DNA of 64,000 bases from Crambe crambe (lineage: Eukaryota > Porifera > Demospongiae > Poecilosclerida > Crambeidae). The translations under genes were made by a program, and so were the position numbers. Shown in pieces: positions 1-64,000 of the stretch. The notes beneath the pieces are model-generated. The model had not been told where the DNA came from. It did no database searches and was given only the letters and a program-made list of their open reading frames with translations. Within the stretch, counting starts at the first letter, position 1. Every line of letters begins with the position of its first letter. Where the stretch lies: the NCBI GenBank assembly GCA_963924555.1, contig OZ004588.1:7475205-7539204 (forward strand). Reading direction: 5' to 3'.

Positions 1-34
1 TGCTCATTTTTCCATATCACCACTTGATCTTTAG

Positions 35-963
35 GATTCATATTGGAGAATTCCTTCTACTATGTCACCTAGTGACCTCATAGCAGCTGCTCATGCCCTC
101 AGGCCCACTGCACCCATGCAAGAATGGTTTCCAAATATAGACCAGTCACGTGGAAATCATATGACACACTTTTCAGGTGGTAATAAGTCACATGAAGACC
201 ATACAACCCATGTTTCGGATGATGATCAGTCACTTGAAAATCACATGACCCACCTCTCAGATGATGACCAATCACATGAAAATCACATGACCCACCTCTC
301 AGATGATGACCAATCACATGAAAATCACATGACCCACCTCTCAGATGATGAATACAGTGATGCAAAGTCTCGTAAGGTGACTCGTCTTAAAGCCTTGAAC
401 CAATTGTTAAAACAGAAAGGCAAAGCCCCATTGAAGATCAACTCTGCACCATTACCATCAAAGACCAAATCTGCACCATTACCTAAACGACCTCGTCTGG
501 CTCTCCAGAGTGAGTTCTTGGAATCGGATAGTGACTCGTCTCCAGAATTGGAACTGAATCAGATGAATAGTAAGAATGTAACAACAAGGAGAAAGTGGGG
601 AAGGAGGAGACACATCATTGGTGTAGACTCTTCTGAAGATGAAAAGAGCTCTTCTGAAGAAGAAGAAGTAGAGAGTACAACAAGGGATGGAGAGAAGGAA
701 GTAATGGAGGAAGAGAATTTCAATGATGGTGAAGATCAGGACACTAAAATGACAGAAGCTTCTTCAGGTAATGAAAGTCAGGACACTAAAATGGAAAAGG
801 CTTCTTCAGGTAGTGAGGGCCAGGACTCTGAAATGGTGGGAAATTCTTCATGCGACAAGGATCAGGACACTGAGGAGCAAGGGTCTAGGGGAGAGGAGGA
901 GGGAAGTACTGATGATAGTGAGGATGAAGCAAGATTGATAATTGACCTTCATCACCAGAGCTA
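35..963 (+). CDS. TIMELESS: TIMELESS C-terminal exon (5' part outside window)
   Basis: This is the last coding exon of a gene entering from the left. A 3' splice site (TTTAG) ends at base 34 and the open frame runs to a TAA at 961-963. The first residues contain WRIP followed by SPSDLIAAAHAL, which I recognise from the PARP1-binding region near the end of animal TIMELESS (WRIP..LSP..L..AA). The rest is acidic and Ser-rich with basic stretches, as in the TIMELESS tail. TIMELESS is part of the replication fork protection complex with TIPIN. Two runs of 14-residue (42 bp) tandem repeats are visible, one around residues 32-100 (H-M-T-H-L-S-D-D-D-Q-S-H-E-N type) and one around residues 220-275 (Q-D-T-K-M..A-S-S-G type). 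These look lineage-specific and unstable. Family assignment rests on a short motif plus composition. Confidence 0.7.
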
Positions 964-1146
964 AGAACATGAACCCTTGTGTTTTTTTTTTGTTTTGTTT
1001 TTTGTTTTTTAATCGACATCCTGAATCAGTATGGTAACGGTCATTATAATGAAAAACATCATTATGAATTTGGTAATGGTCGTTATAGTAAAAAGTACAT
1101 CTCGATAGTGAAGTAGTATATACTGTACTGGTAGCTGACTTGAAAT

Positions 1147-2360
1147 ATGTCTGCACAATCTGTCAACGCATCAGAATTGAGTCTCCAGCAACTGGACAAA
1201 ATTAAAACTCAACTAAACGAGGTGAACTCGAATAATAAAGTCTTGTTATTCTAAATAATGCACTCCATTATAACTTGTGTGTGTACTAATAGGAATTACA
1301 GATGTTATCATCCTCCATGAAGCAGCTGAAAATGGTTCAGAATCGCTTCTCCCAATCCAAGGAATCCTTGGAATATATGACAACAGCTAATAATGGTATG
1401 CATTAATCCCACCAGTTAGACAATGTCTTTGTATACGAGTGATTGGCTATTGCAGCAAGCAATCTAACCTCTAAGCAACCCTTTTCTAATTGGTGCTACT
1501 TCTAATTCAGTAATCGTAATCCATATGAGCCTTTATCTATTGATTACTGTTACATCATATCCTGTGTAAATAAAGAATCAGTCTTCTGCTGAATGAATAT
1601 ATTTATATTTAATTTGTTTGTTGTGCAATCCTTAAGTCATTATTCACAGTATCAAGTTATGTGCATTGGAAATTCATTATGATTTATAATGCATGTCACT
1701 AATTAATGTTTTTCTCCTTCCTTTTTCCAGGAAAGTCTATTTTGGTTCCCCTCACCAGTTCAGTATCCTTTTCAGACCTTATCTCCCCTAGCACTGTCTC
1801 TGCTCTGTGATTAAGATTAAGATTGGTCTTTCCAGACCTCGAACTCTAAATCAAGTGGGGACTGCCTCAAGGGAGGAGTAGATCAGGAGGGAATCTCTTG
1901 TATCCTTGACCTTAACTGCATGTATCAGATGTATGTCCCAGGAAAATTGAAAGACAGTGAAAAAGTATTAGTAGATGTTGGTACGGGATATTATGTGGAA
2001 CAGGTAACTGTTTAATGGTCTTTTCTTTTTCTTTATACTTTTTACTTTTTGTTTAGAACAGTAAAGAAGGAATCGAATTTTTCCAGCGCAAGATCGATTT
2101 TGTTACCAAGAACCTTGAGAAGATGCAGCAAGTAATGATAGAGAAGCACAAGATGAGAGAAAGTAATGCAGTAGTTTCATAGCTCTTGGGGGGGAGGGGG
2201 GAGGTGGTAATATTAAGCAGAGTACCCCTCTAAGATTATACATGCATATTATAGCTAGCAGCTCTATGGCACATTTTCCCTTCCTATTTTTTGTGCAGAT
2301 ATCATAGGAGTGATACAGCAGAAACTAGCAGCACTTCAGAACCAATTCAAAGCTCAATAA
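1147..2360 (+). CDS. PFDN5: Prefoldin subunit 5
   Basis: Six exons: 1147-1221, 1293-1395, 1731-1762, 1929-2003, 2057-2162, 2299-2360. The protein is a small alpha-type prefoldin subunit: N-terminal helix, a beta-hairpin region with LVPLTSSMYVPG and the conserved DVGTGYYVE, then a C-terminal helix with RKIDF and KNLEKMQ. These match human PFDN5 closely along the whole length. Prefoldin is a hexameric cytosolic chaperone that passes unfolded actin and tubulin to the CCT chaperonin. The start at 1147 gives MSAQSVNASEL, aligning with the start of human PFDN5. The stop lies about 115 bp from the convergent small gene at 2477. A decayed trace of the last PFDN5 splice site and exon appears again near 6262-6310. 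Confidence 0.95.
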
Positions 2361-2476
2361 CCTTATTATACTGTTTAAAGTGCGCCTGGGGGGGGCGTGT
2401 GCTGATCCAGCGTAGCGCATAGTTTTAATTGCAACAATAATTATTATTATTGGATGAATGGAGAGTAACAATGTCT

Positions 2477-2893
2477 TTACCATCCAACATAGTCTGTAAA
2501 GTTGTTTCCATGTGGATGCAAGCAGCCGCATAAGATGGCAGAGACGTACGCGTATTTGATCGGTGGTCCTTGGTAGTTGATGTGAGGACACTGGGTCGCT
2601 ATCATTGCTCCTGTCACCGAGCTCGAAACAATCGAATAGTGTATTGGCAAGCAGTGCCTGATTAATCTGCGGGTGAGTAGGTAGGGCCCCCACTCTGTTC
2701 TACTCTCGCATCGTTGTGCAACGTTAGTACAAAAGTAGCGAGGTCCCACATCGTACTGACAGCCAGGAACTATTTCGAAAACCAGTCTGTCCATATCTCG
2801 TTCACACGGCCTTGACTGCACCTGCACTCCATTTTCTGCGATTAGCAGTAGAGCAAGACCGAGTAGAATTGTTTTAGGAACACTGAAGCTCAT
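2477..2893 (-). CDS. Small secreted cysteine-rich protein, copy 1
   Basis: Single-exon gene of 138 aa. Residues 1-27 form a clear signal peptide (basic start, LLGLALLLIA core, cut near VQSR-P). The mature part has eight cysteines, including a C-x5-C pair (FCTNVAQRC) and a C-G-C near the end, and one N-glycosylation motif (NFT). It is likely an extracellular disulfide-rich ligand. The spacing does not clearly match a known cystine-knot, though the final C-x-C would fit one. Its start faces the + gene at 3037 across 143 bp with TATA boxes on both strands. A near-identical copy lies at 6404-6817. I do not recognise a named family; the tight pairing suggests, without proving, that the two products work together. 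Confidence 0.7.
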   Translation of the reverse strand: MSFSVPKTILLGLALLLIAENGVQVQSRPCERDMDRLVFEIVPGCQYDVGPRYFCTNVAQRCESRTEWGPYLLTRRLIRHCLPIHYSIVSSSVTGAMIATQCPHINYQGPPIKYAYVSAILCGCLHPHGNNFTDYVGW

Positions 2894-2950
2894 ATTTCAC
2901 TGCAATTTATAGTTCGTTCGCGTTTTCTCTGCAAGCTAGCTTTCTTCAAG

Positions 2951-3004
2951 CTTTTATACTAGAGTTCCCGGACTGCGCATGCGCCAAGTTACCGTTTATA
3001 AAAA
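2951..3004. promoter_or_regulatory. Bidirectional promoter of cysteine-rich pair 1
   Basis: The 143-bp gap between the two start codons holds a minus-strand TATA box (TATAAAAG, 2951-2958), a plus-strand TATA box (TATAAAAA, 2997-3004) and between them a palindrome TGCGCATGCGC (2974-2984) that fits the NRF-1 consensus. The same three elements in the same order occur in the second copy. Confidence 0.65.
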
Positions 3005-3036
3005 GCCTGGTTTGCTGCGCAGAATAAATACTAACG

Positions 3037-3543
3037 ATGTTCAGATTTACTCTACTGTGTGTCATAGTGGTAGCCGGCTTCCATACTGCCAAAAGTGCAT
3101 CATGCACTTTAAGGCAAGAAAATATCATAACCGAATACTACGTTGAGGAGTTGGGTCGTTTCTGCAATCTTACGACATCGAACCCAATCCTAGCGCCTAT
3201 TCGAAAGTGTGAAGGTGGATGTGCGGGCTCTTTTAAGCACAAGCCTGCATTCAGCTCTGTTCTCTCTCAATCACAAGTGGAAGAAATGGCAAAAACTCAG
3301 TGCGAGGTGGCCGGCAACTACGGCTTGAACTGTTGCGTAGCGACTTCTTCTACGCTACACTATGCTTCCTACTATCGTTTGAATTGTAGAGGAACTCTTT
3401 ACAATTTGGGGGTCTATCTCGTCTCTATGCCTAATTCATGCACATGCATGAATTGCTATCTACCAAGGTTCACCAGGACCACTTCCAAGGTTATCCATCC
3501 TGAAAGATGTTCCAATTCACTCGTACGTTCTATCCGGGTTTAA
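3037..3543 (+). CDS. Cystine-knot hormone-like secreted protein, copy 1
   Basis: Single-exon gene of 168 aa. A signal peptide (LLCVIVVAGFHTAKS-A) leads a mature protein with 12 cysteines. Their order matches the glycoprotein-hormone/bursicon type of cystine knot: C-E-G-G-C (the C-x-G-x-C ring motif) around residue 60, an adjacent C-C pair (LNCCVA), a lone Cys (LNC) and a closing C-T-C-M-N-C. The sequence around the C-x-G-x-C (APIRKCEGGC) and the CCVA are reminiscent of glycoprotein hormone alpha subunits. Such proteins act as secreted dimers on LGR-type receptors or as BMP antagonists. The homology is a pattern match from the sequence, not a search. The gene shares a bidirectional promoter with the minus gene at 2477-2893. 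Being intronless is unusual among its neighbours. Confidence 0.7.
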   Translation: MFRFTLLCVIVVAGFHTAKSASCTLRQENIITEYYVEELGRFCNLTTSNPILAPIRKCEGGCAGSFKHKPAFSSVLSQSQVEEMAKTQCEVAGNYGLNCCVATSSTLHYASYYRLNCRGTLYNLGVYLVSMPNSCTCMNCYLPRFTRTTSKVIHPERCSNSLVRSIRV

Positions 3544-3849
3544 TTGAACAAAATTAACTGTCATTGCATATATATTTATATATTCGTTTTCATTTTTGTG
3601 AGCAAACTTCTGTATTATACAACTATACAATACAATACAATACAGTACAAAAAGACAATAATAAGGCCGCACAAAGAAACTAAATTCATTGCAATTCAGA
3701 TGTGCATTTGAAAACCACCTAGCCCTTCTCCTTCCCCCCGCCCCCAAGAAAAGGAAGGTAAAGGGTAGGCTACGCCAGACTACCTAACTGTTATGCGGAT
3801 ATGCGCAAATATCCTAATCACGTGACCGCATTGACGTCAAGGGCAGAAA

Positions 3850-3940
3850 CAATGAATTTTCCCTGCAATAATGATTCTCCTTCCTCCTGCAACTTATACA
3901 AATCCATCCTGTATAGGTGGGGCACACACACAGGTTGTGC
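3850..3940 (-). pseudogene. Decayed copy of the last BIN/amphiphysin exon
   Basis: The stretch is a degraded version of 7620-7750, which holds the last coding exon of the N-BAR/SH3 gene and its 3' splice site. The segments around CTCCTTCCTCCTGCAA and the following TATAGGTGGGGCACACAC match in order. It shows that the duplication of the cysteine-rich pair also carried the end of the neighbouring gene, which then decayed here. Confidence 0.5.
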
Positions 3941-3944
3941 AGAA

Positions 3945-6010
3945 CTTGACATAAAAGTAGTAAAAATGCCTCATGGCATTGAATTAAGTCATCCATGCCT
4001 TCATGAGTCACTCAAATTCATGGTGTTAACTTTAAGTCAAACATGCCGCACTGAATTATGTCAGTGACTTAATTCCATGCCAATATAAGTATTTACATTA
4101 AATGGCAAGGTAATTAGAATAATAGGCTGACTTAATTCAGTGCCATGATAATGATTATAACTAAATGGGCGATTATTTAAGTACACTTAAACTGTGATAA
4201 TATTAAAAGTCAAAAACATAAAAATAATTGCAACACATGTATCTACAGTACAATGAATTAATTGCCCTGCTGTACAAGTTGTAAACAAGCCAATTATTTA
4301 CAGTATGTAGCAACATAGCTGATAGATTACTGTGAGTATAGTAATTATCATGCACAAGATTGAGCATTAGTTATTAGCTATAGATCTCCACAATATCGAA
4401 TTCATCCTCAGAGATATGCATGTACACAGCATATTTCATTTGACCTCATCATAACAATTCTACACCACAAAACCACGTTCCTGTATGATAAATAAGCTGT
4501 ACCTTATAGTTTCCAGTTAGAAGGTAACCTTTCTGGAACTAGAGATGTGCCTGCATGTTTCTTTGTATTGGTTTTATTCGATTCTTTTTGTGAGGTAGTT
4601 CAGAAAGTAAGTTTAGCCATTTCTCATAATGAATACTACCGGTATTATCAATCATCTTGTACACATACATAAAAAGTACCTGATCTTGAGTGAGCAGGAT
4701 ATGAATAAATCAAAGATAGTTTGGGGGATAAATCCTGTCTCTAATTCCTCTTTGGCAAAACTCATGAGATCAGAGAAGTTGGCTACTAGTTCATCTTCAG
4801 AGCTTTTATTCTTTCAGGTGAAATTATTTTAATAGGATCACTTAGTAATTTTTATTTCCATGGGTTTGTATTTCACAATAATCCTTTTGATGCCATTTGC
4901 TTAATAGCTATTTGCTTATGAGTACCACAATAAGTGCAAGGGAGCACCATCTTTCATCTATTGGTAGGTAATGGCAGTACCATGGCTGTTAGTAACCTGT
5001 ACTTCACCTGCCGAATTTTGTAAATTCACATAAATAACTGGTCCTTGTCATTGTTGCTCCACAAAAAAGGATCATTTCTATCTGTGCATGAGTAATTCTC
5101 AACATGGTATAGTGACGTAGGAATCTGCATGGGGGGCTGTCCCCCCGGGGTTTAGTCCCCCAAAAGTGAATGCCCAACATTGTGCAGGAATTAAGTACTG
5201 ATACAGTGATACTTCTGAGGGTGAATGCTTCCAGACCACCCTACAATTATAGTACCCACTATCTACAGCCAGCCTCACCCCCAACCCCCATATTTTTCGA
5301 TTTTTATTTCCATCCATATCTCCATGATGCTGCCCCCATAAATTTGATTTTAGTTTCAAAAGAAAGCTTTACAACGGTTAGCTATGTACTAGCTACTTTA
5401 CACCGGGTATGAGACAAGACCTCACTGGTTAAAAATATCCACAAACACAAACTTGTAATAGACATTGGGTTATTATTAACAGTTGCTCACATACTGATAG
5501 GTAAGTGGATATTATATACCTGCCTTGTCATTCGCAACATCAATGCCCAAAAACTACGTACAGCCAGTTTTCTTATGATGCAGTTAGTATGAATATTTTA
5601 AACCAGTAAGAAGGTAACCCCCCCTCCCCTCCCTCCCCCCCGTGACTTATGCATGGAAAATGAAATAATAATTATGCTGTGCTGAGGATGAAGAAACTGT
5701 TTTAGCTATTGAATCTAGAGACTGTGTTACTTTGCACCTCATACTTTCAATCACCATGTCAGCATTATTTAGCTATATATATTATACTTAAATAATTGCC
5801 CATTTAGTTATTATCATTATCATGGCACTGAATTAAGTCAGCCTATTATTCTAATTACCAGGGACCTACTCCGACTTAAATGCTGCCATTTAATGTAAAT
5901 ACTTGTATTGGCATGGAATTAAGTCACTGACTTAATTCAGTGCCATGTACACGTTTGACTTAAATCAATGCCATGAGTGACTCAAGGCATTTTTATGTCA
6001 TTTTATGTAG
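3945..6010. mobile_element. Foldback-type element with long inverted ends
   Basis: About 250 bp at 3945-4200 recurs as the reverse complement at 5755-6010. For example the run from TGACTTAATTCCATGCC to ATTTACATTAAATGGCA around 4065-4105 appears inverted at 5883-5930. The ends also contain internal repeats of the motif TGGCATTGAATTAAGTCA in both orientations. No transposase is visible in the 1.5 kb interior. No clear target duplication was found, so exact borders are uncertain. It sits between the two copies of the cysteine-rich pair. Confidence 0.6.
4201..5754. other. Interior of foldback element, no gene seen
   Basis: This AT-rich stretch has only short open frames (for example 4629-4832) without recognisable domains or convincing splice context. 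Short C-rich runs occur at 5132-5165 and 5618-5642. I see no coding feature that can be supported. Confidence 0.5.
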
Positions 6011-6261
6011 GACCACACACACACACACACGTACACACAATATTGGCAGCTCTGTGAGGGTTGCATACTCATCATAGAGCTACAGCTATATACTACATAG
6101 TTATTATCTGGCCAGAATGAGAATCAGTTCAAGGGGAATTCATTACCAACTCTGCATCATTGGTAATAGCAGTGATGAAGTCTAACTCAGCATCATTCAA
6201 GCATTCAAGTAATTAGCTACTAATTCAATAAACGTCACCATTTCCCTCATTTTTAAAAAAT

Positions 6262-6310
6262 TTTTTTTTGTGCAGATACAATAATTATCATAGAAGAAAC
6301 CCAGCGCAGC
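6262..6310 (+). pseudogene. Decayed trace of PFDN5 last exon
   Basis: A poly-T tract, TGTGCAGATA and a following ATCATAGAAGAAAC segment resemble the last splice acceptor and exon of PFDN5 (2286-2340), and the next bases (CAGCGCAGCGCATAGTTTT) match 2409-2430. It marks the left edge of the second copy of the duplicated block. Confidence 0.4.
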
Positions 6311-6403
6311 GCATAGTTTTTAATTGTAACAATAATGAATATTGGCTTCATTGCATGATGAATGGAAAGGTATGAGTAATAGTATTGTAATTTTAACCAT
6401 GTC

Positions 6404-6817
6404 TTATCCAACATAGTCTGTAAAGTTGTTTCCATGCGGATGCAAGCAGCCGCATAAGTTGGCAGAGACGTACGCATACTTGATCGGTGGTCCTTGGTAG
6501 TTGATGTGAGGACACTGGGTCGCTATCATTGCTCCTGTCACCGAGCTCGAAACAATCGAATAGCGTATTGGCAAGCAGTGCCTGATTAATCTGCGGGTGA
6601 GTAGGTAGGGCCCCCACTCTGTTCTACTCTCGCATCGTTGTGCAACGTTAGTACAGAAGTAGCGAGGTCCCACATCGTACTGACAGCCAGGAACTATTTC
6701 GAAAACCAGTCTGTCCATATCTCGTTCACACGGCCTTGACTGCACCTGTACCCCATTTTCTGCGATTAGCAGTAGAGCAAGACCGAGCAGAGCTGTTTTA
6801 GGAACATTAAAGCCCAT
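6404..6817 (-). CDS. Small secreted cysteine-rich protein, copy 2
   Basis: Single-exon gene of 137 aa, nearly identical to the gene at 2477-2893. It has the same signal peptide and the same eight cysteines, including FCTNVAQRC and CGC. It differs by a few substitutions (for example the start MGFNVPKTALL) and ends one residue earlier because of a shift at the stop. Both copies are open and keep all cysteines, so both look functional. The partner on the + strand starts 151 bp away. Function unknown; probably an extracellular ligand. Confidence 0.7.
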   Translation of the reverse strand: MGFNVPKTALLGLALLLIAENGVQVQSRPCERDMDRLVFEIVPGCQYDVGPRYFCTNVAQRCESRTEWGPYLLTRRLIRHCLPIRYSIVSSSVTGAMIATQCPHINYQGPPIKYAYVSANLCGCLHPHGNNFTDYVG

Positions 6818-6861
6818 ATTTATTGTGACTGCAATTTAGTTTTTCGCGCGTTTTCTCACTC

Positions 6862-6924
6862 TTTTTATACTCGACTCAGACCAACTTCCCGGACTGCGCA
6901 TGCGCCAATTTTTGTTTATAATAA
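6862..6924. promoter_or_regulatory. Bidirectional promoter of cysteine-rich pair 2
   Basis: A minus-strand TATA box (TATAAAAA read on the minus strand, 6862-6869), the NRF-1-like palindrome TGCGCATGCGC (6895-6905) and a plus-strand TATA box (TATAATAA, 6917-6924) keep the layout of the first copy, although the sequence between them has diverged. Confidence 0.65.
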
Positions 6925-6967
6925 GCGCGTGGCACATGGTTTGCTGAGCAGAATCAATATTAACGAG

Positions 6968-7474
6968 ATGTTCAGATTTACTCTACTGTGTGTCATAGTG
7001 GTAGCCGGCTTCCATGCTGCCAGAAGTGCAGCATGTATTTTAAGGCAAGAAAATATTATAACCGAATATTATGTTGAGGAGTTGGGTCGTTTCTGCAATC
7101 TTATGACAACGAACCCAGCCCTGGCGCCTATTCGAAAGTGTGAAGGTGGATGTGCGGGCTCTTTCAAGCACAAGCCTGCATTTAGCTCTTCTCTCTCTCA
7201 ATCACAAGTGGAAGAAATGGCAAAATCCCAGTGCGAGGTGGCTGGCAACTACGGCCTGAACTGTTGCATAGCGGCTTCTTCTACGCTACACAACGCTTCC
7301 TACTATCGTTTCAATTGTGGAGGAACTCTTTACAATGTGGGGCCCTATCTCGTCTCTATGCCTATTACATGCACATGCATGAATTGCTATCTACCAAGGT
7401 ACACCAGGACCACTCCCAGCACTATCGATCCTCAAAGATGTTTCAATACGCTTGTACGCTCTATCCGGGTTTAA
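6968..7474 (+). CDS. Cystine-knot hormone-like secreted protein, copy 2
   Basis: Single-exon gene of 168 aa, paralogue of 3037-3543. I chose the ATG at 6968 because it aligns with the copy-1 start, begins the signal peptide and lies about 45 bp after the TATA box; an in-frame ATG at 6929 would add 13 residues and sits very close to the TATA box. All 12 cysteines are kept: C-E-G-G-C, the C-C pair (LNCCIA) and C-T-C-M-N-C. Differences from copy 1 fall between the cysteines, as expected if the fold is constrained. The stop is 123 bp before the end of the convergent N-BAR/SH3 gene. Likely a secreted cystine-knot signalling protein; a receptor cannot be named. Confidence 0.7.
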   Translation: MFRFTLLCVIVVAGFHAARSAACILRQENIITEYYVEELGRFCNLMTTNPALAPIRKCEGGCAGSFKHKPAFSSSLSQSQVEEMAKSQCEVAGNYGLNCCIAASSTLHNASYYRFNCGGTLYNVGPYLVSMPITCTCMNCYLPRYTRTTPSTIDPQRCFNTLVRSIRV

Positions 7475-7596
7475 TGGAACAAAATTAACGCTGTCATTGC
7501 AATTATCTTTTTTTTTTTCTTTCATTTTTGTGAGCAAACTCAACTATTCAAATTATGGCTACAATACAATACAATACAATACAAATTGAATAACAG

Positions 7597-18451
<10,855 letters not shown>

Positions 18452-18645
18452 CTTAAGAGCACTGAGATCTTCCCAACGAAATGACTATATCAATATCTAA
18501 CACGAATACTTTAGAGATCGAGAACTAGCTCCCATGCAAGTAACAATGCATAGCATGCAAGCACATGTGATGTCATGTGACCAGTTGAAAGAGAAGCTTT
18601 CATCCGCCTAGGCTAGGCTAGGACTGAGGTAGTTTGCTCTTAAAG
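18452..18645. promoter_or_regulatory. Shared promoter of BIN-like gene and STRIP
   Basis: Only 194 bp separate the two divergent start codons, so 5' untranslated parts and promoters of both genes must lie here. I see no TATA box; there are CACATGTGATGTCATGTGAC-type E-box-like motifs near 18564-18583. Confidence 0.6.
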
Positions 18646-21600
18646 ATGGATATGAGTGGTGCAGGTGTTGGAGGAAGCCTTCCTCGTCTTCGTGAGGTGA
18701 TGAGGAGGTAAGTTTATGACCATTAATCTTCTTAGGCAGTTTCTTCTAATTAATGCCCACTGTTTGCTTTAATGTTGGGTAACTGAGGCTGTGGACATGG
18801 GAAGAAGGAACTAAGTGAAACTATACACACCTGACTAATGAAATATGCAATAGCTCTATCTGATTGAATGTAGCTAAGATTCAATATTATGTTGTATAGA
18901 CAAAGGCGTGACTCTGATCAGGACACACCTGCTATTGATTTTAAATATGAGGACACAGATTCCTACCTAAATGAACTCTCTGAACTCTATTCCTATACTG
19001 AAGTGTCCGAGTTCCAGACCACTATGGATCTATTCCAGTCCAGCCTGGAATCAGTTTTAGGATCCAAAGATTGGGAAAAGCTAAGCAAAGCTCGGAAGAA
19101 GGATTTCATCATGATCATGTTGGACCGTTTTGAGGTTGGTGTGCAGTATGTATGGCTACAAGAGAGAGGTGATTGTTTATTCCATCAATTATGGAACACA
19201 CAGTCATTATTGTGAAGTTTCCAGGTGCCATGTTTTTGAAGCTTGGCACATCTCAGTCAGTCTTGTGTTAGTCTGGCACAGCACCGCCCACCAACTTGAG
19301 TAGGTGGTCTGGTGACATACAATACAACGAGTTGTGCCGGCGGATTCTAATGCGCACGCGCGTTACTAACAGGAAGTGTCGTAGGAAGCGTTATTATAAT
19401 CAGCCAGTGACATCACAGTTGTCATAGTTATTCTTAATTTAATTGGCACGCATGGCGCGATGGCAGGTACAATTTTAGCGAGCGAACTTACAGGAAAAGG
19501 CGCCAAGTGTTTGCGTAATTTTACGTCATTAAATGTCATTTAATGATATTCCAGTTTCGTTATATTGTATGTCACCAGACCAAGTCGGTGGGCAGTGCTA
19601 TGCCAGACTAGTCTTGTGTTGGCTTGTATCTGAAGTGATGGAGCATGTATAATGAATGGAATGCTGTACACTATTGCATAAACAAAAATTTTGGTATTAA
19701 ATATGAGCATGCTCAGTAGTGTCACTGGGGATGATGATTAGATAGATGTAACATTCTCTTAGGACATCCATCCACATCCATTAATTGAGAAATTCATCCC
19801 CTCTCCCTTTCTATGTTGTACTGCTTGCAGGTGGTGGAGGCCCAGGGACGCATAGGAGCAGTCAGGAGCCTGCTCTACCTTGCTCACGGGATGTACAAAC
19901 CTGGCATGACTGGTCCAACCCTCACTGCTCGGGCAAGAGAAAACGTCTTCCTCTTATTGGAAGCAGGCGTGGTGGGGGGTCTGGTCGAGTTGCTCGGACT
20001 GGAATTGGAGCAGGGGCGTGGCGTGTATGAGGGGACCAAGGAGAATATAACAATAGCCGACAACCTTAATCTCAGAGGTACTGTGCAGACATCAGAGATA
20101 CTGTACATGCATGTACATGTATATGCATGTACATGTACATGTACATGTGTATGAATTGGTCTCATATAGTTTGTAGAAGATGACATTGAAAGCAACTTGT
20201 GCACATTATTGAGGTGTAATTAGTGCTCAAATAGCTGGATAAGGATTGGACTTACGCTTTCGGTGTGGCAGTGGGGGACTGTGGCCTCATTATCCTTTCC
20301 TATAGCTGTGCTGTGTACTCTGACCAGTTCCATGAAATCGAAGATACTTGGGACACTAAAGTATTAATTTTCATGTCCCTTAGCTGTCCCAACACTGGTT
20401 TCTTTCATCAACATGTGTGTGTGTGTGTGTTGCTACGTATATGTAGTGGGCAGAACAAACTAGAGGCCAACACTGTACAACACTGTACTGGTAGCCATGG
20501 CATCAATTGCATGACAAGTATTTTTTATTCCTCTCTTTCTGTGGTGTGTAGCTGTCCTCAGTCTGTTGTATATCATGATGGAGGCGGTTCGGAGAAAGGA
20601 ACTCACAGACCCCCCAGAGTGGGAGAGACTACGAGTCTCCTTCTTGTGTGAGCTTGAACTCCCCCTGCGAGGTGGTGAGGAAACTCTCTCCTCCATGCTG
20701 TTTGGAATGCTCCTCTCCTTCTGCAACGGTAGCATGCCGCACTACCCCATCAAAAAAATCCTCCTCCTTATATGGAAGTTCATTCTGACCGTCATGGGCG
20801 GAGTCTCACAGCTGGAGGAGATAAAGAAGAGTGCTCGTGTGGCTGCCGATCTCCCTCCAACTTTCCCTGAGAAGCCTCCCAGTAAACCACTCCTCCTCCC
20901 AATGCCAAATTATGACCCTAGGTACAGTATACTAGTCAGGATTTTCCAGTAAACTCTCACCCTATGTATATTAGTTCTAGTATACTCTCACCCTAGGTAC
21001 AGTATATTAGTCAGGATATTCTAGTATACTCTCAATGTACTGCATTGTATACTCTCAGTTAATCATGTAATGTAGGGGTGCAATTTCTTCAGCTCCCCCT
21101 CGTATATTGGGTCGGCCCCTGTCCATTATCAGTGATACAGATGGCATAGGAGAGTTGTGTGAAGGGATCAAGAACCATCGTTTCCGACCCAAGGCACGTA
21201 AGCAGGATGTCGAGAACTACATTGAAAGCTGCCGAACTAAATTTGGTTGTTTTGAAACGGACACAACTGGAGATGATCTTGCTGGTGAGTAAACCTGAGT
21301 CACATGACAAGTCACGTGATCTTCATTAATATGATGTACAGATTTCCCTCGTCCCATCCAAGAGAGCATCAAGGTGTTACGGGAACACGTCTACGAACCT
21401 CTTTCTGACTATCACACAGAACAGGAGGAGGAACTCGAGAAAAAAAGGTCAGAATATCTGGTTAGTTTGGCCCAGTCTTCCTAGATCTGGTCAAAGCATT
21501 TAGATGGAACTTTTATGTGGTCACCTCATAGTGTAGCTGCAATAGAGCTTACCGCTCTCCCTCTCCTCCCTCCCTCCCCCTCTCCCTCTCCTCCCTCCCT

Positions 21601-21695
21601 CCCCCTCTCCCTCTCCTCCCTCCCTCTCCCTCTCCTCCCTCCCCCTCTCCCTCTCCTCCCTCCCCCTCTCCCTCTCCTCCCTCCCTCTCCTCCCT

Positions 21696-21732
<37 letters not shown>

Positions 21733-24401
21733 CCTCTCCATCCCTCTCTCCCTCCCTCCCCCTCTCCCTCTCCTCCCTCCCTCCCCCTCTCCCTCTCCTC
21801 CCTCCCTCCCCCTCTCCCTCTCCTCCCTCCCTCCCCCTCTCTCTCTCTCTCTCCCCCTCCTCCCTCTCTCAGAGCTCTATCATTTGGACAGGATGTCCCA
21901 CTTCCCGTGCGGGACAACCCCACAGAGCGCTTGTACTGCACCCTCCTCCCAAACCTTCCCCAGTACATGATCGCTCTCCTCAAAGTCCTGCTGGCAGCTG
22001 CCCCCACGTCCCGATCAAGAAACACAGACTCCCTTAACATCTTGGTGGACGTAATCCATCCAGAGAACCCCTCTACTATCCTAGAGTCAAACCAACTTGC
22101 CCTCGACATCAACAGACATAAGGAAATCATCGTCAAGGCCATCTCAGCAACCTTACTCCTTCTTCTGAAGCATTTCAAAATCAACCACGTGTATCAATTC
22201 GAGTATATGGGACAGCATTTGGTTTTTGCTAACTGCATTCCACTTGTCCTCAAGTTCTTTAATCAGAATGTGAATCAGTACGTGGCTGCAAGAAACAACT
22301 TCTCCACGCACAATTTCCCAAACTGCGTCTTTTCACCACAGGATGCAGAAGGCAGTAGTGACATTGGTGAGCAAATCAAACCTCAGAGTACTCCAATGTG
22401 TAATGGGATGATATTAACAGCGATCATAATGTCATCCTATTACATCAAATGTTAACTTAAAGTGCTAATGTGCTTGCTTTGTGTAATATCTTTAGAAATA
22501 TTATGACAATTTTATCAAGCATTTTCAGTATTTGCTTAGTTGATTATTGTAGTCTCAATTTAAAATGTAGTTTCAGCTTAAGATTATGGACTTAAGCATC
22601 ATCTGTGATTGTTTAGTGCTGCATTTACATGTTTATAATTTATCCTGCCATTCTCTTCATTCACTCTCTCCTTCCCTCCCACTCTAGGCGACAGCTCCAC
22701 CACTGATGATGGCTTCTGTTGGAGGAATCTTTTCAGCTGTGTCAACCTCCTCCGCATCCTACAAAAACTCACCAAGTGGAAGCATTTTCGGACAGTGATG
22801 TTGGTGGTGTTCCGTTCTGCTCCCATCCTCAAACGAGCTCTCAAAGTCCGTCATCCCATGACACAACTCTACATCCTCAAACTCCTCAAAGTAAGACCAC
22901 CTAGTAACATATCCCCCCACTCGTGATGATGACCTTTCACCCTCATATCCAAATATTTTTAATATGCTTTGGAGTTACTTTGATGACCTTGGATTAACTG
23001 AGCATGTGCGCTCTCCCCACAATGCTTAGTAAGCAGGCTTTATTACTCCATCCTCTTAGATTTTGACCCTATCCTCTCTGACCTTTGACTCCACCCCTTC
23101 TAGATAGTGAATTTTGACCCCACCCCTCTTAGTTTGATGGTTGTGGTGGTGTTTTGCAGGTGCAGACTCGTTATCTTGGTAGGAACTGGAGGAGGGGAAA
23201 CATGAAAACCATCTCTGCCATCTATCGCAGTGTTCGTCACCATCTCCATGACGACTGGGCTTATGGTAATGACCTTGATGCCAAACCGTGGGACTTCCAA
23301 CAACAGGTACGTCACCATCATTCCCAGGTCCATTACAAGTACATTAGCCTTACCTTAGCCTCATTCCCAGACTATTACAAGGCTAGTGTGTTTAGCCTCA
23401 TTCCCAGGTCCATTACAAGGCTACTGGTATGTATACCACACTTCACCTTCATGCAAGATGGTCTATCCATTTTTACTTTTTATGGTAAAACACTTTTTGG
23501 CCTTTTAGGGTGTGTTGGGGCAGTCTCACAGAATGTATTGATGATTAAGTTTATCAAGTGTAGTGTTATGGGGATCCTTGCAGGAAAGGTTTACATATCT
23601 TTTCGGATTAAAGAGTGTCTGTATCGAATACATGTGTGTTTTGGGGAAGGGGGTGCACAATTAATTTTGGTAGTACAACCATCACTTGAACCACAAGGAA
23701 ACAGCGTTCAGTGATAATATCATCATACTGTGTCATGCTCTCTATAAAAATGTTTTTTAGGAGTTTGCTTTGAAGGCTGCCATAGAGAAGTTCAATGGGA
23801 ATTATTATCAGCCTGATTGCCCTCCCGTACCTTCCATCACCTCTGGAAATGGTGCCACCTCCCTCATGGTTGGAATGGGGGGTGTGGGTGCAGAGGGTGG
23901 GGCTACAGGGGACAGCATCACTGCTGAGGAGGACCAATTGATCCCATTGGATCTCAACTACATCAACGTTCTTGGGAAAGAGGTATGTGGATAGTATCTA
24001 AATAATGCCCACCTACAGTGTATATATTAGAGTGGAAAGTATCTGTGGATGATGCCTAGACTCAAATAAAACCAGTGACAAAAAATTTTTAGCTGCTTTT
24101 TATTTTAATTTGTTTAAGAAAATTTTCCCGGAAAATGGCCAATTTTTTTCAACAAGACCAATGGGAAATTGACTGATTTTTAAAAAAATGAATCAAAGTG
24201 TTCAGCAGGATGGCTAGGCTCACTTCTGACAAATTTAGTCACATTTCTATATTCCCTTTTTCTCAGGTCCAGTTGAGCGAGATTTGGAAGAAAAAATACG
24301 AGGAGTGGCTTGAAGTGGAGGTATTCTCTAACCCTCACGACTGGGACAAGATCCTCTTGTCCCCTGGAGCCTTCATGGAGGTCAAGGCCATGGAGTTCTA
24401 G
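18646..24401 (+). CDS. STRIP1: Striatin-interacting protein (STRIP)
   Basis: Eleven exons, 809 aa: 18646-18707, 18900-19134, 19831-20077, 20552-20921, 21076-21284, 21342-21447, 21873-22366, 22688-22890, 23160-23306, 23761-23982, 24267-24401. It matches human STRIP1/2 through the whole length: ELSELYSYTE near the start, NIFLLLEVG-like NVFLLLEAG, LPSLPQYMIALLK-like LPNLPQYMIALLK, HFKINHVYQFEYM, LVFANCIPL, CWRNLFSCVNLLRIL, WAYGNDLDAKPWDFQ and a final LEVEVFSNPHDWDKILL. STRIP is a scaffold of the STRIPAK complex, which brings PP2A to kinases of the GCK family. The acceptor at 21076 rather than 21093 was chosen because it keeps the frame. Intron 2 carries a MITE and intron 6 a long pyrimidine tract. 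Confidence 0.95.
19270..19609. mobile_element. 340-bp MITE with 11-bp target duplication
   Basis: The ends are inverted repeats of about 55-60 bp: left AGTCTGGCACAGCACCGCCC, right end reversed AGTCTGGCATAGCACTGCCC, continuing to GGTCTGGTGACATACAATA. The element is flanked by the direct repeat AGTCTTGTGTT at 19259-19269 and 19610-19620. No coding capacity. It sits in intron 2 of STRIP. Confidence 0.85.
20099..20152. repeat. ACATGT-type simple repeat
   Basis: Interleaved ACATGCATGT and ACATGTACATGT units in STRIP intron 3. Confidence 0.7.
21556..21872. repeat. Pyrimidine-only tract, CTCC and CT repeats
   Basis: More than 300 bp of almost pure C and T (CCCTCTCCCTCTCCTCC units and a (CT)n core) fills STRIP intron 6 and forms the polypyrimidine tract of the acceptor at 21871-21872. 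Long open frames here on both strands are artefacts. Confidence 0.9.
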
Positions 24402-24567
24402 GCACCAACAGACTAGACCACAGCCATTTAGTGAATGTACTCAAGTGGCAGAGCAACATAACTATTCAGCATTAGGTTGAAGTTCATTATTATTTTTCAG
24501 CATTTTTTTTTTTTATCATCTTCATAACAATTTTTGAGATTGCAATACTATTTCTGTGGAAATTAAA
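24402..24567. other. Convergent 3' ends of STRIP and P450
   Basis: The 166 bp between the STRIP stop and the P450 stop must hold both 3' ends or overlap them. It contains T- and A-rich runs (24498-24516) but I could not assign polyadenylation sites. Confidence 0.4.
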
Positions 24568-27293
24568 TTAAAAAAAAAAAAAAAAAAAGAATGTTAGGAT
24601 TTGCGAACAAATTGTACTTTGCAGCTGGTGGCAGGTTGTTGAGTGCCAATCAAATGCAGAGGACTCTATAGTAACAAGAAAAGCAAAAGGCTGTGAAGTG
24701 AGTGATGATGAATTGACTGATGAAAGGCTTACAGGCTCAGGCATTGGACTCTTCAGTTCCAAGTCAAACATCTTGATCACCATGACAACATAGAGATGCA
24801 TTTCCATCAGGGCAAACCATTTCCCAGGACACTGGTATCGCCCTCCACCAAAACCTACAAACCCTTCCACAAACTGCTTGCGATCCAAATCACAATCCAG
24901 CCATCTTTCCTGTACATCACATGTAACATGTCAACTAATATGCATGGAGTGTCATGTAACATGCATAGTGTCATTGGCTACATGTAACATGCATGGAGTG
25001 TCGTGATACAGTGAACCTAGATTCTCCAGGGTCAAATAACAGTTTGTTACGTATTAAGCAATACATTTGAACTAGCTCTGAAGCACAAAGGTAAAAACTG
25101 ACCGGTTTGAAGAGATGTGGGTCTGTAAAGGAGCGTTGATCTCTGTGACTCCAATAAGGAGAGAGCATGAGCAAGTGACCAGCTGGCACTGTGTACTCCT
25201 ATCACACAAAAACAAACAAACAAAATACATGGCAACACACAAACAACCCAAAACTGTTACTTTCAAGGTGGACTGGTATACAACTCACATTGATGGTGTG
25301 TGTCTTGACTACCTTTCTGACAATCATTCCAGGAGCATGCAATCTCACGGCCTCCAGCACACATCTGCATGTAGCATGCATGTAGAGGCGGGGCCACTTG
25401 CACATGCAGACCTGAAGACAGATGACTCACCTCTTGATGTGGGGTGCTTTCTTCAGCTTCTCCTCCTCAAGTGGCTCGAATTCCATTCCTAGAGAAAGGG
25501 CGCCTGTTGTGTTGTTGTTATTATTATTATCATTATCATTGTACCTTTGTTGTGTAAGGAGATGTTCTTGACCTCCTCTTGCGCTAACTTGTAGCAGTCA
25601 GGATCAGAGAGGACATGACAGAGGGTCCAAAACACTGCCTGTATGCAAGCAACGATGACTCTCACAGCATGAAACAACTTCACATTAGAATACTGACTGG
25701 TATTGCATTGCTCTGTGAGGCCCAGAGCAGGAGCAAGGCATAGTTGTGCGCATTGGGTCTGTCCACTGTGGAGAGCAACATATCCAACACTAAGTGACTC
25801 TTGGCTTTCGTCCCCCCTCCATCTCTGCCCTGCTGGTTCTCTGCACCACATATCCGATCGACCACTCCCTTGAACTGCTTCAACAGCTTGTACTTGGAAT
25901 CTCGCCAGTCTCTGGAAACAAAACATAGATAATGAATCACAGCATATTGAGTACAATAGAACCTCAAAATAATGGGACCCAATCTCTTGTCCTTTGTAAA
26001 GGTTAATCGTTCTCTTTTGGAGGTTATTTAAGTATAACTTTTGGACTATCGAAAGGATTGTTTTCTTTTCGAGTGTCCTTCATTGGAGGTTCCACTTGAG
26101 TCACTTGGTGGACCAACCTAATGAAGATTTCTGGAAGGTCAGCTCCATACTCGAAGTCTTGATCATATTTGATAAATGCCTTCATCATTTGCATCATGTC
26201 CTCCTTCAGATTTCATTAGTTATATATTTAATTATGGAAGATAGGGTCTCTCCCTTACCTTCTTCTCTGGTACATTGTTCTTGCCGAATAACTGTCTCAC
26301 AACGGATTCAAACATTGCCTCACGAACGAAATCCATCAGTTCCTTCTCCCCGCTGTTTCCGTAGGAACTGAGAGAGGTGTAGAACTCAGCAGAAAGGGGA
26401 GGGCAAAGGGTCGCCGTGCTGGAAGAGAGACGACCCTTGAGAGAGTCATGGATGGAGGAATGATGAGCAGCAAAGGAAGAAGGAGCCAGACCAGCTGCAA
26501 ACCAAACAACATAGAGTGAAGCCACTGATAAAGGACCCTCCAAGAAAAGGACAACCTCCCAACAAAGGATGCTGCCCCTTCCCCATAGTATTAAGTACGT
26601 TTTTAACCTCTGAGAAAAGGATAACTTCTCATAAAGTGGCTGATCCCAAAGTGTCCTTTACTCGGAGGTTCCAACGTGGTTAGGAGTGTTAAAAATACAC
26701 CTCGAGCACTCTACACTGGAACCTTTTATCCGTTGTACAGTTTCTTCTTTTGAAGGTTATTTTGTATATACAAAGGTACTTTAGATGTCCTTCACTTTCT
26801 GAGCATCAGGTTCCACTCAGCACTAGACCCGAGCTACTTGGACCCGCCCCCTAGTGATCACACCCACCCACTCCCTGGCAGATTGGCAGGACTGCAGCTT
26901 GAAAGTCGACTGAGTTAGAGGAAAAGAACATGTGATAGAAGTTGGGGTCCATGATGAAGGTCATCCACTTTCCAGCCACCTGGATGGTAAAGATGTCTCC
27001 CAACTGCAAAATCATGTAATAGTTAAGCTGGAGGGCGTGGCTAAAGGGGGTGGGGCTACATTAGGGATGACTAAACCAACCTTTTCCTGAGTCTTCTTGA
27101 TGTACCAGAGTGGCTCTCTCCCGAAATCCACTGCACAGCCCACCCATGGCAGCCACCCACCCTGGACTGGGGGAAATCTAGCCCCAGACCAAAGGGAGGC
27201 TCCAGGACCTCGAGAAAGTCGCCACCACAGGTAAGAAAGAAGCAGCAATGCTCCAAGTAACAGTTCGACACCAAGTGCTCCATCTATCTCCAT
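24568..27293 (-). CDS. Cytochrome P450, CYP7/CYP39-like (clan 7 type)
   Basis: Ten exons, 516 aa: 27081-27293, 26868-27003, 26259-26494, 26118-26203, 25698-25911, 25545-25638, 25431-25488, 25289-25364, 25103-25198, 24568-24909. An N-terminal membrane anchor (VELLLGALLLLSYLWW) leads to a Pro-rich hinge. The I-helix reads LLWASQSNAIP-AVFWTL, lacking the usual acid-Thr pair; the form W-A-S-Q-x-N is typical of CYP7/CYP8/CYP39 enzymes. ExxR is EAVR, PERF-like is FKPERWL and the haem loop is FGGGRYQCPGKWFA with the ligand Cys. Vertebrate relatives hydroxylate sterols or rearrange prostaglandins; the substrate here is unknown. The last residues are a run of Phe coded by a T tract, which is odd. A MITE lies 4 bp before the ATG duplication. 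Confidence 0.85.
24905..25010. repeat. Short CATGTAACATG repeats
   Basis: Four irregular copies of CATGTAACATG with TGCATGGAGTGTC in P450 intron 9. Confidence 0.6.
25955..26100. repeat. Intronic dispersed repeat, family 1 copy a
   Basis: The block (AGAACCTC... CTTGTCCTTTG... GGAGGTTATTT... GTGTCCTTCATTGGAGGTTC) recurs in related form at 26530-26690 and 26714-26820, in part inverted. Probably an old palindromic non-autonomous element; borders are unclear. Confidence 0.45.
26530..26820. repeat. Intronic dispersed repeat, family 1 copies b and c
   Basis: Two neighbouring copies with GGACAACCTCC, AAGTGTCCTTTACTCGGAGG and CCTTCACTTTCTGAGC motifs, within P450 intron 2. Confidence 0.4.
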
Positions 27294-27305
27294 CCCTCAG
27301 GCCTG

Positions 27306-27919
27306 TAGTCTCGCGGGCCCGACCCTTTACCAACCGCGAGGGAAGGAAAGAGTCTGGTCAAATCCAATACATGATCTTGTTTCAATTGCCCAAAGATTTG
27401 GTGGGGGGCATGCGCAAAACGTCACGATACGTCACGGCTCTCAAACAGATTTTTTCGCGCGTGCACTTACAGAGTAGTCCTAGAGTTTAGTCATGTCATA
27501 GATATATCTATGGTCATGTTAATGAGCTGCTTGCTTGTATGCAGAGATCTCATTGGTGATCATAGGAAAAAGAAAAGGCTGCATGGTCCAGGGTGTGCAT
27601 CAGCCAAAGAACTGCTCCAGGTACTTGCAGGAGTTGCACTGGAAAAATTTCCGACACTTTCTGACCAGAAAGCTGTTTCCAAGCCTCCTCCCACTCTCTT
27701 GAATAGCCGCCTCCAGTCTGTAATCATATTCCTGCTCAGCCATGTAGCGCTAAGAAATCCAGAGCGCAGATTTTTCCTAAATTCGTGATGTATAATAACG
27801 TCATAGTCGTGCCCCCTCCTTCCGAAGATTGCTGACTGTGCACAACAAGATCGTGTATTGGATTTGACCAGACTCTTTCCTTCCCTCGCGGTTGGTAAAG
27901 GGTCTGGCCCGCGAGACTA
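27306..27919. mobile_element. 614-bp MITE with 9-bp target duplication
   Basis: Inverted ends of about 75 bp start TAGTCTCGCGGGCC and continue through CCTTTACCAACCGCGAGGG and AGAGTCTGGTCAAATCC. The flanks are the direct repeat TCAGGCCTG at 27297-27305 and 27920-27928. No transposase is visible. It lies between the divergent P450 and SHMT genes, immediately beside the P450 start codon. Confidence 0.85.
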
Positions 27920-28104
27920 TCAGGCCTGCATGTCTTTAATACTTCCCATGCTAAGTTCAAAGTTCAATCTTGCAAAAGATAAACATTGCACATGCGCAGT
28001 TGCCCGGCTAATTAAAACCATACACACGTGTGAAGGGCTAACCTTTTCTTTGGGACTACTGAGGAATTGAGTGACGACTACAAACTGTCCGGCTAGTGAT
28101 TGAG

Positions 28105-29131
28105 ATGCAGCGATCAGGATTCCTACTAAGCTTGGTGAGGAAACGCTACGCATGATAGCACGCTTGGAGACACCTCTCATTCAACTATTCGACAGTTAAA
28201 TTATAAGCTAGAGTTATGCAACAATCACTTTCACTCCTGCACCATACAAGTGCAGAAAAGTAACTAGTTTGCCAAGGAAGGAGTCCAAACAGATGCTCTT
28301 TATTTATCTTATGAGTGAAGCAACATCCTCTGTAGACACATTCCTGTTAGATTTACATGGCATGGCATGTGACTAAGTTCTGGCTTGATATTTGAGCTCT
28401 TTCAGTTTAACTTTACCTGCAGTAGTCAGAGGTAAGTCAGAATTGTGTTAGCATGTTAAAGTTAGTGCATTAAAATGCTGCGAATATTAATTATTATTTA
28501 ATCAGATCTTAGTATTGTGATAAAAAGCCACAATCAGCTTCTAATTATTGCTTATGTGGAACCTCCCCATTAGCTCAGGGGCGTGTATATAATGATTTGA
28601 TTATTGTTATGTAGATACGTGCTTCACCAGTGTCCTTGGGAGCACCTTCACTCTTCCCAGCCACACCCCTCAGTGTAGCCCCTCGACGGTGCTTCCATGC
28701 AACCATGATGAATGGAATGGACATCCCTCAGACCTGGACAGGCAGGAGCTCATTGAGTGAGGATGACCCTGAACTCCAAGACTTAATTAGACAGGAGAAG
28801 AGGAGGCAGAAGTTGGGATTGGAATTGATAGCTTCAGAGGTAATGGAACCAATGAATCATAAAATGGAATGCAATTCTGACAAAGTGAGTATCATTTGTG
28901 CAGAATTTTTGTAGTCGAGCTGTTCAAGAGTGCCTGGGCTCGTGTCTCACCAACAAGTATTCTGAAGGTTACCCAGGCAACCGTTACTATGGTGGGAATG
29001 AGTTCATTGATGAGGTTGAGCGTCTGTGTCAGACTCGTGCGCTAAAGGCATACAACCTCAAGTCTGACCAATGGGGCGTCAATGTCCAGCCTTACTCTGG
29101 TGTGTAATACCTAAAGCAGGTGGTACGCTGA

Positions 29132-29211
<80 letters not shown>

Positions 29212-31157
29212 TCTCCAGCCAACTTTGAGGTATACACAGGTCTCTTACAACCCCACGACAGGATCATGGGCCTGGACCTTCCGGATGGAGGCCAGTGAGT
29301 ACATTTCAGTGGATAATGTAGCTAGAGTCGACTGACACCCTTATGCACAGTTTGACTCATGGATTCATGACGGACAAGAAAAGAGTATCAGCCACTTCAA
29401 TTTACTTTGAGTCAATGCCCTACCACATCATAGTAAGCCCCGCCCCTGAGGCTCGTTATGGGTGTGTCTCACTCTTTTATCGCCACTTTATTTGCAGCCA
29501 GAGAAGGGAACCATTGACTACGATCAACTCCACAGTCTGGCAAAGAGTTTCAGGCCAAAAATGATCATTGCAGGCACAAGTGCTTATGCACGTCAGCTCG
29601 ACTACAAGCGTTTCAGAGAGGTCAGTTAGGATTGATTGTGACAGCCTCTCAACAGGACAAAAAGCTGGTCCCAAGTGTGTCCCAAGTGGGTCCATTATTC
29701 AGAGAAGCTTTTATACTTGTAGATTTGTGATGATGTTGGTGCCATTTTGATGGCGGACATGGCTCACATCAGTGGACTAGTAGCCACAGGAGTAAGTCCC
29801 TATCCTAATTGAAGCCACACCCTTTATTTCATATTCCCACCCCACCCCCCTATTAGCTGCACCCAAGTCCCTTCAAATTTGCAGATGTGGTTACTACAAC
29901 AACCCATAAGACTCTACGAGGTCCGAGGTCTGGGGTGATATTTTACCGTCGTGGGGTGAAAGGTGTGGTCAAGGGGAAGGAGGTCCTTTATGATTATGAG
30001 AAGAGGATCAACAGTGCAGTGTTTCCAGGATTACAGGGAGGTCCCCACAATAATGTCATTGCTGGTGTGGCTACTGCTATGAAAGTGGTATGTGAGGAAT
30101 TGAGATTTCAACTGTTAAAGTACTCGGAGTTTTGAAGCCATAGCATGAATCAGTGTGCTGAGGAGTTGCTCTGATACAGATAGTCTACTTCATAGTTGTC
30201 AAGCGAGTAGTCTAACCACTAACCCGATCTTCACCTCAACATAGTATTTGAATACTCCAGCTTTGAGTAGTCTAACCTCCAACATAATATTACTAACCCT
30301 TCAACACAGCATCTACATGTAGATACTAACCATTACTGCAGCTCTTAGCTACATTGTATATACTCACTGAAGGAAATTGCCAATCAGTCACGAGTCATCT
30401 TCTAGCATTGCAGAGTGACTAGGGCTAGTTTTCTGTTGGTACGTATGATGCACTTCTTTACTGCTAGGCCACCACCCCAGAGTTCAAGGCATACCAGGAG
30501 CAAGTTATAAAGAACAGCAAGGAGCTAGCAGTTGCTCTGGTCCAAAAGGGATACACCATTGTTTCTGGAGGCACAGACACCCATCTCTTTGTCGTTGACC
30601 TTCGACCTAAGGTATTATTATATTTGAGTATCTTCCCAGGTACACTGAAAAGTTTTTTTGCAGAAAGTTGAAGGAGCATTTGCTGAGCGTATTTTGGAGC
30701 TCATTTCAATTTCAGTGAACAAGAATACTGTCCCTGGTGAATACAGTGCTCTCAATCCCAGTGGACTCAGAATAGGTATGCATGTGTGTTTATGTTGCTG
30801 GTTACCCTTTACCAGCTTACCCAACCCTGCTTCTGCCTGTAGGAACGCCTGCTGTGACCTCACGTCTGATGAAGGAAGCAGAGATGCAGCAAGTGGCTAT
30901 CTTCTTGGATGAGGGAGTGGAAATTGCTGCCACGATCAAAGCCAGTCTCAAGAAAGGCTCCAAGGACCCAAGCTACAAGGTGAAAATATTTGATACTTGA
31001 GGGATGGTATTAATTTTATAACCTGAACCTATGACTACAGACATTCAAAGAGTTTGTTGATAAAGACAGTGGGGCACAGGAGAAAGTGAAGAACCTTCGT
31101 GAACGAGTGGAGCAGTTTGCCCTGACCTATCCCATGCCAGGCTTTGACGACCATTAA
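28105..31157 (+). CDS. SHMT2: Serine hydroxymethyltransferase, mitochondrial type
   Basis: Twelve exons, 516 aa: 28105-28134, 28615-28839, 28904-29099, 29210-29294, 29351-29432, 29498-29620, 29723-29791, 29857-30087, 30468-30611, 30664-30775, 30843-30979, 31041-31157. The enzyme converts serine and tetrahydrofolate to glycine and methylene-THF using PLP. Key matches to SHMT2 include [51 protein letters not shown] and the PLP-lysine motif [14 protein letters not shown]. The first 45 residues are Arg/Ser/Ala-rich and end before an MMNGMD, fitting a mitochondrial presequence. Met at exon 2 could start a cytosolic form if transcription began inside intron 1. The last intron before exon 4 ends in a (CT)n(CA)n tract. 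Confidence 0.95.
29141..29209. repeat. CT then CA microsatellite at a 3' splice site
   Basis: (CT)n from 29141 followed by (CA)n runs straight into the acceptor CAG at 29207-29209, serving as the polypyrimidine tract of SHMT exon 4. Confidence 0.9.
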
Positions 31158-31304
31158 ACTATTTTCACCACCAAGTTTGTATTTGCCGAGTCATAAAAAA
31201 AACTGTACAGTGCATAGGAAGAATCACTTCTGAATTGAATTTTTTTTTTTTGATTCAGATATTAATCTATTATATTATTTTTATGGAGAATTGAGTGTGT
31301 GATA

Positions 31305-32799
31305 TTATATTTGGTTGATTTCTCCCATGATGTTGACAGTGCGATTTTTGTAGCGACGTGATATCTCCCCTGCCATCTGCATAAACAAAAGGAGTTCAAG
31401 AGAGTGTCCAGACTGTTGAATCACACGAGCACTTTGCTTATATACCTGAGATTGCAGCTTTTTTGTCCTTGTGACTAAGTGTGTGTGTTGAGGCTGGAGG
31501 TTGTTAAGGGAAGCAGTTGCCTGTTCCCTCTTAGCTGCAGCCTCCAGTGCTTGACTGGCTGCCCTGTTGGACAGTCTCAGCTCCTGCATCACTTTCTCTG
31601 ATAGACGCTGTTGGTACCTAAAAGATATGCAGAGAGAAACATTTCGGGAAAAAAAATTTTTTTTTCAGAACCACAAAATCAGTGCCATACTGACCTTTGT
31701 GAACCCTTGATGAGGAAGAGATGTTGTACTCTTTTATTAGTCATGTGATCCAGTACCTTAGTCACATGACCCAGCATATCAGACACACCATCACTACTGG
31801 ATTCCATCCCAATATCATCCAGACTCATCTGAAACAAAAAGTAATGTGGTACATGTGTATGATCTGAACGGCAAACACTTATATGTACATGTGACATGCA
31901 TGTAACATGCTGTGACCTGCATGATGCCTATCGCTGTGTTTCCAGAGGTAAGTTCATGTAATCTGTGAGAGAGAAACTCTTTGAGCTCCAGCAAGTCGTC
32001 CAGAAATTGATTACGAGTGGAGGAATTCTCCAGCAGTAACTGCAAATCACCCTCTGCAAAAATTAATGAGTGTATAAAAAATTATGAGCAATTAATACAG
32101 CCACTAACCATTGTAGTCTTTTTCTTGGGAATTGTCAGTTACACTTTCACCTGTAGTTCCTGTGTCTTTAAGCACCGCACCCTCCTCCTGGACTGCCACA
32201 CCCCCATCACCACTCTCACCTGTAGTTCCTACATCTTTAAGCACCACACCCTCCTCCTGGATTGCCACGCCTCCATCACCACTTTCTTCTAGAGAGATAC
32301 AGGAGAGGTCCACCTCCCCTTCGCCCCCTTCAAGAGTCAAGTCTCCAAAATCAATACCTCCAAAGTCAATTCCATCATCTTCCCTCGACACCACTCCAAC
32401 AGAATAACCCCAATCAATGCCCACCTCTTCCTCGGTCACATTCCTATTCTCGCCAATCACCCTATTCTCCTGTCTCTGTTCCACGACTGGTGCTTTACCA
32501 TATCTCCACTGGTACACAGTCACATTCCCATTCTTCAGAATGTAACTTAACATTGGCAGGAACTGATCCTCATTTATTCTCCTGCCATATGTCGTGATCA
32601 GAGTCATGTGATTATATCATCTGGATGCAGTCATGTGACCGGTCATGTGACTGACCTGCCTATGGAGTGGAGGAATGTTTGGTAGAAGGTGATGGCTGGG
32701 AGAGTTTTAGGAAGAACTTCCAGTACATCAGCAAACACTGCAGGCAATTCATTCACCAACTGACCAAGTTCCACGCTCACATTAATACCCTACAAACAT

Positions 32800-32842
<43 letters not shown>

Positions 32843-33709
32843 TAAGCATGAATCAATGGAGGGTGAGATTCACCTTTATTCCCATCTCCCGACAAGATGC
32901 CTCAAACTTCTCCTTCAAAGCAGCAGCACTAGCCGTCAGTTCTTCCTCTCGCCGCATGCTATCCTGAAAGGAGGAAGGGGGAGGAAGGGGGAGGGAAGGA
33001 GGGAGGGGGAGGAAGAGGGGAGGGGAGGGAGGAGGAGGGGAGGGAAGGAGGGAGGGGGAGGAAGAGGGGAAGGGAGGGAGAAAGAGGGGAGAGGAGACAT
33101 GTAAGAGAGGACGATTGAGTATGCAACTCACTCTGATGATCTGCTGACAACGTTGTATTTGGTGTTTGAGGGCAGGTACTTCATACTTGACCATGCGAGC
33201 TAACAGCTGAGCACTCTCGCCCAAGTACACACCCTCTTGCTCATATGCCTTCACAATATCTGCCCACTCCTACAGGAAATGGATGTGGCTTTACACATAT
33301 TTATATTTCTATGCAATAGACCTTAACTCTGGGAGCTGTGTATTGCCCAAATAAGGTCTTGTTCTCCCCATCCTCAACTTTCAGCTTTTCCAACACTTCA
33401 ACACAATCAAAGTAGTTCAAGTCTGCATTTTAAAAAATTACATAAAAGCCCCATCCATCAATCACACCCATTTATATTTACCTGTTGATACTTTGAGATC
33501 ATCTGGTAAATTACTGATTGCTGTGGTAACCTTACTGCGGATAGTTTTCAACTGGACGTGCCATTTGGAATCACAATGTCGTCTGTCCACCAGCCAATCT
33601 GAACATAAAAACAATCACTACCTCACATAGCTGTTAGTCAGCTACCTTTCCTGTCATACTCACCTAAAAACTTGCTATAGTGGATATCTATGGGGTAGTT
33701 CTCATCCAT
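31305..33709 (-). CDS. CDK5RAP3: CDK5 regulatory subunit-associated protein 3
   Basis: Eleven exons, 537 aa: 33664-33709, 33482-33598, 33322-33422, 33132-33269, 32874-32963, 32656-32789, 32109-32581, 31917-32053, 31695-31828, 31446-31617, 31305-31376. It aligns with human CDK5RAP3: WLVDRRHCDSKW near the start, EWADIVKAYE, the acidic middle with repeated GIDFG/IDWG units, STRNQFLDDLLELKEF, and the end SRRYKNRTVNIMG. CDK5RAP3 binds UFL1 and DDRGK1 in the UFM1 ligase at the ER. The middle exon carries a 23-residue tandem duplication (ESGDGGVA.QEEG.VLKD, about 32140-32280). The SHMT stop is only 147 bp away in convergent orientation. Exon 2 marks the left edge of the large duplicated block. Confidence 0.93.
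32799..32841. repeat. GACA microsatellite
   Basis: About ten units of GACA in CDK5RAP3 intron 5. Confidence 0.9.
32966..33098. repeat. Purine-only GGAGG/GGAAG tract
   Basis: G and A only, with GGAGGGGGAGGAAGAGG-type units, in CDK5RAP3 intron 4. Read on the gene strand it is pyrimidine rich. Confidence 0.85.
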
Positions 33710-33858
33710 TTAGCCTGTGGAAGGTCAAAGGGTCATCATCAAGGTCGAAGGTCATGTGTTTCTAAATAAGCGAAAGTTGTGCAATTTCGAAAAATATAAT
33801 TCAGCAGACTTGAGTGGAGAGCCCTAGAAACAGTGGAACAGTTCGAACTGGAGTGGAT
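33710..33858. promoter_or_regulatory. Shared promoter of CDK5RAP3 and PH-RCC1-FYVE gene
   Basis: The two start codons are 149 bp apart and point away from each other. No TATA box is apparent. Degraded copies of this stretch occur at about 42375-42480 and 51060-51165. Confidence 0.55.
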
Positions 33859-36800
33859 ATGAGTGTGGATATCGGCGAAAGTTTAAGTAAAGAGTATATT
33901 ATCCAGTGTCTGAGCGATATTACAGCTGGAGCAACCCTCCTCAAGGCTGGAAGAAATGTAAGCAAAGTTCAGACCCAGGTTCCATATGCATAGTAGACTG
34001 GAGTGGCTAACTTCTAATGTACTATTACGTCATACAGGGAAAGAACCATTTCCGTCGTTTCTATTTGACCCCTGACCTCACCCGGCTGACGTGGGAATCA
34101 AAGAAAGGTGCAGATGCTGCAGTCCTCATTTCCCAGATCACAGAACTCAAAATGGGACAGAACACGCCAAATTTTAAGCGGAATCCTCTTCCAGAATGCG
34201 AGGTAAATTGAGCTACTACCTCTTTTGATGACCTTTGACCTTACCATTTGTTTAGTCACGTTCGTTTTCACTGCTCTACTCTGAGAGGTCCTTGGACATC
34301 GTGTGCAAAGATAAGAGAGAGTTTGAGATGTGGACCACTGGGCTACAGGTAAACTGGAGAAAACTGGTAGGAGGAGGGAGATAGTGATGGTGTAATCACA
34401 CAAAAGGCCCCACTCCACTACAGCTGTCTGATACAGCATATTAGCCATATGATGGAGTATTTGACTGCCAATGTACTGGAGAATGATCTTTTGCATGCTG
34501 ACACATATTTGTGAAAATCCCCCATTTTCTTGTTATTGTTGACTGCCCCAGGCCCTGATCGGTGGGTTCAATGACAGAGCTGCTGTGGAAGAATTCATCA
34601 GTCAGCAAGGCTCACAATCCCGTACCCTTAGTGAGGACAAGATCAAAGTGGCAGTGGGCACGCTCAGAACTAAAGTCTTGGTCAAAGAGAGTAAGTGTCT
34701 CAAGGGATGAGGGAGGAGGGGAGGAAGTGGGTGAGACTTTTATATTTCCTTGTATGTAGGTGCGTGTGACCTTTACACGTGGGGGAGTGGGGAGCGAGGG
34801 ATGTTGGGACACAAGGACGAGGACAATGAGAAACTCCCTCGCGTAGTGGAGAGTTTATTGGGTCGTGACATCGTCAGTGCAGCTTGTGGTGTCTCCCACA
34901 CTATTGCTCTCAGTGGTGAGTACATTAATAATAATACTATGCAATGTATCATAGCTCTCAGTGGTGAGTGCCAATAGGCGCAATTTCTTGCATCATAAAA
35001 TAATAAAATATCAAATGTGAGGTCAGATGGTGAGAATGATTTTGTCAGTGTGTGTTGATTTGTTTCAGATGTATAATTTTTGATGCTATTTTCTCATCAA
35101 TGACTGACATGGCATCTGCCAGTGACACCCACGTAGGGGAGATGGTCACACGGTTCAGCCAAAGTGTAATCATTTCACGCAGGCAGGCTTGTACCCGGTC
35201 ATTGTTACATTTGATGGTGGAAAGTTGGTCGGATGAAATACCCAGAAAGGCACCAATGTCGTCCCATTTGTATGCTATGGGGTACAGAATCTGGAATGTT
35301 TCACTGAGTGTTGGTTTGTCCAGGCTCAATGAGGGAATGTGACTAGAGTCTGATGGGAGATTAGTAGTGTTCGTTGAAGATGGTTGAGGTTGCAGTATAT
35401 TAGCAGGCTCTGTGCCACTCAAATCAGCGGTTTTAGGAACTGTAATGATACAATGGAGCAGTTGTTAAAATGACTATTTTTACTTACTTGGGTCTTTGAT
35501 ATTGAAGAAATATTCCATGTCTAGTCCATTCACTCCTAGCTTGATTGGATTGGCACGTTCACTTGCAGGACACAGTTGAATCGGGTCAAATTCAATTGTA
35601 AATCTTGGAGGGTAATCAGGACACTCAGTAACATCTCGATCTAACTCTTCTGGGAGATGAATCTTTCCTTTGAAAATCTGTTAAAAATAATAATAATAAA
35701 TGTCCTTATGTTCACTCGATGGATATTCATGATCAGTAATGAATTCTATTCATACCCACACCTATAAGCATATATCCATGAACCGACCTTAGCAGGTTCT
35801 ATATCAAAGATGATGTTCCATCCTCTCCCATCAGTCACAGAAAGACTGACTTCATCTGATGTCAGTTGAGCAATGACTGCACTCAATTTCCAGTCCACTC
35901 CAATCTCCTTGGTAATCACACTGTCACAATGCTGCATATATAAAACATACAAATATAATATTCTTGGTGAGTCACAATCCATGCATACCTTAGTGTATAG
36001 TTCCTGGTACAAACAGACAGAAAATACTGCCAAGTTTTGCGGCACACTTCTGTAGAATCGTGCAGAGTAGTATAATGCATTTCCTATAGAATAAACACCA
36101 CAACTTTAATCAAAGAACTGATGTGTAGCATGGTCATACCTTTAGATTTTTTTATTTCAGAAGATTCAGGAGACTCTGACCTTTTTCTTTTAGCTACCTT
36201 TACTAAGCAAAAATGCCTCAAGGCAATCTCTCCCACCTGGTATCCAGGCTGGAATACCCCTTTGGCCTCCTTTATTTCCTTGAAGACATACGCTGGACCA
36301 GACTCCCTGAATTCTGGAGTGGCACTGGCTGAGAGGAACACCATGTCATCACAGTCCTCCTCACTCTCTAGACAAGCATAGTGGTGGATCTCAACTCTTA
36401 CATCCTTCTTAAATTCCACTCTTCTGCTGGGTTTGATCAAATAAGCTGGACTTGCTGACTCGCAGTCATCTGGTAGTTGGTATGGTCCAGTGAAGCAAGG
36501 GTAGATCTGTAGAGTAAGAGGGTCCTCCATGGGACTCAGCGAGTCTTCAGGGATGGACACACATATGCCCACACCCTCAAGAACAACTTCTTTGCATGTA
36601 ATGTCTTTTTGTGGGATTGTTACTTGATCCAGAACTAGCCCCACAGACTCCAAGAATTTCCCTATAATAATATATTACAGATATTTTAAAAAACACTGTT
36701 ATTTCCAATCTTCTTTAAAAAAGGACTATTATAGGTTTGACCCACACCTACATTACACTACATTGGACTTACAGTTGGTCTTGCTTGTGGTCGTCACATG

Positions 36801-39800
36801 ATATATGTTAGTGGTGGTTTTAATTTGTAAGAGTTTGATAATTTCAGTATATCCTAATCGAGTAGCAATCTGTAGGGCTGTACGTCCATCATTATCTTGC
36901 AGGTCCATTTGAACACCTCTTTCTAGTAACAGTTTGGCTGTTTCAGCATGTCCATTCTTGCTAGCTTCCGTTAGAGCGGACTTTCCATATTTATCCTGTA
37001 GGTTAATTTGAGCACCACTTTCTACTAGCAGTTTGACTGCGTCAGTGTGCCCAGCCACACTTGCATACATCAGAGCAGAATGTCCATCATTATCTTGTAG
37101 GTCAATTTGAGCACCTCTTTCCAGTAACAGTTTGGCAGTTTCAGTATATCCATTCTTGCTTGCCACCATTAGAGCAGACCCTCCTTTGTTACTCTGCAGG
37201 TCGATTAGAGCACCTCTTTCCAGTAACAGTTTGGCTGTTTCAGTGTGGTCGTTATTGCTTGCATACATCAGAGAAGACCCTCCTTCATTATTCTGCAGGT
37301 CAATTTGAGCACCTCTTTGCAGTAACAGTTTGGCTGTTTCAGTATATCCGTTATCACTTGCTGACATTAGAGCAGACCATCCATTGTTACTCTGCAAGTC
37401 AATTTGAGCGCCTCTTTCCAGTAACAGTTTGGCTGTTTCAGTGTGTCCGTTATTGCTTGCATACATCAAAGCAGACCCTCCTTCATTATTCTGCAGGTCA
37501 ATTTGAGCACCTCTTTGCAGTAACAATTTGGCTGTTTCAGTATGTCCATTATTGCTTGCTAATATTAGAGCAGACCCTCCTTTTTTATCCTGCAGATCAA
37601 CTTGAGCACCTCTTTGTTGTAACAGTTTTACTGTTTCAATATGTCTGTTATAGCTTGCCCACATTAGAGCAGACCATCCATCGTTATTTTGTAAGTCAAT
37701 TTGAGTGCTTCTTTCCAGTAACATTTTGGCTGTTTCAGCATGTCCATTCTTGCTTGTCAATATAAGAGCAGACTCTCCTTCATTACTCTGCATGTCAATT
37801 TGAGCACCACTTTCTACTAACAGTTTGGCTGTTTCAGTATGTCCATTTTTGCTTGCCAATATTAGAGCAGGCAATCCATAGTTATTTTGCAGGTCAATTT
37901 GAGCACCTCTTTCCAGTAACAGTTTGACTGTTTCAGTATGTCCTTTCTTGCTAGCTTCTGTTAGAGCGGACATTCCATATTTATCCTGTAGGTTAATTTG
38001 AGCACCACTTTCTACTAACAGCTTAACTGTGTCAGTGTGCCCAGCAACACTTGCATACATCAGAGCAGAATGTCCAGCATCATCTTGTAGGTCAATTTGA
38101 GCACCTCTCTCTGATAGGAGTTTGGCAATTTCAGTTTTTCCGTTCTTGCTTGCCACCATTAGAGCAGACCCTCCTTTTTTACCCTGCAGGTCAATTCGAG
38201 CGCCTCTTTCCAGTAAAAGTTTGGTTGTTTCAGTATGTCCGTTATAGCTTGCCCACATTAGAGCAGATGTTCCTTCATTATTTAGCAGGTCAATTTTAGC
38301 ACCTCTTTGCAATAACATGCAGTTTGATTGTTTCAGTATGTCCGTTATCACTTGCCAACATTAGAGCAGACCATCCATTGTTACTCTGCAGGTCAATTTG
38401 AGTGCCTCTTTCCAGTAACAGTTTAGTTATTTCAGTGTGTCCGTTATTGCTTGCATACATCAAAGCAGACCCTCCTTCATTATTCTGCAGGTCAATTTGA
38501 GAACCACTTTCTACTAACAGTTTGGCTGTTTTACTATGTCCATTTTTACTTGCTAACATTAGAGCAGACAATCCATTTTTATCTTGGAGGTCAATTTGAG
38601 CGCCTCTTTCCAGTAACAGTTTGGCTGTTTCGGTATGACCATTCTTGCTAGCTTCTGTCAGAGTAGACATTCCATATTCATTCTGTAGGTTAATTTGAGC
38701 GCCACTTTCTACTAACAGCTTGGCTGCTTGAGTTTGCCCATCCACACTTGCATACATCAGAGCAGAACCTTTATGATTATCTTGTAGGTCAATTTGAGCA
38801 CCTCTTTCCAATAATAGTTTAACAGTGTCAGTATGTCCATTCTTGCTTGCAAACATTAGAGCAGACCCTCCTTTGTTACTCTGCAGGTCAATTTGAGCAC
38901 CTCTTTCCAGTAATAATTTGGCAGTTTCAGCGTGTCGGTTATTGATTGCATACATTAGAGCAGACCTTCCTTCATTATCTTGCAGGTCAATTTGAGCACC
39001 TCTTTCCAGTAATAGTCTGGCTGCTTCAATTTCTCCTTTAAAACTTGCATGCATTAGAGCTGACCATCCAATGTCATTTACTATATCTACTTGAGCATCT
39101 TTCAGAAGTTGCTTCATTCGTTCAATTTCTCCCTTTGAACTTGCTGTTAGTAGATCCATTGCCCCACTGTCACTCCCCACTTCACTGACATCACATAGAC
39201 CCTGCTCTTCAGTGGCATCTCTATGTTCATCATATAGACCCTGGTCTTCAGTGGCATCTCTATATTCTTCACTGACATCTCTATGTTCATCATCTAAACC
39301 CTGCTCTTCAGTACATGTTTTGTTTTTGAGGTTGAGCAGACTGGGTTTATCAAGTCTGGAGTAGCCATCATCAACTTCCTCAGTGAATTTCTTATCTTTA
39401 TCTGCTAATTTCTTATCTTGGTCTGCTAGGTATCCAATCCTAATACCCAATGACCTCAATTGCTCTCCACTTTTCTTTAGCATTCGAGTAACAGGTTTCA
39501 TTATATTCTTGATTGACTTAAGTCCATATTCTCCAACTCGAATATCCTCCATGACTGCGTAACACACCAATAAAAATTTCAACTGTTTTCAAAACATGAC
39601 CTTTGACCTGCATACACACCTACATGCATTATATGGCCCACACATGTATTAACTTTATCCATGATTATTATGGTATTGTATTGATTGGCCAGATACTTCT
39701 AGTATCACTCTCCCTTTTTAGCTATTTGAGAGTTTCTCGGATTTCTGGGTATGAAACTAAACATGTATACCTTGCTCCCAGATGAGTTGTTTGGGTTTCA

Positions 39801-41928
39801 ATCAGATTTGACACCCCATATCTGGTATTATGTCCATCCTGTGTCCAACTGAGCAGTGACAATAACTTTACATGGTTATTTCACTGAAGTCCTTCTTTTT
39901 CTTTAGTTACTGGTGAAGTGTTTTCCTGGGGCTCTGGCATATATGGACAACTTGGTCACGGCAACTTGAGGGACCGTTTCTCCCCACTAATGATAGGGGG
40001 CACCCTCAGGGGCATTGCAATCACACAAATAGCTTGCCATGAGTACCACTCCGCTGCTGTAGCAGGTATGTCTTCAAAACCACAAAAAAATCCCCCACCA
40101 AACCCCCCACTATAACATGATGTGTGGATATATGCACATGACTTGGTGTAGATGGTGGAGAACTGTACACATGGGGCAGAGCAGGTCCCCATCTGGGCTA
40201 TGACATCAAGACCACCAAACAGACGTCTCCTCGTCAGGTGGAGTTCCAAGGGGAACAGGTGAAGGTCATACAGGTGGCCTGTGGTGTGGCACACACCTTA
40301 GGTGAGTAAGGGAGCACCCATGTAATTACTGTCCCTTAATGGGATAAAATAGAGGTACAAACCCGTAACTTAAGGGATAGGGTAGTAGATGTACAATGGA
40401 CTGGAGGTACAACCCTGTAATTACTGTCACTTATTGTACTGTAGTGTGCTCTGAAGGAGGTAAGGTCTATTCTTTTGGTTCCAATAAGTTTGGTGAGTTG
40501 GGACTGGTGCACCCGACCCCTCTCTCCATGACCAAGCCCAGTCATGTGACTCCACTCACAGAGGTGGTGAAAGTGGCCTGTGGGAGACTTCATTCTGCTG
40601 CTATAGACAGTGAGTAGGAGATGTTAGGAATGTGTAATCTTTTGAAGTGAATTCTGCACCAAATCTCCAATTCCTTGGACTGACTCCACCTCTCTTTTCA
40701 AAGGTAATGGAAAGTTGTGGATGTGGGGGTGGGGTCAGCGGGGTCAGTTGGGACAGGCAGACAAACAAGACTTGAATTATCCCACCATCGTCGAAGGATT
40801 CAAGTAAGTATCAAAGTGTTAGCAATGCAATCTCTGTGAACAACTGGAGCGATCTGATAGGCAGAACTCCTTTAGCAACTTATAATGGACAGACTGAAAT
40901 GGCTAAGGCTTTTATAGAGCCACAAATAAAACAAGAAAAACCAAACACATTAAGTTTCCATAAGTCACTCCACATCCAAATAAGGAATTTATGTATCACA
41001 AGGTTAGTTGCTTATGTCTGTTATTCCTTTAGTAACTACCCTGTGACAGACATCAGCTGTGGTGATGCCCACAACTGTGCGTTGGTGATGAGTGGTGTGG
41101 TGTACAGTTGGGGGGACAACAGTGCTGGACAACTGGGCATCACTCACACCTACACTGAGATCACCAAACCCAGGCAGATAGCCACACCCACAGGACACAG
41201 CATTACACAAGTGGCGTGTGGTGCTGTTTTCTCTGCTGCACTCTCAGGTGAGTGGTATGGTTCAAATGAGTCAATGATAGGTGTACTGTTATTATCAGAA
41301 CATTAAATTTTCATTAGTATATTCATAGTGGTTATATGATGGTGATTGTTGATGCAGGTGTTGGACGTGTCTTCACATGGGGATATGGCTCCAGTGGACA
41401 ACTAGCCAACAACGAACTGAAAGGAAGGTATGACCATCCCCAGAACATCAATTACTGATCCTCTTGGAGTTGACATTTATAGAACATGTTAGAAGGAACC
41501 ATTCCATCAAAGCATGTCAGAGAAATGTCTATTATAATATGAGGATATCACATCATCATTATTATTGTAGGCAACTGCCGATGGAGGTGGATGCTCTGCT
41601 GGACAAACAGGTTCGGATGATAGCCTGTGGGGCGGAGCACATGGCATGCACAGTGGTGCACGGCTGGGTCCCTGACGAGGAGGCCAAGGAGTGCATGGCT
41701 TGCAAGAAAACATTCACCACCATCAGAAGGAGGGTGTGTCACTACTGGGCATTAATTAGAATCATTGTTACTGTATGTATTGTGATTGTATAGCACCACT
41801 GTCGTAAGTGTGGAGGTCTGTATTGTGGGAGTTGTACCACCAGAAGGTTCCCTCTGCTGGACAGAGGCTATTCTGACCCAGTCCGTGTCTGTGAACGTTG
41901 TTATGCTGTCCTCACCAAAAACTCGTGA
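33859..41928 (+). CDS. PH-RCC1-FYVE protein, PRAF-like
   Basis: Thirteen exons, 602 aa: 33859-33957, 34038-34202, 34256-34348, 34552-34690, 34760-34915, 39907-40065, 40152-40301, 40445-40609, 40704-40803, 41033-41247, 41358-41427, 41571-41733, 41794-41928. Residues 1-125 form a PH domain like that of plant PRAF proteins (ATLLKAGRNGK, LTWESKKG, RSLDIVCKDK, WTTGLQALIGGF). Then come about seven RCC1 blades, roughly one per exon (YTWGSGERGMLGH, FSWGSGIYGQLGH and so on). The C-terminus is a complete FYVE finger: WVPD, RRRHHCRKC, eight zinc cysteines and RVC. It probably binds PI3P on endosomes and may act on a small GTPase. Intron 5 is nearly 5 kb and contains an antisense gene. Exons 6-13 are copied downstream. 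Confidence 0.9.
35045..39552 (-). CDS. Gene A: ankyrin-ZU5-UPA-death protein, frameshifted
   Basis: Six exons: about 36767-39552, 36140-36661, 35989-36083, 35788-35931, 35488-35677, 35045-35439. The start may be MEDIRVGEYG at 39552 or an upstream in-frame ATG at 39582. A helical N-terminus of about 130 residues precedes some 23 ankyrin repeats. A ZU5 domain (GVGICVSIPEDSLSP, LRHFCLVKV), a UPA region (RGWNIIFDIEPAK, PPRFTIEFDPIQL) and a C-terminal death domain (YKWDDIGAFLGIS, CLREMITLWL) follow. Four extra bases (ATGC, 38317-38320) absent from gene B break the frame within ankyrin repeat 8; downstream repeats are open in the other frame. So it is a pseudogene, a recent null allele or an assembly error. 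It lies antisense inside intron 5 of the PH-RCC1-FYVE gene. Confidence 0.8.
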
Positions 41929-42254
41929 TAACATCCAAACCAGCCAACAAGTAATTTCAGCAATATGTGCTATTATAGCACACTTTGAATTAATGTTTGT
42001 GCTAAAGAAAGTATGTTTGTGGTGTGCTTCTTCATTATCAGTTTTCTGTATATTTTTGTACTTTGAAATTTTTTTGGATTGCATTGCTTAAGGAGTTGTC
42101 AGAGGTATTGATTGAGAGGGAGTCATGCATGGCTACCTAGCTAAAGTGAGGTATTCCACTAATTGTAGGGACTAAATAATCATTGGTACCACCCAGCGAG
42201 TCTATAGTATGCGATACATAGCCTTGTTCCCAGACCCTTGCCTGGGTACGAGGC

Positions 42255-42860
42255 TATGGATAGTTTTTGACTGGACGTGCCATTTGGAATCACAATGTCA
42301 TCTGTCCACTAGCAACACAAAAACAATCACAGCTGTTAGCAGCTACCTTTCCTGTCATCACCTAAAGACTTTGGGTAGTTTTCATCAAAGGTCATCTTAA
42401 GAGTTGAAGGTCATAAGTAATTTTGAATAAATTATTATGAGAGTAGAGACGGGAAATAGTGGAGTAATTGGAACTGGAGTGGATATGAATGTACATTATA
42501 GCTGGAGCAACCCTTCTCAAACAGAAGAAATGTAAGCAAAATCCAGACCCAAGTTTCCATAATGGTTAACTTCCAGTGTGGTAATGTGCTTATTCCATGT
42601 AGGGAAAGAACCATTTCCTTTGACCCCTGACCTCACCCGACTGACATGAAAATCAAAAAAGGTGCAGATCATAAAACAGAACATGCCAATTGCAAATGGA
42701 ACCAAGCCTGGTACCCCTTTTGATGACCTTTGACCTTAAAGTGTATGACAACTGTCAACCTACGTATTCCACCTCTTGCTGTTCATTTTCTCTGAGAAGG
42801 TTAGGGTGTGCAAAAACAAGTGAGAGTTTGAGGTGTGGACCACTGGGCTACAGGTAAACT

Positions 42861-42894
<34 letters not shown>

Positions 42895-43925
42895 ATAGAC
42901 CCCACTCTACTATAGCTGTTTGATACAGCATAACCATGTGATGACTCCCAATCAATGTACTGGAGATCGAATCTAAGATGTTTTGCATGCTAATACATAC
43001 ATAATTGTAAATTTTTGTTGACTGACACATACTGTTTGTTTATTTATTTGCTTATTTTGTTTGTTTATAGTACATGCTCCATACTCCTCATAATGTCCAC
43101 ATCAGCCACCCCTTCAAGTTTCTGTCTGTCTATGATGCTGCCCAGGCGTGCCCCTGAGTGAAGGGGTTTCCCTATGCCCCAGGCCCTGATTGAAGGGGCA
43201 TTAAATGTTTCCCCACACCCCGGGCCCTGATTGAATTGAAGGGGCGTTAAATGTTTTCCCTACATCCCAGGCAGCATTAAATGTTTCCCCCCACACCCTG
43301 ATTGAAGGGATGTTAACTCTTGAGCCTAATGTACCATCATTTAATAGGTACTCTCTGGCATCAGGCATAATGCTGGCAAAGTAGCAAGTAGAGTTCCTAT
43401 GCATGCAGTGCAGGCAATCCCTCAAAGGTCAAGATAACTATTAATGCTCCACTCATTATCAATCTATCCTTATAAAGTTATCACTCCTACTCCAGTGCAA
43501 CTGGCACTGACCAGTCATGTGTACAGTTTGTGACTTACTGACTCATAAAAATTAATGAACTTCTTGGCTTTGTTTAATGAACCAAATTTCAATATAACTT
43601 GAGCATAATGGGCATAATCATGAGCATAATTGGTAGCTTTTTCAGGAATTGCTAAAAGCATAATAGGTAGGGAAAAAAACAAACAACATGATTAGTCTGA
43701 AGCCTATGGGAGACCAATTGACTCATGAGACTTTGCATGATGTATGGATTTATGTTTCCTTGTATGTAGGTGCATGTGACCTTCACACACGGGGGGAGTG
43801 GGGAGGGAGGGATGTTGGGACACAAGGATGAGGACAATGAGAAACTCCCTCGTGTGGTGGAGTTTATTGGGTCGTGACATCGTCAGTGCAGCTTGTGGTG
43901 TTTCCCACACCATCACTTTCAAGTG
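42255..43925 (+). pseudogene. Decayed CDK5RAP3 5' end and PRAF-like exons 1-5, copy 2
   Basis: The stretch follows 33546-34920 in order. It starts with part of CDK5RAP3 exon 2 (TGGACGTGCCATTTGGAATC), then the shared promoter, PH exon 1 (GGAGTGGATATGAATGT), exon 2 (GGAAAGAACCATTTCC) and exon 3, a trace of exon 4 near 43180 and exon 5 at about 43770-43920. Deletions, frameshifts and lost splice sites disrupt all coding parts. It marks the left end of the second repeat unit of the locus. Confidence 0.75.
42863..42893. repeat. Run of 31 G
   Basis: Homopolymer of G right after the remnant of PH exon 3. The paralogous position in the next unit (51539-51564) has 26 G, so length differs between copies; sequencing error is possible. 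Confidence 0.85.
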
Positions 43926-44071
43926 GTGAGTATGCTAATATTAATGCTAACACTAATGCTAACATTAAATGCTAACACTATGCAATGCATCAGCTTTCAG
44001 GTAATTTCTTGCATTAATAAGAATATCAAACAAAGTGAGGTTGGATGGTGAGGAAGTGTTTGTTGATTTGT

Positions 44072-47000
44072 TCAAGATTTGTATGTCTGTATAATTTTTG
44101 ATGCTGTTTTCTCATCGATGACTGACATGGCATCTGCCAGTGACACCCATGTAGGAGGGATGGTCACACGGTTCAGCCAGAGTGTAATCATTTCACGCAG
44201 GCAGGCTTGTACCCTGTCATTATTACATTTGATGGTGGAAAGTTGATTGGATGAAATACCCAGAAAGGCACCAATGTCGTCCCATTTGTATGCTACGGGG
44301 TACAGAATTTGGAATGTTTCACCGAGTGTTGGTTTGTCCAGGCTCAATGAGGGAATGTGACTAGAGTCTGATGGGAAATTAGTAGCGTTCATTGAAGAAG
44401 GTTGAGTATTAGCAGGCTCTGTGCCACTCTTAACAGTTTTAGGAGCTGCAATGATACAGTGGATCAATTTTTAATATTTTTTTCATGTGGACTTACTTGG
44501 GTCTTTGATATTGAAGAAACATTCCCTATCTAGTCCGTTCACTCCTAGTTTGATTGGGTTGGCACGTTCATTTGTGGGACCCTCTTGAATCGGGTCAAAT
44601 TCAATTGAAAATCTTGGAGGGTAATCAGGACACTCAGTAATATCTCGATGTAACTCTTCTGGGAGATGAATATTTCCTTTTAAAATCTGTCCAAAAAAAT
44701 ATCCTTATGTTCACTCAATGGATAGTAATGAACATGGATAATTCTATTCATGCAAGCATATGTCTATATGGACTGACCTTAGCAGGTTCTACATCAAAGA
44801 TGATGTTCCATCCTCTTCCATCAGCCACAGAAAGACTGACTTCATCTGATGTCAGCTGAGCAGTGACTGTACTCAATTTCTGGTCCTCTCCAATCTCCTT
44901 GGTAATCACACTGTCACAATGCTGCACACATGAAGCAACATACAAATCTAGTATTCTTGATGGGTCACAGTCCATGTGCATACCTTAGTGTATAGTTCCT
45001 GGTACAAACAGACAGAGAATACTGCCAGGTTTGGTGGCACACTTCTATAAAACCTTGCAGAGTAATAGAATGCATTCCCTGTAGAATAAGTACAATGACT
45101 TTAATGGAAGCACTAGTGTGCATGTCATACCTTTGGATTTCTTTGTTTCAGAAGATCCAGGAGATTCTGACCTTTTTCTTTTACCTACCTTTACTAAGCA
45201 AAAATGCCTCAAGGCGATTTCTCCCACCTGGTATCCAGGTTGGAATACCCCCTTGGCTTCCTTTATTTCCTTGAAGACATACACTGGACCAGACTCCCTG
45301 AATTCTGGAGTGGCACTGGCTGAGAGGAACACCATGTCCTCACAGTCCTCCTCACTCTCCAGACAAACATAGTGGTGGATCTCAACTCTTACATCCTTCT
45401 TAAATTCCACTCTTCTGCTGGGTTTGATCAGATAAGCTGGACTCGCTGACTCGCAGTCATCTGGTAGTTGGAATGGTCCAGTGAAGCAAGGGTAGATCTG
45501 TAGAGTAAGAGGGTCCTCCATAGGACTCAGTGAGTCTTCAGGGATGGACACACGTATGCCCACACCCTCAAGAACGACTTCTTTGCATGTAATGTCTTTT
45601 TGTGGGATTGTTTCCCAATCAATAATTATCCCTGGATACTTTGCACCATCTTTTTCTACAAGAGTAACATAACATTAATTACCCCACAAAGAAGTTTTCA
45701 TCCAAGTATTAATTGCATATTAGGGGTTCTGTTAGAGGTGTAGCTTAATATCTTATTACTTAATTCCCACAGACTCTGAGAATTTCCCTATAGGTACACG
45801 AGGATTTGTACTGTATAATGCTCACCTTTGGTCTTGCTTGTGGGCATTGCACCATATAATATAGTAGTTTTGAGTTTAGTTTGCAAAAGTTTGATAATTT
45901 CAGATGCAGTAGCAATCTGGAGGGCTGTAAGTCCATTGTTATTTTGCAGGTCAATTTGAGCGCCACTTTCCAGTAACAGTTTGGCTGTTTCAATATGTCC
46001 ATTATAACTTGCCAACATTAGAGCAGACCATCCATCGTTATTTTGCAGGTCAATTCGAGCTCCTCTTTCCAGTAACAGTTTGGCCGTTTCAATATGTCCC
46101 TTCTTGCTAGCTTCTGTTAGAGCGGAATTTCCATATTTATCCTGTAGGTTGATTTGAGCACCACTTTCTACTAGCAGTTTGACTGCATCAGTGTGCCCAG
46201 CCACACTTGCATACATCAGAGCAGAATGTCCATCATTATCTTGTAGGTCAATTTGAGCACTTCTTTCCAGTAACAGTTTGGCTGTTTCAGTATGTCCATT
46301 CTTGCTTGCGAACATTAGAGCAGACCCTCCTTTGTTACTCTGCAGGTCAATTTGAGCTCCTCTTTCCAGTAACAGTTTGGCCGTTTCAATATGTCCATTA
46401 TCACTTGCCAACATTAGAGCAGACACTCCATTGTTTTCTTGCAGGTCAATTTGAGTGCCTCTTTCCAGTAAAAGTTTGGTTGTTTCAGTATGTCCGTTAT
46501 AGCTTGCCCTCATTAGAGCAGATGTTCCTTCATTATTTAGCAGGTCAATTTTAGCACCTCTTTGCAATAACAGTTTGATTGTTTCAGTATGTCCGTTATC
46601 ACTTGCCAACATTAGAGCAGACCATCCATTGTTACTCTGCAGGTCAATTTGAGCGCCTCTTTCTAGTAACAGTTTGACTGTTTCAGTATGTCCATTCTTG
46701 CTAGCTTCTGTTAGAGCGGACTTTCCATATTTATCCTGTAGGTTAATTTGAGCACCACTTTCTACTAACAGCTTAACTGTGTCAGTGTGCCCAGCTACAC
46801 TTGCATACATCAGAGCAGAATGTCCAGCATCATCTTGTAGGTCAATTTGAGCACCTCTTTCTGATAGGAGTTTGGCAATTTCAGTTTTTCCGTTCTTGCT
46901 TGCCACCATTAGAGCAGACCCTCCTTTTTTATCCTGCAGGTCAATTCGAGCGCCTCTTTCCAGTAAAAGTTTGGTTGTTTCAGTATGTCCGTTATAGCTT

Positions 47001-48199
47001 GCCCACATTAGAGCAGATGTTCCTTCATTATTTAGCAGGTCAATTTTAGCACCTCTTTGCAGTAACAGTTTGGCTGTTTCAGTATGTCCGTTATCACTTG
47101 CCGACATTAGAGCAGACCATCCATTGTTACTCTGCAGGTCAATTTGAGCGCCTCTTTCTAATAACAGTTTGGCTATTTCAGTGTGTCCGTTATTGCTTGC
47201 ATACATCAAAGCAGACCCTCCTTCATTATTCTGCAGGTCAATTTGAGCACCTCTTTGCAGTAACAATTTGGCTATTTCAGTATGTCCATTATTGCTTGCT
47301 AACATTAGAGCAGACAATCCATTTTTATCTTGGAGGTCAATTTGAGCGCCTCTTTCCAGTAACAGTTTGGCTGTTTCAGTATGTCCATTATCACTTGCCC
47401 TCATTAGAGCAGACCATCCATCGTTATTTTGTAAGTCAATCTGAGTGCTTCTTTCCAGTAACATTTTGGCTGTTTCAGCATGTCCATTCTTGCTTGTCAA
47501 TATAAGAGCAGACTCTCCTTCATTACTCTGCATGTCAATTTGAGCACCACTTTCTACTAACAGTTTGGCTGTTTCAGTGTGTCGGTTATTGATTGCATAC
47601 ATTAGAGCAGACCTTCCTTCATTATCTTGCAGGTCAATTTGAGCACCTCTTTCCAGTAATAGTCTGGCTGCTTCAATTTCTCCTTTAAAACTTGCATGCA
47701 TTAGAGCTGACCATCCAATGTCATTTACTATATCTACTTGAGCATCTTTCAGAAGTTGCTTCATTCGTTCAATTTCTCCCTTTGAACTTGCTGTTAGTAG
47801 ATCCATTGCCCCACTGTCACTCCCCACTTCACTGACATCACATAGACCCTGCTCTTCAGTGGCATCTCTATGTTCATCATATAGACCCTGGTCTTCAGTG
47901 GCATCTCTATATTCTTCACTGACATCTCTATGTTCATCATCTAAACCCTGCTCTTCAGTACATGTTTTGTTTTTGAGGTTGAGCAGACTGGGTTTATCAA
48001 GTCTGGAGTAGCCATCATCAACTTCCTCAGTGAATTTCTTATCTTTATCTGCTAATTTCTTATCTTGGTCTGCTAGGTATCCAATCCTAATACCCAATGA
48101 CCTCAATTGCTCTCCACTTTTCTTTAGCATTCGAGTAACAGGTTTCATTAGATTCTTGATTGACTTAAGTCCATATTCTCCAACTCGAATATCCTCCAT
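44072..48199 (-). CDS. Gene B: ankyrin-ZU5-UPA-death protein
   Basis: Six exons: 45826-48199 (or from 48229), 45131-45655, 44984-45078, 44778-44921, 44497-44686, 44072-44445. The frame is fully open, 1243 aa if started at 48229. Layout: helical N-terminus (RMLKKSGEQLRSLGIRIGYL), about 19 ankyrin repeats of 33 residues, ZU5 with SIPEDSLSPMEDPLTLQIYP, UPA and a death domain. In UNC5, PIDD and ankyrins the ZU5-UPA-death module is an autoinhibited signalling unit; by analogy this is an intracellular sensor or adaptor, possibly in innate immunity or cell death. The N-terminal 200 residues are almost those of gene A, whereas the ZU5 exon through the death exon nearly equals gene C. The ZU5 exon begins EKDGAKYPG, unlike A. 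No membrane segment or signal peptide seen. Confidence 0.85.
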
Positions 48200-48546
48200 G
48201 ACTGCGTAACACACCAATAAAAATTTCAACTGTTTTCAAAACAGGACCTTTGACCTGCATACACACCTACATGCATTATATGACCCACACATGTATTAAC
48301 TTTATTCATGATTATTATGGTATTGTATTGATTGGCCAGATACTTCTAGTATCACTCTCCCTTTTTAGCTATTTGAGAGTTTCTAGGATTTCTGGGTATG
48401 ACATTTATACCTTGCTCCCAGATGAGTTGTTTGGGTTTCAATCAGATTTGACACCCCATATCTGGTATTATGTCCGTCCTGTGTCCAACTGAGCAGTGAC
48501 AATAACTTTACATGGTTATTTCACTGAAGTCCTTCTTTTTCTTTAG

Positions 48547-50591
48547 TTAATGGTGAAGTGTTTTCCTGGGGCTCTGGCATATATGGACAACTTGGTCATG
48601 GCAACTTGAGGGATCGTTTCTCCCCACTAATGATAGGGGGCACCCTCAGGGGCATTGCAATCACACAAATAGCTTGCCATGAGTACCACTCCGCTGCTGT
48701 AGCAGGTAGGTCTTCAAAACCACAAAAAAATCCCCCACCAAACCCCCCACTGTAACATGATGTGTGGATGTATGCACATGACTTGGTGTAGATGGTGGAG
48801 AACTGTACACATGGGGCAGAGCAGGTCCCCATCTGGGCTATGACATCAAGACCACCAAACAGACGTCTCCTCGTCAAGTAGAGTTCCAAGGGGAACAGGT
48901 GAAGGTCATACAGGTGGCCTGTGGTGTGGCACACACCTTAGGTGAGTAAGGGAGCACCCCTATAATTACTGTCCCTTAATGGGATAAAATAGAGGTACAA
49001 ACCCGTAACTTAAGGGATAGGGTAGTAGATGTACAATGGACTGGAGGTACAACCCTGTAATTACTGTCACTTATTGTACTGTAGTGTGCTCTGAAGGAGG
49101 TAAGGTCTATTCTTTTGGTTCCAATAAGTTTGGTGAGTTGGGACTGGTGCACCCGACCCCTCTCTCCATGACCAAGCCCAGTCATGTGACTCCACTCACA
49201 GAGGTGGTGAAAGTGGCCTGTGGGAGACTTCATTCTGCTGCTATAGACAGTGAGTAGGAGATGTTAGGAATGTGTAATCTTTTGAAGTGAATTCTGCACC
49301 AAATCTCCAATTCCTTGGACTGACTCCACCTCTCTTTTCACAGGTAATGGAAAGTTGTGGATGTGGGGGTGGGGTCAGCGGGGTCAGTTGTGACAGGCAG
49401 ACAAACAAGACTTGAATTATCCCACCATCGTCGAAGGATTCAAGTAAGTATCAAAGTGTTAGCAATGCAATCTCTGTGAACAACTGGAGCGATCTGATAG
49501 GCAGAACTCCTTTAGCAACTTATAATGGACAGACTGAAATGGCTAAGGCTTTTATAGAGCCACAAACAAAACAAGAAAAACCAGTTTGATACCAGTTCAC
49601 CATCATAGCTGGAGACAGGTGACATGACAATAGACATGAAAAATACATTAAGTTTCCATAAGTCACTCCACATCCAAATAAGGAATTTATGTATCACAAG
49701 GTTAGTTGCTTATGTCTGTTATTCCTTTAGTAACTACCCTGTGACAGACATCAGCTGTGGTGACGCCCACAACTGTGCGTTGGTGATGAGTGGTGTGGTG
49801 TACAGTTGGGGGGACAACAGTGCTGGACAACTGGGCATCACTCACACCTACACTGAGATCACCAAACCCAGGCAGATAGCCACACCCACAGGACACAGCA
49901 TCACACAAGTGGCATGTGGTGCTGTTTTCTCTGCTGCACTCTCAGGTGAGTGGTATGGTTCAAATGAGTCAATGATAGGTGTACTGTTATTATCAGAACA
50001 TTAAATTTTCATTAGTATATTCATAGTGGTTTATGATGGTGAATGCAGGTGTTGGACGTGTCTTCACATGGGGATATGGCTCCAGTGGACAATTAGCCAA
50101 CAACGAACTGAAAGGAAGGTATGACCATCCCCAGAACATCAATTACTGATGCGACATTTATAGAACATGTTAGAAGGTGTCAGAGAAATGTCTATTATAA
50201 TGTGAGGATATCACATCATCATCATTATTGTAGGCAACTGCCGATGGAGGTGGATGCTCTGCTGGACAAACAGGTTCGGATGATAGCCTGTGGGGCAGAG
50301 CACATGGCATGCACAGTGGTGCACGGCTGGGTCCCTGACGAGGAGGCCAAGGAGTGCATGGCTTGCAAGAAAACATTCACCACCATCAGAAGGAGGGTGT
50401 GTCACTACTGGGCATTAATTAGAATCATTGTTACTGTATGTATTGTGATTGTATAGCACCACTGTCGTAAGTGTGGAGGTCTGTATTGTGGGAGTTGTAC
50501 CACCAGAAGGTTCCCTCTGCTGGACAGAGGCTATTCTGACCCAGTCCGTGTCTGTGAACGTTGTTATGCTGTCCTCACCAAAAACTCGTGA
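48547..50591 (+). pseudogene. PRAF-like RCC1-FYVE exons 6-13, copy 2
   Basis: All eight 3' exons of the PH-RCC1-FYVE gene are repeated 8,640-8,663 bp downstream with very few differences (exon 6 at 48547-48705, FYVE end at 50589-50591). In exon 9 the Gly codon of GQLGQADK has become TGA (49391-49393). Together with the ruined 5' exons in this unit, this argues that copy 2 makes no full protein. It could still serve as alternative 3' exons of transcripts that read through from copy 1, ending early at the TGA. Confidence 0.8.
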
Positions 50592-50939
50592 TAACATCCA
50601 AACCAGCCAACAAGTAATTTCAGCAATATGTATGTGCTATAGCACACTTTGAATTAATGTTTGTGCTAAAGAAAGTATGTTTATGGTGTGCTTCTTCATT
50701 ATCAGTTTTCTTGTATATTTTTGTACTTTGAAATTTTTTTGGATTGCATTGCTTAAGGAGTTGTCAGAGGTATTGATTGAGAGGGAGTCATGCATGGCTA
50801 CCGAGCTAAAGTGAGGTATTCCGCTAATGAACCTTATACTGTAGGGACTAAATAATCATTGGTACCACCCAGCGAGTGTATAGTATGCGATACATAGCCT
50901 TGTTCCCAGACCCTTGCCTGGGTACGAGGCTACGGATAG

Positions 50940-52600
50940 TTTTTGACTGGACGTGCCATTTGGAATCACAATGTCATCTGTCCACTAGCAACACAAAAAC
51001 AATCACAGCTGTTAGCAGCTACCTTTCCTGTCATCACCTAAAGACTTTGGGTAGTTTTCATCAAAGGTCATCTTAAGAGTTGAAGGTCATAAGTAATTTT
51101 GAATAAATTATTATGAGAGTAGAGACGGGAAATAGTGGAGTAATTGGAACTGGAGTGGATATGAATGTACATTATAGCTGGAGCAACCCTTCTCAAACAG
51201 AAGAAATGTAAGCAAAATCCAGACCCAAGTTTCCATAATGGTTAACTTCCAGTGTGGTAATGTGCTTGTTTCATGTAGGGAAAGAACCATTTCCTTTGAC
51301 CCCTGACCTCACCCGACTGACATGAAAATCAAAAAAGGTGCAGATCATAAAACAGAACATGCCAATTGCAAATGGAACCAAGCCTGGTACCCCTTTTGAT
51401 GACCTTTGACCTTAAAGTGTATGACAACTGTCAACCTACGTATTCCACCTCTTGCTGTTCATTTTCTCTGAGAAGGTTAGGGTGTGCAAAAACAAGTGAG
51501 AGTTTGAGGTGTGGACCACTGGGCTACAGGTAAACTGAGGGGGGGGGGGGGGGGGGGGGGGGGGAATAGACCCCACTCTACTATAGCTGTTTGATACAGC
51601 ATAACCATGTGATGACTCCCAATCAATGTACTGGAGATCGAATCTAAGATGTTTTGCATGCTAATACATACATAATTGTAAATTTTTGTTGACTGACACA
51701 TACTGTTTGTTTATTTATTTGCTTATTTTGTTTGTTTATAGTACATGCTCCATACTCCTCATAATGTCCACATCAGCCACCCCTTCAAGTTTCTGTCTGT
51801 CTATGATGCTGCCCAGGCGTGCCCCTGAGTGAAGGGGTTTCCCTATGCCCCAGGCCCTGATTGAAGGGGCATTAAATGTTTCCCCACACCCCGGGCCCTG
51901 ATTGAATTGAAGGGGCGTTAAATGTTTTCCCTACATCCCAGGCAGCATTAAATGTTTCCCCCCACACCCTGATTGAAGGGATGTTAACTCTTGAGCCTAA
52001 TGTACCATCATTTAATAGGTACTCTCTGGCATCAGGCATAATGCTGGCAAAGTAGCAAGTAGAGTTCCTATGCATGCAGTGCAGGCAATCCCTCAAAGGT
52101 CAAGATAACTATTAATGCTCCACTCATTATCAATCTATCCTTATAAAGTTATCACTCCTACTCCAGTGCAACTGGCACTGACCAGTCATGTGTACAGTTT
52201 GTGACTTACTGACTCATAAAAATTAATGAACTTCTTGGCTTTGTTTAATGAACCAAATTTCAATATAACTTGAGCATAATGGGCATAATCATGAGCATAA
52301 TTGGTAGCTTTTTCAGGAATTGCTAAAAGCATAATAGGTAGGAAAAAAAAACAAACATGATTAGTCTGAAGCCTATGGGAGACCAATTGACTCATGAGAC
52401 TTTGCATGATGTATGGATTTATGTTTCCTTGTATGTAGGTGCATGTGACCTTCACACACGGGGGGAGTGGGGAGAGAGGGATGTTGGGACACAAGGATGA
52501 GGACAATGAGAAACTCCCTCGTGTGGTGGAGTTTATTGGGTCGTGACATCGTCAGTGCAGCTTGTGGTGTTTCCCACTACATCACTTTCAAGTGGTGAGT
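50940..52600 (+). pseudogene. Decayed CDK5RAP3 5' end and PRAF-like exons 1-5, copy 3
   Basis: Nearly identical to 42255-43925, sharing its deletions and frameshifts. The decay therefore happened before the duplication that made this copy. It has no coding potential. Confidence 0.75.
51539..51564. repeat. Run of 26 G
   Basis: Counterpart of the G run at 42863-42893 with five fewer G. Confidence 0.85.
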
Positions 52601-52740
52601 ATGCTAATATTAATGCTAACACTAATGCTAACATTAAATGCTAACACTATGCAATGCATCAGCTTTCAGGTAATTTCTTGCATTAATAAGAATATCAAAC
52701 AAAGTGAGGTTGGATGGTGAGGAAGTGTTTGTTGATTTGT

Positions 52741-55700
52741 TCAAGATTTGTATGTCTGTATAATTTTTGACGCTGTTTTCTCATCGATGACTGACATGGC
52801 ATCTGCCAGTGACACCCATGTAGGAGGGATGGTCACACGGTTCAGCCAGAGTGTAATCATTTCACGCAGGCAGGCTTGTACCCGGTCATTATTACATTTG
52901 ATGGTGGAAAGTTGATTGGATGAAATACCCAGAAAGGCACCAATGTCGTCCCATTTGTATGCTACGGGGTACAGAATCTGGAATGTTTCACCAAGTGTTG
53001 GTTTGTCCAGGCTCAATGAGGGAATGTGACTAGAGTCTGATGGGAAATTAGTAGCGTTCATTGAAGAAGGTTGAGTATTAGCAGGCTCTGTGCCACTCTT
53101 AACAGTTTTAGGAGCTGCAATGATACAGTGGATCAATTTTTTATATTTTTTTCATGTGGACTTACTTGGGTCTTTGATATTGAAGAAACATTCCCTATCT
53201 AGTCCGTTCACTCCTAGTTTGATTGGGTTGGCACATTCATTTGTGGGACCCTCTTGAATCGGGTCAAATTCAATTGAAAATCTTGGAGGGTAATCAGGAC
53301 ACTCAGTAATATCTCGATGTAACTCTTCTGGGAGATGAATATTTCCTTTTAAAATCTGTCCAAAAAAATGTCCTTATGTTCACTCAATGGATAGTAATGA
53401 ATATGGATAATTCTATTCATATCCACACCTGCAAGCATATGTCTATATGGACTGACCTTAGCAGGTTCTACATCAAAGATGATGTTCCATCCTCTTCCAT
53501 CAGCCACAAAAAGACTGACTTCATCTGATGTCAGCTGAGCAGTGACTGTACTCAATTTCTGGTCCTCTCCAATCTCCTTGGTAATCACACTGTCACAATG
53601 CTGCACACATAAAGCAAACAAGTCTAGTATTCTTGATGGGTCACAGTCCATGTGCATACCTTAGTGTATAGTTCCTGGTACAAACAGACAGAGAATACTG
53701 CCAGGTTTGGTGGCACACTTCTATAAAACCTTGCAGAGTAATAGAATGCATTCCCTGTAGAATAAGCACAATGACTTTAATGGAAGCACTAGTGTGCATG
53801 TCATACCTTTGGATTTCTTTGTTTCAGAAGATTCAGGAGATTCTGACCTTTTTCTTTTACCTACCTTTACTAAGCAAAAATGCCTCAAGGCGATTTCTCC
53901 CACCTGGTATCCAGGTTGGAATACCCCCTTGGCCTCCTTTATTTCCTTGAAGACATACACTGGACCAGACTCCCTGAATTCTGGAGTGGCACTGGCTGAG
54001 AGGAACACCATGTCATCACAGTCCTCCTCACTCTCCAGACAAACATAGTGGTGGATCTCAACTCTTACATCCTTCTTAAATTCCACTCTTCTGCTGGGTT
54101 TGATCATATAAGCTGGACTCGCTGACTCGCAGTCATCTGGTAGTTGGAAAGGTCCAGTGAAGCAAGGGTAGATCTGTAGAGTAAGAGGGTCCTCCATGGG
54201 ACTCAGTGAGTCTTCAGGGATGGACACACGTATGCCCACACCCTCAAGAACGACTTCTTTGCATGTAATGTCTTTTTGTGGGATTGTTTCCCAATCAATA
54301 ATTATCCCTGGATACTTTGCACCATCTTTTTCTACAAGAGTAACATAACATTAATTACCCCACAAAGAAGTTTTCATCCAAGTATAATTGCATATTAGGG
54401 GTTCTGTTAGAGGTGTAGCTTAATATCTTATTACTTAATTCCCACAGACTCTGAGAATTTCCCTATAGGTACACGAGGATTTGTACTGTATAATGCTCAC
54501 CTTTGGTCTTGCTTGTGGGCATTGCACCATATAATATAGTAGTTTTGAGTTTAGTTTGCAAAAGTTTGATAATTTCAGATGCAGTAGCAATCTGGAGGGC
54601 TGTAAGTCCATTGTTATTTTGCAGGTCAATTTGAGCGCCTCTTTCCAGTAACAGTTTGGCTGTTTCAGTATGTCCATTATCACTTGCCGACATTAGAGCA
54701 GACCCTCCATTGTTATCTTGCAGGTCAATTTGAGCGCCTCTTTCCAGTAACAGTTTGGCTGTTTCAGTATGTCCATTATCACTTGCCAACATTAGAGCAG
54801 ACCCTCCATTGTTATCTTGCAGGTCAATTTGAGCGCCTCTTTCCAGTAACAGTTTGGCTGTTTCAGTATGTCCATTATCACTTGCCCTCATTAGAGCAGA
54901 CACTCCATCGTTATCTTGCAGGTCAATTTGAGCGCCTCTTTCCAGTAACAGTTTGGCTGTTTCAGTATGTCCATTATCACTTGCCGACATTAGAGCAGAC
55001 CCTCCATTGTTATCTTGCAGGTCAATTTGAGCGCCTCTTTCCAGTAACAGTTTGGCTGTTTCAGTATGTCCATTATCACTTGCCGACATTAGAGCAGACC
55101 CTCCATCGTTATCTTGCAGGTCAATTTGAGCGCCTCTTTCCAGTAACAGTTTGGCTGTTTCAGTATGTCCATTATTACTTGCCCACATTAGAGCAGACCA
55201 TCCATCGTTATCTTGCAGGTCAATTTGAGCGCCTCTTTCCAGTAACAGTTTGGCTGTTTCAGTATGTCCATTATTACTTGCCAACATTAGAGCAGACACT
55301 CCATTGTTATCTTGCAGGTCAATTTGAGCGCCTCTTTCCAGTAACAGTTTGGCTGTTTCAGTATGTCCATTATCACTTGCCCTCATTAGAGCAGACCCTC
55401 CATTGTTATCTTGCAGGTCAATTTGAGCGCCTCTTTCCAGTAACAGTTTGGCTGTTTCAGTATGTCCATTATTACTTGCCCACATTAGAGCAGACCATCC
55501 ATTGTTATCTTGCAGGTCAATTTGAGCGCCTCTTTCCAGTAACAGTTTGGCTGTTTCAGTATGTCCATTATCACTTGCCGACATTAGAGCAGACCCTCCA
55601 TTGTTATCTTGCAGGTCAATTTGAGCGCCTCTTTCCAGTAACAGTTTGGCTGTTTCAGTATGTCCATTATCACTTGCCGACATTAGAGCAGACCCTCCAT

Positions 55701-58296
55701 TGTTATCTTGCAGGTCAATTTGAGCGCCTCTTTCCAGTAACAGTTTGGCTGTTTCAGTATGTCCATTATTACTTGCCCACATTAGAGCAGACCATCCATC
55801 GTTATCTTGCAGGTCAATTTGAGCGCCTCTTTCCAGTAACAGTTTGGCTGTTTCAGTATGTCCATTATCACTTGCCAACATTAGAGCAGACCATCCATCG
55901 TTATCTTGCAGGTCAATTTGAGCGCCTCTTTCCAGTAACAGTTTGGCTGTTTCAGTATGTCCATTATTACTTGCCAACATTAGAGCAGACACTCCATTGT
56001 TATCTTGCAGGTCAATTTGAGCGCCTCTTTCCAGTAACAGTTTGGCTGTTTCAGTATGTCCATTATCACTTGCCGACATTAGAGCAGACCCTCCATTGTT
56101 ATCTTGCAGGTCAATTTGAGCGCCTCTTTCCAGTAACAGTTTGGCTGTTTCAGTATGTCCATTATTACTTGCCCACATTAGAGCAGACCATCCATCGTTA
56201 TCTTGCAGGTCAATTTGAGCGCCTCTTTCCAGTAACAGTTTGGCTGTTTCAGTATGTCCATTATTACTTGCCAACATTAGAGCAGACACTCCATTGTTAT
56301 CTTGCAGGTCAATTTGAGCGCCTCTTTCCAGTAACAGTTTGGCTGTTTCAGTATGTCCATTATCACTTGCCCTCATTAGAGCAGACCCTCCATTGTTATC
56401 TTGCAGGTCAATTTGAGCGCCTCTTTCCAGTAACAGTTTGGCTGTTTCAGTATGTCCATTATTACTTGCCCACATTAGAGCAGACCATCCATTGTTATCT
56501 TGCAGGTCAATTTGAGCGCCTCTTTCCAGTAACAGTTTGGCTGTTTCAGTATGTCCATTATTACTTGCACCCATTAGAGCAGACACTCCATCGTTATTTT
56601 GCAGGTCAATTTGAGCGCCTCTTTCCAGTAACAGTTTGGCTGTTTCAGTATGTCCATTATCACTTGCCGACATTAGAGCAGACCCTCCATTGTTATCTTG
56701 CAGGTCAATTTGAGCGCCTCTTTCCAGTAACAGTTTGGCTGTTTCAGTATGTCCATTATTACTTGCCCACATTAGAGCAGACCATCCATCGTTATCTTGC
56801 AGGTCAATTTGAGCGCCTCTTTCCAGTAACAGTTTGGCTGTTTCAGTATGTCCATTATTACTTGCCAACATTAGAGCAGACACTCCATTGTTATCTTGCA
56901 GGTCAATTTGAGCGCCTCTTTCCAGTAACAGTTTGGCTGTTTCAGTATGTCCATTATCACTTGCCCTCATTAGAGCAGACCCTCCATTGTTATCTTGCAG
57001 GTCAATTTGAGCGCCTCTTTCCAGTAACAGTTTGGCTGTTTCAGTATGTCCATTATTACTTGCCCACATTAGAGCAGACCATCCATTGTTATCTTGCAGG
57101 TCAATTTGAGCGCCTCTTTCCAGTAACAGTTTGGCTGTTTCAGTATGTCCATTATTACTTGCACCCATTAGAGCAGACACTCCATCGTTATTTTGCAGGT
57201 CAATTTGAGCGCCTCTTTCCAGTAACAGTTTGGCTGTTTCAGTATGTCCATTATTACTTGCACCCATTAGAGCAGACACTCCATTGTTATTTTGCAGGTC
57301 AATTTGAGCGCCTCTTTCCAGTAACAGTTCGGCTGTTTCAGTATGTCCATTATCACTTGCACCCATTAGAGCAGACACTCCATTGTTATTTTGCAGGTCA
57401 ATTTGAGCGCCTCTTTCCAGTAACAGTTTGGCTGTTTCAGTATGTCCATTATCACTTGCCCTCATTAGAGCAGACACTCCATTGTTATCTTGCAGGTCAA
57501 TTTGAGCGCCTCTTTCCAGTAACAGTTTGGCTGTTTCAGTATGTCCATTATCACTTGCCCTCATTAGAGCAGACACTCCATTGTTATCTTGCAGGTCAAT
57601 TTGAGCGCCTCTTTCCAGTAACAGTTTGGCTGTTTCAGTATGTCCATTATTACTTGCACTCATTAGAGCAGACACTCCATTGTTATCTTGCAGGTCAATT
57701 TGAGCGCCTCTTTCCAGTAACAGTTTGGCTGTTTCAGTATGTCCATTATTACTTGCACTCATTAGAGCAGACACTCCATTGTTATCTTGCAGGTCAATTT
57801 GAGCGCCTCTTTCCAGTAACAGTTTGACTGCTTCAATTTTTCCTTTAAAACTTGCATGCATTAGAGCTGACCATCCAATGTTATTTATCATATCCACTTG
57901 AGCGTGTTTCAAAAGTTGCTTCATTAGTTCAATTTCTCCCTTTGAACTTGCTGTTAATAGATCCATTGCCCCACTGTCACTCCCCACCTGACTCACCTCA
58001 GTATGTTCATCATATAAACCCTGCTCTTCAATAGGTTCATCATCTAGACCCTGCTTTTCAGTGTCTGTTTTGTTTTTGAGGTTGAGCAGACTTGAAAGTC
58101 TGGAGTAGCCATCATCAACTTTCTCAGTGAATTTCTTATCTTTGTCTGCTAATTTCTTATCTCTGTCTGCTAGGTATCCAATCCTAATACCCAATGACCT
58201 CAATTTCTTTCCACTTTTCTTTAGCATTCGAGTAACAGGTTTCATTCGATTCTTGATTGACTTAAGTCCATATTCTCCAACTCTAATATCCTCCAT
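52741..58296 (-). CDS. Gene C: ankyrin-ZU5-UPA-death protein with 34 ankyrin repeats
   Basis: Six exons: 54501-58296 (or from 58326), 53807-54331, 53660-53754, 53457-53600, 53166-53355, 52741-53114; 1717 aa if started at 58326. The N-terminus resembles A and B but has diverged more (KSGKKLRSLGIRIGYL, shorter acidic linker). A capping ankyrin repeat (NNIGWSALMHAS) is followed by 32 almost identical 33-residue repeats and a C-terminal cap (NNNGLTALQIATASE). ZU5, UPA and the death domain (KWDDIGAFLGISSNQL) follow. The array probably folds into a long superhelix offering one extended binding surface; the death domain would signal by recruiting other death-fold proteins. The gene is intact and its ankyrin exon alone is 3.8 kb. 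It lies in the third unit of the locus, where the PH-RCC1-FYVE remnant is almost gone. Confidence 0.88.
54619..57786 (-). repeat. Array of 32 ankyrin units of 99 bp
   Basis: Exactly 3168 bp, 32 units of 99 bp, all in frame in gene C. The framework is D/N-N-N/D-G-x-S-A-L-M-x-A-S-N/D-N-G-H followed by TETAKLLLERGAQIDLQ. Position 5 is Val (GTG), Trp (TGG) or Gly (GGG). Position 10 is Ser, Arg, Trp, Leu or Gly (AGT/TCG, AGG, TGG, TTG, GGT). Positions 1, 3 and 13 are Asp or Asn. I saw one other coding change (Lys to Glu in unit 5) and no silent change in the framework. Units 7-12 and 13-18 are the same six-unit series. Confidence 0.92.
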
Positions 58297-58329
58297 GACT
58301 GCGTAACACACAAATGAAAATCTCAACTA

Positions 58330-58497
58330 TTTTCCTTTTAAATACATACATGGCCCACACATAGCACTAAATATATTCATGCTTATTACCATGGGGATGG
58401 GAGTACGTCATCGTTTTCCTTTTAAATACATACATGGCCCACACATAGTACTAAATATATTCATGCTTATTACCATGGGGATGGGAGTACGTCATCA
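58330..58497. repeat. 84-bp direct repeat, two copies
   Basis: The segment from TTTTCCTTTTAAATACATAC to GGGAGTACGTCATC is repeated once in tandem just upstream of gene C, which may affect its 5' region. Confidence 0.85.
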
Positions 58498-58600
58498 GAT
58501 ATCATATTGGCCAGGTGCTTATTTTAGATTTGACAGGTTACCATCTTTATGTATTATGTCTGTCCTGTGTCCAACTGAGCAATGTTTACATGGTTATTTA

Positions 58601-59187
58601 ATGATAGGGGGCACCCTCAGGGGCATTGCAATCACACAAATAGCTTGCCATGAGTACCACTCTGCTGCTGTAGCAGGTACGTCTTCAAAACCTCAAAAAA
58701 TCCCCCACCAAATTTTACCCACTATAACATGATGTGTGGATATATGCACATGACTTGGTGTAGATGGTGGAGAACTTTACACGTGGGGCAGAGCAGGTCC
58801 ACCAAACAGACGTCTCCTCGTCAGGTGGAGTTCCAAGGGGCCTGTGGAGTGGCACACATCTTAGGTGAGTAAGGGAGCACCCCTGTAATTACTGTCCCTT
58901 GGAGGTACAACCCTGTAATTACTGTCACTTAAAATAGAGGTACAACCCTGTACTGTAGTGTGTTCTGAAGGAGGTAAGGTCTATTCTTTTGGTTCCAATA
59001 AGTTTGGTGAGTTGGGACTGGTGCACCCGACCCCTCCCTCCATGACCAAGCCCAGTCATGTGACTCCACTCACAGAGGTGGTGAAAGTGACCCCATTCCG
59101 CTGCTATAGACAGCGTAGTCTCACGTAGCCAGACCCGATTCTTTCCTTTTTCTTGGGGTCGCCAAGAAAAAAAGGGTCTATAGACAG
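58601..59187 (+). pseudogene. PRAF-like exons 6-8 remnant, copy 3
   Basis: Parts of exon 6 (from GATAGGGGGCACCCTCAGGG), exon 7 with an internal deletion, and exon 8 are recognisable. Exon 8 is interrupted by a small insertion. Exons 9-13, including FYVE, are missing. This is the right edge of the amplified locus. Confidence 0.75.
59114..59177. mobile_element. 64-bp insertion with 10-bp target duplication
   Basis: Compared with the intact exon 8 end (GCTATAGACAGTGAG) the remnant has 64 extra bases flanked by CTATAGACAG (59104-59113 and 59178-59187). The insert begins CGTAGTCTCACGTAGCCAGA and ends in AAAAAAAGGGT. The start resembles the ends of the MITE at 27306-27919 (TAGTCTCGCGGGCCAGACCC), so it may be a deleted member of that family. 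Confidence 0.6.
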
Positions 59188-59700
59188 TGAGTAGGCAAAG
59201 AAAAGTGATGCGGGGGTTCCACACATGAAGGGGTGTTCCATCTTCCCTATCCTATCAAACTGACTTGTAAGATCTTCCCATGATTTGCTTTACATCTTGC
59301 ATGATCCATGGCATATTTCTTGAAAGATCTTTACATGCTCATGCATTAGAAACAGGCAAGAACTTGCTAACAGATCCGGAAGATACCTTGACATATGCTA
59401 ATCATGTATTGGAAACAGGTATGACAGACCTTGCACGATCCATAAAACACATTTTGACATGCTACAGGCAAGAACTTGCTAACACAGGATTTTTAGATAG
59501 GTGGGGTTGCAGGACCATGGGGTATACATAGCACACACACTTGGTGGGAGGTGTGGAGGGAAGGGGTATATGGTGTTGGAGGACCCATGTAGGCAGGACT
59601 GCATGTAGTAACCAAGTAGTAGGACTGGTAGGATGTGACTTGCTTCATGCACTGTGTGATCGTGGAGTGCTTCCTCACTGCATTAATCTTTGAAGTAACA
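59188..59700. other. Spacer right of the amplified locus
   Basis: No gene is supported. A short open frame at 59280-59531 contains internally repeated words (GCATTAGAAACAGG and GTATTGGAAACAGG; GCAAGAACTTGCTAACA twice), indicating degraded tandem duplication rather than coding. Confidence 0.4.
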
Positions 59701-59701
59701 C

Positions 59702-60115
59702 ATGCATGGTCACAGGTGTGACTGTTAAAGGAATATTTAATAATGTGTGACCTTGAAAGTACAAGTCAAAGTATAGTGCGATATGGATGTGTCATATTTT
59801 CCAATACATAGACTATTCTCTATTTTCCGAGAGATATCTTTAAGTGACACAGACACACACAAGCATTATCACAGGTGTGATTGTTAAAGGAAATAACAGT
59901 TATTATGTGAAAGTATACACGCCAAATACAGTGTAATATGGATGTGTCATGTATACATAGATTATTTTCTATTTTCCGAGCATGAAGTGACATGTGCATG
60001 GTCACAGGTGTGATTGTTAAAGGAAATAACAGTTAGTATGCGAGTTATCTAATGTGTGACCTTGAAATACAAGCCGTACAGTGCAATGTGTCATGTATGC
60101 ATAGGGACTATTTTC
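59702..60115. repeat. Imperfect tandem repeat of about 140 bp, three copies
   Basis: Three blocks share GTCACAGGTGTGA(C/T)TGTTAAAGG, a GTGTGACCTTGAAA-type segment, GATATGGATGTGTCAT and CTATTTTCCGAG, in that order. Confidence 0.7.
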
Positions 60116-60326
60116 AATTCACACCACAAGCCTGTAGCGACGAACTACAGTTGATCTAATATGTAGACAAAAGACAATGGTGAAGAAAGTCAACGAAGGA
60201 TATGGATTTTCTATCAAGGGCTGAGGTGTACGAGCTGTAAATTTACCACACAATAGTGTAGATTAATATGCATAACATAATCTAAATTGTACTCCAACTC
60301 TGCCAGATTGCAATATTTCCCAATAG

Positions 60327-60398
60327 TGACTTCCTCCTCCTGCTCATTTTTTTCATCGTCTTTGTCCTATCCATTATTTCCTTCTGCTTCTTTGTGAG
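60327..60398 (+). other. Possible orphan exon with a hydrophobic segment
   Basis: Between an acceptor (CCCAATAG) and a donor (GAG|GTAATG) the open frame reads DFLLLLIFFIVFVLSIISF, a strong transmembrane-like segment. I cannot find matching exons with consistent phase on either side; a following acceptor at about 60451 would give a short tail ending at TGA. It may be an unannotated tail-anchored protein or chance. Confidence 0.2.
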
Positions 60399-61131
60399 GT
60401 AATGTTACTCTGTAGCAAATACTTTTTATAATTGGTAGTTTGCCTCTGCAGTGTGTGGTTTGATTCAGTCCAAGTTGGTTGGAAGGACTGATAGTGTACC
60501 ACATAGCAGCAGTGGTCTGTTATGACAGAAGATGACATGAACAGACAAGTCCTGGAAGAGCTAGAACAAAAACTTGACGATAAGTGAAATAATGACAACA
60601 TTACTACATATGATACCAACTCATTACATTGCATCAGTGTTGCTCTCTCTATATATAAACTCTGTCATTGACCGGATTTTGTGAAAATGAATCTTATTTA
60701 ACCACCAAATGTGATATCTTCTCCACCTTGTCCAAGTTGGAGTTTTTCATTTTAAACACTATCAACAAAAGCAAAATTGTATCTAGCCATAGATACATGC
60801 ATATTTGACTGTTGGTATAAGTCACTCCATAGGAAGAGAATATTAATACATTACAAGTGGTGATGTGGAGAATTGTACTGAGAAGAATGAGTTTTATAGT
60901 CTCATGAACCAGACCATTCTTTCTGCCTGGCATGTGTGCCTGGTGATGAGGAATGCTCTGGTGGATGAGTTTTTACTGGATGGGCAAGGTGAGGTCAGTG
61001 TCGTGGGGTTCTTCCAGAGAGACCGAGTTCTAGTTTATGATTGGGAGGAGTGTGATCGCGCAACACCACTTGCAAGGACCCATCTTCCTCTGAGAAAAAT
61101 AAGAAAACAATTTTTAAACACTCAGCCACCT

Positions 61132-63616
61132 CTAATGAGGCACACCTTTGACTGTCTGAACTAAGAAGCATGCTTCGTCCTGGATGCTGTGGACCATGGT
61201 GTCATCCACCATCACCAATAAGCCACTGGAAGTGAGACGCACAAAGGAGCTGACCCGCCCCACACTCTGACCTCCAAGCTTCTCCAGCAGCTTCAGAAGG
61301 AGTTCCTGTGCCGTCAGTGACTCCAAACACACTGCCTGGAATACTACACACACACACACACACACACACACCAACAACAATAACAACAATAAACAAAAAA
61401 TAAATAAAACAAAAAAAAAGTTTGTACTGTACATACTGTGGCCAAAATTTCATTTCATGTCTACATGCCACTCAATAAAGTGCATTTCACATAATTAGAG
61501 AAGTCTGACCTTTGTCCTCTTCTTGCACTAGACGGATGTAGAGTGTTTTGAGGGTACAGCAACGGAGTGCATTATAGAGACGTATTCCATCAGCATGACC
61601 ACACAGTTCCATCAGATCTCTTCGACTTAGGCGCACCAAATCAGTACCAGTATAGTTGGAAAATAAGCTAGAATACAGGTCGAACCGGTTCACCATCAGC
61701 CACTTTCTGGTTTCCTCCACTGAGGTGCATGATATGATGATGTTGGTGGTGTGGGAGGGGCTGGGTAAGAGCTGACAGGGAGGTGTGGTCAGGTTGAAAG
61801 GGGAAGACCCTGGCGTGAGTGAAACAGCAGTGCTGCAAATGGAGGAAAATATCACATGATAATCACATGATGTATAGAGAGGTACAACCTGTCAGATTTG
61901 AAAGGAGTTGAAGGGAGATTAGCAGTGGAGTTGTTGGGTGAGAGAGGTAAGGGAGAGAACTGAGTGGTGCTTGATGACGAGTGGAATTTGATCTATCAGG
62001 AGGAAGAAGTCAAGAAATTTGAAACACCATTGCAATATCAATGGAATGGAACTCCTGGGCCACCAGGGATAGGACTTTATGTCCTCCCCTTGGACCTAGT
62101 TCTGTAAGCATGTCATAGACACACCCACCTGCTCACAGACAGGAAGTTTCTCTACTTTGACTTGATCTTGTCGCTGCTTACGATCCCCTCCTTTGTCCTT
62201 AAAGACCTTGATCCCACACATTCCCTGATACAGTACTTCTTCTCTCTGTCTCTCCTCATTGTACTCACTGATAGCCAGCACCAGACGCAGTGGGACCCCT
62301 CTCTCTCCACCTGCAGGTCATCACCACAAACCATCACAAGAATCACTGTGGATAATGCAGTGTTACAAGCAATTAAGCGTAGTTGGAACTGTAGGGCCAC
62401 ACATATAGCCCTATTTTCCTAACTCCACCACAAAATCCAATGGTAAACCCCCCACACACACTCATCTAGCCTGGATATGAGGAGACTCACCATGCTTCTT
62501 TGCTGCAAACTCGGTGCTGAGGCAGTTCAATTTGATGGCCAAGACTGCTGTCTTTGACTGGCCCCAGGAGAAGTGAATGACATTGAGAGCGGAGTCATCA
62601 TTACTAACATTGCTGAGTTTATCACACCCAATAACATCTGCACACAAGGAAACAAATTGAGTTGGCTAATGAATATCTAGCTCCATCCCCTTGGTACATG
62701 GTGGGGAACTTGCCTATTTCCAGTAAGCGGTCACATGGGTGCTCTCGACTCCATTGATCAAAGTGTTCTTTCTCACTGTTTCTCCAACGCAGTTCACAGA
62801 AACTGAGGCTTAGGGTACCCTGGAACAATGAGGGAATGAAGGTGAGTGGAGGACAAGGGAAATGGGGGAGGGGGGGAGGAAGTGAAGGTGGGTGGAGGAT
62901 GAGGGGAATACACAGACCTTGTATAGGAGAGGAGTAGCTGAAGAGTGTTGGAGTTGTATTTCGTAGGAATAGCCTGAGGATATATGAAGTATTGTACAGA
63001 CCCATTCCAAGTTTCCTTAATTATTGGACTTGGTGCAATACAGTCACCGTGTTGAGTATAGGAGAATAGTGGTGTACTTTAAAACTTTATAATCATAGAC
63101 CTGCCCTCCAACATGGTGACTGTCTGCAATAAGCCACACCTACTTAGAAATATGAATGGCAATGGGTATCTTTGAGTAGATGTATAAAGTGAAATCCCTA
63201 TACCTTTGTTGAGGTAAGTGACTCGTTCTTGTTCTGTCTTAATGCCATAGGCAGTTGGTGCATTTAGAGTGATTTCAAATCTCTTGGCATCCCCAACTTC
63301 AATGCCAGCACTAGTGGCACTGGAATTGGCTGGTAGCGACATCGACGCTTCTTCCAATAACAGCGGAAACTCACTATTATCCTGCATCAAGTTGTCCAAC
63401 ACTTCACTGTACATTATAAATTTTCAGAGAGTCAAGGAGCAGCTAACTAGCAACACATTACCTCATGTCATAAGTCAAGTCTATTTCTGGTCCTCCCAAT
63501 TGAGTTCCTCGGCCTAACCCACCCGGACCAAGATTGGTCGAGGCTAGCTCCGCCGCCAACCCACATCTCTCTAGGTCTAACAAGTCCTCTGAACGCCAAC
63601 TACTATGACTAGCCAT
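61132..63616 (-). CDS. TFCP2: CP2/LSF family transcription factor (TFCP2/UBP1-like)
   Basis: Nine exons, 495 aa: 63462-63616, 63204-63406, 62918-62973, 62714-62819, 62491-62637, 62129-62310, 61889-61992, 61510-61832, 61132-61343. The grainyhead/CP2 DNA-binding domain spans roughly residues 75-290 (FEITLNAPTAYG, YLNKGYSYEI, WSREHPCDRLLEID, CLSTEFAAKKHGGERGVP, IKVFKDKGGDRKQRQD). A SAM-like domain follows (RKWLMVNRFDLYSSLFSNY, HADGIRLYNAL) and the end matches the LSF tetramerisation region (LESLTAQELLLKLLEKL, QDEACFLVQTVK). Length fits human LSF (about 500 aa). The intron after 62714 appears to use a GC donor (AG|GCAAGT). The last acceptor was set at 61343 since it alone keeps phase. The start is 152 bp from a divergent RRM gene. 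Confidence 0.9.
61347..61371. repeat. CA microsatellite
   Basis: (CA)n next to the last acceptor of the CP2/LSF gene; on the gene strand it reads (TG)n. Confidence 0.8.
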
Positions 63617-63768
63617 CTTGTTAGCTATTAAATGCAGGTATTATTTTTAAACATTTCTCAAATTCGAATAATTAGATAGGCCTAAGCACGTGGCACCTGG
63701 GTAGTGTCACGAACTATGCACGAACGTATCCGGACGTAATACTTGGGGGCGCCAAGAGAAGTTTCATC
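63617..63768. promoter_or_regulatory. Shared promoter of CP2/LSF and RRM genes
   Basis: The start codons face away from each other across 152 bp. The stretch contains CACGTGG near 63689 (E-box) and no obvious TATA box. Confidence 0.55.
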
Positions 63769-64000
63769 ATGAGTGAGGAAAAGGTATATTTTTTCGATCA
63801 TAGAAATAGATTTGAAACTTTCTATCTATTTCAGAATCTGCAGCAGTGTAAGGTGTTTGTGGGGGGATTACATTTGGATACCGACAATGAGAGCCTGAAG
63901 GAGTACTTCGGCCATTGTGGGGAGATCCTTGATGCTATTGTAATGCGAGATGGGACCACTAAGAAATCAAGGGGTTTCGGGTTTGTGACTTTTGTTGACA
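63769..64000 (+). CDS. RRM RNA-binding protein, hnRNP A/B or Musashi-like (partial)
   Basis: Two exons are visible, 63769-63783 (MSEEK) and 63835 to the window end. The second opens an RRM: RNP2 is KVFVGGL, RNP1 is SRGFGFVTF, with [11 protein letters not shown] and [10 protein letters not shown] between them, a form typical of the first RRM of hnRNP A/B, D or Musashi/DAZAP1 proteins. Such proteins bind single-stranded RNA in splicing and mRNA control. Which subfamily it is cannot be decided as the rest lies beyond the window. The tiny first exon and its intron (GTATAT, TTTCAG) keep the phase. Confidence 0.85.

Follow-up and report, generated by a model that had tools for sequence, protein, structure and literature searches.

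Does the ankyrin array of gene C in the sponge Crambe crambe, with its frozen framework and a handful of variable codons, belong to a receptor selected for diverse binding, or is it a recent amplification of a few parent units in which selection played no part? The question arose from a window of 64,000 nucleotides (contig OZ004588.1, positions 7,475,205 to 7,539,204) in which gene C follows two related genes, A and B. Gene C is intact and consists of six exons encoding 1707 amino acids; the features of the locus are collected in Table 1.

Table 1. Features of genes A, B and C and of the spacers between them, in window coordinates.
Feature	Position	Strand	Remark
Gene A, ankyrin array	36897..39078	-	21 in-register units and one 103-bp unit
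A-B spacer, first copy of the unequal-crossover duplication	39591..43748	.	compared with 48238-52418
Gene B, ankyrin array	45944..47725	-	18 divergent units, DNA identity 0.78 on average
B-C spacer, second duplication copy	48238..52418	.	compared with 39591..43748
Gene C, exon 6, Death domain	52741..53114	-	Pfam PF00531, about 52753-52977
Gene C, exon 5, UPA position	53166..53355	-	no UPA by Pfam
Gene C, exon 4, UPA position	53457..53600	-	no UPA by Pfam
Gene C, exon 3, UPA position	53660..53754	-	no UPA by Pfam
Gene C, exon 2, ZU5-like	53807..54331	-	Pfam match about 54027-54254 (E 0.016)
Gene C, H-F-C motif, end of ZU5-like domain	53874..53882	-	family alignment column
Gene C, exon 1	54501..58296	-	start codon ATG; N-terminal part without Pfam match, a single divergent ankyrin unit, the array and a capping unit
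Gene C, 32 near-identical 99-bp ankyrin units	54619..57786	-	14 DNA types

When the reverse-strand frame was cut at 99 bp from 57786 down to 54619, exactly 32 units were obtained, and Tandem Repeats Finder delimited the same array as 54607-57884 (period 99, 33.1 copies). The initial annotation had described a framework frozen except for a single Lys to Glu change, and the unit-by-unit cut agrees with it: 27 of the 33 codons are identical in 32/32 units with zero silent differences, and codon 21 is AAA in 31 units and GAA in one (K21E, unit 5). The remaining variation falls in the same five codons that had been named, i.e. codon 1 (GAT 28, AAT 4), codon 3 (AAT 23, GAT 9), codon 5 (GTG 13, GGG 11, TGG 8), codon 10 (TGG 7, TCG 7, AGG 6, TTG 6, GGT 4, AGT 2) and codon 13 (AAT 16, GAT 16). 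The further statement that every difference alters the amino acid has to be corrected, as Ser at codon 10 is written TCG in some units and AGT in others; the synonymous and nonsynonymous count over the 32 units revealed no silent framework difference in the assembled sequence. Mean pairwise identity of the units is 0.964 for DNA and 0.918 for protein (protein minimum 0.818).

The DNA types follow one another in the order AABBCDEFGHIJEFGHIJHKIJJFGHILJMNJ, and the array contains exact internal repeats of 656 bp at a six-unit lag and of 464 bp at lags of 10 and 16 units. With only 14 unit types and such exact multi-unit repeats, counts over 32 units exaggerate the number of independent events. 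The same features favour recent amplification under relaxed constraint, in which blocks derived from few founders were duplicated and the fold tolerates groove changes, with no selection for diversity. We therefore also give the minimum number of changes, which is 11 nucleotide steps, 10 at the five codons and one elsewhere. When 11 random changes per unit were simulated, at least 10 fell within any five codons in 0.3% of cases, none was silent in 3%, and both conditions held together in 0.011%. Since the five codons were picked in gene C itself, P values on this gene are post hoc, and this applies to a tree-free count that compares nonsynonymous change at the five codons with every synonymous step found in the unit: 10 nonsynonymous steps stand beside zero synonymous ones anywhere in the unit, with 3.0 expected, which argues against relaxed amplification. 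The count restricted to the five codons (N 10, S 0, expected S 1.9) gave P 0.12. By the Ewens test, which is weakened here by block duplication, codons 5, 10 and 13 have variant frequencies too even for neutrality (P 0.017, 0.003 and 0.017), again in disfavour of mere relaxation, and codons 1 and 3 (P 0.53 and 0.26) and whole units (P 0.21) are not significant. All four allele combinations were found in 16/24 of the between-codon site pairs listed, and hence the variants recur or are reshuffled among units.

The five codons lie within unit positions 1-13, which we take to be the finger loop and first helix of the ankyrin fold. In this fold it is the expected groove side, and to that extent the binding-face placement in the initial annotation stands; the overlap with positions randomised in DARPins comprises 3/6 variable codons and does not reach significance (P 0.09). 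As in the canonical ankyrins ANK1-3, the solenoid of gene C is followed by ZU5-like and Death domains, but canonical ankyrins have two ZU5 and one ZU5-like exon was found in gene C. The best PDB matches by sequence are ankyrin-1 and ankyrin-2. As stated in the cited part of PMC4358367, the concave groove of an ankyrin solenoid is made up of the finger loops and the first helices, and the target-binding residues mutated in that study correspond to unit position 5 by our mapping on the PDB-match alignment. The five residues are predicted to contact a ligand. The same part of PMC4358367 describes vertebrate ankyrins as binding varied targets via combinations of sites within one groove, which, together with the PDB matches, would suit a multivalent scaffold, a solenoid that binds one partner many times over or a single extended peptide, with the differences between units tuning several sites and creating no repertoire. 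However, the groove of those ankyrins is described there as highly conserved from worm to human, whereas in gene C, and likewise with 19 other arrays of its family pooled, variation is highest at the codons expected to line the groove. The expanded family and the unequal crossover described below also speak against such a scaffold, and we regard it as improbable.

Other arrays of the family provide a comparison in which the codons are fixed beforehand by gene C, although these arrays are paralogs from one genome and so not independent draws. Across 16 other arrays, pN and pS are 0.394 and 0.333 at these codons, against 0.123 and 0.266 elsewhere, and just 2 of the 237336 possible five-codon sets, the chosen one included, reach that pN; among 19 other arrays the chosen set alone (1/237336) reaches its number of nonsynonymous steps. 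When the codons of each array are ranked by pN, the five highest include all five of the set in 1/16, four in 7/16, three in 5/16 and two in 3/16, and in the array of gene B the highest pN is found at the same five codons. Codon 14, invariant in gene C, has a mean pN of 0.281 in the 16 arrays, compared with 0.267 at codon 1. In a tree-based count over the 19 arrays, the five codons gave N 837 and S 126 with S 166 expected (P 2.6e-4), and the other codons N 1441 and S 898 with S 557 expected (P 1.7e-55). Outside the five codons, the unit is strongly constrained in these arrays.

Where repeat units recombine, trees built from them are doubtful, as noted for Prdm9 in the cited portion of PMC3890296. 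In the tree-free count, the six other arrays that exceed 0.82 identity have 114 nonsynonymous steps where 78 are expected (P 1.6e-6), or 88 when transition bias is left out (P 6e-4), which speaks against relaxed amplification; all 19 together have 462, with 365 expected (P 1.3e-9), or 415 when that bias is left out (P 0.0023). The strictest count, made within the five codons, showed no silent deficit, either in the 19 arrays (N 462; S 130 where 116 were expected) or in the 16 arrays outside the window (S 116, expected 100), and thus fits neutral change at these codons. Several older arrays taken singly likewise have little or no excess in the tree-free count (e.g. C6a, P 0.34; C10, P 0.45; C15:2531481, P 0.67), also as expected of relaxed amplification. 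Positive selection at the expected groove codons is therefore significant in the tree-based and tree-free counts and not in the within-codon count. The nonsynonymous excess at the five codons and the constrained remainder of the unit indicate that selection has a part in the family, and we infer that the five residues are positively selected and not merely relaxed. Selection and recent amplification had been posed as alternatives; the family-wide codon excess and the exact block repeats suggest instead that both act together, and amplification with relaxed constraint as the whole explanation appears unlikely, though deserving of serious consideration.

Variation so tightly limited to five codons, and reshuffled among units or recurrent, might also be produced by targeted hypermutation or templated conversion independent of selection. 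In six arrays above 85% identity, pS is indeed raised at the five codons (0.191 against 0.113 elsewhere, 1.7 times), but the nonsynonymous rate in the same arrays is raised 3.9 times (0.287 against 0.074). Together with the pS values of the 16 arrays given above and those of arrays A and B (0.296 at the five codons, 0.363 elsewhere), these figures mean that silent change rises far less than nonsynonymous change, so that local hypermutation is mostly rejected; for conversion, gene C shows no co-transferred differences at the codons lying between the five. We consider a mechanism of this kind very improbable. Hardly more can be said for an assembly artefact, with reads too short to span the array and unit number or order wrong, which we rate lowest: the array is a near-identical 3.2 kb and short-read assemblies are called unreliable for such arrays in the cited passage of PMC12222747, but the window is part of a 7.66-Mb contig, in an assembly of 143 Mb and 119 contigs; misordered or miscounted units would not restrict the changes to five codons, and these codons also vary most when the other arrays are pooled.

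The initial annotation joined the array to a ZU5-UPA-death module, of which the ZU5-like exon and the Death domain were recovered and UPA was not detected by Pfam. The Death domain scores 26.7 bits against PF00531, with a cut-off of 22.6, and 23.5 bits in the spliced protein. The ZU5 match of gene C itself (E 0.013-0.054) is under Pfam's cut-off; at the family level ZU5 is present, as 15/16 aligned family exons give a match with E no higher than 1, the best being 3e-5. The spliced protein of gene C has no Pfam match to UPA up to E 10, and no ZU5-UPA structure was found in the PDB by sequence with the spliced C-terminal part or the ZU5 alignment as queries, the best match of the former being a stretch of THO complex subunit 1 over the Death region (E 0.0072). 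A frameshift in the UPA region was considered and rejected, as comparison with genes A and B resolved the region into introns with GT-AG ends. NACHT/NB-ARC is absent from the array ORF, the spliced C-terminal 442 amino acids and the N-terminal 141 amino acids of gene C.

At the end of the ZU5-like domain, the motif column of 36 family exons reads H-F-C in 25, H-F-S in 2, N-F-S in 1, E-F-S in 1 and otherwise in 7. Published extracts give the cleavage motifs (the slash marks the cut) as H-F/S in PIDD and S-F/S in CARD8, and state for autoproteolytic proteins in general that such reactions begin from Ser, Thr or Cys. Gene C resembles PIDD, CARD8 and NLRP1 in having ZU5 before Death, and its H-F-C stands in a column with F-S in 4/36 exons; it differs from them in its N-terminal part, which is an ankyrin array, in having Cys where those proteins have Ser, and in its UPA, which was not detected by profile. 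By analogy, the receptor of gene C is probably autoprocessed: the ZU5-like part would cut itself at H-F/C and leave a UPA-Death fragment that the ankyrin half restrains, as in PIDD, CARD8 and NLRP1.

The three genes have also exchanged material. The two spacers differ at 42 of 4109 aligned bases (98.98% identical) and their outer flanks are about 59% identical; the 5' end of gene B matches A (1/512 differences) and its 3' end matches C (6/525). Judged from these sequence comparisons, gene B is the product of an unequal crossover, with its 5' end from A and its 3' end from C. Recombination has passed through the arrays between adjacent genes. In gene A, the 103-bp unit (38283-38385) breaks the frame. 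The genome holds at least 150 matches to the ZU5 exon (150 of 291 candidates scored), some of which are pieces of one exon.

Two known systems work in a similar way. In the cited sections of Dyrka et al. 2014 (PMC4986451), the Podospora HNWD and PNP_UDP/NACHT/ANK genes carry near-identical repeats under concerted evolution, positive selection acts on five positions of the fungal ANK gene, and all but one of the sites that are selected or polymorphic lie on the concave surface; in metazoans the fraction of highly conserved repeats is given there as 0.8%. At a mean protein identity of 0.918, the array of gene C falls within the definition of high internal conservation used in that work (identity of 85% or more between repeats over a minimum of 100 residues). 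It shares with these fungal ANK/TPR/WD NLRs the near-identical repeats kept alike, but has no NACHT/NB-ARC and ends in ZU5-Death instead. PRDM9 zinc fingers are described in part of PMC3890296 as a homogenised coding minisatellite in which nonsynonymous variation at contact residues evades homogenisation. Gene C is likewise a homogenised coding minisatellite with nonsynonymous variation at expected contact residues; its units are ankyrin repeats and not a zinc-finger array, and it differs from PRDM9 in fold, in ligand (DNA for PRDM9) and in function, and belongs to a large gene family. On the receptor reading, gene C has workings like those of the fungal high-internal-conservation NLRs and PRDM9 arrays and is a member of neither. 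Among the matches listed for open-licence PMC papers, no animal ankyrin array with diversification of contact codons was found.

Taken together, gene C is in our judgement probably a rapidly recombining ankyrin recognition receptor with a homogenised framework, groove residues selected for diversity and a ZU5-like/Death signalling end. Duplication of units and blocks, together with exchange, would hold the solenoid framework identical, and selection for new or multiple binding specificities would diversify residues 1, 3, 5, 10 and 13 of an array whose signalling end comprises the ZU5-like part, a probable UPA and Death. The output is expected to be cell death or immune signalling, with a microbial or a self/non-self molecule as the candidate ligand. 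A bolder extension, which we put forward tentatively and hold to be possible, is a repertoire of animal ankyrin receptors in which the array would serve as both recognition surface and recombination substrate, unequal exchange would swap arrays between signalling modules and shuffle contact residues among units, and a cysteine self-cut at H-F/C would arm UPA-Death, a counterpart of the fungal incompatibility NLRs without the NTPase.

If this is true, an animal diversifies a death-linked receptor family by the logic of fungal incompatibility NLRs and PRDM9, in which the framework is homogenised, the contacts are diversified and recombination runs through the array. The family would then be a natural source of DARPin-like ankyrin arrays, would predict that the PIDD/NLRP1 self-cleavage switch also exists in a cysteine version, and would offer a concrete candidate for allorecognition or microbe recognition in animals without antibodies.

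On its minus strand, the window (C11:7475205-7539204 of a 143-Mb eukaryotic genome in 119 contigs) carries three tandem related genes, A, B and C, whose 3' parts can be aligned over a stretch that starts at the end of the ZU5 exon and includes the Death exon. The reading frame of gene C is open over 1707 amino acids, and all five of its introns have GT-AG ends. One repeat of gene A measures 103 bp rather than 99 bp (window 38283-38385), which splits the frame of the A array into two ORFs; either a pseudogene or a sequence error would account for this. Elsewhere, two tandem paralogous small cysteine-rich proteins, apparently secreted and without a Pfam match, are encoded at window 3028-3543 and 6776-7474, and a CDK5RAP3-like exon lies at window 32104-32616 (E 8.5e-13).

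Features of the three ankyrin-array genes (window coordinates)
Feature	Position	Strand	Description
Gene A	~39.6 to 34.7 kb	-	related to B and C
Gene B	~48.2 to 43.7 kb	-	related to A and C
Gene C	58.3 to 52.7 kb	-	six exons
Gene C exon 1	58296-54501	-	N-terminal segment and entire ankyrin array
Gene C exon 2		-	ZU5-like domain
Gene C exon 6		-	Death domain, 26.7 bits vs cut-off 22.6
H-F-C motif of gene C	53874-53882	-	end of ZU5-like domain

The initial annotation described the C array as a frozen framework varying at codons 1, 3, 5, 10 and 13, and this was borne out: 27 codons are invariant over the 32 units, and the only further change is a single K21E. The count of 32 near-identical units was likewise correct (mean identity 0.964 for DNA and 0.918 for protein), but the units fall into only 14 DNA types, and exact repeats span several units: one of 656 bp occurs at a six-unit lag, and others of 464 bp occur at lags of 10 units and of 16 units. 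The assertion that every difference changes the amino acid was wrong, as Ser at codon 10 is written both TCG and AGT. When 11 changes were placed at random in a simulation, at least 10 fell within any five codons in 0.3% of cases, none was silent in 3%, and both occurred together in 0.011%. Since, of the 24 listed pairs of sites in different codons, 16 show all four allele combinations, the variants were either reshuffled among the C units or are recurrent.

As the five codons had been picked from gene C, they were tested in other arrays, which are paralogs within one genome and thus mutually non-independent. In 16 arrays from the window and the fetched paralogs, C excluded, pN and pS (nonsynonymous and synonymous values) were 0.394 and 0.333 at the five codons, and 0.123 and 0.266 at the remaining 28; out of 237336 five-codon sets, two had a pN as high, one of them being the chosen set. 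The top-five pN codons of each array contained all five in one array, four in seven, three in five and two in three. Codon 14 is invariant in C, yet its mean pN in these 16 arrays slightly exceeds that of codon 1. For the arrays of A and B, analysed as three pieces, pN/pS was 0.532/0.296 at the five codons vs 0.125/0.363 elsewhere, and for six arrays above 85% identity 0.287/0.191 vs 0.074/0.113, so that in the latter silent change is somewhat elevated at the five codons as well.

Unit-tree parsimony over 19 other arrays yielded 837 nonsynonymous (N) and 126 synonymous (S) steps at the five codons, with 166 S expected (P 2.6e-4), and N 1441 and S 898 at the other codons, with 557 S expected (P 1.7e-55). 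Taken singly in this analysis, codons 3 and 10 were nominally significant (P 1e-4 and 5e-4), and codons 1, 5 and 13 were not significant. Repeat trees are called questionable under recombination by the Prdm9 authors (PMC3890296), therefore tree-free counts were added. Within the five codons these gave N 462 and S 130 (expected S 116), without an N excess, and at the other codons N 915 and S 600, where 362 S were expected (P 6e-42); N steps were as many in the chosen five-codon set only. In a second tree-free test, N at the five codons was set against the silent steps of the whole unit: 114 vs 78 expected in six other arrays above 0.82 identity (P 1.6e-6; 6e-4 without transition bias), 462 vs 365 expected in all 19 other arrays (P 1.3e-9; 0.0023 without transition bias), and, post hoc, 10 vs 3.0 expected in C itself. 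Several older arrays taken singly had no N excess at the five codons in this test. Taken together, the pN/pS, tree-based and tree-free counts clearly show that purifying selection acts on the rest of the unit, and make it likely, but do not prove, that the five codons are under diversifying selection, for which the most homogeneous arrays give the clearest signal.

All five variable codons lie within unit positions 1-13, which in the ankyrin fold correspond to the finger loop and first helix. Positions 3, 5 and 13 are among those randomised in DARPins; the overlap (3 of 6 variable codons) was not significant (P 0.09). The concave ankyrin groove is described as lined by finger loops and first helices, and the ankyrin-G binding-site residues mutated include F131/F164, I267/L300 and L366/F399/L432 (PMC4358367). 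In our own mapping these residues would correspond to unit position 5, because residue identity, order and 33-residue spacing agree in the alignment.

Pfam gives only a weak ZU5 match for gene C (E 0.013 to 0.054, under the cut-off), and no Pfam profile match to UPA was found in this gene. A ZU5 match at E up to 1 was obtained for 15 of 16 aligned family exons, the best E being 3e-5. The ZU5 exon closes with L-R-H-F-C, invariant in all 16. When 20 fetched, mostly more divergent exons are included, the motif column of the 36 reads H-F-C in 25, H-F-S in 2, N-F-S, E-F-S, T-P-C and H-L-G in one each, and S-L or S-F plus another residue in 5. According to PMC3210808, cleavage occurs before the Ser of H-F-S in PIDD and of S-F-S in CARD8, and the CARD8 site lies at the C-terminus of ZU5; UNC5b has Leu where CARD8 has Phe, and the residue used by autoproteolytic proteins generally is Ser, Thr or Cys. 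H-F-C may represent a cysteine version of ZU5 self-cleavage.

The genome contains at least 150 ZU5-exon matches, obtained by scoring 150 of 291 candidates; some of these matches are fragments of a single exon. In one relative (G000:C6:8867383-8880081), an uninterrupted frame of 4443 amino acids contains 127 ankyrin units, and a ZU5 exon follows ~0.4 kb downstream. A dense ZU5-exon cluster at G000:C3:7485137-7825623 matches only from query residue ~28; in the exon sampled from it (L042) and the similar exons L043 (contig C12) and L041 (contig C5), S-L replaces H-F at the motif.

Gene B has the appearance of a product of unequal crossover between A and C. Its 5' exon segment has 1/512 differences from A and 36/449 from C, and its ZU5 exon 6/525 from C and 33/505 from A. 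Between the A-B and B-C spacers there are 42 differences in 4109 bases (98.98% identity); the outer flanks reach only ~59% alignment identity, except for a local match of ~0.6 kb (78%) between the spacer and the C 5' flank. Crossing of the A array with the C array would give the layout of B, that is, an A-like 5' part, a C-like 3' part and a duplicated spacer, and B plus spacer (window 39591-52418) appears to have been born of such an unequal crossover. Certain units are the same in A and B, for others even the nearest partner shows at least 13 differences in 99, and isolated C-like units are found inside the B array. Judging from these comparisons, array turnover is faster than flank turnover. 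The A-B spacer also contains an RCC1-repeat exon (window 40776-41306, E 1.4e-18), and the duplicated spacers carry runs of 31 G (window 42863-42893) and 26 G (51539-51564).

In fungal NLRs whose ANK repeats are highly conserved, five positions are reported under positive selection, and all but one of the selected and polymorphic sites map to the concave face (PMC4986451). In the sponge Amphimedon, Death-like/TRADD-N proteins, which frequently carry ankyrin repeats, are described as a greatly expanded group (PMC8195603). No animal ankyrin array with contact-codon diversification was present among the matches listed from the open-licence PMC literature. Gene C follows the same logic as these fungal NLRs and PRDM9, but it falls outside both, because no NACHT/NB-ARC was detected in it and its units are not zinc fingers as in PRDM9; it is a ZU5-Death protein whose ankyrin part is diversified.
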